DNA from: Desulfohalovibrio reitneri
Lineage (GTDB): Bacteria; Desulfobacterota; Desulfovibrionia; Desulfovibrionales; Desulfovibrionaceae
Assembly: GCF_000711295.1 (NCBI RefSeq)
Contig: NZ_JOMJ01000003.1
Coordinates: 1,313,501 to 1,377,500 of the forward strand
Reading direction: 5' to 3'
DNA: 64,000 nt
Shown: positions 1 through 64,000 of the stretch, in pieces
How positions within the stretch are numbered: the first letter of the stretch is position 1
How the letters are laid out: each line of letters opens with the position of its first letter
Notes under the pieces: generated by a model
What the model saw: only the letters and a program-made list of their open reading frames with translations
Database searches by the model: none
What the model was told of the DNA's origin: nothing
Program-made: the position numbers and the translations under genes

Positions 1-25
1 GGAGGAGGATGCGCAGCTTGTCCAT
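1..25 (-). CDS. Possible 5' end of a gene leaving the window
   Basis: A minus-strand ATG at 25 opens a frame reading MDKLRILL to the window edge, with a weak GGAAAG Shine-Dalgarno-like stretch upstream. It lies 60 bases downstream of the ABC permease and on the same strand, so it could be the next operon gene. Only eight codons are visible and no family can be recognised. Confidence 0.25.
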
Positions 26-88
26 GGCTCGGGCTTTCCAGCTATTCAGCCAACCTAGCCCGAAAACCGGCGGTTCGGCAAGACGGGG

Positions 89-1228
89 CTACTCCTCCAA
101 TCCCTTGGAGAAGAAGAACCAGGCCACGGTCATGGTGACCACGGCGATGCAGAGCATGGGCCAGGTGTTGGCCCAGACCACGGCCGCGCTCATGTCCTTG
201 AGGAAGACGCCCTTGACGATGACCAGGAAGTACTTGACCGGGTTGGCCACGGTGACGTCCTGCAGCCACCAGGGCATGTTTTCGATGGGTGTGGCGAAGC
301 CGGAGAGGATGACCGCCGGGACCATGAACAAAAAGGCTCCCAGGATGGCCTGCTGCTGGGTGCGGCACAGCGAGGAGATGAACAGCCCCACCCCCACGAT
401 GGAGGCCAGGAAGGCCAGCAGCCCGCCGTACAGGAGCAGGAGCGAGCCCCGGAACGGCACCTGGAAGACAAAGATGGCCGCCAGCACCATGATGGTGCCC
501 TCGGCCACGGCCACGATGAAGGCCGGGACGGTCTTGCCCGCCAGAATCTCCAGCGGGGTCAGGGGCGAGACCAGGATCTGGTTGTAGGTGCCCAGTTCCC
601 GCTCGCGGGCCACGGAAAGCGAGGTGACAAGCAACCCCAGGACCATGGACAGGATGGCCACCAGGGCCGTGACCGTGGTCCACAGGTTCTCCAGGTTGGC
701 GTTGAATGCGTTGCGCTCCACCACCTCCACGGCGGCGGCCTCCCCGGGCGGGGCGCGCGCCGTGCCAGGCACCGCCGCCCGCTCGCGGGCGAACTCCTCC
801 ACCATGGTGGAGACGTAGCCCAGGGCGATCTGGGCGGCGTTGGAGCGGCGGCCGTCCAGCACCGCCTGGATGGGGGCATCCCGCCCCTGGGCCAGCCGTT
901 CGGTGAAATCCTCCTGAAAGGAGAACCCGGCCAGGGCCTCCTGGCGGTTGATGTACCCGGCCAGCTCCCGCTCGTTGTCCGCGAAGAGCACGGTGGAGAT
1001 GTTGGGCGACCCCACCATGCGCTGCACGATCTCGGTGGAGGCCTGGCCCCGGTCGCGGTTGTGGATGGCCACGACGATGTTCTCCACTTCCAGGGTGGCG
1101 GCGAAGGAGAAGATGACCAGCTGGAACAGCGGCGGGCCAATCAGCACGATGCGGGAGCGCTTGTCCCGCACCAGCGCCAGCAGCTCCTTGATGACCAGGG
1201 CGCGGATGCGGAAGACGGAAAGGGCCAT
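89..1228 (-). CDS. ABC-2 type exporter permease (YbhR-like)
   Basis: This is a 379-residue inner-membrane permease. It has the ABC-2 layout: one N-terminal membrane helix (about residues 25-45), a large periplasmic segment (about 50-180), then a cluster of five hydrophobic helices in the C-terminal half. The cytoplasmic loop ARERELGTYNQILVSPLTPLEI is the typical ABC-2 coupling region (RExGT..L..sP). It starts 3 bases after the stop of a second, related permease and is the last gene of a TetR-HlyD-ATPase-permease-permease operon. The two permeases probably form a heterodimer served by the fused ATPase. The substrate cannot be read from the sequence; the E. coli homologues (YbhR/YbhS, YhhJ) are linked to drug or cation efflux. 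Confidence 0.9.
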   Translation of the reverse strand: MALSVFRIRALVIKELLALVRDKRSRIVLIGPPLFQLVIFSFAATLEVENIVVAIHNRDRGQASTEIVQRMVGSPNISTVLFADNERELAGYINRQEALAGFSFQEDFTERLAQGRDAPIQAVLDGRRSNAAQIALGYVSTMVEEFARERAAVPGTARAPPGEAAAVEVVERNAFNANLENLWTTVTALVAILSMVLGLLVTSLSVARERELGTYNQILVSPLTPLEILAGKTVPAFIVAVAEGTIMVLAAIFVFQVPFRGSLLLLYGGLLAFLASIVGVGLFISSLCRTQQQAILGAFLFMVPAVILSGFATPIENMPWWLQDVTVANPVKYFLVIVKGVFLKDMSAAVVWANTWPMLCIAVVTMTVAWFFFSKGLEE

Positions 1229-1231
1229 GGC

Positions 1232-2344
1232 CTAGTCCAGCTTCTTGGCGCTCTTGCGCCAGGTTATGGTGAAAAGGATGGCCGCCATGAGCAGCATGGA
1301 GCCCAGGTTGGGCAGCAGCAGCGGCCAGACGTCCCCGGCCAGAAAGACGGTCTGCAGACAGGGCACCAGATAGCGCGCCGGGACGATGTGGGTCAGCAGC
1401 CGGATGGCCGGGGGCATGGAGGAAATCTCGAACAGGAAGCCGGACAACAGGAAGGCGGGCAGGAAGGCGGTCAGAAGGGCCATTTGCGAGGCCACGAACT
1501 GGTTGCGGGCCAGGGTGGAGATGAGCAGCCCCACCCCCAAGGCCGCGGCCAGAAAGACCGCCGCCACCAGCCCCAGGACCAGCAGGCTGCCCCGGTAGGG
1601 CACGTCGAAGACCACACGCGCCAGCACGTAGCTGACCCCGGTGGAGCCCAGCCCCAGCCCCAGATAGGGCAGCAGCTTGCCCGCCAGGATTTCCCCGATG
1701 GTCACTGGCGTGGCCATGAGCGCCTCCATGGTGCCCCGCTCCCACTCCCTGGCCACCACCAGGGCGGTGAGCAGGGTGCCGATGAGGGTCAGGATGATGG
1801 CGATGGAACCTGGGATGAGGAAGTTGCGCGAGCGGACCTCCTCGTTGAACCACATGCGCTGCTCCATGACCGGCCCCCCCGTTTCCGCCCGCTCCGCCCG
1901 CGCTCGGCGCAGCTCCAGCCAGGTTTGCACCGCGCCTTCGGTGTACACGCGCACGAAGTTGGCTGTGTTGGGTTCGCTGCCGTCGGCCACGGTCTGGATT
2001 TCCGCCCGCCCCTCGGCCAGCCGAGCGGAGAAGTCCTGGGGGATGACCACCAGCCCGCGCAGCTTCCCCGACTCCAGGTCGCCCGCGAAGGCTTGGCGGG
2101 TCGGGGCCACGTCCGCCTCGAAATAGGCCGAGGCGGAGATGGTGCGGGCCAGGTCGCGGGCCGGGGGCGCGGTGTCCTCCAGCACGATGCCCACCCGCAG
2201 GTTCTCCATGTCCAGGGAGACGCCGTAGCCGTAGAGGAACATGAGCAGCGCGGGCAGCACGAAGGCGATGAGCACCGAGGAGGGGTCGCGCACGATCTGG
2301 CGCGCCTCCTTGGCGCACAGGGCGGACACGCGGCGGGGATTCAC
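1232..2344 (-). CDS. ABC-2 type exporter permease (YbhS-like)
   Basis: This 370-residue ABC-2 permease is paralogous to the next gene downstream. It has an N-terminal helix (about 23-43), a periplasmic domain (about 50-170) and five C-terminal helices, with the coupling motif AREWERGTMEALMATPVT. Its ATG overlaps the stop of the fused ATPase by four bases (ATGA), so translation is probably coupled. It is one half of the predicted membrane heterodimer of a MacB-independent, HlyD-dependent exporter. Substrate unknown. Confidence 0.9.
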   Translation of the reverse strand: MNPRRVSALCAKEARQIVRDPSSVLIAFVLPALLMFLYGYGVSLDMENLRVGIVLEDTAPPARDLARTISASAYFEADVAPTRQAFAGDLESGKLRGLVVIPQDFSARLAEGRAEIQTVADGSEPNTANFVRVYTEGAVQTWLELRRARAERAETGGPVMEQRMWFNEEVRSRNFLIPGSIAIILTLIGTLLTALVVAREWERGTMEALMATPVTIGEILAGKLLPYLGLGLGSTGVSYVLARVVFDVPYRGSLLVLGLVAAVFLAAALGVGLLISTLARNQFVASQMALLTAFLPAFLLSGFLFEISSMPPAIRLLTHIVPARYLVPCLQTVFLAGDVWPLLLPNLGSMLLMAAILFTITWRKSAKKLD

Positions 2345-4107
2345 GCGGCCTCCTTCGTATCATGCTCCGCCTCCACCCGGCGGATGTGGTGGATGAAGGC
2401 GTCCTCCAGGGTGGGGTCGGGATTGTCCTCGTCCGCCGCCTGGTCCTTGAGTTCGGCCGGGGAGCCCAGGGCGATGACCTCGCCCCGGTACATCAGCCCC
2501 ACCCGGTCGCAGTACTCGGCCTCGTCCAGAAAGTGCGTTGTCACCATGACCGCCACGCCCTTCTCGGCCATGGCATTGATATGGCTCCAGAACTCGCGGC
2601 GGGTGATGGGGTCCACCCCGGAGGTGGGCTCGTCCAGAAAGAGGGCGTCGGGCCGATGCATGAGGCAGCAGGCCAGGGCCAGCCGCTGCTTGAAGCCCAG
2701 GGGCAGCGCCCCGGCCGGGCGGTTCAGCATGGGGCCCAGGGCGAAGATGTCGGCCATTTGCCCCACCGCCTTCCGCCGGACCTTGCCGCGCAAGCCGTAG
2801 ACGCGGGAGAAGAAATCGAGGTTCTGGGCGCAGGTCATGACCCCGTACAGGGAGAACTTCTGGGCCATGTAACCGATGCGCGCCCGCGCCTTGCTGGGCG
2901 AGGCCGCCAGGTCCCAGCCCGCCACGCGGGCTTCGCCCTCGGTGGGCGGCAGCAGCCCGCAGAGCATCTTGAAGGTGGTGGACTTGCCCGCGCCGTTGGG
3001 ACCCAGCAGGCCGAACACCTCCCCGGGAGCCACTTGGAATGTCACCTTGCTGGCCGCGGTGAAATCGCCGAAGCGCCGGGTGAGGTCGCTGGCCACAATG
3101 ATTGCCTCGTCGCCTCCCCGGCGCTCCTGCACGGTCTCGGCCAGGGGTGAGCGGCCGGATGCCCCGCCGCCCAGGGCGTCCACAAAGGCGTCCTCGAAGC
3201 GCGGCTTCACCGCCTCGGCCTGGCCGGACTCCGCGCCCAGGTTGCCGGACTCGGGCGGCTCGGCCTCCTCGGCCATGACCAGGCGGATTGCCCGCCCCTG
3301 GATGACCCCGTCCACCACGTCGTCGCGGGCCATGGCCTCGGCCAGCACGCTCCGCCGCTGCGAGGCGGGCACGCCGGTGAGGCGGAAAACGCGGTCGCGC
3401 ACCCTGGCCGTCAGTTCCGCCGGGTCTCCCAGATACAGGGGGCGGCCATCCTGAAGAACCAGCACCTGGCCGCACCGTTCCGCCTCGTCCAGGTAGGCTG
3501 TGGACCAGACCACAGCCATGCCCTCCCCGGCCAGCTCCCGCACCATTTGCCACAGGTCGCGGCGGGAAACCGGGTCCACGCCCACGCTGGGCTCGTCCAA
3601 AAGCAGCAGATCCGGCTTGGCCAGCAGGGCGCAGGCCAGCCCCAGCTTCTGCTTCATACCGCCGGACAGCCGTCCCGCCAGCCTGCCGGTGAAGGGCTCC
3701 AGCCCGGTGAAGTCCAGCAGGCGGGGGAAGGTCTTGTCCCGCTCCTCCCCGGTGACGCCGCGCAGGTCCGCCTGCAGGCGCAGGTTCTCCAGCACGCTCA
3801 AGTCCTCGTACAGCCCGAATTGCTGCGGCATGTAGGAGATGACCTTGTGCACCTCCTCCTGTCGCTTGATGACGTGCAGACCGTTAACCAGCGCCTCCCC
3901 CTCCTGCGGGGTGAGCAGCCCGGCCAGGCAGCGGATGAGGGTGGTCTTGCCCGCGCCGTCCGGCCCGGCCAACCCGGTCATGGTCCCGGCGGACACGGTC
4001 AGGTCAATGTCGTCCAGGGCGGGCGGCCCCTTGGCCGAGAACCGCTTGACCAGCCCCCGCACCTCGGCCACGGGGCGGCCTTCGGACACCCGGGAGGCGG
4101 CGCTCAT
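2341..4107 (-). CDS. Fused dual ABC-transporter ATPase (YbhF-like)
   Basis: This 588-residue cytoplasmic protein has two nucleotide-binding domains in tandem and powers the exporter. Domain 1 (about 10-240) has Walker A GPDGAGKTT, signature LSGGMKQKL and Walker B LLLLDEPSVGVD. Domain 2 (about 335-565) has Walker A GPNGAGKST, Walker B FLDEPTSGVD and a degenerate signature LPLGFKQRL in place of LSGG. This suggests that one of the two composite ATP sites is less active, as in several asymmetric ABC pairs. A roughly 90-residue acidic linker joins the domains. Its start overlaps the HlyD gene stop and its end overlaps the next permease, both as ATGA. Length and architecture match E. coli YbhF. Confidence 0.92.
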   Translation of the reverse strand: MSAASRVSEGRPVAEVRGLVKRFSAKGPPALDDIDLTVSAGTMTGLAGPDGAGKTTLIRCLAGLLTPQEGEALVNGLHVIKRQEEVHKVISYMPQQFGLYEDLSVLENLRLQADLRGVTGEERDKTFPRLLDFTGLEPFTGRLAGRLSGGMKQKLGLACALLAKPDLLLLDEPSVGVDPVSRRDLWQMVRELAGEGMAVVWSTAYLDEAERCGQVLVLQDGRPLYLGDPAELTARVRDRVFRLTGVPASQRRSVLAEAMARDDVVDGVIQGRAIRLVMAEEAEPPESGNLGAESGQAEAVKPRFEDAFVDALGGGASGRSPLAETVQERRGGDEAIIVASDLTRRFGDFTAASKVTFQVAPGEVFGLLGPNGAGKSTTFKMLCGLLPPTEGEARVAGWDLAASPSKARARIGYMAQKFSLYGVMTCAQNLDFFSRVYGLRGKVRRKAVGQMADIFALGPMLNRPAGALPLGFKQRLALACCLMHRPDALFLDEPTSGVDPITRREFWSHINAMAEKGVAVMVTTHFLDEAEYCDRVGLMYRGEVIALGSPAELKDQAADEDNPDPTLEDAFIHHIRRVEAEHDTKEAA

Positions 4108-5153
4108 CCGGCATCTCCGCCATTCTTCCGGGTGGCGTTGCCCGCGCTCTGGCGCACCTCGCCCGGCGGCGGCGTTTCCAGCTTCACGGTCACGGGCATG
4201 CCCTGGCGCAGCCCCCGGTCCGGGTTGTCCACCACCACGCGCAGCCGGTAGACCAGCTCCGTGCGCAGCCGGGTGGTCTGCACCGTCTTGGGGGTGAACT
4301 CCGCCCGGGGGGAAATGAAGCCCACGTGGCCGACATAGGGCTCATCCGGCCGGGAATCGGTGAAAACCCGCGCCTTCTGGCCGGGATACACCCGGCCAAG
4401 GTCCGGCTCGGCCACCCAGGCCCGCACCCACACCGGGGAATCGAAGGTCAGGGCGTAGACCGGCTGGCCCGAGGCCACAACCGCGCCGGGCTCGCGCACG
4501 CGGGTGAGGATGATGCCCCTCGAGGGCGCGTAGAGTACGGTGTCCTCCAGGTCGGTGCGGGCGGAAGCCAGCCGCGCCTCGGCCACTTCCATCTCCGCCT
4601 CCTGGGCGCGCACGTCCTCGTCGCGGAAGCCCTTGCGCAGCAGGCGCAGTTCCTCGCGGGCCTGTCGCAGCCGCTTGTTGGCCTCCTGCATGCGGGTCAG
4701 AGCGTCGTCGAAGTTCTGCTCGGAGATGACCCGCTCGGCGAACAGCTTCTTGCGCCGCTCGTACACGCGGGAGGCGTTGCGGAAGGCGCTCTCCAGCTCC
4801 TCCACCTTGGCCCGGGCGCGCTGCACCTCCTCCGGCCTGGAGCCGGAGCGGAACTTGTCCACCACGGCCCGTTGGGCGTCGAGCCTGGCCTGCTCCAGCC
4901 GCACCTTGTCCAGGTAGGGCTGGTCGTCCAGGCGGGCCAGCAGCTGCCCGGCCTCCACGTGGCCGCCCTCCTCGAAGCGCATCTCCGCCACCCGGCCGGA
5001 AACGCGGAAGCCAAGCTCCACCTGGCGGATGTCCACATTGCCGTACAGGGTCAGGCGGCCGTTTTCCTCCGGGGCCGGACGCAGCTTGAACCACCACACC
5101 CCGGCCCCGGCCAGGGCGAGCACAAGTAAAATCACAAGCGGCTTACGCATCAT
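4104..5153 (-). CDS. HlyD-family periplasmic adaptor (YbhG-like)
   Basis: This 349-residue membrane-fusion protein has an N-terminal signal anchor (MMRKPLVILLVLALAGAGVW), a lipoyl/barrel half (NVDIRQVELGFRVSGRV), a long alpha-helical hairpin (about 85-200, rich in K/R/E) and the second barrel half with the motif APSRGIILTRVREPGAVV. It should link the inner-membrane ABC permeases to an outer-membrane channel. The frame is open for another 28 codons upstream, but that stretch lies inside the TetR gene and reads poorly. I therefore start at 5153 (5150 is the alternative), overlapping the TetR stop by about 10 bases. No outer-membrane factor is visible in the window. Confidence 0.9.
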   Translation of the reverse strand: MMRKPLVILLVLALAGAGVWWFKLRPAPEENGRLTLYGNVDIRQVELGFRVSGRVAEMRFEEGGHVEAGQLLARLDDQPYLDKVRLEQARLDAQRAVVDKFRSGSRPEEVQRARAKVEELESAFRNASRVYERRKKLFAERVISEQNFDDALTRMQEANKRLRQAREELRLLRKGFRDEDVRAQEAEMEVAEARLASARTDLEDTVLYAPSRGIILTRVREPGAVVASGQPVYALTFDSPVWVRAWVAEPDLGRVYPGQKARVFTDSRPDEPYVGHVGFISPRAEFTPKTVQTTRLRTELVYRLRVVVDNPDRGLRQGMPVTVKLETPPPGEVRQSAGNATRKNGGDAG

Positions 5154-5832
5154 GTTCTCCCTCTTCCCGCACCCGCTCCGCCAAGGCCTTGAGGCCGCCG
5201 CGCACGTACACGAGATAGTCGTCCACCAAGCCGTCAACCTCCTGACCGGTCAAGGGCACCTGGGGAAACAGCCTGGCGATGACTCCTCGGTTCTGGTGCA
5301 GATGCAGGCAATAGGCGATGACCATGCTGGCCGCCCGCCTGGACAGGCGGTGGTCCGGCGGCAAACCGAGAATCTCCCCGGTAAGTCCGGACATGATCTC
5401 CGCGCGGGGGGCCATCTCCTGGTCCAGCAGCAGGAGCAGCCGCTCCGAGGGGAAGGTCATCTCCCGCACCATGAGCTTGAAATGCCATCGGGACGGGTCG
5501 TGGGAAAGCAGCTCTGCCACCAGATAGCGCACCAGCGCCTCCAGCCGATCCCAGACGGGCGCGTCGCACGGCAGGGCCTCGCGCACTTCCCGCAGGGACG
5601 GGGCGAAGCCCTGCCGGGCCTCGGCCAGCACCGCGTCGTACAGCCCTTCCTTGCCGTCGAAGTGGTAGTTGATGGAGGCCGGGTTGACCCCGGCCTTGGC
5701 CGCCACCTCGCGGGCGGTGGCCCCCAGGTAGCCGCGCTCGGCGAACAGCTCCCCCGCGGCCCGGATGATGCGCTCCCTGGTGGGGCGGCGCGGCCCGGCG
5801 CGACGGGGGGCGGTCTTTTTGCTGCCGGTCAT
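5143..5832 (-). CDS. TetR-family repressor of the exporter operon (CecR-like)
   Basis: This 229-residue regulator has an N-terminal TetR helix-turn-helix (RERIIRAAGELFAERGYLGA...VNPASINYHF, about 20-65) and a C-terminal domain resembling that of CecR/YbiH. It is the first gene of the operon, and E. coli has the same cecR-ybhG-ybhF-ybhS-ybhR order, so it probably represses its own operon. I start at 5832 rather than 5850 because GGGAGGATC sits seven bases before that ATG. A strong promoter with an adjacent palindrome lies just upstream. The inducer is unknown. Confidence 0.9.
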   Translation of the reverse strand: MTGSKKTAPRRAGPRRPTRERIIRAAGELFAERGYLGATAREVAAKAGVNPASINYHFDGKEGLYDAVLAEARQGFAPSLREVREALPCDAPVWDRLEALVRYLVAELLSHDPSRWHFKLMVREMTFPSERLLLLLDQEMAPRAEIMSGLTGEILGLPPDHRLSRRAASMVIAYCLHLHQNRGVIARLFPQVPLTGQEVDGLVDDYLVYVRGGLKALAERVREEGEHDA

Positions 5833-5852
5833 GCTCGATCCTCCCGCCATCT

Positions 5853-5895
5853 AAAATAGGGGATTACGGCCGCCTGTCAAATTCAAATTTAAATT
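5853..5895 (-). promoter_or_regulatory. Sigma-70 promoter and operator-like palindrome of the exporter operon
   Basis: On the minus strand there is TTGACA (5880-5875), a 16-bp spacer and TATTTT (5858-5853), about 20 bases before the TetR start codon. Directly abutting the -35 box is AATTCAAATTTAAATT (5880-5895), a 14-of-16 palindrome in an otherwise GC-rich region. A TetR repressor bound there would block the -35 box. This is predicted from sequence only. Confidence 0.6.
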
Positions 5896-6039
5896 AGATG
5901 CATCACCCGGCATTTCACCCACCTGCCGTCGCCAGTGCAACGCGGCGGCGGATTTGGACCAGCCGGGCTATTGATTCCCTGGAGGATACGCGAATTCCGG
6001 AGTGAACGGTCGCGTTTTCCGGCGGGTCGCGCCGGAAAC

Positions 6040-6870
6040 TCAGGCCAGGGTGTAGCCCTTGGCCCGCCGCTCCACCCCGCTTTTGGCCAGCACCTTGTCG
6101 CAGATGGACTGGTAGCGGGTGTTGAGGGCACGGAAGGCCCACAGTTCGCCGGTGAAAGTACCGCCCAGGGCGGCGGTCTCCCGCAGCAGGCGGCGGCGGG
6201 CGTGGGCGTAAAGAGCTTGGTCCAGCTGGTTGTGCGCCAGGACCGCTTCGCGCTCCGCCTGAGTCAAGTCCTCCGGCCGGCGGGGGGCGGCGCGGCGGTT
6301 GCGCCGTTCATAGAGGATGTTGCCCAGCCCGGCAGCCCGGCGCAGCAGCAACAGCGACTCGTCGAACAGCTCCGTCACCCCCGCCACGTGGAAACGGTCC
6401 AGGTTGGCCGTGGCCCGGGCCAGCATCTCCTCCCCCGGGCAGTCCGGCGGCACGGCCCCGCACAGGCTGCGGGTCATAAGATTCTTGCCGCGCCACTTGA
6501 GTTCCGGCCTGCAGCTGGAGACGTACTCCGCCAGCCCCACGTCTTGGCGGTTGAGGTACTCGTACAGGTGGTGCTCCGGCCAGGAGCGCAAAAACTCGTA
6601 CTCCGAAACCACCCGGGCCACGGGGTCGCGTAGCATGGTGAAGGCCAGCACGGGCCGGGAGAAGAACCGCTCGAAGTCGGCCACGAAAACGTGCCCCTGG
6701 ATGAGCCGCAGCCGCGCCGCCGCCTGATCGTCCAGCTCGTCCACCCGCCGCAGGGCGTCGTGGTCGTAGGCGGAGAGGATTGCCTGTGGCGGGAAATTGG
6801 CCCGCAGCACGCTGGTGAGGGTCGTCCCGGCGGTCTTGGGAATGTGCAGGAAAAAGAGGGTGCGGTCCAT
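6040..6870 (-). CDS. Sulfotransferase family 2 protein
   Basis: This 276-residue protein begins MDRTLFFLHIPKTAGTT, the 5'-phosphosulfate-binding loop of PAPS-dependent sulfotransferases. It later has FTMLRDPVARVVSEYEF, the 3'-phosphate-binding RDPxxRxxSxY motif. It should transfer sulfate from PAPS to a hydroxyl or amino group of a saccharide or similar acceptor. The acceptor is unknown and no glycosyltransferase lies nearby. The start at 6870 is chosen for its GGAGGC ribosome-binding site; an upstream ATG at 6927 would put 19 extra residues before the conserved loop. A stem-loop (6016-6038) lies just past the stop. Confidence 0.85.
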   Translation of the reverse strand: MDRTLFFLHIPKTAGTTLTSVLRANFPPQAILSAYDHDALRRVDELDDQAAARLRLIQGHVFVADFERFFSRPVLAFTMLRDPVARVVSEYEFLRSWPEHHLYEYLNRQDVGLAEYVSSCRPELKWRGKNLMTRSLCGAVPPDCPGEEMLARATANLDRFHVAGVTELFDESLLLLRRAAGLGNILYERRNRRAAPRRPEDLTQAEREAVLAHNQLDQALYAHARRRLLRETAALGGTFTGELWAFRALNTRYQSICDKVLAKSGVERRAKGYTLA

Positions 6871-7155
6871 TTTGCCTCCAGCCGGGCGGGATGCAGATTC
6901 CGTGCAAAGCGCGTCCCGCAGGGGCATGTGACGTCATCCATCCGCCACCAGCCGTCACGCGGCGAGGCTCGCCGGAGCGCATGATTCCGGGAGGCCGCCC
7001 GGTCCGGCCGCGCACTCGACCGCCGGGTGCGGCCACGTTCTGGGTTGGCGGGATAGACGCCATCGTAACCCGAATTCCACGTCAGCGTCGTTCAGGGGAA
7101 CCTGTGGTGATCTACACGGACATGCATGGAGAAATCGCAAACCGGAGGAACGGCC
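6871..7155. other. Divergent intergenic region
   Basis: This 285-base spacer separates the minus-strand sulfotransferase from the plus-strand small gene at 7156. I see no convincing promoter, repeat or RNA gene here. The open frames crossing it have no ribosome-binding site or recognisable domain. Confidence 0.4.
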
Positions 7156-7374
7156 ATGACGCTCGTTTCCTGCAGGCCGCTGCGCGGCGGCCGGTCCGAC
7201 ACCGTGGAGTGGTTCCTCGTCTCGTTTCAGCTCGGCGGCGAGGTGCGCCACGTGCACGTGCCCGTCAGCCGGGCGGAGTATCCCGAGACGCATCATCGCC
7301 TGCTGGCGGCCGTGGAGATGGGCAACCGCGAGGTGGCCGCCCAAAGGACCACGCCGGGCGCTGCTCCGGCCTAG
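7156..7374 (+). CDS. Small conserved protein with RHVHVP motif
   Basis: This 72-residue protein of unknown function starts after a clear GGAGG site (MTLVSCRPLRGG). Residues around 25-45 read VSFQLGGEVRHVHVPVSRAE. A second protein in this window (46349-46579, minus strand) shares the pattern: (T/R)LVSC near the start, W(F/Y).VSF..(L)GE.RHVHVP in the middle and a helical tail with repeated Ala/Glu. The two are therefore members of one small family. It has no signal peptide or membrane segment. Histidines in RHVHVP could bind metal, but that is speculation. It stands alone, 70 bases from the convergent lactate operon. Confidence 0.7.
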   Translation: MTLVSCRPLRGGRSDTVEWFLVSFQLGGEVRHVHVPVSRAEYPETHHRLLAAVEMGNREVAAQRTTPGAAPA

Positions 7375-7387
7375 CCCGCAAAAGCAA

Positions 7388-7420
7388 GGGGCCCGGCTCC
7401 CTTGCGGAAGACCGGGCCCC
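7388..7420 (-). terminator. Terminator of the lactate oxidation operon
   Basis: GGGGCCCGG (7388-7396) pairs with CCGGGCCCC (7412-7420). On the minus strand the hairpin follows the last operon gene by 24 bases and is trailed by TTGCTTTTG. It may also serve the convergent small gene ending at 7374. Confidence 0.6.
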
Positions 7421-7443
7421 GGAGGGTGAGGGTATGCGGTTGG

Positions 7444-9627
7444 TTACGGGTGCCCGCCGCCGGGCTTCTTGCGTTCGGCCAGGGCCTCGGACATGTGACG
7501 GACCTTGACCTTGGAGCCGCGCTTGTCCAGGCCGCCGCGGATCTGCATGACGCAGCCCGGGCAGTCGGTGACCAGCAGGTCGGCCCCGGACTCCTCGATG
7601 TGGTCCAGCTTGGTCTTAAGGATCTGCGAGGAGATGCGGGGGAACTTCACCGAGTAGGTGCCGCCGAAGCCGCAACAGACTTCCTCTTCCTTCATCTCCA
7701 CGTAGTCGTAGCCGCCGGTGCCCAGCAGCTTGCGCGGGGCCTCGTGCACGCCCATGCCACGGCAGAGGTGGCAGGGGGAGTGGTAGGCGGCGCGGGGCCC
7801 GCCCTGCTCGAAGTGCTCCTTGCCCATTTCAAGCTCTTCCTGGACGAAGGAGGAGTAGTCGATGACCTTGTCAGCGAAGCGCTGGGCCAGCAGGTGCCAC
7901 TCCGGATCGTTCTTGAACAGGTTCGGGTAGCCCTTGAGGTGCGAGGCGCAGGAGGGGCAGTGGCAGATGATGTAGTCCAGCTCCGCCGGATCGAAGGCGC
8001 GGATGTTCTGCTTGGCCACGTCCCGCTCGGTGGTGGTCTCGCCCATCATCATCAGGGGCAGGCCGCAGCAAGTCTGGGACATGGGGTAGCGCACGTCCAC
8101 CCGTTGCCCCTTGAAGGTCTCCATGCCCGATTCCAGGTGCTCGGGGTACAGGAAGTCCTCGGCGCAGCCGCCGAAGAGCCCCACCACGTAGCGGGGATGC
8201 TCCACCTTCTCTCGCAGCTTGGGGAACTTGTCGCGGAAGGGGGTGTCCGCCAGCTTGGGAATCTCGCGGAAGCCGTGCTCCTTGGAGAGCAGCATGGGCA
8301 GGTGGCGCTGGTACTTGCCCTTGTGGTCGGCCGAGGTCTTGGTGCCGAACATCTTCTGGGCGTAGCGCGCGCTGCGCAGCAGGCCGTGGAAGAAGCGGCG
8401 GTTGGACATGGCCTTGGACAGCAGGCGGGATTCCAGCTCGTGCCCCTCCTCGTCCTGGATGCGGGCCAGCACTTCCTTGATCATGCGCGGCAGGTCGATG
8501 CCCGCGGCGCAGACCGCCTTGCAGGCCTGGCAGTTGATGCAGTTCTTGACCAGGTTCTTGGCCTTGTCCCGGCCGTGGAAGAAGTAGGTCAGGATGAGGC
8601 CGATGGCCCCGATATAGATGTGGCCGTACTGGTGCCCGCCCACCATGCGGTAGACCGGGCAGACGTTGGCGCAGGCGCCGCAGCGGATGCAGCGCAGGAC
8701 TTCCTTGAACAGGGGGTCCTTGGACATGGCGGTGCGGCCGTTGTCCAGGAAGACGATGTGGTAGGACTTCTTGTTGTCCTCCGCCGCCTTGCACTCGCTC
8801 TGGCCCTTGATCCAGGTGACGTAGGAGGTGATGGCCTGGCCGGTGGCGTTGCGCGGCAGGGCCTTGAGCACCCGCAGGGCGTCGTGCAGGCTCGGGGTCA
8901 GTTTCTCCAGCCCGGCCAGGGCCACGTGCACGCGCGGCAGGGTGGTCACCAGGCGGGCGTTGCCCTCGTTGGTCACCAGGCCGATGGCGCCGCTGTCGGC
9001 CAGGCAGAAGTTGGCCCCGGAAATGCCCATGTCCGCGTCAACGTAGCGCTGGCGCAGCTCGCGCCGGGCCACCTTGACCAGCTTCTCGACCTCGTTGGGC
9101 TGGTTGGAGCCGGTGACCTGGCTGAACAGTCCGGCCACCTGGTCGCGGGAGAGGTGGATGGCGGGCATGACCATGTGGGTCGGGCCCTCGTGGCGAAGCT
9201 GGATGATCCACTCGCCCAGGTCCGTCTCCGTGACCTGCAGGCCTTCGGCCTCCAGGTGGTGGTTGAGGAGCGTCTCCTCGGCGGTCATGGACTTGGACTT
9301 GACGATGTTTTTGCAGTTCTCCTCGCGGGCGATGTCCGCGATGATCTCGTTGGCCTCGGCGGCGGTGCGGGCGCGGTGCACCTTCACCCCGGCTGCCTCG
9401 GCGTTCTTCTTGAACTCCTGGTAGAGCTCCTCCATGTGGCTGACGGACTCGTCCTTGGCCTCGGCGATCTCGGCGATGAGCGCGGCCGCGTCCATGCCGG
9501 CGAAGGCCTTGGCCCGCCCCTGGGGGTAGGCGCGGGCGAAGTTGTCCATGGCCTTGCGCAGGAACTCGTTGTCCAGCGCCTGGCCGACCTCTTCCCTGTA
9601 TTCCTTCAGGTCGTGTGCTTTCTGCAT
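7444..9627 (-). CDS. L-lactate dehydrogenase Fe-S subunit (LutA-LutB-like fusion)
   Basis: This 727-residue protein is the last gene of the operon. The N-terminal half (about 60-300) is a LUD domain. It is followed by two ferredoxin-type motifs, CIRCGACANVCPVYRM and CINCQACKAVCAAGI. The C-terminal third carries two CCG-type cysteine domains (CCGLPLMMMG and CHLCRGMG...CCGFGGTYS). This combines B. subtilis LutB and LutA in one chain, as in the Desulfovibrio L-lactate dehydrogenase. With the LutC-like protein encoded just upstream it should oxidise L-lactate to pyruvate on the cytoplasmic side. The start at 9627 follows GGAGGAG; the open frame extends 55 codons further but runs into the lutC gene. 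Confidence 0.9.
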   Translation of the reverse strand: MQKAHDLKEYREEVGQALDNEFLRKAMDNFARAYPQGRAKAFAGMDAAALIAEIAEAKDESVSHMEELYQEFKKNAEAAGVKVHRARTAAEANEIIADIAREENCKNIVKSKSMTAEETLLNHHLEAEGLQVTETDLGEWIIQLRHEGPTHMVMPAIHLSRDQVAGLFSQVTGSNQPNEVEKLVKVARRELRQRYVDADMGISGANFCLADSGAIGLVTNEGNARLVTTLPRVHVALAGLEKLTPSLHDALRVLKALPRNATGQAITSYVTWIKGQSECKAAEDNKKSYHIVFLDNGRTAMSKDPLFKEVLRCIRCGACANVCPVYRMVGGHQYGHIYIGAIGLILTYFFHGRDKAKNLVKNCINCQACKAVCAAGIDLPRMIKEVLARIQDEEGHELESRLLSKAMSNRRFFHGLLRSARYAQKMFGTKTSADHKGKYQRHLPMLLSKEHGFREIPKLADTPFRDKFPKLREKVEHPRYVVGLFGGCAEDFLYPEHLESGMETFKGQRVDVRYPMSQTCCGLPLMMMGETTTERDVAKQNIRAFDPAELDYIICHCPSCASHLKGYPNLFKNDPEWHLLAQRFADKVIDYSSFVQEELEMGKEHFEQGGPRAAYHSPCHLCRGMGVHEAPRKLLGTGGYDYVEMKEEEVCCGFGGTYSVKFPRISSQILKTKLDHIEESGADLLVTDCPGCVMQIRGGLDKRGSKVKVRHMSEALAERKKPGGGHP

Positions 9628-9649
9628 ATCTCCTCCGATGGGAGTGGGG

Positions 9650-10282
9650 CTACTTGTCCAGGAGCAGGACGTGCATCTCCAGCGGGCCGTGCACGCCGAG
9701 GGCCAGCACCCGCTCGATGTCCGCCGTGCGGGACGCGCCGGTGATGAAGGCGGTGTAGGACGGGTCCTTGCCGATGAGCTTGGACACCACATCTTCCGCC
9801 TCGTAGGTGTTGGCGAACAGCTTGCTCTTGGGCACCACGGCCACGAAGATCTCGGAGATCATGGTGGCCAGGCGGGTCTCCTCGGAGTCGGAGTCGAGGA
9901 TGACCGTGCCGGTGTCGGCGATGCCGCCCTGGCACAGGGCCACGCCGATGTCTGTGCCCGCAAGGTGGTCGCGCATTCCCTCGTCGATGCAGACGAAGCC
10001 GTTGTCGTTGCACTTCTTCTTGAGGGAGCCGAAGTCCTTCTTGTTCAGGTTGGGGGCGGCCACCAGCTTGGCTTGCTTGGTCTCGCACAGCCCCTCGGCC
10101 TTCTTGGACAGGGCCTCCTCGCAGCCGGAGATCAGAAGCTTGCAGGCTTCCTTCTTGCCGCACAGATCGACCACGTAGTCGAATGCCTTGGCCATGGAGG
10201 GAACTTCCTCCACCACGCAGGAGACCGCTTCCGCCTTGGCGGTAAAGGTCCGCAGCATCTCGTCCTTGTCTTGTGTGCTCAT
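9650..10282 (-). CDS. lutC: LutC-like LUD-domain protein of L-lactate dehydrogenase
   Basis: This 210-residue cytoplasmic protein is a single LUD domain. The C-terminal signature TGASRTADIERVLALGVHGP is the hallmark of LutC/YkgG proteins, and ADTGTVIL precedes it. It works with the Fe-S fusion protein encoded 22 bases downstream in L-lactate oxidation. It starts after a TTTGGAG site and lies 15 bases after acetate kinase. Confidence 0.88.
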   Translation of the reverse strand: MSTQDKDEMLRTFTAKAEAVSCVVEEVPSMAKAFDYVVDLCGKKEACKLLISGCEEALSKKAEGLCETKQAKLVAAPNLNKKDFGSLKKKCNDNGFVCIDEGMRDHLAGTDIGVALCQGGIADTGTVILDSDSEETRLATMISEIFVAVVPKSKLFANTYEAEDVVSKLIGKDPSYTAFITGASRTADIERVLALGVHGPLEMHVLLLDK

Positions 10283-10297
10283 ACACGCTCCAAATGG

Positions 10298-11512
10298 TTA
10301 GGCCCGCAGCGCAGTGTAGGTCTGCCTGGCGATTTCCAGCTCTTCATTGGTGGGCACAACCCACACCTGAACCGGGGAATCGTCAGTGGAAATGCGGCCT
10401 GGCGCCTTGAAACGGCCGCCGCCGGCCTGGTTGCGTTCCGGATCCACATGGACGCCGAGGCCGGACAGCCCCTGCAGGGACAATTCCCGGACCCGGTCGT
10501 CGTTCTCTCCCACCCCGGCCGTGAAGACGATGGCGTCCACACGGCCCAATGCGGCGAAATAGCCGCCGAAATACTTGCGGTTGCGGTAGGCCAGCATCTC
10601 CAGGGCCAGGGCGGCGCGCTCGTCGCCCGAGGCTGCCTTATCGTGCACGTCGCGCAGGTCGTTGCTGCCGCAGATGCCCTTCAGCCCGGACTCCTTGTTC
10701 ACCAGCTGGTCCATCTCCTCCAGGGAGTAGCCCCGCTCGCGGGCCAGGTAGAAGAGGATGGCCGGGTCGAAGTCGCCGGTGCGGGTGCCCATGATCAGCC
10801 CCGCCAGCGGAGTCATGCCCAGCGAGGTGTCCACGCACCGCCCTCCGGCCACGGCGGCCATGGAGGCGCCGTTGCCCAGATGGGCGGAGATGAGGTTCAC
10901 GTCCTCCACCTCGCGGCCCATGAGCTTGCACAGCTCGCGGGAGACGTAGGCGTGGGAGGTGCCGTGGAACCCGTAGCGGCGCACCCCGGCCTGCTCGTAC
11001 AGCTCGTAGGGGAAGGCGTACATGTAGGCGTGCGGGGGCATGGTCTGGTGGAAGGCGGTGTCGAACACGGCCACCTGTTCGGCGTTCGGAATGAGCTTGC
11101 GGGCCGTCCGGATGCCGGTGAGGTTGGGCGGATTGTGCAGCGGGGCCAGGGGGATGTGGGCCTCGATGGCCTGCTCCACCTCGTCGTTGATGCTGGTGGG
11201 GGCGTGGAAGCGCTCCCCGCCGTGCACCACGCGGTGCCCAACGGCCTCGATCTCGTCGGTGGAGGCCAGCACGCCGTGGTCGGCGTGGGTCAGGGCCTCC
11301 ATGACCAGGCGCAGACCGGCGTCGTGGTCGGGCACGGCGTCCTCGCGCTTGAACTCCGCACCCTTCTCGTTTTCGTATTCGAACTTGCCGGACGACTCGC
11401 CGATGCGCTCCACCGCGCCCTTGGCGCGGACGGCGCCGCCCTCCCCGCCTTGCATGGCGAAGAATTGGAACTTGATGGACGAGCTGCCGGAGTTGAGTAC
11501 CAGAACGTTCAT
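10298..11512 (-). CDS. ackA: Acetate kinase
   Basis: This 404-residue enzyme is full length for the family. It starts MNVLVLNSGSSSIKF (phosphate-binding loop) and carries VVHGGERF, FDTAFHQTMP, YGFHGTSHAYV and HLGNGASMAAV. It makes ATP from acetyl phosphate and ADP, releasing acetate. It follows pta by 14 bases and has a strong AAGGAGAT site. It completes substrate-level phosphorylation in lactate oxidation. Confidence 0.97.
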   Translation of the reverse strand: MNVLVLNSGSSSIKFQFFAMQGGEGGAVRAKGAVERIGESSGKFEYENEKGAEFKREDAVPDHDAGLRLVMEALTHADHGVLASTDEIEAVGHRVVHGGERFHAPTSINDEVEQAIEAHIPLAPLHNPPNLTGIRTARKLIPNAEQVAVFDTAFHQTMPPHAYMYAFPYELYEQAGVRRYGFHGTSHAYVSRELCKLMGREVEDVNLISAHLGNGASMAAVAGGRCVDTSLGMTPLAGLIMGTRTGDFDPAILFYLARERGYSLEEMDQLVNKESGLKGICGSNDLRDVHDKAASGDERAALALEMLAYRNRKYFGGYFAALGRVDAIVFTAGVGENDDRVRELSLQGLSGLGVHVDPERNQAGGGRFKAPGRISTDDSPVQVWVVPTNEELEIARQTYTALRA

Positions 11513-11526
11513 GTCAGCCGATCTCC

Positions 11527-13641
11527 TTATTTACTCTGCTTTTCCGCCTGGGCCTGCACCGCGGTGATGGCCACCGTATTCACGATGTCCTCCACCACGC
11601 AGCCGCGCGAGAGGTCGTTGACCGGCTTGTTGAGGCCCTGCAGCACGGGGCCGATGGCCACCGCGCCCGCGGCCCGCTGGACCGCCTTGTAGGTGTTGTT
11701 GCCGGTATTGAGGTCCGGGAAGATAAAGACCGTGGCCTGCCCCGCCACCTTGGAGTTGGGCGCCTTGGTCTTGGCGGTCTCCGGGTCGATGGCCGCGTCG
11801 TACTGCAACGGCCCTTCCAGGAGCAGGTCCGGGGCCCGCTCCTTGGCGATGGCCGTGGCCTCCACCACCTTCTGCACGTCCGTGCCGGAGCCGGACTCGC
11901 CGGTGGAATAGGAGAGCATGGCCACGCGCGGCTCGATGCCGAATATCTCCGCCGTCTGGGCGGAGTTGATGGCGATCTCGGCCAGCTGCTGGGCGTTGGG
12001 GTTGGGGTTCACGGCGCAGTCGCCGAAGACCAGCACACGGTCGCGCAGGCACATGAAGAAGGCCGAGGAGACGATGGAGAAGCCCGGCTTGGTCTTCACG
12101 AACTCGAAGGCGGGACGGATGGTCTGGGCGGTGGTGGTCACCGAGCCCGAGACCATGCCGTCCGCGTCACCCAGGTGCACCATCATGGTGCCGAAGTAGG
12201 TGGGGTCGAGCATGCGGTCGGCCGCGTCCTCCAGGCGCACGCCCTTGTGCTGGCGGGCCTGGAAGTAGGTCTCGGCGTACTCCTCCTGCCGCTCGAAGGT
12301 GGATGGGTCCACAATGCGGGCGCCTGAGATATCCAGGCCGAACTGGGAGGCCTTGGAGTGCACCTCCTCCTCGCCGCCGACCAGGATGATGTCGGCCACC
12401 TTGCGGCGCAGCAGGATGTCCGTGGCCCGCAGCACCCGCTCGCTGGTGCCCTCGGGCAGCACGATGCGCTGGGGATCGGCCGCGGCCCGCTGCACCAGTC
12501 CGTACTCGAACATCTTCGGCGTCACCCGGCTGGAGCGCTCGGCCAGGATGCGGTCGGACAGCTCGCCCACGTCCACGTTGGACTCGAAGACGCCCAGGGC
12601 GGTGGCGATCTTCTTGGGATCGTCCGCCCCGATGCGTCCGTACAGCTCGTTGAGCTTCTGAGTGGTGAGGTGGGTGTGTTCCTTGACCGACACGATGGGC
12701 ACCGGCACGCCGGTCCAGCCTTCGATGAGCTTGTGCACCGCTGGCGGAGGCTGCAGCCCGCCGGTGAGCACCATGCCGGAGATGTCCGGGTACTGGGAGG
12801 AGAGCCTGGAGGCCAGGGAGGCCAGGATGATGTCCGAGCGGTCCCCGGGGGTGATGATCAGCGCGCCCTGGTCGATGTACTCCAGGAAGTTGCCGATCTG
12901 CATGGCCGCGATGAGGTACTCCTCGATGAGGGTCTCCATCTGGCCGTGCCCGTAGATCACCTGCCCCTTCAGCCACTTGGCCACGTCCTTCATGGTGGGG
13001 TTGCCCAGCGTCTCCACCTCGGGAATGGCGTAGGCCAAAAGCGGCTCCTTGCAGCGCACCTTGCACTGCAGGCTCTTGGCCAGGGCCTGGCAGTCGTCGC
13101 AGGCAAGCCGGTTGACGATGGCCGCCAGGATGTCGACCCCGGCTTCCTCCAGGGTCTCGATGGTGCCCTGGGCCAGGGACATGACCTCTTCCGCCGTCTT
13201 GCCGCGGCCGTTGGCCACGAAGAGCACGGGCGCGCCGAGGTTGGCGGCCATCTCCGCGTTGAGCTCGAACTCGAAGGCCGGGTCCTTGCCCAGGAAGTCG
13301 GTGCCTTCGCAGAGCACGAAGTCGTACTCCTGCTCCAGCTCCTTGAACTTGCCGAGCACGGTCTCCAGGAGCACGTCGCGGCGGCCGGTGTTGATCAGCT
13401 CCCGCGCTTCGCGCAGGTGCATGGCATAGGCCTGCTCGTACTCCTGATCCAGGTTGAAGGCCTTGCGGATCAGCTCGATGTCGTGGTCCCGGCCTTCCTC
13501 CTCGGCGGCTCCGGCGGTGATGACCGGCCGGAAAATGGCCGGCCGACCCACCTTGCGCAGGATCTCCTGCATGACTCCGAGGACGATGGCCGATTTGCCG
13601 CTGCGGCTTTCGGTGGCGGTTATGTAGAGGCTGCGGGACAT
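11527..13641 (-). CDS. pta: Phosphate acetyltransferase (long form)
   Basis: This 704-residue long-form Pta has three parts. There is an N-terminal P-loop domain (SLYITATESRSGKSAIVLG, about 1-220, BioD-like), a central DRTGG domain (about 225-345) and the C-terminal catalytic PTA domain (about 375-700) with VLPEGTSERVL, GMVSGSVTTTAQT and MLSYSTGESGSG. It converts acetyl-CoA and phosphate to acetyl phosphate for acetate kinase. The N-terminal and DRTGG parts are known in E. coli to mediate allosteric control. It starts after GAGGGGAG, 25 bases downstream of the Fe-S subunit gene. Confidence 0.96.
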   Translation of the reverse strand: MSRSLYITATESRSGKSAIVLGVMQEILRKVGRPAIFRPVITAGAAEEEGRDHDIELIRKAFNLDQEYEQAYAMHLREARELINTGRRDVLLETVLGKFKELEQEYDFVLCEGTDFLGKDPAFEFELNAEMAANLGAPVLFVANGRGKTAEEVMSLAQGTIETLEEAGVDILAAIVNRLACDDCQALAKSLQCKVRCKEPLLAYAIPEVETLGNPTMKDVAKWLKGQVIYGHGQMETLIEEYLIAAMQIGNFLEYIDQGALIITPGDRSDIILASLASRLSSQYPDISGMVLTGGLQPPPAVHKLIEGWTGVPVPIVSVKEHTHLTTQKLNELYGRIGADDPKKIATALGVFESNVDVGELSDRILAERSSRVTPKMFEYGLVQRAAADPQRIVLPEGTSERVLRATDILLRRKVADIILVGGEEEVHSKASQFGLDISGARIVDPSTFERQEEYAETYFQARQHKGVRLEDAADRMLDPTYFGTMMVHLGDADGMVSGSVTTTAQTIRPAFEFVKTKPGFSIVSSAFFMCLRDRVLVFGDCAVNPNPNAQQLAEIAINSAQTAEIFGIEPRVAMLSYSTGESGSGTDVQKVVEATAIAKERAPDLLLEGPLQYDAAIDPETAKTKAPNSKVAGQATVFIFPDLNTGNNTYKAVQRAAGAVAIGPVLQGLNKPVNDLSRGCVVEDIVNTVAITAVQAQAEKQSK

Positions 13642-13666
13642 TGACTCCCCTCGGCTGGTGTTGCGG

Positions 13667-14947
13667 TTACTTCAGGCCCTCGGCGTAGACCTCGACGACG
13701 TGGCGCACCGGGGTATTCTCCCCCTTCTGGGAGAGCATGTCGGAGATCTGCATCATGCAGGCCGGACAGGAGGTGGCCGCCAACTCGGCGCCGCTTTTGC
13801 CGACGTTCTCGGCCTTGCGCTGGCCGATGGTGCGGGACAGGTCGTAGTGCTCCAGGGAGAAGGAGCCGCCGCAGCCGCAGCAGGTGGCCGCCTCGGGCAT
13901 CTCCGTGAACTCCACGCCGCGGCTCGCCTTGAGCACGTTGCGGGGCTGGGCGGTGACCTTCAGCGAGTTCCGCAGGTGGCAGGGGTCGTGGTAGGTGACC
14001 TTCTTGCCGCCGTGGGCCTCGCCCGGCTCCACGCCGAGCACGTCCACCAGGAACTGGGAGATGTCCATGACCTTGCCGCTCATGGCCTTGGCCCGTTCCC
14101 GGCGGGTGTCGTCCTCCACCATCATGGGCCACACGTCCTTGAGCGTGGCCGCGCAGGTGGCGCACACAGTGATAATGTAATCGAAGTCTCCCTTTTCGAA
14201 AAGGGAGAGGTTGGTTTCCACCATCTTCTCGAAGGACTTCCGCTCGCCCGAGGACAGGGCGGGGATTCCGCAACAGGCCTGTCCGTGGGGCAGGTAGATC
14301 CCCACGCCGTGGTGGCGAAGCACCTTGAGGGTCGCCTCGGCCACGCGGGGATAGACCTTGTCCGTGACGCAGCCGGGGAAGAAGGCCACGCGCATCCCGG
14401 AGGAGCCCCGGGGCTCGTTCAGCTCGCCCTGCGTCTTGTGGAAGGGCTTGTCCGCCAGGTTGGGATAGTGGCGGTCCCCCAGGGGCGAGGCGAAGCGGGC
14501 GCAGGACGTGCCCATGACCTCGCTGGCCTTCTTGGAGAATACGCCCTGGAAGCGCGAGCCCAGCCCGACGATCTTGTCGAACAGCTGGGGCCGGGTCATG
14601 AGTTGCTGGAAGATGACCTTCTTGGCGGGGGGCAGCCCCATGTACCCGGTGAGAATGGCCCGGGCCTTGAGGAAGATGTCCACCACCTTCACCCCTGAGG
14701 GGCAAGCCGCCTGGCAGGAACCGCACAGCAGGCAGCGGTCCAGGCGCTCCTTGACCCCCTTGGGATCCTTGATCATCTCGTGGGCCAGCCCGTCCAGCAG
14801 GGCCAGCTTGCCCCGGGCCACGTCGGCCTCCCGCCCGGTCTGGGCGAAGACCGGGCACTGCGCCTGGCACATGCCGCAGCGCATGCAGCCGACGAGTTCG
14901 TCGTCCAGCTCGCCAAGCAGTTTGATGAGTTCCTGAATCTCGGCCAT
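13667..14947 (-). CDS. D-lactate dehydrogenase Fe-S subunit (GlcF-like)
   Basis: This 426-residue protein has two N-terminal [4Fe-4S] motifs, CMRCGMCQAQCPVF and CLLCGSCQAACPSG. Two C-terminal CCG domains follow (CCGIPALSSG; CHLRNSLKV...CCGCGGSFSLEHYD). It should take electrons from the FAD subunit encoded 8 bases upstream and pass them to the membrane pool or a carrier. The order FAD subunit then Fe-S subunit matches the Desulfovibrio D-lactate dehydrogenase. Glycolate oxidase GlcF is the other member of the family, but the operon makes lactate the likely substrate. It starts after AGGAGGGG. Confidence 0.9.
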   Translation of the reverse strand: MAEIQELIKLLGELDDELVGCMRCGMCQAQCPVFAQTGREADVARGKLALLDGLAHEMIKDPKGVKERLDRCLLCGSCQAACPSGVKVVDIFLKARAILTGYMGLPPAKKVIFQQLMTRPQLFDKIVGLGSRFQGVFSKKASEVMGTSCARFASPLGDRHYPNLADKPFHKTQGELNEPRGSSGMRVAFFPGCVTDKVYPRVAEATLKVLRHHGVGIYLPHGQACCGIPALSSGERKSFEKMVETNLSLFEKGDFDYIITVCATCAATLKDVWPMMVEDDTRRERAKAMSGKVMDISQFLVDVLGVEPGEAHGGKKVTYHDPCHLRNSLKVTAQPRNVLKASRGVEFTEMPEAATCCGCGGSFSLEHYDLSRTIGQRKAENVGKSGAELAATSCPACMMQISDMLSQKGENTPVRHVVEVYAEGLK

Positions 14948-14955
14948 GTCCCCTC

Positions 14956-16341
14956 CTAGGTCCCGATGATCTTGCCGGGATTGAGGATGTTGTTGGGGTC
15001 GAGGGCGGCCTTCATCTTACGGCAGTAGGCGATGGTGGCCGGAGAGGTCTCCTTCTCCATCCACTGCGACTTGGCGATGCCGATGCCGTGCTCGCCGGAG
15101 AGGGTGCCGCCCATGCCCAGGGCTTCCTCGAAGATGGCGTTGACGGCCTCTTCCACGCGGTGCCACTCGTCCTTGTCGCGCTTGTCGGTCATGATGGTGG
15201 GGTGGAGGTTGCCGTCGCCCGCGTGGCCGAAGGTGCCGATGGTCAGCTTGTACTCGTCGGCGATGCGGCCCAGGGCGGTCATCATGTCCGGCATCTTGGA
15301 GCGGGGGACGGTGGCGTCCTCAAGCACGCAGGTGGGCCGGAAGTTGGCCAGGGCGGGCAGCGCGTCGCGCCGGGCCTGCCAGAGCTGGCCCTTGTGCTCG
15401 GCGTCGCGGGCGATCTCAATGGAACGCACGCCCTCTTCCTTGCAGATTTTCTCGATCTTCTCGGCGTCCTCCTTGACCTGCACGGGGTGGCCGTCCACCT
15501 CGATGAGCAGCAGGGCGGCCGCGTCGGTGGGCAGCCCGGCGCCGCGGAAGCCCTCCACGGTGCGGATGGTCACGTTGTCCATGAACTCCAGGGTGCAGGG
15601 CACGATCTTATTGCGGATGATGGAGGCCACGGTGCGGGAGGCGTCCTGCACATCGTCGAACACGGCCATCATGGCCTGGGAGGCCTGCGGCGGCGGGACG
15701 AGCTTGAAGATGAGCTTGTTGAAAACGCCCAGGGTGCCCTCGGAGGCGGACATCAGGCCGGGCAGGTTGTACCCGGTGACGCACTTCACGGTGCGGGAGC
15801 CGGAAGTGACCTGCTCGCCGTCCACGTCGAAGAAGTCGATGCCCATGAGGTAGTCCTTGGTCACGCCGTACTTCAGGCCCCGCAGGCCACCGGCGTTTTC
15901 GGCCACGTTGCCGCCCAGGGTGGACACGGCCTGGGAGCCGGGGTCCGGGGGATAGAAGAGGCCGCGGGAGGCCACTTCGGCGGCGAACTTGGCTGTCACC
16001 ACGCCCGGCTGGCAGACGGCGTAGAGGTCTTCCTCGTTGATCTCCAGCACCTGGTTCAGGGCGCCGGTGAGAATGACCACGCCGCCCTGCTCGGGAATGG
16101 TGCCTCCGGAGAGGTTGGTTCCGGCGCCGCGCACCGTCAGGGGCAGGCCCTTCTGGTTGCAGGCGCGGGTCACGCGGGCGAGCTGGTCCTCGGTGGTGGG
16201 GCGCACGGCCAGGGCCGGGGCCTTGGAGGGCAGCACCGCCGAATCGTAGGAATAGGCGTGCAGATCGGCCTCGTGGGTCATGACGTTGTCCGCCCCGACG
16301 ATGGCCTCGAAATCCTTGGCGAGGGTGGTGGCGTCGGCCAT
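14956..16341 (-). CDS. FAD-linked D-lactate dehydrogenase (GlcD/Dld-II-like)
   Basis: This 461-residue flavoprotein has an N-terminal PCMH-type FAD-binding domain (about 35-215) with VRGAGTNLSGG and PDPGSQAVSTLGGNVAENAGG. It has a C-terminal FAD-oxidase domain with GTFGHAGDGNLHP and SGEHGIGIAKSQWM. It should oxidise D-lactate (possibly also glycolate) to pyruvate and pass electrons to the GlcF-like partner. It starts after AAGGAGAT, downstream of the permease and behind a conspicuous hairpin. Confidence 0.92.
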   Translation of the reverse strand: MADATTLAKDFEAIVGADNVMTHEADLHAYSYDSAVLPSKAPALAVRPTTEDQLARVTRACNQKGLPLTVRGAGTNLSGGTIPEQGGVVILTGALNQVLEINEEDLYAVCQPGVVTAKFAAEVASRGLFYPPDPGSQAVSTLGGNVAENAGGLRGLKYGVTKDYLMGIDFFDVDGEQVTSGSRTVKCVTGYNLPGLMSASEGTLGVFNKLIFKLVPPPQASQAMMAVFDDVQDASRTVASIIRNKIVPCTLEFMDNVTIRTVEGFRGAGLPTDAAALLLIEVDGHPVQVKEDAEKIEKICKEEGVRSIEIARDAEHKGQLWQARRDALPALANFRPTCVLEDATVPRSKMPDMMTALGRIADEYKLTIGTFGHAGDGNLHPTIMTDKRDKDEWHRVEEAVNAIFEEALGMGGTLSGEHGIGIAKSQWMEKETSPATIAYCRKMKAALDPNNILNPGKIIGT

Positions 16342-16362
16342 GGAGAATCTCCTTATTTGAAA

Positions 16363-16391
16363 GCGGCGGCCCCCGGTGCGGGAGCCGCCGC
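16363..16391 (-). terminator. Intra-operon hairpin after the permease gene
   Basis: GCGGCGGC (16363-16370) pairs with GCCGCCGC (16384-16391), with further G/C pairing towards the loop. On the minus strand it falls between permease and dehydrogenase and is followed only by TTTC. It looks like an mRNA-stabilising or partial-termination element rather than a full terminator. Confidence 0.45.
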
Positions 16392-16408
16392 GTTGACGTT
16401 TCGTTCGT

Positions 16409-18121
16409 TTAGAACAGGTTCGGCATGAACACGTAGCTCATCAGCGTGACCATCAGGCCCACGACCAGTCCGTAGAGCAGGAAGGGCCAGAAGGTCTTAC
16501 GGATGATGGCGCCTTCCTGGCCGGACAGGCCGACCACGGCGCAGACCGCCACGATGTTGTGGATGCAGATCATGTTGCCGAAGGCGCCGCCAACGGCCTG
16601 GGCCGCGACGATGACCTGGTGCGGCAGGTCAAGCTGGCTGGCCATGCCCCACTGGAACTCGGCGAACAGCAGGTCGGAGACCGTGTTGGAGCCGGTGATG
16701 AAGGACCCCAGGCCGCCGACGAAGCCGGCGAAGATGGGCCACGCCTGGCCGGCGATGGAGGCCACGAAGTCGGCCATGGCCAGCGGCATGGAGGGGTAGC
16801 TGTTGGGGTTGAGGGCCGCGTCGCCGATGCCGGAGCCCCGGAAGATGGAGACCAGGGCCACCGCGAAGAACAGCGCGATGGTGGGGTTCTTCATCTTCTT
16901 GAAGGAGTCGCTCCAGGCGCGGGAGACGTTGCCGCCCTTCATGCCGTGGATGCCCACGGTGAGCAGGGCCACCAGGATGAAGGGAATGGTGCCCGGCAGG
17001 TAGAGGTAGGCGATGGCCGCGTTAACCGACTCGTAGCCCAGGATGTTGTTGAAGGGGATCTTCTGGGCGGCCAGGAAGCCCTTCAGGCCGAGCTCGGGGA
17101 TGCGGGTGATGACCAGGATGATACCGATGAGGACGTAGGGCATCCAGGCGCGGAACTGGGACATGTGCGCCTCGAACTTGCAGTCCTCCTCGGGGCGGAC
17201 GGTGCCGACCCAGTCCTCTTCCCACTTGGACTGGGGACCGAAGGACCAGGTGTCCTTGGGCACGGCGATGCCGCGGCGGGCGCCCCAGACCACCACGCCC
17301 AGACCGATCAGGCCGCCGATGAGGGACGGGAACTCCGGTCCCACGAACCAGGCGAAGAACAGATAGGGCACGATGAAGGCCACGGCGGCGAAGACGCAGA
17401 ACTTCCAGGCGCGGAAGCCGGGCATCCAGGAGCGCTCGGGGCCGAAGAAGCGGGAGATGAAGCCCAGCATGAAGATGGGCAGGATGATGATCATGGGCAG
17501 GTGCATGATGGTCGACCACTGCCCGATGAGGTGGTTGAAGGCCTCCATGGAGTCGAAGTTGACCCCGGCGCCGCCGGTGGCCACGGCCTGCTCGACAAGG
17601 CCGCGCAGGAACTTCAGGCCCAGGATGACGGGCGTGCCCACCGCGCCGAAGGTCACGGGGAAGGAGTTGAAGACCAGGCAGACCACGGCCGCGGCCAGCG
17701 GGGGGAAGCCCAGCGCCAGCAGCAGCGGGGCCGCCAGGGCCGCCGGGGTGCCGAAGCCGGCCGCGCCCTCGATGAAGGCCGCGAACAGGTAGCCGATGAT
17801 GATGGCCTGCACGCGCGGGTCGGCGGAGATGTTCTGGAAACCGCACTGAATGGTTTCCATGCCGCCCGAGTATTTCAGGGTGTGCAGGATGAGAATCGCC
17901 CCGAAGACGATGATCAGAATCGATATTGCCGTTACCACGCCTTGCAGTGAAAGCGCCGCCACGTAGCCGGCGGGAAGCTGCCAGATCAGGATGCCGCCCA
18001 GGGCGCAGGCCGCCCAGGCGAGCGGCATGGCCTTGGTGGCCGGCCAGCGCATCCCCACCATGAGGACCAGCGCCAGCGCGATGGGGATGAAGGCGATAAG
18101 GGCCAACAGTCCGATTGACAT
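16409..18121 (-). CDS. lldP: Lactate permease (LctP family)
   Basis: This 570-residue inner-membrane protein has about 13 hydrophobic segments. Family hallmarks are [24 protein letters not shown] and the C-terminal [19 protein letters not shown] and [15 protein letters not shown]. It imports lactate with protons or sodium. I start at ATG 18121 ([11 protein letters not shown]), nine bases after AAAGGAG; the GTG two codons upstream is too close to that site. It lies 42 bases downstream of the PFOR gene. Confidence 0.95.
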
Positions 18122-18163
18122 TGTCACACGCTCCTTTTCACGTTTGCCGGGTTTCCTTCCGCC

Positions 18164-21922
<3,759 letters not shown>

Positions 21923-21923
21923 T

Positions 21924-21940
21924 TACAAATTCGATGCCGA
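21924..21940 (-). promoter_or_regulatory. Candidate sigma-54 promoter of the lactate oxidation operon
   Basis: The minus strand reads TCGGCATCGAATTTGTA: GG of the -24 element, ten bases, then GT where consensus has GC, with TTG intact. It is imperfect on its own. Its position, about 95 bp below the nearest activator palindrome, is within one base of the geometry at the FMN dehydrogenase operon. The predicted leader to the PFOR start is about 90 bases. Confidence 0.5.
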
Positions 21941-22011
21941 AACGGGAGGATTAAGATGACTCCCGGCATTCCGTAGTCTTACACATTCTTGGCGCACAGC
22001 GTCCACTGCTT

Positions 22012-22096
22012 TGTCTGAAAAAGCGGACAATCTTCCCCGCTCTCGCATCCGAAAAAACGGACAGCAGCCGTACGAGCTTGTCCGGAAATCAGGACG
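22012..22096 (-). promoter_or_regulatory. Three phased activator palindromes (TGTCCG-N6-CGGACA)
   Basis: Three 18-bp sites lie at 22012-22029 (TGTCTG..CGGACA), 22046-22063 (CATCCG..CGGACA) and 22079-22096 (TGTCCG..AGGACG), each with a six-base A-rich centre. Centres are 34 and 33 bp apart, about three helical turns. The outermost overlaps the stop codon of the response-regulator gene. This is the layout expected for upstream activating sequences of a sigma-54 enhancer-binding protein. Confidence 0.7.
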
Positions 22097-23522
22097 CGGA
22101 ATGGAGGTCGTGCTTCTTGAGCAGGGCGTAGAGATGGGAGCGGGACAGGCCGGAAAGCTCAAGCATCCTGGCCACATCTCCGTCTGTTTCCTCCAGGAGG
22201 CGCGAGAGGTAGGCTCGTTCCGCCAGTATCTTGTGTTGCTTGAGGCTCGGCAAGCCGCTCTTCAGGGTATCTTCCGGTGGTATGCCGGGGAGGTCGCCGG
22301 GCGACCCGGCGGATTCCTCCGCCGTATCTTCTCCGTCTACAGGGTCGAAGCGGGCCTTGGCCGCCTTGATGCGCAGGTCGGGGGGCAGGTGCATGGCGTA
22401 CAGGGTGCGCTCGCGGCCGGAGGCCACCACCGCCCGCTCCAGTACGTTGAACAGCTCGCGCACATTGCCGGGCCAGTCGTGGGCGGTCAGCACCTCGAAG
22501 AAGTCCGCGGAGAAGCCCTTGGCGGGCAGGCCGTGCTCCCCGCACAGCTCGTCCACCCGCTCCACGGCCAGGGTCTTGAGGTCCTCGCCACGCTCCCGCA
22601 GGGGCGGCAGGCGCAGGTGGACCGTTTTCAGCCGAAAGAGCAGGTCGGAACGGAAGGCCCCCTCCTCCACCATCAACTCCAGGTCCCGGTTGGTGGCCGA
22701 AATGAGGCGGAAGTCCGAGGCCTCCTCCTTGGTGGCCCCCACCGGCCGGTACCGCTTTTCCTGCAGCACGCGCAAAAGCGATTTCTGCACACCTCCGGGC
22801 AGTTCGCCCACCTCGTCCAGAAAGAGGGTGCCCCCGTGGGCCACGGCCACCAAGCCCTTGCGGTCCTCGGTGGCGCCGGTGAAGGAGCCCTTGCGGTGGC
22901 CGAAAAGGGTGGACTCCACCAGAGTGTCGGTCAGGGAGGCGCAGTCCACCACCACGAAGGGCTTGGCCGCCCTGGCGGAGTTGGTGTGGATGGTGCGGGC
23001 GAAAAGCTCCTTGCCGGAGCCGGTCTCGCCGGTGACGAGCACGGCCGCGTCCGAAGCCGAGGCCGTGGCCACCTGGTCGAAGCAGGCCCGCATGGCCGGG
23101 GAGGAGCCCTTGATGCGGCCCAGTTCCAGGGCGCGGCGTCCGCCGCTGCGCCGCTTTTCCTCGCGGTAGCGCGCCGCCCGGTCCAGGGAAAGGGATATCT
23201 GTTTGATGGAGGCGGGCTTGACCAGATAGTCCCAGACCCCGCCCTGGATGGCCAGCTCCGCGCCGTCCGGGTCGCCCCGGCCGGTGAGGATGATGACCTC
23301 AGGCGGGTCGTCCAGCCCCTTGATGTCGGACATGAGGTCCAGGCCGTTGCCGTCGGGCAGACGCAGGTCCAGAAGGACCACGTCGAACCCGCCGCCGTCC
23401 AGTTTGGCGCGCGCCTCGGACAAATCGGCCGCCTGGCCGCATTCGAAGCCCCGGCGGCGGCCCAGGCTGCACATGGTGTCGCGGACCTCGGGCTCATCAT
23501 CCACGATCAGGATGCGGGCCAT
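22089..23522 (-). CDS. Sigma-54-dependent response regulator of lactate oxidation
   Basis: This is a 477-residue NtrC-type activator. It has a receiver domain (about 1-120; acidic pair in ILIVDDEPE, phospho-acceptor Asp in VVLLDLRLPDG) and an AAA+ domain (about 140-380; Walker A GETGSGKELF, sigma-54-contact loop GSFTGA, Walker B GGTLFLDEVGE). A Fis-type helix-turn-helix sits at the C-terminus (DVARMLELSGLSRSHLYALL). The loop has Ser in place of the usual Ala of GAFTGA. It lies directly upstream of the operon it probably activates, as in Desulfovibrio, and overlaps the end of its sensor-kinase gene by 26 bases. Confidence 0.93.
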   Translation of the reverse strand: MARILIVDDEPEVRDTMCSLGRRRGFECGQAADLSEARAKLDGGGFDVVLLDLRLPDGNGLDLMSDIKGLDDPPEVIILTGRGDPDGAELAIQGGVWDYLVKPASIKQISLSLDRAARYREEKRRSGGRRALELGRIKGSSPAMRACFDQVATASASDAAVLVTGETGSGKELFARTIHTNSARAAKPFVVVDCASLTDTLVESTLFGHRKGSFTGATEDRKGLVAVAHGGTLFLDEVGELPGGVQKSLLRVLQEKRYRPVGATKEEASDFRLISATNRDLELMVEEGAFRSDLLFRLKTVHLRLPPLRERGEDLKTLAVERVDELCGEHGLPAKGFSADFFEVLTAHDWPGNVRELFNVLERAVVASGRERTLYAMHLPPDLRIKAAKARFDPVDGEDTAEESAGSPGDLPGIPPEDTLKSGLPSLKQHKILAERAYLSRLLEETDGDVARMLELSGLSRSHLYALLKKHDLHSAS

Positions 23523-26243
23523 GCGCCCTCCCCGCCGCTTCCGGCTTCAGGGGAGTCCCCCCGCCCTCGCGCCCGCCGTCGCCCAGGGCGCGGCAGACCG
23601 CCTCGGCCAGCTCCTGCCCGGTGAAGGGCTTGGCCAGCACTTTGACCACGTTGTCCACCCCCTCGGCCGCCTCGAATGCCTGGGCCCGGCCAGAGATCAG
23701 CAGCACGGGCAGCCCCGGCCAGCGGCGGCCGATGTCGCCGGCCAGCTGCACGCCGCTCTTGCCGGGCATGTCGAAGTCGGTGATGACCAGATCGAAACTC
23801 CGCTCCTCCAGCCGCCGCAGGGCCTCGTCCGCGCCCTCGGCGGGCACGGCCTCGAAGCCCAGCCCCCGCAGCACGCGCGGGTGGTGGCCAGCTGGTCCTG
23901 GTCGTCCTCCACGAAAAGCAGGCTGGCCCCGGACGCGCCCGTGGCCCGGGGCGATTCCACGGCCTCGCCCTCGGCGGCGGGCACGGCCGGGAGTATGATC
24001 TCGAAGACCGCGCCGTCGCCGGGTCCGCCCGCCAGCCGCACCGCCCCGCCATGGTTCTTGACCACGCCCAGCACCACGGACAGCCCCAGGCCGGTGCCCT
24101 CGTGCTTCCCCTTGGTGGTGAAGAAGGGGTCGAATATCTTGTCCGCGATGGCCGGGTCGATGCCCGGGCCGGTGTCGGCCACGGTGAGTTTGAGCGCGGG
24201 ACCCGCGCGCATGCGCAGAAGCCCGGCCTCCTCGCAGTCCGGCTCCATGCGGGAAAGGGAAACGGTCAGCCGCCCGCCGGTCTCCCGCATGGCCTGGAAG
24301 GCGTTGGTGCAGAGATTCATGAGCACCTGGTAGATCTGGGTGGGGTCCACCATGACCCGTCCGGCTTCCTCGGCCTCCGGGTCCACCTGGGCGCTGACCT
24401 CGATGTTGCGCGGCAGGGAGGGGGTGAGCAGCCCGGCGGTCTCGCGCACCAGTTCGGCCAGATTGGTGGGCCGAAAGCCCTCCTGCGAGGGCCGGGAGAA
24501 GGCCATGATCTGCTCCACAAGCCGCTTGCCGCGCTGGGCCGCCTTGAGCACGCGGCCAAGGTCGCGGCCCGCTTCGCTCTCCTCGTCCACATCCATCATG
24601 GCCAGCTCGGTGGAGTTGACGATGGAGGTCAGGATATTGTTAAAATCGTGCGCCACGCCGCCGGCCAGGGCGCCGATGGCCTCCATCTTCTGCGACTGCA
24701 GCAGCTGCCGCTCCAGGTTGATCTCGCGGGTGACGTTCTCCGCCGTGGACAGGGTGCCCACTGCCTTGCCCTGGGCGTCGTACAGCGGAACCTTGTTGAC
24801 CTCCAGCCAGACCGTTTCGCCTCCCTCCTCCTGGCGCGGGTCGCGCAGGGAGACGCGGGCGCGCAGCTTGGACTTCTGGGTGCGCAGCACCTCGCGATCC
24901 ATGGCCGCGGCCCATTCAGTGAAGCGGCCCGACTTCATGAACTGCTCGTCGGAGCGGCGGATGACGTCGGCCGGGTCTGACAGCCCGAAGAACTCGGTGA
25001 AGGTGCGATTGGCCCCCAGGTAGCGCTGGTCGGCGTCCTTCCAGCACACCAGCTGGGGGATGGTGTCCATGAGGATCTCAAGAAAGGAGAGCTGCCCCTT
25101 GAGCCGCTCCTCGATGCGCCGGCGGCGCAGGATGTTCATGATGAGCAGCGCGGACAGGGCGGTGAGCAGGATGAAGGCCACCAGGCCCGTCCAGAAAAGC
25201 TCCTTGGAAATCTCGTAGAAGGCCTTGGGCGCGTTGACGATGGTGGAGCCCTCGGGAAGCTTGGTTTCCGGCACCCGCCAGCGTTGCAGCTCGTTGTAGT
25301 CGAAGAGGTATGGGTTGTCCGCCTCGCGCACCACCGGGATGGAGGACGGGGCCTGGCCGCGCAGCAACCGCGCCGCCAGGCCGCCGGTCAGGCGACCGTG
25401 GTCCACGCCGGAAATCAGTTTGCCGCCCACGCTGCCGTGGCCCAGCAGGAAGGCCCAGGTGGAGTAGACCGGCCTGCCGGAGACCTCGGCCACCCTGGCC
25501 TGCACTTCGCCCGGATCGAAGAAGCGCCCCCCGTGTTCGTCGCTCTCCCGCTGGAAGAAGGGGATGTAGAATACGATGTCACCGGAACCGAGATTGCGAA
25601 GGTCCTCAAGCATGGATTCCAGGGAGCCGTGCAGGTACTCGAAATCCAGGCTGCCGCCCAACTGCTCCTCGGCCTGCCGCACCTGGGCGCGGATGGCCCG
25701 GCCCGTGACCGAGTCGTCGCCCACCACCACCACGCGGGAGGTGCCGGGGTGCAGCCTGCGGGCCACCCGCAGGGTGGCGGCCACATCGGTGTTCTCCAGC
25801 ACGCCGGTTGCGGGCAGTCCCTGGATGCGGGCGGGGTCGAAGTCGTTCACTCCGCAGAATACCAGTGGAGCCTCGGGAAAGAGTTGTTCCCGGTGGTCCA
25901 GGGCGAAATCGAAGGCGTAGTTGTCCGAGGCCACCACCAGATCGAAGGTTTGGTCGCGGTACTTGGCTTCCAGCCAGCGGAAGAGTTCTCCCTCCGCCTG
26001 CTGCCCGTGCCGTTTGGTGTCCAGGTACTCGAGGAACAGGTCGGCGGGCACTCCGCGTTCGGCCAGTTCCAGCCGCAGCCCCTCCACGATGTTGTCCGAC
26101 CAAGCGTAGCCGTCGTGGTAGGAGTTGAGCACCAGGACGCTGCGCTTGGCGCCGGACGCGGGCGGCGCTTCGGACGCGCTGGCCGGGAAATGGAGGAGGA
26201 CGGCGGCCAGCAGCAGGACCGCGAGGGTGGTGGCTCGGTGCAT
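23497..26243 (-). CDS. Hybrid sensor histidine kinase (frameshift in C-terminal receiver)
   Basis: The protein has a signal peptide (MHRATTLAVLLLAAVLLHF), then a periplasmic substrate-binding-like sensor domain (about 30-310, KRSVLVLNSYHDGYAWSDNI). A membrane helix follows (about 342-365), a PAS domain (about 380-500), HisKA with GGVAHDFNNIL (His near 530) and HATPase (ADTGPGIDP, GTGLGLSVV). A receiver domain begins LLFVEDDQDQ near 774. Around 23880, in a run of alternating C/G (cgcgcgtg), the frame shifts: the rest of the receiver (LRGLGFEAVPAEG...LVITDFDMPGKSG) continues in another frame to 23497. One inserted base restores a full receiver. Without it the chain ends at 23697 with the kinase intact. 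It is the cognate partner of the sigma-54 regulator, and the periplasmic domain may sense lactate or a related acid. Confidence 0.8.
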
Positions 26244-26300
26244 GATCGGGTTTTTCTCCGGGGGCGGGACGCGTGGGCCCCGCCCCTGCTCCATACTGCC

Positions 26301-27332
26301 TCAGCCCTTCCCCGCAAGGGGGTCCCCGGCCAGGACCGAGGCGGGCACCGCGGCGGCCGAGGCCGCGCCGGTGAGGAGCATGGCCTGCACCATCTGGGTG
26401 CGGTAGGCCTCCAGTTCCCCGGCCACGGCCTCCCGGCCGCCACCGAACACCGCCGTCACCAGGGGGCGGCCCACCAGCACGCCGTGCGCGCCCAGGGCCA
26501 GCAGTTTGAGCGCGTCCGCGCCGGAGCGCACCGCGCCGTCGGCGAATACGGTCATGTCCGAGCCCACCCTGCGGGCGATGCGGGGCAGCACCTCGGCCAC
26601 GCCGGGAGTGTGGTCCAGCACCCGGCCGCCGTGGTTGGAGACCACGATGCCGGCGCACCCGGCGTCGCGGGCGGCCTCGGCCTCGTCCACGGTCATGATG
26701 CCCTTGGCCAAAAAGGGCAGCCCGGTGGAGCGCACCAGTTCCTCCAGCTCGGCCGGAGTCTTGGGGCCCACTGGCTGGCCGAACTTGGCCATGGTGATGA
26801 GGCCCGCGCCGTCAACGTCCACGCCCACAGCGGTGGCTCCGGCCTCTTCCGCGCGGTGCAGGCGGGCCTTGATCTCGTCCTGGGAGCGGGGCTTGATGAC
26901 GGCCACCCCGCCGCCGTGCTCGCGGATGGCCGCCAGCCCGGAGTCGAACATGGCCGGGTCGGCCCCGTCGCCGGTCCAGCCCAGGGACCCGGCGTCCCCG
27001 CAGCCGCCGACGATGGCGGAGATGAACTCCTCCTCGCCCATGCCGCCGCCCATGTTGTAGGACACCCCGGTCATGGGGGCGGCCTGGATGGGCGTGGCGA
27101 ACTCCTTGCCGAAAAAGGAGGCGGAGGTTTCCACCTCGGTCACGCCGTGCAGGGTGCGCATGGCCAGGCGCACTTCGGCCAGCGCCTGGTGGTTGGCGGT
27201 GAAGGCGCTGCCGGTCCCGGCCCCGCCCATGCCGGGGACTTCCCCGGAGCAGGCCACGCCGTGGCAGACCTTGCAGACCCTGCAGAACCCTTTCAGCCGC
27301 TCGCGGGCGGCATCGCGCGTCGCCTTGTCCAT
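26301..27332 (-). CDS. FMN-dependent alpha-hydroxy-acid dehydrogenase with N-terminal Cys motif
   Basis: This 343-residue TIM-barrel flavoenzyme belongs to the lactate/glycolate oxidase family. Family motifs are SNHGGRVLDHTPG (catalytic His and Arg) and FADGAVRSGADALKLLALGA (FMN phosphate loop). The N-terminus carries FCRVCKVCHGVACSG, a C-x2-C-x2-C-x4-C pattern absent from the aerobic enzymes but seen in anaerobe members. It could bind an Fe-S cluster or zinc. I start at 27332 because AAAGGAGAG precedes it. It is the first gene of an operon with the kinase and regulator and has its own sigma-54 promoter and activator site. L-lactate is a plausible substrate; another 2-hydroxy acid is possible. 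Confidence 0.85.
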   Translation of the reverse strand: MDKATRDAARERLKGFCRVCKVCHGVACSGEVPGMGGAGTGSAFTANHQALAEVRLAMRTLHGVTEVETSASFFGKEFATPIQAAPMTGVSYNMGGGMGEEEFISAIVGGCGDAGSLGWTGDGADPAMFDSGLAAIREHGGGVAVIKPRSQDEIKARLHRAEEAGATAVGVDVDGAGLITMAKFGQPVGPKTPAELEELVRSTGLPFLAKGIMTVDEAEAARDAGCAGIVVSNHGGRVLDHTPGVAEVLPRIARRVGSDMTVFADGAVRSGADALKLLALGAHGVLVGRPLVTAVFGGGREAVAGELEAYRTQMVQAMLLTGAASAAAVPASVLAGDPLAGKG

Positions 27333-27380
27333 GTCGTCTCTCCTTTGCCTGATTGCAAACAAACTTCGAACCGAAGTCTA

Positions 27381-27397
27381 AGCATGGATCGGGCCAA
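27381..27397 (-). promoter_or_regulatory. Sigma-54 promoter of the FMN dehydrogenase/kinase/regulator operon
   Basis: The minus strand reads TTGGCCCGATCCATGCT, matching TTGGCACG-N4-TTGCT at all but two positions with exact GG-N10-GC spacing. The predicted start site is near 27370, about 38 bases before the ATG. A perfect inverted repeat ACTTCG-AAC-CGAAGT (27363-27377) overlaps that start site. Confidence 0.75.
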
Positions 27398-27469
27398 GAG
27401 GGAATGCCCGCTCCAACATGCCGCCGTTTCATCGTTTCCTTGCGGCGGCCGCATCGCTTTGCCGTAGAC

Positions 27470-27487
27470 TGTCCGATTTTTCGGACA
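27470..27487. promoter_or_regulatory. Activator palindrome TGTCCG-N6-CGGACA upstream of the FMN dehydrogenase
   Basis: TGTCCGATTTTTCGGACA has perfect 7-bp arms and the same 18-bp form as the three sites in front of the PFOR gene. Its centre is 96 bp above the -12 element of the sigma-54 promoter. It also sits about 67 bp upstream of the divergent PilZ gene. Confidence 0.72.
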
Positions 27488-27545
27488 AGGACAACCCCCT
27501 TGCCCCGCCCGGCTTTCCGCGTACAATGCCCAAGCAGGGGAAGAT

Positions 27546-28609
27546 ATGCAGTTTTTCGGTCACGGCAATCTCGACTGGGGCGCGCTGGCACCGTTGGCCT
27601 TCGGCCTGTTGACGGTCATACTGGCCGTTTTGGTGCTCAACCGCTTTGTGCGCGCCCGCCGCAAGCCGCCCCCGGACTTGCGGCTCAACGACCCCGGACG
27701 CATCCACCGCCTTTTGCGGGAAACGGCCGACCTCAATGGCCGCTTCGACGTCAGCCTGGAGCGCGCGCCCCAGCGGCTCATGGCCTGCCTGCTCACCGAG
27801 GTCACGGACGAGGCCCTGCTGGTCGAGCCTCCGGCCACGGTCAAGCCCACCGAGAGCCTTATCGGCCAGAACGTCGACTGCTACCTCACCGTGGGCAGTG
27901 GCGAGGGCATGCTCTTTTACTCCTTTTCCAGCCATATCACCGGCATCCGCAAGGGCAAGCGCCCCGCCCTGCTGCTGGACCCGCCCACGGTCATGCATCC
28001 CTATTCCAGACGCTCCGCCCTGCGCAGCGACATCCCCGAGGACGTCACCGCCGAGGCGCGGGTGTGGGACGTGGCCGATTCCCTCAAGCTCGACAAGGCC
28101 GCCCCCGAGGCGTGGAACGCCCCCTGCTGGCCTCCACCGGCGATGCGCCGGGACGGCCCGTGCGGCTGGACGACATCTCCAGCATGGGCGTGCGGCTGGG
28201 CAACGTCACCTTACAGGCCAACCGTCCCTTCGCCGAGCGCCACCCCGCCCTGGTGCTGCAGCTCTCCCTGACCGACCCCGCCGACCGCGAGCGGATCAAC
28301 GACTTCTGGCTGGTGGCCGAACCGCGCAACGAGCGCGCCGAGGCCGAGGACGGCGAGACCAGGGGCCAGCTCGGCCTGGCCTTCACCCACTACGCCGAAT
28401 CCGTCGAGGAGGGCCTAGCCTGGCACAAGCTGGAGCACGGCGACGAGGTGCCCGGTCTGGGCGACACGGTTTTCCGCTATCACGTGCTGGTCCACCGCGC
28501 CCGCAAGGGGCTTGACGACGAGGACCAGGCCCAGCGCGAACGGCGGCGCGCCGAGAAGCTGGACTCCGACCTGGACGACATCATCAACCGTTCGGGGCGC
28601 AAGGGGTAG
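27546..28609 (+). pseudogene. PilZ-domain protein with one frameshift
   Basis: The N-terminus is a membrane anchor (LAPLAFGLLTVILAVLVLN, about 12-32), then a YcgR-like N-terminal domain (about 45-150). A PilZ domain follows whose c-di-GMP-binding motif RRSALR is present near residue 158. In the first frame reading degenerates after about 28100 and stops at 28271. The second motif DISSMGVRL and the rest (to NRSGRKG at 28609) continue in another frame. The overall length is one base short of a whole number of codons, so one missing base near gtggaacgcccc (28110) explains it. If that is a sequencing error, the gene encodes a 354-residue membrane-bound c-di-GMP receptor; otherwise its PilZ domain is cut in half. 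Confidence 0.75.
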
Positions 28610-28628
28610 CCCCGCCTCTCTCCACGCG

Positions 28629-29300
28629 GTGGACGCCTTTCCCCTCATTTCCTGCCTCCTGGGACTCGGCCTGGGAGTGCGCGCCGACAAGGCGGCTGCG
28701 CGGCTGCGCCCCGACTCCCCCCGGCCCAGCCCGCTCCGCCTGGCGGCGACTGTGCTGACCATGGGCCTGTGGGCCTGGCTGGCCGCCGAACGCTACGGTT
28801 TCTCCGCCCACTGGGGCGCGGCCCTCCTCTTCGGTTGGCTGCTGCTGACCGTCTCCTCCGTTGACCTGGCCTGCTTCCGCATCCCCGACGCCCTTTCCCT
28901 GCCGGGCGCGGCCCTGGCCCTGCCCGCCGGAGCCTTCCTCTACGGCCTGGGCTGGGATGCCGTCATCGGCGCGCTGGCCGGGGCGGGATTCCTGCTGGCC
29001 GCCCAGCAGGGGCACCGTCTGCTGACCGGGGGGCGCGAGGGGTTGGGCGGCGGCGACGTCAAGCTCATGCTGCTCATCGGCGGCCTGCTGGGCTGGCGGC
29101 TGCTGCCGCTGGTGCTGCTGTTGGCCTGCGCCGCCGCACTGCCCGCCTCGATCCTCTACCTCGGCCGGCGCCGGGCCGACGGGGATCACCTGGCCGTCCC
29201 CTTCGGCCCCTTCCTGGCCCTGGGGGCCGGGGTCTGCCTGCTCTACGGGCCCGCGCTGTGGCGGGCCTGGCTTCGCGGCGGCAACGGCTTCTCCCCCTGA
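28629..29300 (+). CDS. Prepilin peptidase (A24 family), short form
   Basis: This 223-residue membrane protein carries the two catalytic aspartate motifs of type-IV prepilin peptidases, SSVDLACFRIPDALSLPG and GLGGGDVKLM, within about seven hydrophobic helices. It lacks the N-terminal cysteine-bearing methyltransferase domain of PilD, so it resembles TadV or archaeal-type enzymes. The start is a GTG 20 bases after the PilZ gene with no clear ribosome-binding site, suggesting translational coupling. No pilus genes are present in the window. Confidence 0.8.
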   Translation: MDAFPLISCLLGLGLGVRADKAAARLRPDSPRPSPLRLAATVLTMGLWAWLAAERYGFSAHWGAALLFGWLLLTVSSVDLACFRIPDALSLPGAALALPAGAFLYGLGWDAVIGALAGAGFLLAAQQGHRLLTGGREGLGGGDVKLMLLIGGLLGWRLLPLVLLLACAAALPASILYLGRRRADGDHLAVPFGPFLALGAGVCLLYGPALWRAWLRGGNGFSP

Positions 29301-29397
29301 CCCTCCCTCCCCGCGAGGCCGCCGCATTCCTGGCGAGCATCGACGCACAACGAGCGATGTGCTAGCTTTTTGGATACATCCCTCCCAAGGAGCCGCC

Positions 29398-30249
29398 ATG
29401 GAAGCCAGGATGCTGCACGTCTACCGCAACACCCCGTACGGCCGGGAAACCCTGCTCTGCTCGGCCCACTTCTGCAAGAAGCTCGACCTCACCCTGCGGG
29501 TGTACATCCCCCGCCACCGCAAGTTCCTGATCTATTTCCCCAACGAGGCCATGCAGGTGGATCTGGATTCCTCCTACATGGCTTCCCCGGACACGGCCGA
29601 GGAGCGGGTGCGGGAGCTTCTGGACGAATCCGGCGCGCGCTACGACATTCTGGACAAGCCCGGCTTCACCGCCTCCAACCTGCCGGACCTGCCCGCGGAC
29701 TACGACTTCATGGCCTGCCCCCGCGTGATGAGCGAAAAACCCGCCACCATCGCCCTGGGCAAGATCGGCAACCGCGTGCGCGCCCTGCTCAAGACGGCCA
29801 CCTTCCCCATCCTGCTGCACGCCTCGGTGTGCAAGCCCTGGAAATCGGTGGCCGTGCTCTTCGGCGGCTCGGAGAACGGGATCCGTTCCGTGCGGTTGGG
29901 GGCGCGGGTGGCCCGGCTCTGCGGCTGCCCCCTGGACGTCTTCACCCAGGCGGACAAGCCAAGGCAGCGGGACAAGGTGGAAAAGGCCATCGACAAGGCG
30001 GGGCTGCGCACCATCTTCGACTACGAGGTCCGCCGCTGGCACGTTTTCGAGTCCGGCGACCTGGAGGAGAACCTCTACGCCGTGCCCCACGACTCCTTGG
30101 TGACCCTTGGAGCCTACGGCCATGGCTTCATCAAGGACAACTGGTTCGGTTCGGTCATGGAGCTGGTGCAGTCCACCATGCCCAACGCCATGCTGGTGGC
30201 CGGGCCCAACTTCGTGGTGCCGGACACGGACGAGGAGGCCGCGCACTAG
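29398..30249 (+). CDS. Universal stress protein-like protein
   Basis: This 283-residue cytoplasmic protein starts after AAGGAG. The C-terminal half has the Usp fold pattern, including VTLGAYGHGFIKDNWFGSVM, the G-x2-G-x9-G(S) ATP-loop region, and ends NAMLVAGPN. The N-terminal half (YRNTPYGRETLLCSAHFCKK...) looks like a diverged second Usp unit. Its stop codon directly abuts the ATG of the CLC channel gene, so the two are translated together. A regulatory role for the channel is possible but inferred only from this linkage. Confidence 0.78.
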   Translation: MEARMLHVYRNTPYGRETLLCSAHFCKKLDLTLRVYIPRHRKFLIYFPNEAMQVDLDSSYMASPDTAEERVRELLDESGARYDILDKPGFTASNLPDLPADYDFMACPRVMSEKPATIALGKIGNRVRALLKTATFPILLHASVCKPWKSVAVLFGGSENGIRSVRLGARVARLCGCPLDVFTQADKPRQRDKVEKAIDKAGLRTIFDYEVRRWHVFESGDLEENLYAVPHDSLVTLGAYGHGFIKDNWFGSVMELVQSTMPNAMLVAGPNFVVPDTDEEAAH

Positions 30250-32055
30250 ATGCCCGCACCCAGGCAGACGACCGGGGTGCCCGGTCCGGTGGCCTGGCAC
30301 GGGGCCATCAAGACCCACGCCACTTGGCTGTTCTACTTCGCATCCATCGGCCTCATCTCCGGGCTGGGGGCCATCGCCTTCCACACCCTCACAGAGCTGG
30401 GGATGCACTATTTCCTGGACACCATGGCCGGGTACCGGCCGTCCCTGCCCGCGGGCGAACACCCCCTGCTGCCCCACACCGACACCCCCCTCATCCGCTG
30501 GATGCTCCTGGTTCTCCCCACGGCCGGGGGGCTGGTCTCCGGCTGGCTGGTCTACACCTTCGCTCCGGAGGCCGAGGGCCACGGCACGGACGCGGCCATC
30601 GAAGCCTATCACAACAAGGGCGGCATCATCCGCGGCCGGGTGCCCATCATCAAGACCATCGCCTCCACCATCACCCTGACCACCGGCGGCTCGGGCGGCC
30701 GCGAGGGACCCATCGCCCAGATCGGCGCTGGTTTCGGCTCCTTCCTGGCCTCCAAGCTGAAGCTCTCGGAGCGGGAGCGACGCATCATGCTGGCCGCCGG
30801 GGTGGGCGCGGGCGTGGGGGCCATCTTCCGCGCCCCCCTGGCCGGGGCGCTGTTCGCCTCGGAGGTGCTCTACTCCGAGGCGGACTTCGAGTCCGAGGTG
30901 CTCATCCCGGCGGGCATCTCCTCGGTGGTGGCCTACTGCACCTTCTGCCTGGTCTTCGGCTGGGGTTCCCTCTTCGCCGCGCCGGAGTTCAGCTTCTCCT
31001 CCCCGCTGGAGCTTGGCCCCTACGCCGTGCTGGCCGGGGTGCTCCTGCTGGGCGGCTGGATCTACTCCACCACCTTCTACAAGGTGCACGACGCCTTCGG
31101 GGCCATCCCCATCCCCAGCCACGTCAAACCGGCCATCGGCGGCCTGCTCACCGGCGTCGTCGGCTTCTTCCTGCCCGAGACGCTGGCCTTCGGCTACGGC
31201 GTGCTGCAGGGGGGGCTGTTCAACGAGCTGCCCATGCTTCTGCTGCTGGGCGTGGCCGGGGGCAAGATCCTGACCACCGCCTTCACCATCGGCTCCGGCG
31301 GCTCGGGCGGCGTCTTCGGCCCCTCGGTGGTCATCGGCGGCTGCCTGGGCGGGGCCGTGGGGCAGGTCTTCCAGCTGGTCGCCCCGGCCCTGGCCCCGGA
31401 CCCGGGGGCCATGGTGCTGGTGGGCATGGCGGGGTTCTTCACGGCCGTCTCGGCCACTCCGGTGTCCACCATCATCTTCGTCTCGGAGATGACCAACTCC
31501 TACTCCCTGCTGCTGCCCTCGCTGCTGGTCTGCTTCCTCTGCCAGCTCCTCTCCCGCTCCTCCATCTACCGCGAGCAGGTGGCCAACAAGTTCTCCTCCC
31601 CGGCCCACGCGGGCGAGATGTTCACCGACATCCTGCAGGAGTACACCGTGCGGGACATGCTGGACCGGGTGCGCTGGGTGGAGCCGGTGCCCGAGGACAT
31701 GAGCTTCCGCCGCTTCAAGCGCCTCTTCACGTCCACGGACCAGCACTACTTCCCGGTGCTGGACGACAAGGGGGGGCTGACGGGAATCTTCTCGGCCAAC
31801 GACGTGCGGGCCATACTGCTGCAGCCGCACATGGACGACCTCATCAACATGCGCGACCTGGCCCGCTCGGACATCATCAAGGTCACGCCGCGAGAGGACC
31901 TGGGCTCGGTGATGCGCAAGCTGACCCAGCGCAACCTCGACGCCCTGCCCGTGGTGCGCCAGGACGACCCCCAGGCGCTTTTGGGCATGCTGGGCCGGCG
32001 GGAGGCCATCGCCTTTTACAACGAGAAGATGGCTGAACTGCGGGAGCGGGAGTAG
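30250..32055 (+). CDS. CLC-family chloride channel/antiporter with CBS pair
   Basis: This 601-residue membrane protein has CLC motifs: GHGTDAAIEAYHNKGG (in place of GSGIP), GSGGREGPIAQIG with the gating Glu, FRAPLAGALFASEV, and GSGGSGGVFGPSVVIGG. Two CBS domains follow (about 460-590; YTVRDMLDRVRWVEPV, FPVLDDKGGLTGIFSANDV, LDALPVVR). The gating Glu is present, while the Ser of GSGIP is not, as in other prokaryotic CLCs with this loop. CBS domains may bind nucleotides. It begins on the base after the Usp stop. Confidence 0.92.
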   Translation: MPAPRQTTGVPGPVAWHGAIKTHATWLFYFASIGLISGLGAIAFHTLTELGMHYFLDTMAGYRPSLPAGEHPLLPHTDTPLIRWMLLVLPTAGGLVSGWLVYTFAPEAEGHGTDAAIEAYHNKGGIIRGRVPIIKTIASTITLTTGGSGGREGPIAQIGAGFGSFLASKLKLSERERRIMLAAGVGAGVGAIFRAPLAGALFASEVLYSEADFESEVLIPAGISSVVAYCTFCLVFGWGSLFAAPEFSFSSPLELGPYAVLAGVLLLGGWIYSTTFYKVHDAFGAIPIPSHVKPAIGGLLTGVVGFFLPETLAFGYGVLQGGLFNELPMLLLLGVAGGKILTTAFTIGSGGSGGVFGPSVVIGGCLGGAVGQVFQLVAPALAPDPGAMVLVGMAGFFTAVSATPVSTIIFVSEMTNSYSLLLPSLLVCFLCQLLSRSSIYREQVANKFSSPAHAGEMFTDILQEYTVRDMLDRVRWVEPVPEDMSFRRFKRLFTSTDQHYFPVLDDKGGLTGIFSANDVRAILLQPHMDDLINMRDLARSDIIKVTPREDLGSVMRKLTQRNLDALPVVRQDDPQALLGMLGRREAIAFYNEKMAELRERE

Positions 32056-32096
32056 CCCTCGGCGGTCACGCCGACGGGGAAGAACAGCGCCCCCGC

Positions 32097-33716
32097 CTAT
32101 GGGTCAGGAGGGGCCGGCTCGTCCATGCGGCAGACCGCTCGGTTCCTGCCCTCCCCCTTGGCCCGGTAGAGGGCCTTGTCCGCCAAGTCCAGCACTTCCT
32201 CCAGGCTGCGCCGCGCTTTACTGAAATTCAACTCCGAGACGCCGATGGAGGCGCTGAGGGGTATGGTCTGGCCGCCGAAGGAGACCTCCAGTTCAGCGAC
32301 CCCGGCGCGGATGCGCTCGGCAAGCTGGCACGCCTCGTCCATGGAAGTGTTGGGCGCGAGCACGGCGAACTCTTCCCCGCCGTAGCGCACCACCATGTCC
32401 GAGCCGCGCAAGATGGCGGCAAGCAAGTCCCCCATCCGCCTGAGCACCTCGTCCCCGGCGGTGTGGCCATGGGTGTCGTTGATGCGCTTGAAGTGGTCCA
32501 GATCGATCATCAAACAGGCCATGGGCTCACCGGAACGCTCATGCAGCTTGACCAGGCGGGAGGCCTCGATCTGCAGGAAACGCCGGTTGGGCAGGCCGGT
32601 GAGGGGATCGGTGACCGTGGTCCGCTCCAGGTCGGCGATGGTGCGGCGGATCTTGCCCAGCATGGCCTGGAAGGCCTGGTCCAGGGTGCGTACCTCCTTG
32701 GGCGCGGAACGGCCCGGCGGCATGGGGTCCACGGCCTGGTAGCCCTTGTCGATGAGAATCCGGGCGGTGTCCGCCAGATTCTGTATCGGGGCCACGATGG
32801 ACGAGGTCAAGGAGAAGAGCACCGGCAGCAGCACCAGCAAGGTCAACCCAAGCCCCAGGCCGAGCAGGGCCAGGGTGTTCCAGAAAGCGGCCATGATCTC
32901 CTTGCGCGACATCTCCGAGACCAGCAGCCATTCGCCTTCCTTGGCCGGTCGGCTGACCACGTGGATGGCCCTCCCGGTGCGGCTGCGGTAGCGCATGCCC
33001 TTTCCCGCCCCGCTCAGGGCACGCAGGGTGCCCTGGGAAATGATGGGGATCTCCAGATCCTCGTCCAGCCGGGGAAACTGGAAAAAGCCCTTGGGGCGAC
33101 CAAGGGCGCGGCCCTGGCCGTCGAAGATGTAGGAGTCGCCGGAGCGGCCTATCCGCAGTTCGGTGAGCAGTTGGGTGATGCTCTCAAGGCGCACCGAGGC
33201 GGAGGCGATTCCGGCGAAACGCCCCTCCCCGTCCCGCAGGGGGGCGGCGAAGATGATCATGGGGTCGCCCGTGGCCCGGCCGAGAATGACCTTGGAGATG
33301 GTCGGGCCGGAACGGGCCTTGCGGAAGTAGTCACGGTCCTCCACGGAGATTCCGAGGAGTGAGTCGTCCGACGCGGCGACGATTACACCTCTGTCGTCGA
33401 CCGCCAAGGCGGAGGAGACACCGGGGTTCTGCTCCACGAAATCCCGGAGCAAGGGCGGCAGGTCCCCATCGCGCAGGGGCGGGTTGAAGGCCGGCAAACT
33501 GGAGAGGAATACCACATCTGTTAGTTCCTCCTCCAGCCAGTCCTCCACGAACCGCTGTTTGAAGCGCAGGTTGTCCCGCATTTCCTGCAGGCGGTTCTCC
33601 TCAACCTCCCCCTGCACGACCAGCACGAACGTGCCCAGCGCGAAGAGCACGGGCAGGCATGCCGCCAGCAGCGCGAACAGCTGCAACCGTGCTCGAATGG
33701 TGTTGTTGAACAACAT
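32097..33716 (-). CDS. Membrane-bound diguanylate cyclase with Cache sensor
   Basis: This 539-residue protein has a helix at about 10-32, a periplasmic dCache-type sensor (about 40-285), a second helix (about 285-310), a HAMP-like linker, then a GGDEF domain (about 375-535). The active site reads RYGGEEFAVL. RGSD five residues before it is the RxxD inhibitory site, so product feedback is expected. It makes c-di-GMP in response to an external ligand. I start at 33716 (MLFNNTIRARLQLFALL), after GGAAGGAC; the longer frame to 33860 is not hydrophobic or conserved-looking. Confidence 0.9.
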   Translation of the reverse strand: MLFNNTIRARLQLFALLAACLPVLFALGTFVLVVQGEVEENRLQEMRDNLRFKQRFVEDWLEEELTDVVFLSSLPAFNPPLRDGDLPPLLRDFVEQNPGVSSALAVDDRGVIVAASDDSLLGISVEDRDYFRKARSGPTISKVILGRATGDPMIIFAAPLRDGEGRFAGIASASVRLESITQLLTELRIGRSGDSYIFDGQGRALGRPKGFFQFPRLDEDLEIPIISQGTLRALSGAGKGMRYRSRTGRAIHVVSRPAKEGEWLLVSEMSRKEIMAAFWNTLALLGLGLGLTLLVLLPVLFSLTSSIVAPIQNLADTARILIDKGYQAVDPMPPGRSAPKEVRTLDQAFQAMLGKIRRTIADLERTTVTDPLTGLPNRRFLQIEASRLVKLHERSGEPMACLMIDLDHFKRINDTHGHTAGDEVLRRMGDLLAAILRGSDMVVRYGGEEFAVLAPNTSMDEACQLAERIRAGVAELEVSFGGQTIPLSASIGVSELNFSKARRSLEEVLDLADKALYRAKGEGRNRAVCRMDEPAPPDP

Positions 33717-33817
33717 GAATACGTCCTTCCCCCGAAAGACCTTCCCCCGTGGGGAAGCATAGGGGAGAACCCGGCGCGGCACAAGCGCGGGAAGGGGGAG
33801 CCGCCGGGAAACGGCGG

Positions 33818-35005
33818 CTACGGCCGCACGAACTCCTTGCGCGCTTGAACCACCTTCCACAGGTACCGCCGGGTCTCGGCGTAGGGGTGGTCGTGGCGCA
33901 GCTTGCGGTAGACCTCGTCCGGGTCCAGGGCATTGATGCGGGAGAAGGCGCGCTCGTGGGTGGAGGCGAACATGCGCAGCACGCTGCCCGCCCCGCCGTT
34001 ATAGCCGGATATGACGGCGTACTCGCGGGACACGGGATGCGCCACCCCGTCCAGGTAGCGGGTGTCCAGCAGGTTCAGGTAGGCGGTGCCGTAGAGGATG
34101 TTGGTCTCGGGCCGCAGCAGCTCGTCCTCACCCGGGATGCCCGCGTGGCCGTGCAGGTGGCGGTAGACGTCCGCCCCGGCCGTGGTGGGCACCACCTGCA
34201 TCAGCCCGAAGGCCGGGGCGTGGGACACGGCGTAGGGGTTGAAGTTGGATTCCACCCGCATGATGGAATAGATGAGGTTGCGGGAGACGCCCCACCGCTC
34301 GGCGTTCTTTCGCACCAGGGGATCGTACTTGGCGGCCCGCACCGAGACGTGGTCCTCCACCATGGGGAAGGTCACCCGCCGCGCGGTGGTCTCGCCGCCC
34401 CGCACCTCGCGCCGGTCCAGGCGATTGGCCAGCAGCCAGTCGGCGTAGCGCCCGGCCCGCCACTCCCAGCGGATGTCCTTGTCGTCGTGGTCCTTCACCT
34501 CGCCCAGCAGGTACGGGGTGTCGCCCAGTTTCACCGGCTCCGAGGAAAACAGGTCCACCGCCCGGGGGTCGTCCGGCGTCAGCAGGGTGGTCACGATGGC
34601 CGTATGCAGTGAGTCGCGCGGGGTTTCCTGGTCCACGGTCTCCACCGTCACCAGCCCCTGGTCGAAGTCCACCATGGCCCGGCTTTTGTAGTTCTGGGTG
34701 TACTTGACGTACTTTTTGGGCTCGGGGGTCTCGGCCTCGTCGCGGCCCCACTCCCCGCCCGCGGCCCGTTGCAGGGCCTGCATGATCTGCTCGAAGGCCT
34801 CGCGGAAGGCGCGGGCGTCGCGCTGCAGCTGGGCGGGATTGGCGGCGTAGGCCGCTCCGCGCCGAGCCAGGACGCGGGCGGCCGTGGTTCCGCTGGGATT
34901 GGTGGCGATGGACACCGCATCCGACACCGCGCCGCGGCAGGCGGGCAGCAGCAGGCAGGCGGCCAGGGCGGCGATGGCGGCGAGAAGGGCGGCGCGTCGG
35001 AGCAT
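33818..35005 (-). CDS. Lytic murein transglycosylase lipoprotein (MltC-like)
   Basis: This 395-residue predicted lipoprotein has signal MLRRAALLAAIAALAAC with lipobox LAAC at residue 17. An N-terminal DUF3393-like region follows (about 40-215). The C-terminal SLT domain (about 225-390) has catalytic Glu in YSIMRVESNFNPYAVS, then GLMQVVP and YNGGAGSVLRMF. It cleaves peptidoglycan glycan strands at the outer membrane. E. coli MltC has the same two-part architecture. The start at 35005 puts the signal peptide at the N-terminus; the site upstream is weak. Confidence 0.88.
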   Translation of the reverse strand: MLRRAALLAAIAALAACLLLPACRGAVSDAVSIATNPSGTTAARVLARRGAAYAANPAQLQRDARAFREAFEQIMQALQRAAGGEWGRDEAETPEPKKYVKYTQNYKSRAMVDFDQGLVTVETVDQETPRDSLHTAIVTTLLTPDDPRAVDLFSSEPVKLGDTPYLLGEVKDHDDKDIRWEWRAGRYADWLLANRLDRREVRGGETTARRVTFPMVEDHVSVRAAKYDPLVRKNAERWGVSRNLIYSIMRVESNFNPYAVSHAPAFGLMQVVPTTAGADVYRHLHGHAGIPGEDELLRPETNILYGTAYLNLLDTRYLDGVAHPVSREYAVISGYNGGAGSVLRMFASTHERAFSRINALDPDEVYRKLRHDHPYAETRRYLWKVVQARKEFVRP

Positions 35006-35106
35006 TCGGTTCCAAAGCCCCCGGGGCTGGACTTGGCGGCCGGGGGGTTGTATGCGGGGCGTCCGCCGACTGACCGGCCCGGACGCCCGCAAGGAGGATA
35101 CCCGCC

Positions 35107-35706
35107 ATGGCCGAGTGGCTCAACCAGTTCGTGATGGCCTTCATCCCGCTTTTCGTGGCCATCGACCCCATAGGCATGGCCGGCATGTTCGTCGGCCTGA
35201 CCGAGGACGTGGCCGAGGCCGAACGCAGCCGCACCGCCAAACACGCGGCGGTCACCGCCCTGGTGGTGGGGCTGGGCTTCATGGCCATCGGCCGCTTCCT
35301 GTTCCAGGCCATCGGCATCACCATCGGCGATTTCCAAATGGCGGGCGGCCTCATCCTGCTCATCGTGGCCTCGCGCAGCCTGCTGGACTACGAGCGCAAG
35401 GCCACCCCCCTGTCCGAGGACTTCGGCGTGGTGCCCCTGGGCCTGCCCCTCATCGCCGGACCGGCCATGCTTTCCGCCCTGCTCGTCCTGCAGGACACCG
35501 CCGGGGTGGGCCCGACCATCGCCGCCTTGGTGGTGAACATGTTCCTGACCTGGTTCTCCATGCGCCACGTGAAGGCGGTCATGCGGGTCATGGGCAAGCG
35601 CGGCGTGCGGGCCGTGTCCAAAATCATCTCCCTGCTGCTGGTGGCCTTCGCCGTGCACATGATCCGCGTGGGCTGGCAGCGCGTCATGGACGGGGCGGTG
35701 ACGTGA
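35107..35706 (+). CDS. MarC family integral membrane protein
   Basis: This 199-residue protein has about six membrane helices with family features FVAIDPIGMAGMFVGLT near the start and GLPLIAGPAMLSALLVLQ in the middle. The function of MarC/UPF0056 proteins is not established. It starts after AAGGAGG, and its stop overlaps the GTG of the next permease gene. Confidence 0.88.
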   Translation: MAEWLNQFVMAFIPLFVAIDPIGMAGMFVGLTEDVAEAERSRTAKHAAVTALVVGLGFMAIGRFLFQAIGITIGDFQMAGGLILLIVASRSLLDYERKATPLSEDFGVVPLGLPLIAGPAMLSALLVLQDTAGVGPTIAALVVNMFLTWFSMRHVKAVMRVMGKRGVRAVSKIISLLLVAFAVHMIRVGWQRVMDGAVT

Positions 35707-36656
35707 GGGCCCCCGGGGCCCTGCGGGCCGATCTCCTCCTGCTGGTCACGGCCGCCATCTGGGGGGCCGCCTTCGTGGCCCAGCGCATGGGCATGGACCA
35801 CGTGGGGCCCATGACCTTCAACGGCGTGCGCTTCGCCCTGGGCGCGGCCGCCATCACCCCCCTGGCCCTGCGCAGCGCGGGCTCCAACCTGCCGCCCTAC
35901 CCCGCCAAAAAGGCGGCCGCCGCCGCCCTGCTGGCCGGGTTCGCCCTGTTCTGCGGCGCGGCCTTCCAGCAGTGGGGGCTGGTGACCACCACCGCGGGCA
36001 AGGCGGGCTTCATCACCGGGCTGTACGTGGTCATCGTGCCGCTCATCGGGCTGGCCCTCTTCCGCCAGCGGCCCGGGGCTTGGTCCTGGATGGGAGCGGC
36101 CTTGGCCGCGGTGGGGCTCTACCTGCTCTCCATCCGGGGCGACTTCACCATGTCCTTCGGCGACTTCCTGGTGCTCATCTGCGCCCTGTTTTTCGCCGGG
36201 CACGTGCTCTGCGTGGGCCACTTCGCCCCGCGCCTGAACCCGGTGCGCTTCGCCTGCGTGCAGTTCTGGATATGCTCCCTGCTTTCCCTGCTGGCGGCCT
36301 TCATCCTGGAGGAACCGGCCTGGGCGGGCATCAAGGACGCGGCCGTGCCCATCCTCTACGGCGGGCTGGGCTCGGTGGGCATCGCCTACACCCTGCAGGT
36401 GGTGGCCCAGCGCGACGCCCCGGCCGCCCACGCGGCCATCATCCTCTCCCTGGAGGGGGCCTTCGCCGCCCTGACAGGCTGGCTCATCCTGGGCGAGACC
36501 CTGGACACGCGCGGCCTCATTGGCTGCGGGCTGATGCTGGCGGGCATGCTGGCCTCGGAGCTGGGCGGGCTGTTCGGCTCATCCAAGGAGCCCGCGCCGG
36601 AGCCCGCCGTGGCGGCGGAACCCCTGGCGGCGGAACACGCGGACCGGACTACGTAA
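35703..36656 (+). CDS. DMT-superfamily permease (EamA type)
   Basis: This 317-residue protein has ten hydrophobic helices arranged as two EamA repeats (about 5-140 and 150-285). Features are AIWGAAFVAQRMGMDHVGP and SLEGAFAALTGWLILGE near the ends of the repeats. It is probably a metabolite or drug exporter. The start is a GTG overlapping the MarC stop (GTGA), so the pair is coupled. Its last codons overlap the convergent NRPS-like remnant. The Ala/Glu/Pro tail is probably disordered. Confidence 0.88.
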   Translation: MRAPGALRADLLLLVTAAIWGAAFVAQRMGMDHVGPMTFNGVRFALGAAAITPLALRSAGSNLPPYPAKKAAAAALLAGFALFCGAAFQQWGLVTTTAGKAGFITGLYVVIVPLIGLALFRQRPGAWSWMGAALAAVGLYLLSIRGDFTMSFGDFLVLICALFFAGHVLCVGHFAPRLNPVRFACVQFWICSLLSLLAAFILEEPAWAGIKDAAVPILYGGLGSVGIAYTLQVVAQRDAPAAHAAIILSLEGAFAALTGWLILGETLDTRGLIGCGLMLAGMLASELGGLFGSSKEPAPEPAVAAEPLAAEHADRTT

Positions 36657-37961
36657 ACAGCCCGAACACCTCGTCCACGGCCCGGGCGGACACCTCGGCC
36701 GCCCGCGCCTGGAAAACCTCGTTGTGCAGGCAGCGAGTCCAGCGCACCAGCGGTTCGCGGGCCAGGGACCGGCGGAAGGGGGCCAGCCCCGCCCGGGTCC
36801 ACTCCTCGGCCACCACCCCGGCCGCCGGGCAGTCCAGCGGAGCGGGCCGGAAGGCCTGCATATCCCGGTACAGGGAATCCACGAACCGCCTGGCCCGGGC
36901 CTCGGCCCCTTCGCCCTCCAGGCCGCCCAGCCGCTCGGGTAGCACGGCCACCACGCCGTCGGCCATGGAGCGGCGGGCCGTTAGCTTGGCCCGCACGTAG
37001 CCGGGGCCGAAGCGCAACAGGTTGCGGGCGTGGCGCAGCAGGTTGCCCAGGCCGGAGTCCTCGTCCCAGACCGGGTCCAGTCCCAGCAGCCCCACCGCGC
37101 GGCCCCGCGCTTGCAGCAGCCGGGCCGCCTCGATGGCCAGCTTGAGGTCCAGGCAGAAGCCGCCCAGCACCACCGGTCCAGCAGGGAGGGGGTGAAGAGG
37201 ACGCGCGTGATGCGGTTCTCCGCCAGATAGTCCACCAGTTCGCGCGGGGAGTAGACCGCGCCCGGCGGGGGAATATGCAGGCAGGCCCCTTGCAGCAGCG
37301 GCCGCAGACATTCCCAGACGAAGAAGATGGAGCAGGCCTCCCGCTCGGCCTCGGCGTAGGGCAGGTGCTCGTAGCGCCAGAAGTAGGAGTTCACCGCCCC
37401 CCGGTGCGGGCAGAGGATGCCCTTGGGCTCGCCCGTGGTGCCGGAGGTCATGACGCAGTAGGCTGGGTCGTCCGGCCCGACTTCCGGGAAACGCTCCGGC
37501 GGGGCGGGCATGGCTTCCCGCCAGCCCGGATCCAGGCGCAGGGTCGTTTCCCGCCAGGGCGCTGTCAGCCCGTCCGCCCACTCCCCCGCGGCTCACACGG
37601 CCAGGGGCTGCACCGCCTCCAGGGTGCGGTCGCGGGCGGCGGGGGGCAGGTCGGTGTCCAGGGGCATGTAGGCCGCGCCCGCCTTGAGCGCGCCCAGGTA
37701 GTCGGCCATGAAGGCGGCGCTCTCTTCCATGTGCAGGGCCACTATGGCCCCCGGCCCCGCGCCGCGCTCAATTAGCCACCCGGCCACCAGGTCGGAGTCG
37801 CGGTCCAATTGGGCGCAGGTCAGCCGCTCGGCACCGTCCGCCACCGCCGGGGCGTGGGGCGTGCGGGCCGCCTGCTCGCGGAAGAGCCGGTGCAGGGTCT
37901 TGTCCAGCGGGTAGCCCCGCCGCTCCCCCTTGGCTATGGAAAGGGTTCGCTTGTCCGTCAC
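36649..37961 (-). pseudogene. Decayed NRPS-like adenylation/thioesterase gene
   Basis: Three pieces of one gene are recognisable. From 37961 the first reads an adenylation-domain N-terminus ending LKAGAAYMPLDTDLPPAARD, then an in-frame TGA at 37595-37593. The same frame resumes and reaches the ATP-binding core TSGTTGEPKGILCPHRG and LFTPSLL near 37200. There the frame changes and jumps straight into a thioesterase-like end, VVLGGFCLDLKLAIEAARLL, a nucleophile elbow with Cys in place of Ser, running to 36649. The second half of the adenylation domain, the carrier protein and the start of the thioesterase are missing, roughly 400 residues by family comparison. With a stop, a deletion and a frame change, it is most likely a pseudogene. 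Confidence 0.8.
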
Positions 37962-38069
37962 CCGTCATCCCCCTCGGTCAGGTTGGACGAATCATGCCAG
38001 CCTGCCCTATCATGGCCCGGCCGGGAAGGCGACCCGCCGTGCGCCCGGACAACGCGGGAGGGGGACGAC

Positions 38070-38645
38070 ATGGACGACACCACGCGCCTGTGGAGCGACG
38101 AGATGGCCGCGCGGGACGCGGCCCGGGCGGGCTTTGGGGAAAGCCTGGCCCGCGACTGGCGGCGCAACGCGGGCAGCGCCAAGGGCCGCCTTATACTGAC
38201 TCTGTACCGCGTGGCCCACATCTTCGCGTCCAGGCCCAGGTCCAGCCCGGTGTGGTGGCTGGGGCTGCCGTTCATGGTGGCCTACCGCCTGCTGGTGGAG
38301 TGGCTGCTGGGCGTGGAGCTGCCCGCGGCCGCCCGCGTGGGTCCGGGGCTGGCCCTGCACCACGGCGTGGGGCTGGTGGTGAACGCCTACACCGTCATCG
38401 GGGCGGACGTGACCCTTCGCCACGGGACCACCCTGGGCCACAAGTCCTCCGAGCCGGAGGCGGAGCGCCTCTGCCCCCTGGTGGCGGACGGCGCGGACCT
38501 GGGCTCGGGCTGCACCATTCTGGGCCCGTTGCGCGTGGGCCGGGGCGCGGTGGTGGGCGCGGGGTCGGTGGTCACTCGCAACGTGGAGGACGGCGGCGTG
38601 GTGGCGGGCAACCCCGCCCGCCCGGTCACGCCCAGGGAGGGCTGA
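38070..38645 (+). CDS. Hexapeptide-repeat acetyltransferase (CysE/WcaB-like)
   Basis: This 191-residue protein has an N-terminal helical part (1-95) and a left-handed beta-helix C-terminal part (about 100-190), with GLALHHGVGLVVNAYTVIG, VTLRHGTTLGHK and GAVVGAGSVVTRNV. The His-bearing loop matches serine acetyltransferases, but the short N-terminus and loops fit the WcaB-type group used in polysaccharide or small-molecule acetylation. It starts after GGAGGGGG and is divergent from the NRPS-like remnant. The two may once have served one pathway. Confidence 0.78.
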   Translation: MDDTTRLWSDEMAARDAARAGFGESLARDWRRNAGSAKGRLILTLYRVAHIFASRPRSSPVWWLGLPFMVAYRLLVEWLLGVELPAAARVGPGLALHHGVGLVVNAYTVIGADVTLRHGTTLGHKSSEPEAERLCPLVADGADLGSGCTILGPLRVGRGAVVGAGSVVTRNVEDGGVVAGNPARPVTPREG

Positions 38646-38758
38646 CCTTCCCGCCCCCACCGCGTCAGCGGCCGGGGCTTCCCGTACGCGCCCGCGTCCT
38701 GGCGCCGTCCTTTCAGCCAACGCCTCGCCGCAAAACCGTTTCCAGGCGCGGTTTTCGC

Positions 38759-38788
38759 TTGCCTAGCCGTTTTTTTCCGTCATATACT
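38759..38788 (+). promoter_or_regulatory. Sigma-70-like promoter of the COG2509 flavoprotein gene
   Basis: TTGCCT (38759-38764), an 18-bp spacer and TATACT (38783-38788) lie about 48 bases before the GTG start. The spacer contains a run of seven T. An imperfect stem AAAACCG/CGGTTTT (38732-38755) just upstream could end the preceding transcript. Confidence 0.5.
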
Positions 38789-38835
38789 GGACGATGGGCT
38801 TTCCGCCCAGATCACCCTCCGGAGGACTTTGCAAC

Positions 38836-40251
38836 GTGACCGCGACCCAGAAGAAGAGCTTCGACGTCATCATCGTGGGCGGCGGCCCGGCCGGGCTGTT
38901 CGCCGCCTACCACCTGGCCGAGCATTCCGACCTCGACGTCCTGCTCATCGACAAGGGCAAGGGGCCCAGCAAGCGCAAGTGCCCCATCGCCCAGCAGACC
39001 TACGCCGACTGCGTCAAGTGCCGCCCCTGCAACATCCTTGCGGGCGTGGGCGGCGCGGGCCTCTTCTCCGACGGCAAGCTCAACTTCATCCACATCCTGG
39101 GCAAGACCGACCTCACCCAGTTCATGCCCGTGCCCGAGGCCAAGGCGCTCATCGACGAGACCGAGGCCATCTTCAACCGCTTCGGCATGGACGCCCCGGT
39201 CTACCCCACGGACATGGACCGCGCCCGGTCCATCCGCAAGGAGGCCCGCAAAAAGGGCGTGGACCTTCTGCTCATCAAGCAGAAGCACCTGGGCTCGGAC
39301 AAGCTGCCCGGCCACATCGAGACCATGAGCGAGCACATCCGCTCCAAGGGCGTGACCATCCACACCTCCGAGGAGGTGCGGGACGTGGAGGTGGAGAACG
39401 GCGCCATCACCGGCGTGACCACCAACCGGGGCACCTACGCCTGCAAAGACGTCATCCTGGCCCCCGGCCGGGTGGGGGCGGAGTGGATCGGCAAGCTGGC
39501 CGAACGCCACGGGCTGGAGCGCTCCCAGCGCGGCATCGAGGTCGGGGTGCGGGTGGAGGTCCACAACGACATCATGGCCGACCTCACGGACATCATCTAC
39601 GACCCCACCTTCTTCGTGCAGACGGACAAGTACGACGACCAGACCCGCACCTTCTGCACCAACCGGGGAGGCTTCGTCTCCCTGGAGAACTACCAGGACT
39701 TCGTCTGCGTCAACGGCCACGCCTACATGGACCACAAGTCGGAGAACACCAACTTCGCCTTCCTTTCCAAAGTCATCCTCACCGAGCCGGTCACCGACAA
39801 CCAGGCCTATGGCGAGTCCATCGGCCGTTTGGCCAGCCTCATCGGCGGGGGCAAGCCCATTCTGCAGCGTTTCGGCGACCTGGTGCGCGGCCGCCGCTCC
39901 ACCTGGAACCGCGTCTCCAAGGGCGCGGTGGACCCCACCCTGACCGACGTGGTCTGCGGTGACATTGCCATGGCCCTGCCCGAGCGCATCCTGACCAACA
40001 TCGTGCAGGGGCTGGAAAAGCTGGACGGCATCGTGCCGGGCGTGGCCAACGACGAGACCCTGCTCTACGCCCCGGAGATCAAGTTCTTCGCCACCCAGGT
40101 CAAGACCAGCGCGGACTTGCGCACGGACATCGAAGGCATGTACGTTGCCGGTGACGGGCCCGGCGTGGCCGGGAACATTGTCTCCGCCGGGGCCACCGGG
40201 CTGGTTCCGGCCAAGGCCATCATCCAGCGCAGGGCACAGGAGAACGGATGA
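38836..40251 (+). CDS. FAD-dependent dehydrogenase, COG2509 family
   Basis: This 471-residue flavoprotein has the dinucleotide-binding start FDVIIVGGGPAGLFAAYHLA. A cysteine-bearing stretch KRKCPIAQQTYADCVKCRPC (about 52-71) is followed by GVGGAGLFSDGKLN. Near the C-terminus is YVAGDGPGVAGNIVSAGATG. This is the uncharacterised COG2509 family; the conserved cysteines may be redox-active. I use the GTG at 38836 because GGAGG lies ten bases before it; the ATG at 38794 would need an untranslatable-looking leader. Its end overlaps the next small gene (ATGA). Confidence 0.85.
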   Translation: MTATQKKSFDVIIVGGGPAGLFAAYHLAEHSDLDVLLIDKGKGPSKRKCPIAQQTYADCVKCRPCNILAGVGGAGLFSDGKLNFIHILGKTDLTQFMPVPEAKALIDETEAIFNRFGMDAPVYPTDMDRARSIRKEARKKGVDLLLIKQKHLGSDKLPGHIETMSEHIRSKGVTIHTSEEVRDVEVENGAITGVTTNRGTYACKDVILAPGRVGAEWIGKLAERHGLERSQRGIEVGVRVEVHNDIMADLTDIIYDPTFFVQTDKYDDQTRTFCTNRGGFVSLENYQDFVCVNGHAYMDHKSENTNFAFLSKVILTEPVTDNQAYGESIGRLASLIGGGKPILQRFGDLVRGRRSTWNRVSKGAVDPTLTDVVCGDIAMALPERILTNIVQGLEKLDGIVPGVANDETLLYAPEIKFFATQVKTSADLRTDIEGMYVAGDGPGVAGNIVSAGATGLVPAKAIIQRRAQENG

Positions 40252-40487
40252 AGTACATCGTCTTCGAGGATTTCGGCGGCAAGCGCGTCCCCCTTATCTT
40301 TCCGGAGCGCATCGGCTTCGCCGAGATGCGGGAGCAGATTCCCTACTCCACCGTGCTTTCGGCCGGGTACGTCAGCCTCATGGCCGATTGCACCTTCCAC
40401 TGCCACGGGGAGTCCAAGGAGCTGCAGGCGTCGGCAGCGGAAGGGGACGGAGACCTCATCGCCTCCCACTTCGCGGAAAAGGACTGA
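40248..40487 (+). CDS. Small hypothetical protein coupled to the flavoprotein
   Basis: This 79-residue protein (MKYIVFEDFGGKRVPLIFPERI...) has no signal peptide or membrane segment. It contains a DCTFHCHGES stretch with two Cys and two His that could bind metal. Its ATG overlaps the flavoprotein stop by four bases, suggesting the two proteins act together. A palindrome TGAAATT-GA-AATTTCA overlaps its stop codon (40485-40500). No function can be assigned. Confidence 0.72.
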   Translation: MKYIVFEDFGGKRVPLIFPERIGFAEMREQIPYSTVLSAGYVSLMADCTFHCHGESKELQASAAEGDGDLIASHFAEKD

Positions 40488-40513
40488 AATTGAAATTTCA
40501 GCCCGCAACCCCC

Positions 40514-40542
40514 TTGCCAAGCAAGGCGAATGTGGGTAAATG
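40514..40542 (+). promoter_or_regulatory. Possible tRNA-Phe promoter
   Basis: TTGCCA (40514-40519), a 17-bp spacer and TAAATG (40537-40542) end 17 bases before the tRNA. The -10 element is weak. Confidence 0.4.
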
Positions 40543-40559
40543 TCCTTCCCTCACGACGT

Positions 40560-40635
40560 GCCGCGGTAGCTCAGTTGGTAGAGCAGGGGACTGAAAATTC
40601 CCGTGTCCGCAGTTCAATTCTGTGCCGCGGCACCA
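40560..40635 (+). tRNA. tRNA-Phe (GAA)
   Basis: This is a 76-base cloverleaf. The acceptor stem GCCGCGG pairs with CCGCGGC, the D-arm is GCTC-AGTTGGTA-GAGC, the anticodon stem-loop GGGGA-CTGAAAA-TTCCC has anticodon GAA, and the T-arm is CGCAG-TTCAATT-CTGTG. The 3' CCA is encoded. An intrinsic terminator follows 14 bases later. Confidence 0.97.
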
Positions 40636-40649
40636 TCGTCAATCACAAG

Positions 40650-40677
40650 GCCCGCGCCGAAAGGCGCGGGCTTTTTT
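40650..40677 (+). terminator. Intrinsic terminator of tRNA-Phe
   Basis: GCCCGCGCC (40650-40658), loop GAAA, GGCGCGGGC (40663-40671), then TTTTTT. This is a textbook hairpin with a GNRA loop. Confidence 0.92.
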
Positions 40678-40705
40678 CGTTTCGCTTCTTCCTTCCATAC
40701 GGCGT

Positions 40706-40737
40706 AAAAAAATCCCCCGGGCCCTAAGCCCGGGGGA
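40706..40737 (-). terminator. Intrinsic terminator of the FecR locus
   Basis: Read on the minus strand, a ten-base stem TCCCCCGGGC/GCCCGGGGGA (40713-40737) with a five-base loop is followed by seven T (40712-40706). It lies about 55 bases past the FecR frame and closes the CHASE2-FecR transcription unit. Confidence 0.88.
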
Positions 40738-40791
40738 TGAGATGCCTGTCTGTCAGGGCGAAAGCGCTCCCGGCCGCTCAGGCGGCGCGCG

Positions 40792-41656
40792 TCAGAATCG
40801 CGCCGGAGTTGCCACCAGCATTCCCACCGGCGTTGCCCCCGGCGTTTCCGGAGTTGCCCGGGGAGCCACCGACGCCGTGCCCCGGCCCTGCGAGCCGTCG
40901 CGGCCAAGGCCCTTGCCCTGGCCTTGGCTCTGGCCGGGCGCTCCGGCCCTGCCGAGACCCTGGTTGCCCTTGCCCTTGCTCTGGCCGGGCGCGGAATCAA
41001 GCCCTTTCCCCTTTCCTCGGCCCTGGCCGCGCGCGGCCGCCTGGGCCGCCCGGGCGCGGGAGGCCTTGGTCTCCTTGGCCATGACCTTGGCGTGGTGGGC
41101 CACGAAGGACGGCTTGCCCAGCCCGGCGAAGCCTTCCGTATCAGCCACCGTATCCTGCCCGGCGGAGACCGACTCGGTTGCGCCGCCGTTGTCCGTGGCA
41201 TCGACCACCCCCTCGCTCACGGCCAGTTCAGTGGCCATGTCGGTGACTTCCATGGTGAACTCCGTGCCGCGCACGGCCGCCACCATGTGCGGGGTTTTCA
41301 CTTCCAGCTTGTTGCCGGGCACCACGTCGAAATTCGCCTTCGGGCACGCCGAACCGCAGGCCCTTTCCGGCCTTCTCTCCGTCGAAGCGCACCTCGGTGT
41401 AGTCCTCGGCCCGGACCCGGACGTTCTCGTCCTCATCCGTCATCACCACGAAGCCGGTGCCCTCGATGGTGATGCTGTCGCCCTCGGCGGCCGGCTGCCC
41501 CGGCTCGGCGGGCACGGTCTCACCGCCGGACTTGGCGAGGCTGGCCTCGCCCTCAACTTCCTGCCCGGTCATATCCCCGGCCATGCCGGGTACGGCCGCG
41601 AACAAAAGCAGCAGAACCGAGGCCAGAAGCGCTCTGGCAGCACATTGGAACGTCAT
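40792..41656 (-). pseudogene. FecR-domain secreted protein with one frameshift
   Basis: The start at 41656 follows GGAGGGG and encodes a signal peptide (ARALLASVLLLLFAAVPGMAG). The FecR-like core begins GDSITIEGTGFVVMTDEDEN and breaks near 41340 after LRFGVPEG. It continues in another frame as NFDVVPGNKLEVKTPHMVAA and VRGTEFTMEV, the FecR hallmark. Removing one base restores a single frame of 287 residues. The C-terminal 80 residues are low-complexity Gly/Gln/Lys/Ala repeats (GQGRGKGKG, GQSKGKGNQG, GQSQGQGKG). FecR-domain proteins of this type are commonly paired with CHASE2 proteins, and the CHASE2 gene lies 70 bases upstream. Its partner is also disrupted. Confidence 0.75.
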
Positions 41657-41726
41657 GAGCACACCCCTCCCACTTGGCATATGCATCTTCAATCCTTCAC
41701 AGCCCATTCAACACCTTGACTCTATA

Positions 41727-43869
41727 TCATTCATCCGGCGGACGCCAATTTCCCGGCGCTTTCAAAGAAAGAGCGATATCAACCACTTGTGGATCGAACT
41801 CCGTGCCAGACCTTTTCCAGAGGAAGGAACAGACCTGTTCAATATCCAGCCCCTTGCGGTACGGCCTGTCCGAGTTCAGGGCGTCGAACACGTCGGCCAC
41901 CGCCAGGATGCGCCCGCCCAGACTGATCTCCTCGCCACGCAACTGGCGCGGGTAGCCGGAACCGTCGTACCGCTCGTGGTGCTCGTACAGGGTGCGCAGG
42001 GCGGTCTCGGACAACGGCACCGTTCCCATTATCTCCCTGCCCAACTCCGGGTGCTTGCGGATGGTGTACATCTCGTCGTAGTCCAGCTTGCCCGGCTTGT
42101 TCAGCACCGCGTCCGGAATGCCGATCTTGCCGATGTCGTGGATGAGCGCGCCCAGATAGATGTCGTCCACGGTCTCCTCCGGCAGATCCAGCCGCCGCAG
42201 GATGTCCAGGCTCAGCTTGGCCACGCGGTCCGAGTGCCCGCCGGTGATGGGGTCTCGGATGTCCACCGCCCGGAAGATGGCGTGGATGGTTTCGGTGAGC
42301 AGCCGCTTTCGCTTGCGGCTCTGCTGCTACGCGTTGAAAAACCAGGATGCCGACAACAGCGTGGTGGCGATGGTCTTGGCCGTCTCGTCAGCCAGCCTGC
42401 CCTTCCAGCCAACGAGCGTATAGAGCGTGCCCTTCCCATGCTCCTCGGCCACGGGCACGGCCATGGTCGAGGGAAAGGGCTGCCCCGCGCTTTGCACCAT
42501 GACGGTGGCCCCGTTCTCCGGGGCGTCCGGGGACGAGCACGCGCCGCGCAGGGCCTCCCGCACCGGGCGGGGCAGTTCCTTTTCCCCGGCCATGGGGGAG
42601 ACGAGTTGCACCCGGGTGTTGGCCTGTATCTCCGGCCAGACCGCCCGGAGATAGGCGTCCAGGCTCGGGAAGGCGGAAAGGCCCTGTCCCTGCAGGTCGT
42701 GCAGCGAGGTGATGGAGAAGGTTTTCAGGGTCCAGTCGCGGTGCATGACGTGCATGCGCGAAAGCGACGCCGCGGTGAAAGCCACGGCCATTCCGGCCGC
42801 CGGGGCCACCATGTCCGCCCAAACCAGCCACCGGGTGAAGGCCAGGACCTCCGCCCCCGCAAACAGAAGCAGAACCCCGCCGGCCACCAGCGCCCCGGGC
42901 AGGGGCCTGCGCCACAGGGCCAGCAGCGCCGCCGCCAGGGAAAGCGCCAGGGTCATCCCTGCCGCCAACAGGGGGCTGATGCGGCCCGGAACCCTCCCGT
43001 CCAGCAGGGTGGACAGCACCTCCGCGTTGAAGCGGGTGCCGGGTATCACTTGGCTGTCCACGCCGCCGTCAGGCACCACATGGAAGTCCTCCAGGCCGGA
43101 GGCGCCCATGCCCACCACGACCACCTTGCCCTTGAACGTCTCCGGCTCCACCCGGCCATCCAGCACGCGGCCGTACTCGTAGGCGGCGGGCGGGCCGGAA
43201 GAGAAATTGATCCACATGCGCCCCTGGCGGTCCAGGGGAACGGTGTGGTCGCCAATGGTCAGTCGCAGGCCGTCCCCGTTGCCCTCCAGGCCGAGCGGGG
43301 CCTGCAGCAGCCGGGCGGCCCCGGCCAGTGGCAGGGAGGGGACGTATTCCTTGCCCACCCGGCGCAAGGGCACGGCGTAGCGGATCAGGCCGTCGATGTC
43401 CTCGTCCACGTTGGTCACGCCCACGGCGCTGGCCGCCTCCCGCAGATCCTGGTAGGGCGGCAGTACCCGCATGCCGCCGTCATCCGGAACCATGTGCGCG
43501 GCCGTAACCACGCTTCCCATTGCTCCGGCCACCGCGGCCAACATCCGGTCGTCCCCGGGATCGCTGCGCTCCGGAAAGAGCACGTCCAGCAGCACCAGAT
43601 CGGCGTGGCCCAGCTTGGCCAGCAGCCTAGCGTGCACCTCGCGCGGCCAGGGCCATTCGCCAAGCTGGGCGAAGGTCTCCTCCCCGGCGTGCACCACCAC
43701 GATGTCCGCGCCAGTCTCGGGTGGCGGCAGCAGGGACATGCGCCAGTCGAAGGCCTGCCGCTCCAGGCGCTCCACGGCCAGGGGCCGCAGGAACGTGGTG
43801 GCGGCCCAGCGCCAAGCACAACAGCCCCAGCAGAACAAGCAACGGATAGGTCAGGCGGACGCCAGGCAT
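41727..43869 (-). pseudogene. CHASE2-GAF-HD-GYP protein, disrupted
   Basis: The N-terminal signal-anchor frame (MPGVRLTYPLLVLLGLLCLA) starts at 43869. Near 43805 the frame shifts into the CHASE2 domain (LERQAFDWRM, GEWPWPREVHARLL, VLLDVLFPERSDPGDD). Three membrane helices (about residues 290-350), a GAF-like region and FFNA follow, then an in-frame TAG at 42329-42327. The same frame then reads on as QQSRKRKRLLTETIHAIF into an HD-GYP domain (HDIGKIGIPDAVLNKPG, HHERYDGSGYP), ending at 41727. The intact protein would be an extracytoplasmic sensor controlling c-di-GMP breakdown. A frameshift plus a stop in one gene suggest decay, though the HD-GYP part could be expressed separately from an internal start near 42266. 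Confidence 0.78.
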
Positions 43870-44229
43870 GAAAAAAGGACACCCCCGTGAACGGTGAGCC
43901 TTAGCCTCCGTCAAAACGAATATCGAGAGCCCGAGAGTTCGTCATCATCCCCTCGCTCCGCGCCTGTTCCGCTTGGAATCCGGCCGTTTCCTGCCTGGAA
44001 ACGGTCCCGGAGGCCGAAAAACCATACCGGCCCGGTCGGTTCGCGCGCCATCTTTGCGGTCGTCACGGTGCTTCGAAATCTCCTCCAGATTATGCCAAAC
44101 GTGACATAGGAACGATACATTTTGACATTCCCGTTCGTGCGAAGCAGAGTGAGTATGGGGAAGTTTTTTTTGGCCCGTGCGGCCGCGTTCGGGTATTTTG
44201 CAACCTTTCGTATAGTGAGGGGAAAAGCT
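43870..44229. other. Divergent intergenic region upstream of the chemoreceptor cluster
   Basis: These 360 bases separate the CHASE2 pseudogene from the first chemoreceptor. It contains TTTTGACATTCC (44120-44131), also present before the second chemoreceptor, but no matching -10 box at standard spacing. A GAGGGG ribosome-binding site precedes the ATG at 44230. I see no RNA gene here. Confidence 0.45.
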
Positions 44230-46050
44230 ATGCGTTCCATCACCATCCGCATGCGGATGCTTCTGCTTATCGGCCTTGGCCTGCTCTTCGCGGCCGGGGT
44301 CGGGTTAAGTTTCCACCAGGAATTGCTCCATGTGGAGGACTTGGCCGTGGACAGCGCCCAGGAGTCCACCCTGAACGGCCAGAAACAGAAACTCAAGGTG
44401 GCCGTCCACTCCATGGCCGTCTCCCTGTCCGAGATGATCGCGGACGACGCAACCCGCGAGGAGCGGGTCGAGACCATCCGCAAGGCCATCGCCCCCATCC
44501 GCTTCGAGGCCGACGACACCGGCTACTTTTTCACCGCCAAGGGCACCAGCATCACCGCCCACGCCGCCGACCCGTCCCTGCACGGCAAGGATTTGGGAGC
44601 TGTGGAAGACAAAAACGGCGTCCGTTTCATGCGCAAGCTCCAGCAGGCGGCCAGGGACGGCGGGGGCTACGTGCGCTACGTCTGGGAAAAGCCCGGCGCG
44701 GGAGAACAGCCCAAGCTGTCCTACGCGGAGATGATTCCCGGCACGGACATGTGGCTGGCCTCCGGGGTCTACATCGACAATGTCCAGGCAGCCATGGATC
44801 GCATCGCCGGGGCAATCGAGGAATCCGTGGATTCCTCGATCATGTTTATGGCCGCTGGCGTAGTCGCGGCCCTGCTGCTCATCGTGCTGCCCGTCTCCCT
44901 GGTCATCTTCCGCAGCATCTCCCGCCCCCTGGGGCAGGCCACCGAAGCCGCCCAGCGCATAGCGGACGGCGACCTGGAAGTTGAAATCCAGCCCACGGGC
45001 CGCGACGAAATCACCAAGTTGCAGGCCGCCCTGCAAACCATGGTGGAGACCCTGCGCCGCAACCTCCAGGAGATCGAGGCCAAGCGCAAGGAAGCCGCGG
45101 AAAAGGCCGACGCAGCCGAGCAGGCGGCGAGTCAGGCGGACGAGGCCAGGAAGCAGGCCGTCCAGGCCAAGCAGCAGGGACTGCTGGACGCGGCCACCCG
45201 CCTGGAACACGTGGTGGAGCGGCTCTCTTCCTCCTCCGAGGAAATCTCCGCCCAGGCGGACCAGATCAACCAGGGCTCCGCCAACCAGCGCGAGCGCATC
45301 TCCGAGACGGCCACCGCAGTGGAGGAAATGAACGCCACCGTGCTGGAGGTCGCCCGCAACGCCTCCACCGCCGCCGAGCGCGCCGAATCCTCGCGCGACA
45401 AGGCCAACGAAGGACAGGAGATCGTCCGCCGCTCCATGACCTCCATGCGCCACCTGGAGGAGATCGCCTCCCACCTCAAGGAAAGCATGGGCAGCCTGGG
45501 CCGGAAGGCCGACGACATCGGCCGGGTGATGAACGTCATCAACGACATCGCCGACCAGACCAACCTCCTGGCCCTCAACGCCGCCATCGAGGCCGCCCGC
45601 GCGGGCGACGCCGGACGCGGCTTCGCCGTGGTGGCCGACGAGGTCCGCAAGCTGGCGGAGAAGACCATGGAGGCCACCAAGGAGGTGGGCGAGGCCATCC
45701 ACGGCATCCAGGAAGTCTCCCGCACCAACATGGACAGCGTGGAAAAGGCCGGGGAAGCCGTTCAGGAAGCCGTGGAGCTGGCTGGGGAATCGGAACAGTC
45801 CCTGCTGGACATCGTGAGCCTGGCCGAGGAGACTTCATCCCAGGTCTCCTCCATCGCCACGGCCGCCGAGCAGCAGTCCGCGGCCTCGGAGCAGATCAAC
45901 AGCTCCGTGTCCGAGGTCAACCGCATCGCCGACGAGAACGCCGACTCCATGCAGCAAACCGCCCAGGCCATCCAGGAACAGGCCGCCCAGGCGGGCGAAC
46001 TGCGCAGGCTGGTGGACGACCTCAAGAGCGAGGGCGGACAGGCGGGATAG
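44230..46050 (+). CDS. Methyl-accepting chemotaxis protein A (single Cache)
   Basis: This is a 606-residue receptor. TM1 (about 8-28) is followed by a periplasmic sCache_2 domain (about 30-195; [39 protein letters not shown]). Then come TM2 (about 203-228), HAMP ([20 protein letters not shown]), and a signalling domain with hairpin tip [20 protein letters not shown]. No CheR-binding pentapeptide is present at the C-terminus. sCache_2 receptors often bind small carboxylates. The start at 44230 ([10 protein letters not shown]) matches the N-termini of the sister receptors; the frame upstream to 44122 does not. Confidence 0.93.
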
Positions 46051-46073
46051 AAGCGCGCGACCCCCAATAGAGA

Positions 46074-46113
46074 CAAAAGGCCGGGCGGTTCAATTGAACC
46101 GCCCGGCCTTTTG
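46074..46113. terminator. Bidirectional terminator (perfect 40-base palindrome)
   Basis: Positions 46074-46093 and 46094-46113 are exact reverse complements. The stem is GC-rich and flanked by AAAA and TTTT, so it can end both the chemoreceptor transcript and the convergent small gene. Confidence 0.85.
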
Positions 46114-46348
46114 CTTGGGGAGGGAGGGGAAGATTTCGCCCTGCGGGCGACCAGGGCCTGCGCGGCCCTGGACCCGGGGCAAACTCACTTTGCATGTATG
46201 ACGCGGGATCGGGGAAGGAGCAGCGCTGGAAGGGAGCACCCCGGCGCATGGGCTTCGGGGGGATTCCATTCCGGGGAATACCGGCCAGGCTGTTTGGCTT
46301 CTTCTGCACCTGGCGCGGAACGCGCGGAAACACCACTTCGCGCCGGAA

Positions 46349-46579
46349 TCACCCCTCCACGGCTTCTCCCATGTGCCGCCGGGCGATTTCCATATGGCGG
46401 TCCAGTTCGCTCGCGGCCCGTTGCACGGCCAGGGCGTACTCGTCGTCCGGGTCGTTTTCCCAGGGCGGCATGGGCACGTGCACGTGGCGCGTTTCACCCA
46501 GGCGCTCGAACGAAACGCGGTACCAGTTCAGACCGCTTTCCAGTCTTCCGGCAATGCGGCTGCAACTGACGAGACGCAT
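46349..46579 (-). CDS. Small conserved protein with RHVHVP motif (paralogue)
   Basis: This 76-residue protein starts MRLVSCSRIAG and contains WYRVSFERLGETRHVHVPMP, followed by an acidic helix. It is the paralogue of the 72-residue protein at 7156-7374. The start at 46579 is chosen by alignment to that protein and a GGAG site; the frame is open to 46660. It stands alone between two chemoreceptors on the opposite strand. Function unknown; the N-terminal Cys and the His pair are shared and may matter. Confidence 0.7.
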   Translation of the reverse strand: MRLVSCSRIAGRLESGLNWYRVSFERLGETRHVHVPMPPWENDPDDEYALAVQRAASELDRHMEIARRHMGEAVEG

Positions 46580-46912
46580 GGCGCACTCCATGGGCTGAAT
46601 TGTCGAAAGCGGCATACAACATCCATTCGCCGCCGCCCGTCCATGGGGTGAAACCCGCATTTTGCTATTGAAGGGTCATGCAATTCAGCCGGGATGAACA
46701 CGAACCGGATTCATGCCGTTTTCGTGTCTTCCGCATCCCGCGCTGTTGTCCTGTATCGGCTTCGCGAGGGTTTTGACATTCCTTCCCCACCCGGGCAGTG
46801 TCTATGATTCGAGGGGAGTTCATGTCGTTCGGGCAACCTTTTGACAACATGGCCGAGGTGTGACAAACGGCGCGCTTCGGTTTTGAACGTCAATTCACTC
46901 ACGAGGTGAAAA
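46580..46912. other. Intergenic region before the second chemoreceptor
   Basis: These 333 bases contain no gene I can support. TTTTGACATTCC recurs at 46771-46782, as before chemoreceptor A, and TTTTGACAACATGG lies at 46840-46853. A TATGAT at 46802 is too far from the first TTGACA (24 bp) for a standard sigma-70 promoter. The chemoreceptor start follows CGAGGTG. Confidence 0.4.
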
Positions 46913-48733
46913 ATGCGCAACATCACCATCCGCATGCGGATGATCCTGCTCATCGGACTCGGCCTGCTCTTCGCGGCCGGGGTGGGCGGAGGATTCTACC
47001 TGGAACTGCTCCACGTGGAGGACATGGCCGTGGAGAGCACCCAGGACACGGCGATGGACGGACAGAAGGAAAAGCTCAAGGTGGCCACCCATTCCATGGC
47101 CATATCCCTGGGCGACCTCATCAAGGACGACGCCTCCCTGGACCAGAAGATCGCCACCATCCGCAAGGCGGTGGACACCATACGGTTCGAGGAGGACGAG
47201 TCCGGCTACTACTTCGTCTACCGCCAGACCACCAACGTGGCCCTGCCGCCCAACAAGGACCTGCAGGGCGAGGATCTGGGCGACCTCAAGGACCCCAACG
47301 GCGTCCGCCTGGTGCATGAGCTCTACCAGGAGGCCCAGGACGGCGGCGGCTTCGTGCAGTACATCTGGCCCAAGCCGGGCGCTGGCGACCAGCCCAAGCT
47401 CTCCTACGCCGAGATGATTCCCGGCACCGACATGTGGATCGGCACCGGCGTCTACATCGACAACGTCCAGGCCATGATGGACGAAATCGGCGGCACCATC
47501 GACGAGTCGGTAAACAACACGCTGGTCTACGTTTTCGCCGCCGTGCTGGCCGCCCTGCTGCTCATCGTGCTGCCGGTCTCCCTGATGATCTTCCGCTCCA
47601 TCTCCCGCCCCCTTGGCCGGGCCACGGAGACCGCCCAGCGCGTGGCCGAGGGCGACCTGGAGGTGGACATCGAGCCTCAGGGCCGCGACGAGGTCACCAG
47701 GCTGCAGACCGCCCTGCGCTCCATGGTGGAGACCCTGCGCCGCAACCTCGGCGAGATCGAGGCCGGGCGCAAGGAGGCCGCGGAGAAGGCCGAGGCCGCC
47801 GAGCAGGCCGCCGCCCAGGCGGACGAGGCCCGCCGCCAGGCCGAGGAGGCCAAGTGCGAGGGGCTCATGGACGCGGCCAACCGTCTGGAGCACGTGGTGG
47901 AGCGGCTGTCCTCCTCCTCCGAGGAAATCTCCGCCCAGGCCGACCAGATCAACCAGGGCTCCGCCCACCAGCGCGAGCGCATCTCCGAGACGGCCACCGC
48001 CGTGGAGGAGATGAACGCCACCGTGCTGGAGGTGGCCCGCAACGCCTCCACAGCTGCCGAGCGCGCCGAGTCCTCGCGCGGCAAGGCCAACGAGGGGCAG
48101 GAGATCGTGCGCCGCTCCATGGAGTCCATGCGGCGGCTGGAACAGATCGCCTCCTCCCTCAAGGAGAACATGGGCAGCCTGGGCCAGAAGGCGGACGACA
48201 TCGGCCGGGTGATGAACGTCATCAACGACATCGCCGACCAGACCAACCTCCTGGCGCTCAACGCGGCCATCGAGGCAGCCCGGGCGGGCGACGCCGGGCG
48301 CGGCTTCGCCGTGGTGGCCGACGAGGTCCGCAAGCTGGCCGAAAAGACCATGGAGGCCACCAAGGAAGTGGGCGAGGCCATCAGCGGCATCCAGGAGGTC
48401 TCCCGCACCAACGTGGACAGCGTGGAGCAGGCGGACGAGGCAGTGAAGGAGGCCGTGGAACTGGCCGGATCCTCGGAGCAGTCCCTGCGCGACATCGTGA
48501 GCCTGGCCGAGGAGACCGCCTCACAGGTGTCCTCCATCGCCACGGCCGCGGAACAGCAGTCCGCCGCTTCGGAGGAGATCAACAGCTCCGTGTCCGAGGT
48601 CAGCCGCATCGCCAACGAGAACGCCGACTCCATGTCCCAGACCGCCCAGGCCATCCAGGAGCAGGCCGCCCAGGCGGGCGAACTGCGCAAGCTGGTGGAC
48701 GACCTCAAGGCCGAGGGCGGCCAAGCCTGCTGA
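46913..48733 (+). CDS. Methyl-accepting chemotaxis protein B (single Cache)
   Basis: This 606-residue protein is the closest sister of chemoreceptor A, with the same layout: [22 protein letters not shown]1, sCache_2 ([39 protein letters not shown]), TM2, HAMP and the signalling domain. The cytoplasmic halves of A and B are nearly identical, while the Cache ligand region differs ([16 protein letters not shown] against [16 protein letters not shown]). This points to duplication followed by ligand-site divergence. Confidence 0.93.
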
Positions 48734-48752
48734 ACCCCATCAGACCATGACC

Positions 48753-48838
48753 CGCCGGGCGGCCACGGCCGCCCGGCGTTCATTCTCCACTTCCCTCCCT
48801 TTTGCGTAAGCCGCTTCGCTACTTGAGGCGGCTTTTCT
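48753..48838 (+). terminator. Tandem hairpins after chemoreceptor B
   Basis: A 12-bp GC stem (48753-48764 with 48767-48778) is followed by TTCATT. A second hairpin, AAGCCGC/GCGGCTT (48808-48834), is followed by TTCTT. The second has the better terminator form. Confidence 0.65.
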
Positions 48839-49028
48839 TGCCTTCATGCCACCATCCGTTTCAGGGACGGGGTGAAGCGGCATCATTCATGCCAGGACTT
48901 TTTATGTATGTAACTCTATCATTCCATGTATGTGCCTTCACACGGCCACATTATTGCTGTAACGACGGTTTTCTTTCGCAACAGGTTTCACGCAATTGAA
49001 TCAACGTGTATCAGAACGGGGGAGTTTC

Positions 49029-50825
49029 ATGCGACGCATAACCATTCGCCTGCGCCTCATATTGCTTGTGGCGCTCTGCCTGCTTTTCGCAGCTGGCATC
49101 GGCTTCGCGCTGTATGGCGAGGTCATCGAGATCGAGTACATGGCGGCGGACAATCTCGAGGAGAACGCCATGCAGGGGCAGCGGGACAAGCTCAAGGCAA
49201 CGGTCAACACCATGGCCGAGGCCCTTGGCGTCCTGGCCGGCGACGATGCCGGCAAGCTGCGCGAAGCTGTCGCCGACGCCCGCTACGAGGACGACAACTC
49301 CGGCTACTTCTTCATCGCCCGGGGCACCACGGTGGTGGCCCACGCGGCCACGCCCCGGCTGGAGGGCCGCGACATGTCCAATGTTACCGACCCCAACGGC
49401 GTCCATGTCTATGACGAGCTGGTGGAGGCCGCGGAATCCGGAGGCGGCTTCGTCAGCTTCATCTGGGACAAGCCGGGCGAAGGCGAGCAGCCCAAGCTGG
49501 CCTACGCCACCATGATCCCCGGCACTGACCTGTGGCTTTCCACCGGCGTGTACGTGGACGACGTGGAGGCCACCGTCTCCAACATGGTCACGGAGATGGA
49601 CGGCCACATCGACGACACCATGCTGCTGATCACCCTGGTGGTGGCCGGAGCGCTGCTGCTGGTGGTCATTCCGCTCTGCGTGCTCGTCCTGCGCAGCATC
49701 ATCGGCCCCCTGGACCGGGCCGGGGAAGTGGCCGAGCGCATCGCCGAGGGCGACCTGGACATGGAGCTGGACCCCAACGGCAAGGACGAGATCACCTCCC
49801 TTGTGACCACCCTCAAGCACATGGTCTCCACCCTGCGGGACAACCTGCGCGAAATCGACCGCCAGAAGGCCGAGGCCGCTGACAAGGCGGAGTCCGCCGA
49901 GCGCATGGCAGCCGAGGCCGAGGAGCGGAGCAAGGCCGAGGAGGCCAAGAGCCGCCAGCTTCTCCAGGCCGCCGAACAACTGGACGAGGCCGTGGAGCGG
50001 CTGTCCTCCGCCTCGGAGGAAATCTCCGCCCAGACCGAGCAGATCAAGGCCGGGGCCGAGAACCAGAAGGATCGCATGTCGGAGACCGCCGCATCCATGG
50101 AACAGATGAACTCCACGGTGCTGGAGGTCGCCTCCAACGCCTCCAACGCCGCCGAAGGGTCCCAGGAATCCCGGCGCAAGGCGGCCGACGGCCAGGAAAT
50201 CGTGCGCGAGTCCATGGCCTCCATGCGGGAGCTGGACGGCATCGCCGCCGACCTGCGCGAGAACATGGGCAGCCTGGGCCAGAAGGCGGACGACATCGGC
50301 CGGGTCATCGACGTCATCAACGACATCGCCGACCAGACCAACCTCCTGGCCCTCAACGCGGCCATCGAGGCAGCCCGCGCGGGCGACGCGGGCAAGGGCT
50401 TCGCCGTTGTGGCCGACGAGGTGCGCAAGCTGGCGGAAAAGACCATGGACGCCACCAAGGAGGTGGGCCAGGTCATCCAGGGCATCCAGGACGTCTCCAA
50501 GACCAACATGGACAGCGTGGAGCGCGCCGGGAAGGCCGTGCGCGGCGCGGTGGACCTGGCCGGGCGCTCCGAAAGCTCCCTCAGCGAGATCGTGACCATG
50601 GCCGAGGAGGCCGCCAACCAGGTCTCCTCCATCGCCACGGCGGCCGAGGAGCAGTCCGCCGCCTCGGAGCAGATCAACGGCTCCGTGTCCGAGGTCAACC
50701 GCATCGCCGAGGAAAACGCCACGGCCATCCAGCAGACCGGCCAGGCCATCCAGGACATGGTCGCCCTGGCCACGGAAATGCGCGGCCTGGTGGGCCAGCT
50801 CAAGAACCAGAGCGACCACGCCTAA
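49029..50825 (+). CDS. Methyl-accepting chemotaxis protein C (single Cache)
   Basis: This is a 598-residue receptor with TM1 ([20 protein letters not shown]), sCache_2 ([39 protein letters not shown]), TM2 (about 200-222), HAMP and signalling domain ([18 protein letters not shown]). It is more diverged from A and B than they are from each other. The start is set by GGGGGAG and by the sister N-termini. About 190 comparatively AT-rich bases lie upstream (48841-49028), without a clear promoter. Confidence 0.93.
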
Positions 50826-50847
50826 GCCATTCCTCTAGCAATTAAAG

Positions 50848-50871
50848 CACGGGGGGCATTTGCCCCCCGTG
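50848..50871 (+). terminator. Terminator of chemoreceptor C
   Basis: CACGGGGGGCA (50848-50858) pairs with TGCCCCCCGTG (50861-50871), followed by TTCATTTATT. It is 22 bases past the stop codon. Confidence 0.85.
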
Positions 50872-51007
50872 TTCATTTATTCCGACCTGCCAGTTCCTTT
50901 ACAACCTCTCAGTACAGCAAAACCCCCGCCACACGTGGTCTTTGAGGCTTTTGTTTTTTGTCATTTGCTTGACAACGCAACTCCACATGTTCACAACTCG
51001 GCTGTTC

Positions 51008-51044
51008 GCAACTTGGATATGCAGGAAGCGCATATCCAGGTTGT
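51008..51044. promoter_or_regulatory. Inverted repeat upstream of the interrupted chemoreceptor
   Basis: GCAACTTGGATATGC (51008-51022) and GCATATCCAGGTTGT (51030-51044) form a 15-bp stem with two non-Watson-Crick positions and a seven-base loop. It lies 40 bases before the original start codon of chemoreceptor D. It could be an operator or an RNA leader hairpin. Confidence 0.5.
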
Positions 51045-51083
51045 CGCTTATAACAACCAATGACCATGGGAGGGGCGGGAGGT

Positions 51084-51096
51084 ATGCGTTCATATC
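51084..51096 (+). pseudogene. 5' remnant of chemoreceptor D
   Basis: ATG CGT TCA TAT C (51084-51096) follows GGAGGGG with eight bases spacing and reads MRSY, like the MRSI/MRNI/MRRI starts of the sister receptors. The next base is the left end of the insertion sequence. The remainder of the gene resumes at 52224. Confidence 0.72.
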
Positions 51097-51166
51097 CTGC
51101 CCCCAGTTTGAAACAGCCTTGATTTAAGTGGAAGTCCGTGGCTTCTCAACAGGCAGGAGGTTTGCC

Positions 51167-51439
51167 ATGAAGCGACGGAAGTGGACCCCGGAGCAGAAGA
51201 CACGGGTCGTCCTCGAAGGCCTTCGAGGACGACCCGTGGGCGAAGTGTGCGCCGAGTACGCCATCTCGCAGAACCAGTACTACAAGTGGCGCGATCAATT
51301 CCTTGCCCAGGCGCACAAAGCGTTCGAGACCGAGCACGGCGCACAGCGTACGGCCAAGCTTGAGCGCGAGAACATGAAGCTCAAAAGCCTGATCGGTGAG
51401 TTGACCATTGAGCTAAAAAAAAGCGGGCCGTTCGGATGA
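51167..51439 (+). CDS. IS3-family transposase OrfA
   Basis: This 90-residue protein has an N-terminal helix-turn-helix (KRRKWTPEQKTRVVLEGLRG...ISQNQYYKWRDQF) and a C-terminal leucine-zipper-like helix (AKLERENMKLKSLIGELTIEL). It binds the element ends. Its 3' end contains CT-AAAAAAAA-GCGG (51413-51426), a slippery run suited to -1 frameshifting into orfB to make OrfAB. A 38-base perfect palindrome lies within the coding region (51201-51238). Confidence 0.88.
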   Translation: MKRRKWTPEQKTRVVLEGLRGRPVGEVCAEYAISQNQYYKWRDQFLAQAHKAFETEHGAQRTAKLERENMKLKSLIGELTIELKKSGPFG

Positions 51440-52212
51440 AGCGTGGACCATATGCAAAGGTCGCCGAGCGCAACGCCGACCTCCTGGCCCGCATTCGCGG
51501 CATCAAGGCCGACCATCCGTTCTGGGGATACCGTCGGGTCTGGGCGTTTCTGCGCTTCGTGGACGGCGTAGTCGTCGGCAAAAATCGCGTCTACCGGCTC
51601 ATGAGCGAGCATGACCTCACGGTGAAGCCCAACCTGCGACTCAAGGCCAAACGCAGGCCGACCGGCGTCAAGCCCCGGCCCACGCGACCCAACGAGTGGT
51701 GGGGTATCGACATGACCAAAATCAAGATTGACGGCTACGGCTGGCTGTACGTGGTCATTGTGCTTGATTGGCGCACCAAGAAGGTCGTCGGCCATTACGC
51801 CGGCGACCAGGCCAAGGCGTGGCATTGGCTCTCGGCGCTCAACGCGGCTGTCGGCAGGCAGTTCCCCGAAGGCGTGCGCGACGGCGGTCTTCATCTCATG
51901 GCCGACAACGGCTGCCAGCCGACCTCGGCGAGCTTCATGAAGGCTTGCCGCGTCATGGACATCAAACTCGCCTTCACCAGCTACAACAACCCAAAAGGCA
52001 ATGCCGACACCGAGCGCTTCATGCGCACCATGAAGGAAGAGCTGGTCTGGATTAATGAATGGCGTAGCCCGACGGCCTTTTGCCAAGCCTTGGGCTCCTG
52101 GATCGAAGAATACAACCAAGGCTACCTGCACTCGGCGCTGGGGTATAAAACCCCGGTGACAACCGAGCAGGAACTGATCAACTCGCGGACTCTCTTAAAA
52201 AAGGCTTGCTAA
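51436..52212 (+). CDS. IS3-family transposase OrfB (DDE integrase core)
   Basis: This 258-residue protein begins at an ATG overlapping the orfA stop (ATGA). It has an HTH_21-like region ([16 protein letters not shown]) and an rve catalytic core with the DDE triad in [20 protein letters not shown] and [15 protein letters not shown]. In the -1 frame relative to orfA it is open back to 51412, so a fused OrfAB can be made at the A-run. The element looks intact and possibly active. Confidence 0.9.
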
Positions 52213-52223
52213 ACCGGGGGCAG

Positions 52224-53975
52224 TACACGGTGGGAGCACCTTTGTACTTGGAAATCATGGACCTTCGGTCCTTGGCGACAAAGGAGGCCCGGCAAGCCGC
52301 CCTGGAGGGAGAACAACACCGGCTTAAAAGCTCGGTGCATGCCTTGGCTTCCGCCCTTGACGACGTAGCATTCACTGCAACCAACCAGGAAAAAGCCTTG
52401 GCCGATATCATCGCCCCCATCCGCTTTGGCGAAAATGACATCGGCTACTTCTTCATCGTTCGGGACACATCCATCGTGGCTCATGCCACAAATCCCAGCC
52501 TCACGGGAAAGGACATGGTCCGGGTCAAGGACCCGGACGGAGTGCACTTTGTCAGGGAATTGCACAATGAAGCGAGAAGCGGCGGTGGCTTCGTTCGATA
52601 CATGTGGGAAAAGCCAGGCGAAGGGCTCCAGCCCAAGTTGTCCTACGCAGAGATGATACCAGGGACCGACATGTGGCTGGCTTCCGGACTTTACTTGGAC
52701 GACATCGATCGTTTTGTTGAGACCATGACCGATGAAATCAACGCCTCTGCCGACAAAACGATACTTGTTGTTGGGGCATTTGTTCTGGCCGCCTTGCTCC
52801 TCTTGGTCCTACCTCTGTGCGTGGCCGTGGTGCGCAGCATTATCCGCCCCCTCAACGACACCGCCAATGTGGCCGCCCGCATAGCCGACGGCGACCTGGA
52901 CGTGGAACTGGACCCGCGCGGCAAGGACGAGATAACCGGCATGGTGAGCACTCTGGCCAGAATGGTGGACAACCTTCGTGATAACCTTGAGAAAATGGAG
53001 GAAAAAGAGCGCGACGCCCAGGAGAAGGCCGAGGAAGCCGAACGCATGGCCGCCGAGGCCGAGGCAAAGGGTAAGGCCGAGGCTGAAAAGTGTGACCGGC
53101 TGATGCAGGCCGCTCAACGCCTGGGCACGGCCGTGGACCGGTTGGCCTCCGCTTCCGAGGAGATATCAGCTCAATCTGAGCAACTGCGGGTCGGGGCGGA
53201 GCACCAGCGCCAGCGCATGACCGAGACTGCCACCTCCATGGAGGAGATGAACACCACCGTGCTTGAAGTGGCCAACAACGCTTCCACAGCGGCCGACCGG
53301 ACCAACTCTTCCCAGCAGAAGGCCACCGACGGCAAAGAAATTGTCCGCCAATCCCTCCAGTCCATGAACCGACTTGAGCAGATCGCCGCAGAACTCAAGG
53401 AAAACATGGGCAGCCTGGGCCAGAAGGCGGATGACATTGGCCGAGTGATGCAGGTTATCAACGACATTGCCGACCAGACAAACCTGCTGGCACTCAACGC
53501 TGCCATCGAGGCCGCCCGCGCGGGCGACGCCGGGCGCGGCTTCGCCGTGGTGGCCGACGAGGTCCGCAAGCTGGCCGAAAAGACCATGGAGGCCACCAAG
53601 GAGGTCGGTGAGGTCATCCAGGGAATCCAGGAGGTTTCTCAGACCAACATGCAAAGCGTGGATCAGGCGGGAGAGGCCGTACGCGAAGCGGTGGAACTCG
53701 CCGGGCAATCCGACCAGTCTCTGGGCGAGATTGTTTCCTGGGCCGAGGAGGCCGCTTCCCAGGTTTCCTCCATTGCCACGGCCGCTGAACAGCAGTCCGC
53801 CGCCTCGGAGGAGATCAACAGCTCGGTCTCCGAGGTTAACCGCATTGTAGAGGAAAACGCCACGGCCATTTCCGAAACGGACAGAGCAATCCAGGACATG
53901 GTTGAACTGTCTACCGAGATGCAGGAGTTGGTGGATGTCCTCAAGCGTGAGGGTGGCCAAATCTGCGAAACCTAA
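52224..53975 (+). pseudogene. Chemoreceptor D, beheaded by the insertion sequence
   Basis: Beyond the IS right end the frame reads [21 protein letters not shown], aligning with the segment just after TM1 in chemoreceptor C. It then continues intact through sCache_2 ([38 protein letters not shown]), TM2 (about 52755-52830), HAMP and the signalling domain to 53975. The start codon lies on the other side of the IS and about 20 codons of TM1 are missing. Any product from an internal ATG such as 52257 would lack the N-terminal membrane helix, placing the Cache domain on the wrong side. Confidence 0.88.
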
Positions 53976-54000
53976 CGAACCAACGTTCAGCAAATCACCA

Positions 54001-54027
54001 GCGGGGCGGCCATGCGGGCCGCCCCGC
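54001..54027 (+). terminator. GC hairpin after chemoreceptor D
   Basis: GCGGGGCGGCC (54001-54011) can pair with GGCCGCCCCGC (54017-54027). It lacks a T-run, so factor-independent termination is uncertain. Confidence 0.45.
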
Positions 54028-54159
54028 GACCACCTCCCCTCCGCTCTCCCGTTTCCTCCCCGAAAAAACCCCTTGCCTCCCCACCCGCTTCCGGTATGGA
54101 GGTATCAGGGAACAAAGCCTTGACCCCCGGCGCATGCCGGGGCCTGGAGGGAGCGAGCC

Positions 54160-54465
54160 ATGCAGACCGTGTTGGAAAAGCCCCGTATCGACCATGCCAC
54201 GCCCCCGCCCCTGACCATGGAGTCCCTGGCCGCCAAGGGGCCCATTCTGGCCTGGCTGCCCGATAAGGGCGCCGTGGTCGTGTGGGAGGACCACCAGGAC
54301 CTGCACCTCTACACCCTGTGGCCCCAGGCCAAGCAGCAGTGGCGCAGGGACGCGGACAGGGCGCTCTTTTCCCACACCGAGCGCCGCGCTCCAAAAGGAG
54401 TGAAAATCCGGGACATGGCCTACGAGGCCCGCGGATGGGCCCTGGCCTGGATGGACGAGTTGTAG
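54160..54465 (+). CDS. Hypothetical protein
   Basis: This 101-residue protein is preceded by GGAGGGAG. It is rich in Trp (seven) with a motif AVVVWEDHQDLHLYTLWPQ and ends RGWALAWMDEL. It has no signal peptide or membrane helix. I do not recognise the family. It lies 80 bases upstream of the REC-PAS-PAS gene on the same strand and may share its transcript. Confidence 0.65.
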   Translation: MQTVLEKPRIDHATPPPLTMESLAAKGPILAWLPDKGAVVVWEDHQDLHLYTLWPQAKQQWRRDADRALFSHTERRAPKGVKIRDMAYEARGWALAWMDEL

Positions 54466-54546
54466 CCGCTCCACGGACTAACGCGGAAAACGCGTTGTCC
54501 TCGCCGGGAAAGGGCTTTATCCTTGCCCGAGGAGGGGACGTGAACC

Positions 54547-55683
54547 ATGGAAGAGTTTGAACCACCCGCCGCCGGCGGGAACGCCCTGTCCGGGCTGGAT
54601 GTCCTCGTGGTTGGGGGCGGCCCGGATTCGCGTTCCCGTCTGCGGCGTTTTCTCACCTCGCTGGTCGCCTCGGTGCGCGAGGCCGGGGACGGGGCGGAGG
54701 GGCTGGAGGCCTTTGCCGCCCGCCCCTCCGGGGCGGTGCTGGTCGATATTTCCCATCCCGGCATGGGCGGCCTGGAAATGGTCCGCCGCATCCGATCGGA
54801 ATCCCGGGACATGCCCGTCATCATCCTGGCCGATGACCCCGGCGCGGAGGAGATGCGCCAAGCCTTGCGCCTGGGTGTAAGGGACTGTTTGCTCCAGCCG
54901 GTGAGCGGAGACGACTTGCTGGCCGCGCTCGCCCAAGCCGCGAACGACAACCCGCGGCGGGAAGCGGGCTGGCGCATGCTGGCCGACCATCCCGGCGCGG
55001 GGCTCTCCCTGCGCGACGGGGACGGAAGGTTGCGCCGCGCCAACCGGGCCTTTTGCGACATCCTGGGCTTCGATTCGCCCGAAGAGGCGGTGGACACCCT
55101 GCGCAACATCGACCAGCAGCTCTACGCCTCGCCCGGCCGCTCGGCCGAGGTGGCCGCCTCGGCCGAACCCATGGTCTCCCAAGTCTACGGCCGCGACGGC
55201 GACGCCCTGTGGGTCTCCGAAAGCCTGCGGCCGGTGGAGGTGGACGGCCGGACATTTCTGCAGGGCGTCATGGTGGACGTGACCTCGGCAAGAGAGGCTG
55301 AGGAGAGCCTCTCCGCGACCCTGCGGATGTTTCAGAAGGTGCTGGACACCACGCCGGACGCGGTGGTGGTGCTGGATACGGAACACCAGGTCATCCTGGC
55401 CAACGACGCCTTCGCCGCCGACTTGGGGCTGGACAAGGAGGACGCCCTGGGCCTCCCAGTGGAGGAGTTCCTGACCCCGCTGGCGGACGAGGACGACGGG
55501 CGGACGGAGGGTTCGCACCTGGACGCCTTCTTCCACAGCCCCAGGGAGCACAACCTGGTGCTGTCCGACGCCTCCGGCATGTTACGACTGGGCACGTTGA
55601 AGCCCTTCTACGGCGAGGACGACGATTTGCTGGGAGCGCTTCTGCAACTGCGCAAGGAAGAGTTGACCGGACTGGCCGGGTAG
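54547..55683 (+). CDS. Degenerate receiver-PAS-PAS protein without output domain
   Basis: This 378-residue cytoplasmic protein has a receiver-like domain (about 17-135) followed by two PAS domains (about 145-250 and 260-365). The receiver keeps the phospho-acceptor region (AVLVDISHPGMGGLEM) but the N-terminal acidic pair is replaced (VLVVGGGPDSRSRL). The conserved Lys of the KP motif is Gln (LLQPVSGDD). Mg2+ binding and normal phosphorylation are therefore doubtful. There is no kinase, cyclase or DNA-binding domain after the PAS pair, so it probably acts by protein contact. It starts after GGAGGGG. Confidence 0.82.
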   Translation: MEEFEPPAAGGNALSGLDVLVVGGGPDSRSRLRRFLTSLVASVREAGDGAEGLEAFAARPSGAVLVDISHPGMGGLEMVRRIRSESRDMPVIILADDPGAEEMRQALRLGVRDCLLQPVSGDDLLAALAQAANDNPRREAGWRMLADHPGAGLSLRDGDGRLRRANRAFCDILGFDSPEEAVDTLRNIDQQLYASPGRSAEVAASAEPMVSQVYGRDGDALWVSESLRPVEVDGRTFLQGVMVDVTSAREAEESLSATLRMFQKVLDTTPDAVVVLDTEHQVILANDAFAADLGLDKEDALGLPVEEFLTPLADEDDGRTEGSHLDAFFHSPREHNLVLSDASGMLRLGTLKPFYGEDDDLLGALLQLRKEELTGLAG

Positions 55684-55704
55684 CGGGACACGGGGAACCA
55701 CACC

Positions 55705-55938
55705 GTGCGCAAACACCAGTTCGCCAAGTCCGACTGCAACTGCCACAAGCGGGCCACGGTCTACGCCTGCCGCCACTGCGGCGCGCTGGAGTACAAAAGC
55801 CCGCGCGAATTGCGCCGCCTCTCCAAGCGGGACGCGACCTGCCCCTCGGAGGAAGCGCCCCGCGCCACCTCCCAGGAGGTGCTCAAGGCGGGCTTCGGCG
55901 GGGTTTTCGACTGCCTTGTCCCGGAGGAGGGGAACTGA
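55705..55938 (+). CDS. Small Cys-rich protein, probable zinc ribbon
   Basis: This 77-residue protein has a GTG start 21 bases after the REC-PAS-PAS stop. The sequence SDCNCHKRATVYACRHCGALEY holds C-x-C and C-x2-C pairs about nine residues apart, consistent with a zinc-binding fold. The C-terminal part is Arg/Ser-rich then acidic. Function unknown. A GC hairpin without T-run (55946-55974) separates it from the convergent PAP2 gene. Confidence 0.6.
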   Translation: MRKHQFAKSDCNCHKRATVYACRHCGALEYKSPRELRRLSKRDATCPSEEAPRATSQEVLKAGFGGVFDCLVPEEGN

Positions 55939-56039
55939 GCGGCCCCCGGGCGGGGAATGGCCGCGCCCGCCCGGCGGAGGCAAAGCGCGAAAAATAGGCG
56001 GGAGGCCCACGCCCCCTCCCTGCCAGGCGATTTCCGGGC

Positions 56040-56615
56040 TCAATTCCGCCGTCGCCGCCACCACATGAAGAGCATACGGACGAAGGCGGCCCAGGCCAGT
56101 CCCACCACCCATCCGGCCAGCACGTCCGTGGGATAGTGCTTACCCAAATAAACCCTGGAATAGCCGGTGACGGCGGGCAGGGCCAGCAGCCACGGGCGGG
56201 TCTGGGGGATGAGGAACATCACCGAGGAGGCCGCGGCCATGGTGTTGGCCGCGTGGGCGGACGGGTAGGAGGAGCCGCAGCCGGGCTTGCGGGAGAACCC
56301 GGCCGGCCTCTTCTGCCAGACGCCGTCCTCGAAGAAGCGGGTGTGCGGAAGGGTGTTGAGGGGCCGCGCGCGGCAATTGGCGTCCTTGAGGTGCTTGGTG
56401 GAGAAGTCCGCCGCCCCCACGGCCAGGGGAATGAGCAGCAGCGGCAAGGCGCTCCGCACCCCCTTTCTCCAGACGTACAGGGCCAGGACCAGCCCCCCCA
56501 GCGCCCAGGCCAGCCAGGCCTCGGACACGGCCAGCATGAGCCAGTCCGCGGCCGGGGCGTGACGTGTGTTGATCCAGGTGAAGAGGGCCTGGTCCCAGGC
56601 GGGCGTGACGAACAT
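56040..56615 (-). CDS. PAP2-family membrane phosphatase
   Basis: This 191-residue inner-membrane protein has about five helices and the three-part PAP2 active site: KDANCRARP, SSYPSAHAANT (Ala for the usual Gly) and SRVYLGKHYPTDVLAG. It should dephosphorylate lipid phosphates such as undecaprenyl pyrophosphate or phosphatidic acid. Its ATG directly follows the stop of the LUD gene with no gap, so translation is coupled. Confidence 0.9.
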   Translation of the reverse strand: MFVTPAWDQALFTWINTRHAPAADWLMLAVSEAWLAWALGGLVLALYVWRKGVRSALPLLLIPLAVGAADFSTKHLKDANCRARPLNTLPHTRFFEDGVWQKRPAGFSRKPGCGSSYPSAHAANTMAAASSVMFLIPQTRPWLLALPAVTGYSRVYLGKHYPTDVLAGWVVGLAWAAFVRMLFMWWRRRRN

Positions 56616-57272
56616 CTACAGACCCAGGTCCTGGTTCACGAGCACCACGTGGATGCGCCCCTTGGGGAAGCACTTCTCGTGGATCGTCCACATGTTGCAG
56701 ATGCGGTCCGGGGAGGAGCAGTCCTCGCAGCGGGCGGTCTTGACGCAGGGGGTTTTCTTGTCCAGGCGCATGGCGTTGGGCGGCGCTGCCAAGTCCTTGG
56801 TGCGGCACATGGCCTCGTCGAGGGTGGGGGTGAGCTTGTTGTACCCGGCGACGACCACCACGTGCCTGGGGCCGAAGGTCATGGCGGCCACGCGGTTGCC
56901 GATCATGTCCAGATTGACCAGCTGCCCCGCCTCGGTGACGGCGTTGGTGCCGGTGAAGTAGAGGTCGCTGAGCAGGGCTTGGCGGCGGCGCTCGATGTTC
57001 TCCTCGTAGGGAAGGGACTTGTCGAAGCCGTTGATGGCCTCCATGTCCGAGCCGCGCAGGTCGTCCATGAGGCCAGTGGCGGCCAGGGACATGGAGCCGC
57101 CCCAGGAAACGATGCGCGGGGCGGGGTCCAGGGAGGGGATGATGGTCGAGAGGACGACCTGCCTCGCCTCCTCGGCGGTATCGGTCACGCGGGCCTGGAA
57201 GTTGTTCCTGCGCAGGGCGTCGGCCGCTTGGTCCAGGCGGGCGCGCCGGAAATGTTGCAATGCGTTCTCCAT
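56616..57272 (-). CDS. LUD-domain (YkgG/DUF1121-type) protein
   Basis: This 218-residue LUD protein is unlike the LutC in the lactate operon. It has VSWGGSMSLAATGLMDDLR, YFTGTNAVTEAGQLVNLD and FGPRHVVVVAGYNKL, then a cysteine cluster CVKTARCEDCSSPDRIC in the C-terminal third. This family is widespread in anaerobes, and its substrate is not established; the cysteines may hold a metal centre. It starts after AAGGAGAG and is divergent from rpmH. The paired PAP2 gene gives no clue to function. Confidence 0.82.
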   Translation of the reverse strand: MENALQHFRRARLDQAADALRRNNFQARVTDTAEEARQVVLSTIIPSLDPAPRIVSWGGSMSLAATGLMDDLRGSDMEAINGFDKSLPYEENIERRRQALLSDLYFTGTNAVTEAGQLVNLDMIGNRVAAMTFGPRHVVVVAGYNKLTPTLDEAMCRTKDLAAPPNAMRLDKKTPCVKTARCEDCSSPDRICNMWTIHEKCFPKGRIHVVLVNQDLGL

Positions 57273-57359
57273 GAAACTCTCCTTGCGGTTTGTGGACGGG
57301 GAGGATAGCGTGCGCTCCGTCCGTGTTCAAGGAAATCAATCGAACCGGACGCGGCTCCC

Positions 57360-57388
57360 TTGACTTCTCCCCCGGGAGGGGCTAGAGA
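57360..57388 (+). promoter_or_regulatory. Sigma-70 promoter of the rpmH cluster
   Basis: TTGACT (57360-57365), a 17-bp spacer and TAGAGA (57383-57388) lie 36 bases before the rpmH start. This is consistent with a strong growth-related promoter; the -10 is imperfect. Confidence 0.5.
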
Positions 57389-57424
57389 ACTGCGTTCGAT
57401 TTTTTGCCAGGAGCGAAGAAAGCG

Positions 57425-57559
57425 ATGAAACGCACGTATCAGCCGAGTAAGATTCGACGCAAAAGGACGCACGGCTTCCGGGCCCGCATGAAAACCCGGA
57501 GCGGCCGGGCGGTAATCCGCCGCAGGCGGGCCAAGGGTCGCAAGAGATTGGCGGTTTAG
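57425..57559 (+). CDS. rpmH: 50S ribosomal protein L34
   Basis: This is a 44-residue basic protein, [20 protein letters not shown]..., ending GRKRLAV, typical L34 in length and sequence. It is a structural component of the large subunit and the first gene of the rpmH-rnpA-yidD-yidC-jag-mnmE cluster found near the origin in many bacteria. Confidence 0.97.
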
Positions 57560-57561
57560 GG

Positions 57562-57924
57562 CTGGCGAAGGAGCATCGCCTCCTCGCCCGGCCCCAGTTC
57601 CAGTTTGTCTTTGACCGGGGCCGGAAGTTTTTCAGCCGAAATTTCGTCGTCTTCGCCCTGCCGCGCGAGAGCGGAACGTGGCGCTTGGGGCTGACCGTCA
57701 CCCGCAAGACGGGGTCGGCACCCAAGCGGAACCGAGTCAAGCGAGTCATACGGGAATTTTTCAGGCTGCATCAGCACGAATTCGACGCGCCCGTGGATGT
57801 CGTTGTGGTTCCCAAGCGGAAACTCGATCCCGCGGCCGTCGGGCTGGACATGGTGACGGAAGAGTTGTTGCCCATCATGCGGCGCGTCAGCCGCCAGGCC
57901 GTCGCCGACGGGGACGGGGCCTAG
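57562..57924 (+). CDS. rnpA: Ribonuclease P protein component
   Basis: This is a protein of about 120 residues that assists the RNase P RNA in tRNA 5' maturation. It reads [20 protein letters not shown]..., and carries the basic signature [14 protein letters not shown]. The frame contains no ATG, GTG or TTG between the stop at 57448 and the conserved N-terminus. The best start is CTG at 57562, two bases after the rpmH stop, where family members begin LPKEHRL. A TTG at 57685 is too late, cutting off a third of the protein. Confidence 0.9.
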
Positions 57925-57928
57925 CCTC

Positions 57929-58195
57929 GTGCGGTCCCTTCCGTACCTGCTCGTCCGGTTCTATCAGCTAGCCGTTTCCCCGTTGACCCCGCCGGGTTGC
58001 CGATTCCAGCCCACCTGCTCCGAGTACGCCAGGCAGGCGCTTGAGGTGCACGGTTCACGGCGGGGCGGCATGCTCGCCCTCGGAAGGCTCCTCAGGTGCC
58101 ACCCGTTCCGCCGCGGCGGGTACGATCCCGTACCACCCCCCTCCCCGGGGGACGACGGCCGAAGGCGCCAAGAAAAGAGAGTCTTCCGTGGATAG
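57929..58195 (+). CDS. yidD: Membrane protein insertion efficiency factor YidD
   Basis: This 88-residue protein has the conserved core [17 protein letters not shown] and [17 protein letters not shown]. It is thought to help YidC-dependent membrane insertion. It has a GTG start four bases after rnpA, and its end overlaps the yidC start by eight bases. Confidence 0.93.
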
Positions 58196-59807
58196 CAAAC
58201 GGGTTGTCATAGCCACCGCCCTGTCCTTCGTCATCATCCTGGTCTGGAGCCTGTACTTCTCGCCGGAACAGGCGCCCCAGCCCCAGCAACCGCAACAGCA
58301 GCAAGCCCAGCGGCAGGCCGACCCCGGGGCGGACACCGGCTTGCCCGCCACCCAGCCCGACCGCTCCATGCCGGAGATGGACCTGGTGCGGGCCGAGGGC
58401 GAGCGCATCACCGTCAACACCCCGCTCTACAAGGCCGTGCTGAACACCGGCGGCGGTCTGCTGGAGCGGTTCTCCCTGCGCGACTACAAGGAATCCATCA
58501 AGCCCAATTCGGCCGACGTGGACCTCGTCTCCGAGAGCGCCATGGCCAAGGCGCCGCTGGGCCTCATCTGGATCGGCCGTCCCACCTGGACAGAGGGCAA
58601 GTGGTCTTTCGACGGCTCCGACCTCGAGCTCTCCGGTGACGAAACCGGCACCATGCGGCTGGTCTGCGACCTGCCCGACGCCCGGCTGGTGCGCAGCCTG
58701 ACCTTCCACGCCGACTCCTACCTCGTGGAGGAGGACGTGCGGGTCATCTCCCGCACCGAGGCGCCCCTCGAGGGGCGCCTGGCCTTCACCCTGGCCTCCT
58801 CCGGGCTGGCGGGCGACGACAGCAGCCGCTACAACAACGACCGGATAGCCTGGCTGGCCAACGACTCCATGGACGAGGAGGACGACGAGGACGACCTGCG
58901 GGAAGGGCTGCTGGTGGACGGCGACGTGCGCTGGGGCGGTCTGGGTTCCAACTACTTCCTGCTGGCCCTGGCCCCGGAAACCTCCGGCGCGGTGTTCAAG
59001 GCCAAGCGGAGCTCCAAGATCTACCGCCTTGCCGCCGAGCGCTCCGGCATCAGCCTGCCTCCCGGGGGCGAGACCACCGTGTCCAACTCCTACTACCTCG
59101 GCCCCAAGTCCGAGGAGGAACTGGCCGCGGCCGGGCACGGCCTCGGGCGTTCCATCGACTACGGCTTTTTGCACGTCATCGCCGCGCCCCTGGTCACGGT
59201 GCTGAAGGTCTTCCACGGCTTCGTCGGCAACTGGGGCGTGGCCATCATCCTCCTGACCATCGTCATCAAGATCATCTTCTGGCCACTCTCGCAGAAGTCC
59301 TACAAGTCCATGGAGAAGATGAAGAAGATCCAGCCGATGATGACCAAGCTGCGGGAGAAGTACAAGGACGACCGCGAGCAGCTGAACAAGGAACTGATGC
59401 AGCTCTACAAGACCTACAAGGTCAATCCCGCGGGCGGTTGCCTGCCCATGCTGCTGCAGATCCCCGTCTTCATCGGACTCTACGAGGCGCTGCTGACCTC
59501 CATCGAGCTGCGCCACGCGGCCTTCATCGAGTACGTGCCCTTCACCGACCTGCCGTGGCTGGTGGACCTCTCGGCGCGCGACCCCTATTTCGTAACCCCC
59601 CTGATCATGGGCGCCACCATGTTCCTCCAGCAGAAGATGACCCCTTCGCCGGGCGATCCGACACAAGCCAAGATCATGATGCTCATGCCGGTCGTCTTCA
59701 CCGGGCTCTTTTTGACCTTCCCGGCGGGCCTGGTCGTCTACTGGCTGACGAACAACGTGCTCTCCATTGCCCAGCAGTGGATGATCCGCAGATCGTCGGC
59801 GGCCTGA
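58188..59807 (+). CDS. yidC: Membrane protein insertase YidC
   Basis: This 539-residue protein has an N-terminal helix ([21 protein letters not shown]), a Gln/Pro-rich linker, a large periplasmic P1 domain (about 60-325) and the conserved insertase core with five helices. Core features are [40 protein letters not shown] and [13 protein letters not shown]. It inserts and folds inner-membrane proteins. The GTG start at 58188 overlaps the end of yidD. Confidence 0.96.
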
Positions 59808-59833
59808 GCGGGGCCTGACAAGGAGCAAGGCCT

Positions 59834-60919
59834 ATGAGCGAGTACAAGGAGTTCACAGGCAAAGGACTGGATGAGGCCATCCAGTCCGCCTGCGACCATT
59901 TTGGATTGGAACGCAACAAACTGGAAATCGAGATCCTGTCCGGCGGCTCGTCCGGTATTTTTGGGCTGGTGGGCAAGAAAAAGGCCGTTATCAAGGCCCG
60001 GCCGCGCGGCCAGGTTTCCGTACCCGAGGAAGAAAAGGGCGAGGGCAAGTCCCGCGGCCGCCGTCCCCGCGGCAAGGGCGGCAAGCCCAAGAAAAACGAA
60101 GCCGCCCCGCCGAAAAAGGACGAGGCAAAACCGCCCAAGCGGGACGAGGCCAAGCCACCAAAAAAAGAAGCGGCCAAGGCTCCGAAAAAGGAGAGCGCGG
60201 CTCCCCCCCAGCGGGACGTGGACGCGCCTCCAGCCGCCGAGGAGTCCTCTCCCCAGGCCGTTGACGAGACACGCCCTCCGGCTTCGGACGAGGCCGCCCT
60301 TCCCGTTCCGGAAGAGCGTTCCGCTCCCCAGCCGAAGGAGCAAGCCGCGCCCCCCGCCTCCACCGGCACGGATTACGAGGATGAGGAGCCGGAGGAAGAG
60401 AACTTCAACCGCTGGCCCGAGGACATGGAGCGCCCCCTTGACGACAAAGAGCTGGAACAGCTCATCAAGGAGACCGTGACCATCCTCATCAAGCCCATCG
60501 TGGGCGAAGTGCCCGTCGAAGTCATTCAGACCAAGGACCGCATCAAGGTCGTGGTGGACGACGAGGAACAGGCCGGATTGCTCATCGGCCGCGAGGGCCA
60601 GACCATCAACGCCCTGCAGTACCTGACCAACCGCATCGTGGCCAAGCAGCGCGACGAGCAGATCAAAATCCAGCTCGACGCCGGCGACTACCGCGAGCGG
60701 CAGGACGACAAGTTGCGGCAGATGGCCATGTACCTGGCGGACAAGGCCAGGACACAGAACCGCCCCCAATCCACCAAGCCGCTGTCCTCCTACCACCGCC
60801 GGGTCGTCCACTTGGCCCTGCAGGCGGACGAATCGGTATCCACCCGATCCAAGGGGGACGGGCCGCTGAAGAGGGTCCTCATCAGTCCCAAGCGGGAGCG
60901 GGGACGCCAGCAACAATAA
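59834..60919 (+). CDS. jag: RNA-binding protein Jag/KhpB
   Basis: This 361-residue protein has an N-terminal Jag_N domain (about 1-55; GKGLDEAIQSACDHFGL, GGSSGIFGLVGKKKAVI). A disordered Lys/Pro/Glu-rich linker of about 140 residues follows, then a KH domain (about 215-290; GLLIGREGQTINALQYLTN) and a C-terminal R3H domain (SSYHRRVVHLALQ). The linker is much longer than in Firmicute KhpB. It lies 26 bases after yidC and before an intrinsic terminator. Confidence 0.94.
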   Translation: MSEYKEFTGKGLDEAIQSACDHFGLERNKLEIEILSGGSSGIFGLVGKKKAVIKARPRGQVSVPEEEKGEGKSRGRRPRGKGGKPKKNEAAPPKKDEAKPPKRDEAKPPKKEAAKAPKKESAAPPQRDVDAPPAAEESSPQAVDETRPPASDEAALPVPEERSAPQPKEQAAPPASTGTDYEDEEPEEENFNRWPEDMERPLDDKELEQLIKETVTILIKPIVGEVPVEVIQTKDRIKVVVDDEEQAGLLIGREGQTINALQYLTNRIVAKQRDEQIKIQLDAGDYRERQDDKLRQMAMYLADKARTQNRPQSTKPLSSYHRRVVHLALQADESVSTRSKGDGPLKRVLISPKRERGRQQQ

Positions 60920-60922
60920 TCA

Positions 60923-60946
60923 AGGGGGCCCGCGGGCCCCCTTTTT
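60923..60946 (+). terminator. Terminator-like hairpin between jag and mnmE
   Basis: A perfect ten-base stem, AGGGGGCCCG (60923-60932) with CGGGCCCCCT (60933-60942), is followed by TTTT. It ends only nine bases before the mnmE ATG, so readthrough or attenuation must feed mnmE unless another promoter exists inside jag. Confidence 0.8.
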
Positions 60947-60955
60947 CGTGGAGCC

Positions 60956-62335
60956 ATGCAAAAGCAGCGCGCCGAAACCATCGTGGCCCAGGCCACCCCG
61001 CCCGGACCGGGAGGCGTCGGCGTGGTGCGCCTTTCCGGGCCGGACGCCCGCGAGATCCTGGCCTCCCTCTTCCACCCGGCGCATTCGGGGTTCATCGGGT
61101 TCCGGCCGCGCTTCATGCACCACGGGGAATTGCTGGACCGCGGGGGGCGTGCCGTGGACGAAGTGCTGGCTGTGTTCTTCCCCGGTCCCGCCTCCTTCAC
61201 CGGCGAGGACGTGGCCGAGCTGCATTGTCACGGCTCCCCGGCCGTGCTGCGCGAAGCGGTGGAGGCGGCCCATGCCGCCGGGGCGAGACCGGCGGAGCGC
61301 GGCGAGTTCACCCGCCGGGCCTATCTCAACGGCAAGCTGGATCTGGCCCAGGCCGAGGCCGTGGCCGAACTCATCGCCGCCCCCGGCAGGGAGGCGGCTG
61401 AGCAGGCCAGCGCCAGGCTGGCCGGAATGCTGTCCGGCAGGGTGGACGCCCTGCGCGAGGAGTTGGTCCACTTGCGCACTGCGTTCTGCTTGGCCGTGGA
61501 CTTTCCAGAGGACGAGGTTGAGTGCGCCCCGCCGGACAAGATCGGCGGCAGACTGCAGAGCGTGCTTCAGGAAGTGCGAAGGCTGACCTCGGCCGCCGGG
61601 CGCGGCAAGCTGGTCCGCGAGGGGGCGCTGGTGGTGCTGGCGGGGCGCGTCAACGCGGGCAAGTCCAGCCTGCTCAACGCCCTTCTCGGCCGCGAACGGG
61701 CCATCGTTTCCGAGTGCCCCGGCACCACCCGGGACTACCTGGAGGAGGCCTGCCTGCTGGACGGCCTGCCCGCGCGTCTGGTGGACACGGCAGGCCTGCG
61801 CGAGACCCAGGGCGAGGTGGAGCTGGAGGGCGTGCGCCGCTCCCGGGAACTGCTGGATGCGGCCGACCTGGCCCTGCTGGTGCTGGACGCCTCTGCCCCT
61901 CCCTTTGCGGCGGAGGCGGCCCTGGCCGAGGAGCTGGGCCCCTCTCGCTGCCTGGTGGTGATGAACAAGGCGGACCTGCCGGGCGCGGTCGACGAGCCGC
62001 CGCCGGAGTTTTCGGGATTCCCCTGGGTGCGTGTCTCGGCCCGGAGCGGTCGCGGACTGGACACGCTTTCCCGCGCGGCCAGGGAAATGGCCGAGGGCTC
62101 GGCCGGAGCGGCCGAAGCGGCCGAGGTGGCCCCCAACCGGCGGCAGGCGCGGGCCCTGGAGCGGGCCGCCGTGGAACTGGAAGAGCTGCTCCGCGACCAG
62201 TCGGCCGGGGTGCCGCCCGACCTGCTGGGCGTACGGCTGGAGTCGGCCTGTGCCGCCCTGGAGGAAGTCAGCGGCCGGATCGCTCCGGAGGACGTCCTGG
62301 AGGAGGTATTCACCTCCTTCTGCATCGGCAAGTAA
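60956..62335 (+). CDS. mnmE: tRNA modification GTPase MnmE
   Basis: This 459-residue protein has an N-terminal folate-binding domain (TIVAQATPPGPGGVGVVRLSG, GEFTRRAYLNGKLDLAQAEA) and a helical domain with an embedded G domain: G1 GRVNAGKSS, G3 DTAGL, G4 NKAD. It ends with the FCIGK motif whose Cys is conserved. With MnmG it modifies the wobble uridine of several tRNAs. The start GTGGAGCC-ATG follows the terminator-like hairpin. Confidence 0.96.
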   Translation: MQKQRAETIVAQATPPGPGGVGVVRLSGPDAREILASLFHPAHSGFIGFRPRFMHHGELLDRGGRAVDEVLAVFFPGPASFTGEDVAELHCHGSPAVLREAVEAAHAAGARPAERGEFTRRAYLNGKLDLAQAEAVAELIAAPGREAAEQASARLAGMLSGRVDALREELVHLRTAFCLAVDFPEDEVECAPPDKIGGRLQSVLQEVRRLTSAAGRGKLVREGALVVLAGRVNAGKSSLLNALLGRERAIVSECPGTTRDYLEEACLLDGLPARLVDTAGLRETQGEVELEGVRRSRELLDAADLALLVLDASAPPFAAEAALAEELGPSRCLVVMNKADLPGAVDEPPPEFSGFPWVRVSARSGRGLDTLSRAAREMAEGSAGAAEAAEVAPNRRQARALERAAVELEELLRDQSAGVPPDLLGVRLESACAALEEVSGRIAPEDVLEEVFTSFCIGK

Positions 62336-62393
62336 TCATTTCGCCGCGCCCGGCCGTATGCCAAGCTGCCCAAAACGCCAACACGGGGGATGC

Positions 62394-62678
62394 ATGACCA
62401 CGGCGCAAGCGCGAGCCCAGGCCTACCTGGAGCACATCGATTTCGAGTTCACCGAAGCGGGCATGACGCCCGTGCTGACGGAGGACGCGCCGGATGAGCT
62501 GCTCGACTTGGCCCGCCGCGTGGCGGGGGGCACCGGAGCCGGGGAAATGGTGGTTCTCTTCGAGGCCCTGACCACCGTCTGCGAGGCGAAGGACCCCCTT
62601 CTCTGCGAAGTGGACGAGAAGGTCTGCGGCCTGGACGCCTACCACCGGCTGGTGGAGGAGCTGACGAGGGGCGGCTGA
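62394..62678 (+). CDS. Small hypothetical protein downstream of mnmE
   Basis: This 94-residue acidic protein (MTTAQARAQAYLEHIDFEFT...) is preceded by GGGGG. No membrane segment is visible. A FEALTTVCEAKDPLLCEVDEKVCGL stretch holds three cysteines. I do not recognise the family. It lies 58 bases after mnmE and may be cotranscribed. Confidence 0.65.
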   Translation: MTTAQARAQAYLEHIDFEFTEAGMTPVLTEDAPDELLDLARRVAGGTGAGEMVVLFEALTTVCEAKDPLLCEVDEKVCGLDAYHRLVEELTRGG

Positions 62679-62684
62679 ACCCGC

Positions 62685-62810
62685 TCAGGCGTTGCCGCGC
62701 CTGGGCTCCTCTTCGGTTTCGAAGAGGGGGTCCAGCGCGCCGCCGAGCAGGCGGTTGACCACGTGCAGCACGGCGCCAATGAGGCGGAGGGGAACGTTTC
62801 GTGATGACAT
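62685..62810 (-). CDS. Possible 41-residue small protein
   Basis: A short minus-strand frame encodes MSSRNVPLRLIGAVLHVVNRLLGGALDPL followed by an acidic tail and stop. The first 28 residues form an amphipathic, partly hydrophobic helix pattern. There is no clear ribosome-binding site. It occupies the only gap between the plus-strand gene ending at 62678 and the sensor kinase at 62911. Confidence 0.3.
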   Translation of the reverse strand: MSSRNVPLRLIGAVLHVVNRLLGGALDPLFETEEEPRRGNA

Positions 62811-62910
62811 ACGGTTTTTTCCCGAACGGGAAGCGACTCTTTAGGTCATCAACCCCGGTTTGACAACCCCTTTTTCAAGCGTTGCGAAAAGCGGCTTTCA
62901 GGAGCACAAC

Positions 62911-64000
62911 ATGCGAATGCGCGCTTTCGGCCGGTTACATCCCTTTCGCGGCCCCGCCTGGCCCGCTCTGGCCCTGGGCGTGGTGGCCCTGGTCATCTTT
63001 CCCCTGGCCCTGAACTTCGTGGTGCTGCCCCACTTCGCGGACACCGTCCGCTCCGGGGCGGAGGTCCAGTCAACCCGTCTGGCCAACCACCTGGCCGACG
63101 AGATCCACCTCAGCGAATGGTTGCGCCTGGGCAAGGACGCGCCGCCCCCAGGGACCATATTCTTCCTGCGCGGATTCATGGACGACCTGGGCGTCAACCG
63201 GGTCAACTTCTATTCCGCCGATGGGCGCCTGACGCTCTCCACGTCCGAGAAGCCTCCCTCGGCGCACATCGAGCAATCGGTGCTTGATGCGGGAATCCGT
63301 TCGGGCAAGGCCTTCTCCAGCTTGGTGCGCAAGGAGGAAGCCACAGCGGAGGGCGAGCGCTGGCAAGGCGGCGTGGTGGAAACCTACGTGCCCGTCATGG
63401 AGGGAGACCGCTACCTGGGCGCGCTGGAAATCTATCTGGATGTGTCCGCCCAGATGGCCACCCTGAACCAGGCCACCCGGCAACTGACAGTGGCCTCCCT
63501 CGGCGCCGGGGTGGTCCTGCTGCTGACCCTGGCCCTTCTGGCCAGGCGGGCCGCCGCGGGCGAGGTCGCCGTGCGGGAGTCGGAACAGCGCTACCGCAAC
63601 CTCCTGGAGCAGGCCTCGGACGGCATCTTCCTCTTCACCCCGGACGGCGAACTGCTGGAAGCCAACCAGGCGGGCCGGGAAATGGTCGGGGTCAAACGCG
63701 GAGAATCCCCGGACGTCAACCCGGCAGGGATTTTCGAGGTACCGGACTGCGACATCCCGGGCTGGTGCTTCGCCGAGCTCGTAACCGGACGGGGCGTCAC
63801 CCGGGAGGGCCGCCTTCTCTCCAGGCAGGGGGAACCGCTGGAGGTGGAAATCAACTTCAAGCGGCTGGCCGAGGACCGCGTACAGGCCATCGTCCGCGAC
63901 ATCACCCGCCGCAAGGAGGCCGAGGCCGAGGTCCGGCGGCAGCTCTCCTTCCTGCAAACCCTCATCGACGCCCTGCCTCAGCCGGTCTTCTACAAGGACA
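62911..64000 (+). CDS. Sensor protein (probable histidine kinase), truncated by the window end
   Basis: The first 363 residues are visible, starting after AGGAG. There is TM1 (about 19-41), a periplasmic sensor region (about 45-190, VNRVNFYSADGRLTLSTSEK) and TM2 (about 195-213). A PAS domain follows (about 225-340, RYRNLLEQASDGIFLFTPDG, AIVRDITRRKEAEAEVRRQ), and the start of a second PAS (LIDALPQPVFYKD) at the edge. The architecture suggests a PAS-containing histidine kinase, but a diguanylate cyclase output cannot be excluded because the output domain lies outside. Confidence 0.82.
   Translation, partial: MRMRAFGRLHPFRGPAWPALALGVVALVIFPLALNFVVLPHFADTVRSGAEVQSTRLANHLADEIHLSEWLRLGKDAPPPGTIFFLRGFMDDLGVNRVNFYSADGRLTLSTSEKPPSAHIEQSVLDAGIRSGKAFSSLVRKEEATAEGERWQGGVVETYVPVMEGDRYLGALEIYLDVSAQMATLNQATRQLTVASLGAGVVLLLTLALLARRAAAGEVAVRESEQRYRNLLEQASDGIFLFTPDGELLEANQAGREMVGVKRGESPDVNPAGIFEVPDCDIPGWCFAELVTGRGVTREGRLLSRQGEPLEVEINFKRLAEDRVQAIVRDITRRKEAEAEVRRQLSFLQTLIDALPQPVFYKD

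Follow-up and report, generated by a model that had tools for sequence, protein, structure and literature searches.

Genes at the locus

The 64-kb stretch of DNA analysed here (hereafter the window) carries a gene for an FMN-dependent alpha-hydroxy-acid dehydrogenase-like protein, followed by the sensor kinase gene lurS and the NtrC-type response regulator gene lurR, the latter two adjoining each other beside a lactate operon that begins with por (Table 1). The remaining part of this operon comprises genes for a lactate permease, an FAD-linked oxidase-type dehydrogenase, a CCG protein, pta, ack, a LUD protein and LdhH. The start of the FMN gene was taken at the ATG at 27332, with AAAGGAGAG in front, and 6 bases separate its stop from the lurS ATG (26294). 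The receiver and AAA+ domains of LurR were identified by Pfam, and its HTH, which has no Pfam match, by a conserved motif. The genome has one Sigma54_DBD match (8.6e-63), representing rpoN.

Table 1. Genes and predicted control elements, with positions in the window
Feature	Positions	Strand	Sequence or form	Remarks
LurR box upstream of the FMN dehydrogenase-lurS-lurR operon	27470..27487		TGTCCGATTTTTCGGACA	perfect palindrome; pattern match
Predicted sigma-54 -24/-12 element of the same operon	27381..27397	minus	TTGGCCCGATCCATGCT, GG-N10-GC	
FMN-dependent alpha-hydroxy-acid dehydrogenase-like protein	26301..27332	minus		Pfam FMN_dh 1.7e-58
lurS, sensor kinase	23697..26294	minus		PAS, HisKA, HATPase
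lurR, NtrC-type response regulator	22089..23522	minus		receiver, AAA+ with GSFTGA, C-terminal HTH
Possible third por-side LurR box	22079..22096			2 mismatches; overlaps the end of lurR
Second por-side LurR box	22046..22063			imperfect, 2 mismatches; 128.5 bp to -12
LurR box nearest the por promoter	22012..22029		TGTCTGAAAAAGCGGACA	0 mismatches; centre 94.5 bp from -12
Predicted sigma-54 element of por	21924..21940	minus	TCGGCATCGAATTTGTA, GG-N10-GT	
por, pyruvate:ferredoxin oxidoreductase	18164..21820	minus		first gene of the lactate operon
Remaining lactate operon	7444..18127	minus		

A preliminary description of this locus had called the FMN enzyme a third lactate-type dehydrogenase. It is related to lactate and hydroxyacid oxidases; the translation contains the active-site motif SNHGGR, which aligns to L-lactate oxidase, with the likeness to this group of oxidases residing mainly in the C-terminal half (residues 198-350). 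However, the protein stays below both NCBIfam LldD cut-offs (119.4 vs 376 bits and 106.6 vs 550), and naming it a lactate dehydrogenase would be premature.

The C-terminal receiver domain of LurS (23697-23880, minus strand) continues in another frame in the assembly, and is in frame in five of five relatives read. The divergent plus-strand gene at 27546-28271 also appears to shift frame part-way, so indel errors may be present in this stretch of the assembly; the frame change in lurS could be either an assembly error or a real loss.

Predicted control elements upstream of the FMN dehydrogenase gene

The palindrome and the minus-strand GG-N10-GC element reported earlier in front of the FMN dehydrogenase gene were both confirmed at their positions. 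The distances of 96 bp for this operon and 95 bp for por proved right to rounding, since 95.5 bp were measured from the centre of the box to the -12 G of TTGGCCCGATCCATGCT and 94.5 bp at por. The claim that the two operons share an activator site and a sigma-54 promoter class stands as well: the site matches the LurR motif (PMC6456213, in part), and site and element recur together in relatives.

Scored with a matrix derived from the 63 por-side sites of the family, the box upstream of the FMN gene reaches 28.6 of a maximum of 29.7 bits. In the 64-kb window, TGTCCGANNNNTCGGACA occurs four times with up to two mismatches (0.27 expected), and the pattern TGTCYR-N6-YRGACA is matched without mismatch only by this box and the por-proximal one, while its matches with one or two mismatches are uninformative alone (48 matches in all vs 18.3 expected). 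Throughout the genome (3.39 Mb), the A/T-spacer pattern TGTCYR-W6-YRGACA with up to two mismatches returned nine sites per strand vs two for a reversed control. The sole mismatch-free and the sole one-mismatch site of this search are the lurS-operon box and the por box, a third site with two mismatches adjoins the latter, and the lurS-operon box is the best match to the LurR motif in the whole genome. When any spacer is allowed, TGTCCGA-N4-TCGGACA has one further perfect site elsewhere in the genome, with a G+C-rich spacer. Scanning the ORF lists by eye around three other sites of this genome (L147, L148, L151), no lactate gene was noticed.

Taken alone, the -24/-12 element is not significant, with 28 such matches in the window vs 31 expected; an equally good element at 92-110 bp from the box was found in 8 of 3000 flank shuffles. 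Transcription of the FMN dehydrogenase operon would be expected to start near 27371. NtrC-type regulators can also repress their own sigma-70 promoters, as at glnA of E. coli. LurR itself has been suggested as a repressor of DVU3284 (PMC3333781, in part). Accordingly, LurR could act here as a repressor, or have no effect, with the operon using an unseen sigma-70 promoter. Such a scenario appears very improbable, given that the box lies about 100 bp upstream, that no minus-strand sigma-70-like match was found in 27300-27600, and that the -24/-12 element recurs at activator distance.

Upstream of por the LurR motif is present at three sites, one of them free of mismatches and two with two mismatches; the latter two do not figure in the preliminary description. 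The sigma-54 element of por was found where it had been described, at 21940-21924. Labelled there as weaker, it shares its GG-N10-GT form with the por promoter of D. vulgaris, whose start has been mapped (PMC4481167, PMC6456213, both in part).

LurR boxes across the family

An even sample of 119 genomes of the family was searched with LurR, which gave a match at 1e-95 in 81, and the best locus was taken from the 64 genomes with E <=1e-144, the window included, with neighbouring genes mapped by tblastn. In 42 of the 64 loci, boxes with up to one mismatch were found in the interval separating lurR from the next lactate gene (63 sites, vs a mean of 0.47 in shuffles). In front of lurS, or of an FMN gene preceding it, 9 of 59 regions had such boxes (11 sites, vs a mean of 0.57 in shuffles), and seven loci were accepted as box-bearing: the window, G024 (L077), G010 (L078), G050 (L079), G043 (L118), G002 (L130) and G044 (L133). 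The remaining 52 of the 59 regions contain no accepted LurR box. Of the nine regions, L090 was set aside because por is divergent there, and L127 because its box is weak (12.5 bits, at 507 bp from lurS). A match in L121, scoring 16.3 bits at a distance of 760 bp, was likewise discarded as weak or distant.

The FMN_dh enzyme is widespread (102 of the 119 genomes), yet directly precedes lurS in only 3 of the 64 loci (the window, G010 and G050). In four others it is divergent from lurS (L106, L134, L136 and, at a distance, L080), and no accepted box lies between the divergent, adjoining FMN_dh and lurS genes of g41 (L106, L134, L136). Twelve named FMN_dh loci (L065-L076, some of them short) hold no lurS, lurR or lactate operon gene detectable by tblastn at 1e-15. 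A LurR-like match upstream of FMN_dh in the Solidesulfovibrio-type loci L071 and L073, and also in L014, was rejected: some 360-410 bp separate it from the gene, by eye it appears to fall inside a coding sequence of the opposite strand, and no sigma-54 element was seen at the right distance.

Other arrangements were also observed in front of lurS. Sigma-54-like elements are found there without a recognisable LurR box in g5 (L093, L095, L099, L124; AGGCCCGCCTTTTGCA type) and g8 (L120, L128; CGGTACGTTTCTTGTA); in these groups, expression of lurSR may depend on another activator or on a sigma-70 promoter (TTGTATAG). In g30 (L083, L086, L088, L107, L113), no LurS match was found beside LurR though lactate genes follow, and the kinase may have been replaced or become very divergent.

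A LurR tree covering the 64 loci places the seven box-bearing ones in two groups, g1+g25+g11 (100/99) and g3+g44 (98/97). The starred branches force two changes of state, and none of 500 shuffles was as clustered. The joining of g11 with g1-g25 is a join between long branches and, according to a program warning, possibly false, in which case more than two changes are possible. A single gain of the box followed by many losses is also a possible history.

Distance between box and promoter

Spacing was analysed on the por side in the 35 of 64 loci that have an element with at most one mismatch (two in the case of the window) and, 40-220 bp away, a box. The box lies at 90-112 bp in 29 of these 35 loci, with 11 spacings at 92.5-98.5 (mean 96.1), 18 at 104.5-109.5 (mean 106.0) and none between, a two-class description that is post hoc and covers only boxes at 90-112 bp. 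The classes differ by about 10 bp, which suggests one helical turn; the periodicity fit is not sharp, with no peak at 10.5 and the best R (0.64) at 10.0.

The window belongs to the shorter class at both promoters. Their agreement within one base, part of the coincidence of site, promoter class and spacing that the preliminary description had considered unlikely by chance, is real, but constitutes weak evidence, as in 36% of random pairs from the 29 por-side loci the spacings differ by no more than 1 bp. The two-class geometry of the whole family thus largely explains the match between the two spacings.

Predicted promoters of the box-bearing relatives

The group of g1, g25 and g11 consists of four loci, which are all the genomes of these genera in the sample. 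A sigma-54-like element lies 95.5-107.5 bp below the box in six of the seven accepted lurS-side loci: at 95.5 bp in the window, 106.5 in G024, 103.5 in G010, 107.5 in G050 and 105.5 in both g3 genomes, with second boxes at 149.5 bp in G010 and 151.5 bp in G050. In the two g3 genomes, AGTCTGA(A/T)TTTTCGGACA stands above TGGAACGTTTTTTGTA in front of lurS, without a preceding FMN gene. In L118, by start-codon reading, the box falls within lurS, near its 5' end, with a sigma-54-like TGGAACATTTCTTGTA above it, and its geometry is therefore not the common one.

The GG-N10-GC elements of the window (TTGGCCCGATCCATGCT), G024 (CTGGTCCAATACATGCT), G010 (CGGGTCCGATATTTGCT) and G050 (CGGGACCGATACTTGCT) have the core GGnCC(G/A)AT in common, and those of the last three are each three mismatches away from the consensus. 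When all 18-mers of the leaders were compared, with boxes masked and 60 shuffles as a control, the promoter ranked first between the window and G024 (15/18; 2 of 60 shuffles as good) and between G010 and G050 (16/18; 0 of 60). It ranked first between the window and G050 no better than in shuffles (19/60) and tied for first between G024 and G050 (50/60), while other stretches ranked first in the pairs of G010 with the window (22/60) and with G024 (15/18; 1/60). The comparison thus supports the promoter in two of the six pairs.

G024, whose LurR is the closest to that of the window (76%), lacks an FMN_dh match at 1e-20. A stub, MDKAARGAALERCNGGLRRQVRNGAACSGRALGAG, is nevertheless present between the G024 promoter and lurS; it aligns to the start of the enzyme at 19 of 36 residues (E 1e-6, 2.8 kb searched). 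The box of G024 is perfect, with box and element intact. The simplest reading would be loss of the enzyme gene by deletion, with the promoter retained for lurSR. That a perfect site and promoter persist where the FMN gene survives only as a stub suggests that it is the control of lurSR itself which has been maintained.

These relatives also bear on the possibility that the palindrome serves the divergent plus-strand gene at 27546, with the GG-N10-GC element being fortuitous. A sigma-70-like match at 27500-27527, just past the palindrome, would fit this explanation, as would the chance-level frequency of the -24/-12 element alone in the window. In g11 and g3, however, the box is preceded by the end of an ORF read in the direction of lurS, which means that no divergent gene is required to account for the box, and the box stays with lurS as the neighbours change. 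Likewise, the element scan of the window returned no plus-strand sigma-54 match at 27488-27700. We therefore give this explanation very little weight.

LurR as the probable regulator of its own operon

In regard to the protein expected to act at these sites, the GSFTGA motif of LurR was seen in 20 of the 64 loci and is listed as activation-competent (PMC4641369, in part). Within the recognition helix SRSHxY of its HTH, S, S, H and Y are identical in 62 of the 64 loci, the other two being gapped, and R in 57. Recognition helices of a similar kind occur in two other regulators of the genome (SRARFYALLKK and SRARLYELLQK), so LurR is the presumed binder. LurR sites of D. vulgaris can also be occupied by NrfR, with a motif common to both regulators (PMC6456213, in part). 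A paralogous NtrC-type regulator could thus be the main occupant of the site in vivo, with the operon answering another signal. This seems improbable to us, as the helix, S-R/K-S-H-x-Y where aligned (62 of 64 loci), is conserved in the box-bearing loci, the por and lurS promoters bear the same sites, and the only sites of the A/T-spacer pattern with no or one mismatch in the genome are located at this locus.

The best explanation for 27381-27487 is, with high probability, that it constitutes the control region of a positively autoregulated LurR operon. According to this model, LurS would sense lactate, or a product arising from its use, and phosphorylate LurR, as in the D. vulgaris system from which these roles are taken, and LurR would bind the palindrome, as the identity of the motif implies. 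Looping of the DNA would then bring the AAA+ domain of LurR to the sigma-54 RNA polymerase waiting at 27397-27381, which it would remodel, and the FMN dehydrogenase gene, lurS and lurR would be transcribed as one unit. The additional LurS and LurR would in turn activate the same type of promoter before por, giving the loop its presumed positive sign.

Several observations argue for autoregulation. The palindrome matches the LurR motif and is its best match genome-wide; a box with GG-N10-GC stands before the lurS operon in all four loci of g1, g25 and g11; and a second group (g3) has the same design without the FMN gene, while G024 keeps box and element despite its FMN stub. Furthermore, the lurS-side spacings fall within the por-side range, LurR has GSFTGA and a largely conserved HTH helix, rpoN is present, and the FMN stop and the lurS ATG are only 6 bases apart. 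On the other hand, the lurS operon of the window has one box vs up to three at por, 52 of the 59 regions have no box, and lurSR is absent among the D. vulgaris targets (listed in sources available in part). The case is also weakened by the three mismatches in the G024, G010 and G050 elements and by the mixed outcome of the leader comparison. On the whole, autoregulation of LurSR via sigma-54 appears well supported by comparison, so that the positive autoregulation of kinase and regulator proposed in the preliminary description is supported by inference, site and element recurring in the three relatives nearest to the window as well as in a second, distinct group.

With regard to the history of this control, we slightly favour a scenario in which control by LurR of its own operon arose on at least two occasions (in g1-g25-g11 and in g3-g44) through a box and a sigma-54 element, mostly at a spacing of about 96 or 106 bp. 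A graded lactate response would there have become feedback-amplified, and the promoter of G024 would have outlived the enzyme gene. If LurR autoregulation is true, the response to lactate could be self-amplifying, and possibly bistable, in some genera but, going by the listed targets, not in D. vulgaris, a contrast open to direct testing. It would represent a lineage-specific feedback branch added to the known LurR system and kept in a few related genera. The two spacing classes, together with the surviving G024 promoter, would offer a natural series for studying the evolution of enhancer-promoter geometry.

Comparison with known LurR systems

Judged by its gene content, the set from 27332 to LdhH corresponds to the arrangement of lurS, lurR and lactate operon known from Desulfovibrio. 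LurSR and DVU3025-3033 (luo) of D. vulgaris share with it the type of regulator, the position of the kinase beside the lactate operon and the motif (PMC6456213, PMC4481167, PMC3333781, all in part). The region upstream of por in D. vulgaris Hildenborough contains three 16-bp sites to which LurR binds, ATCCGCTTTTTCAGAC, GTCCGCTTTTCAAGAC and GTCCACTTTTTCAGAC, with the motif shown by gel shift, e.g. for GTCCACTTTTTCAGAC. The por sigma-54 promoter there is ATTGGCACATTTCTTGTTA (PMC6456213, in part), from which transcription starts 12 bp below -12 (PMC4481167, in part). The three sites before por and the GT at -12 of its promoter thus have their counterparts in the window. Deletion of lurR in D. vulgaris lowers the expression of por, ack and DVU2451 on lactate (PMC6456213, in part).

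The new feature relative to this system is the site before lurR's own operon. The LurR targets given for D. vulgaris in the available parts of PMC4641369 and PMC3333781 are DVU3025-3033, DVU2451 and DVU3284, with lurSR absent, whereas here a LurR site and a sigma-54 element precede lurSR, with the FMN dehydrogenase gene first. No report of LurR autoregulation was found in the open-licence literature searched, and the main text of the D. vulgaris LurR study (PMC6456213) does not contain the word FMN. DVU2784 of D. vulgaris, likened here by description, also belongs to the FMN-dependent family with HGGR and is well expressed on lactate, but, unlike the FMN gene of the window, it is not placed with lurSR in the available part of that description (PMC4481167). 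Regulators acting on their own operons are, on the other hand, familiar from the same organism, as DVU1419, DVU0539, DVU0946 and DVU3305 bind upstream of theirs (PMC3333781, in part), although these are other regulators with other targets.
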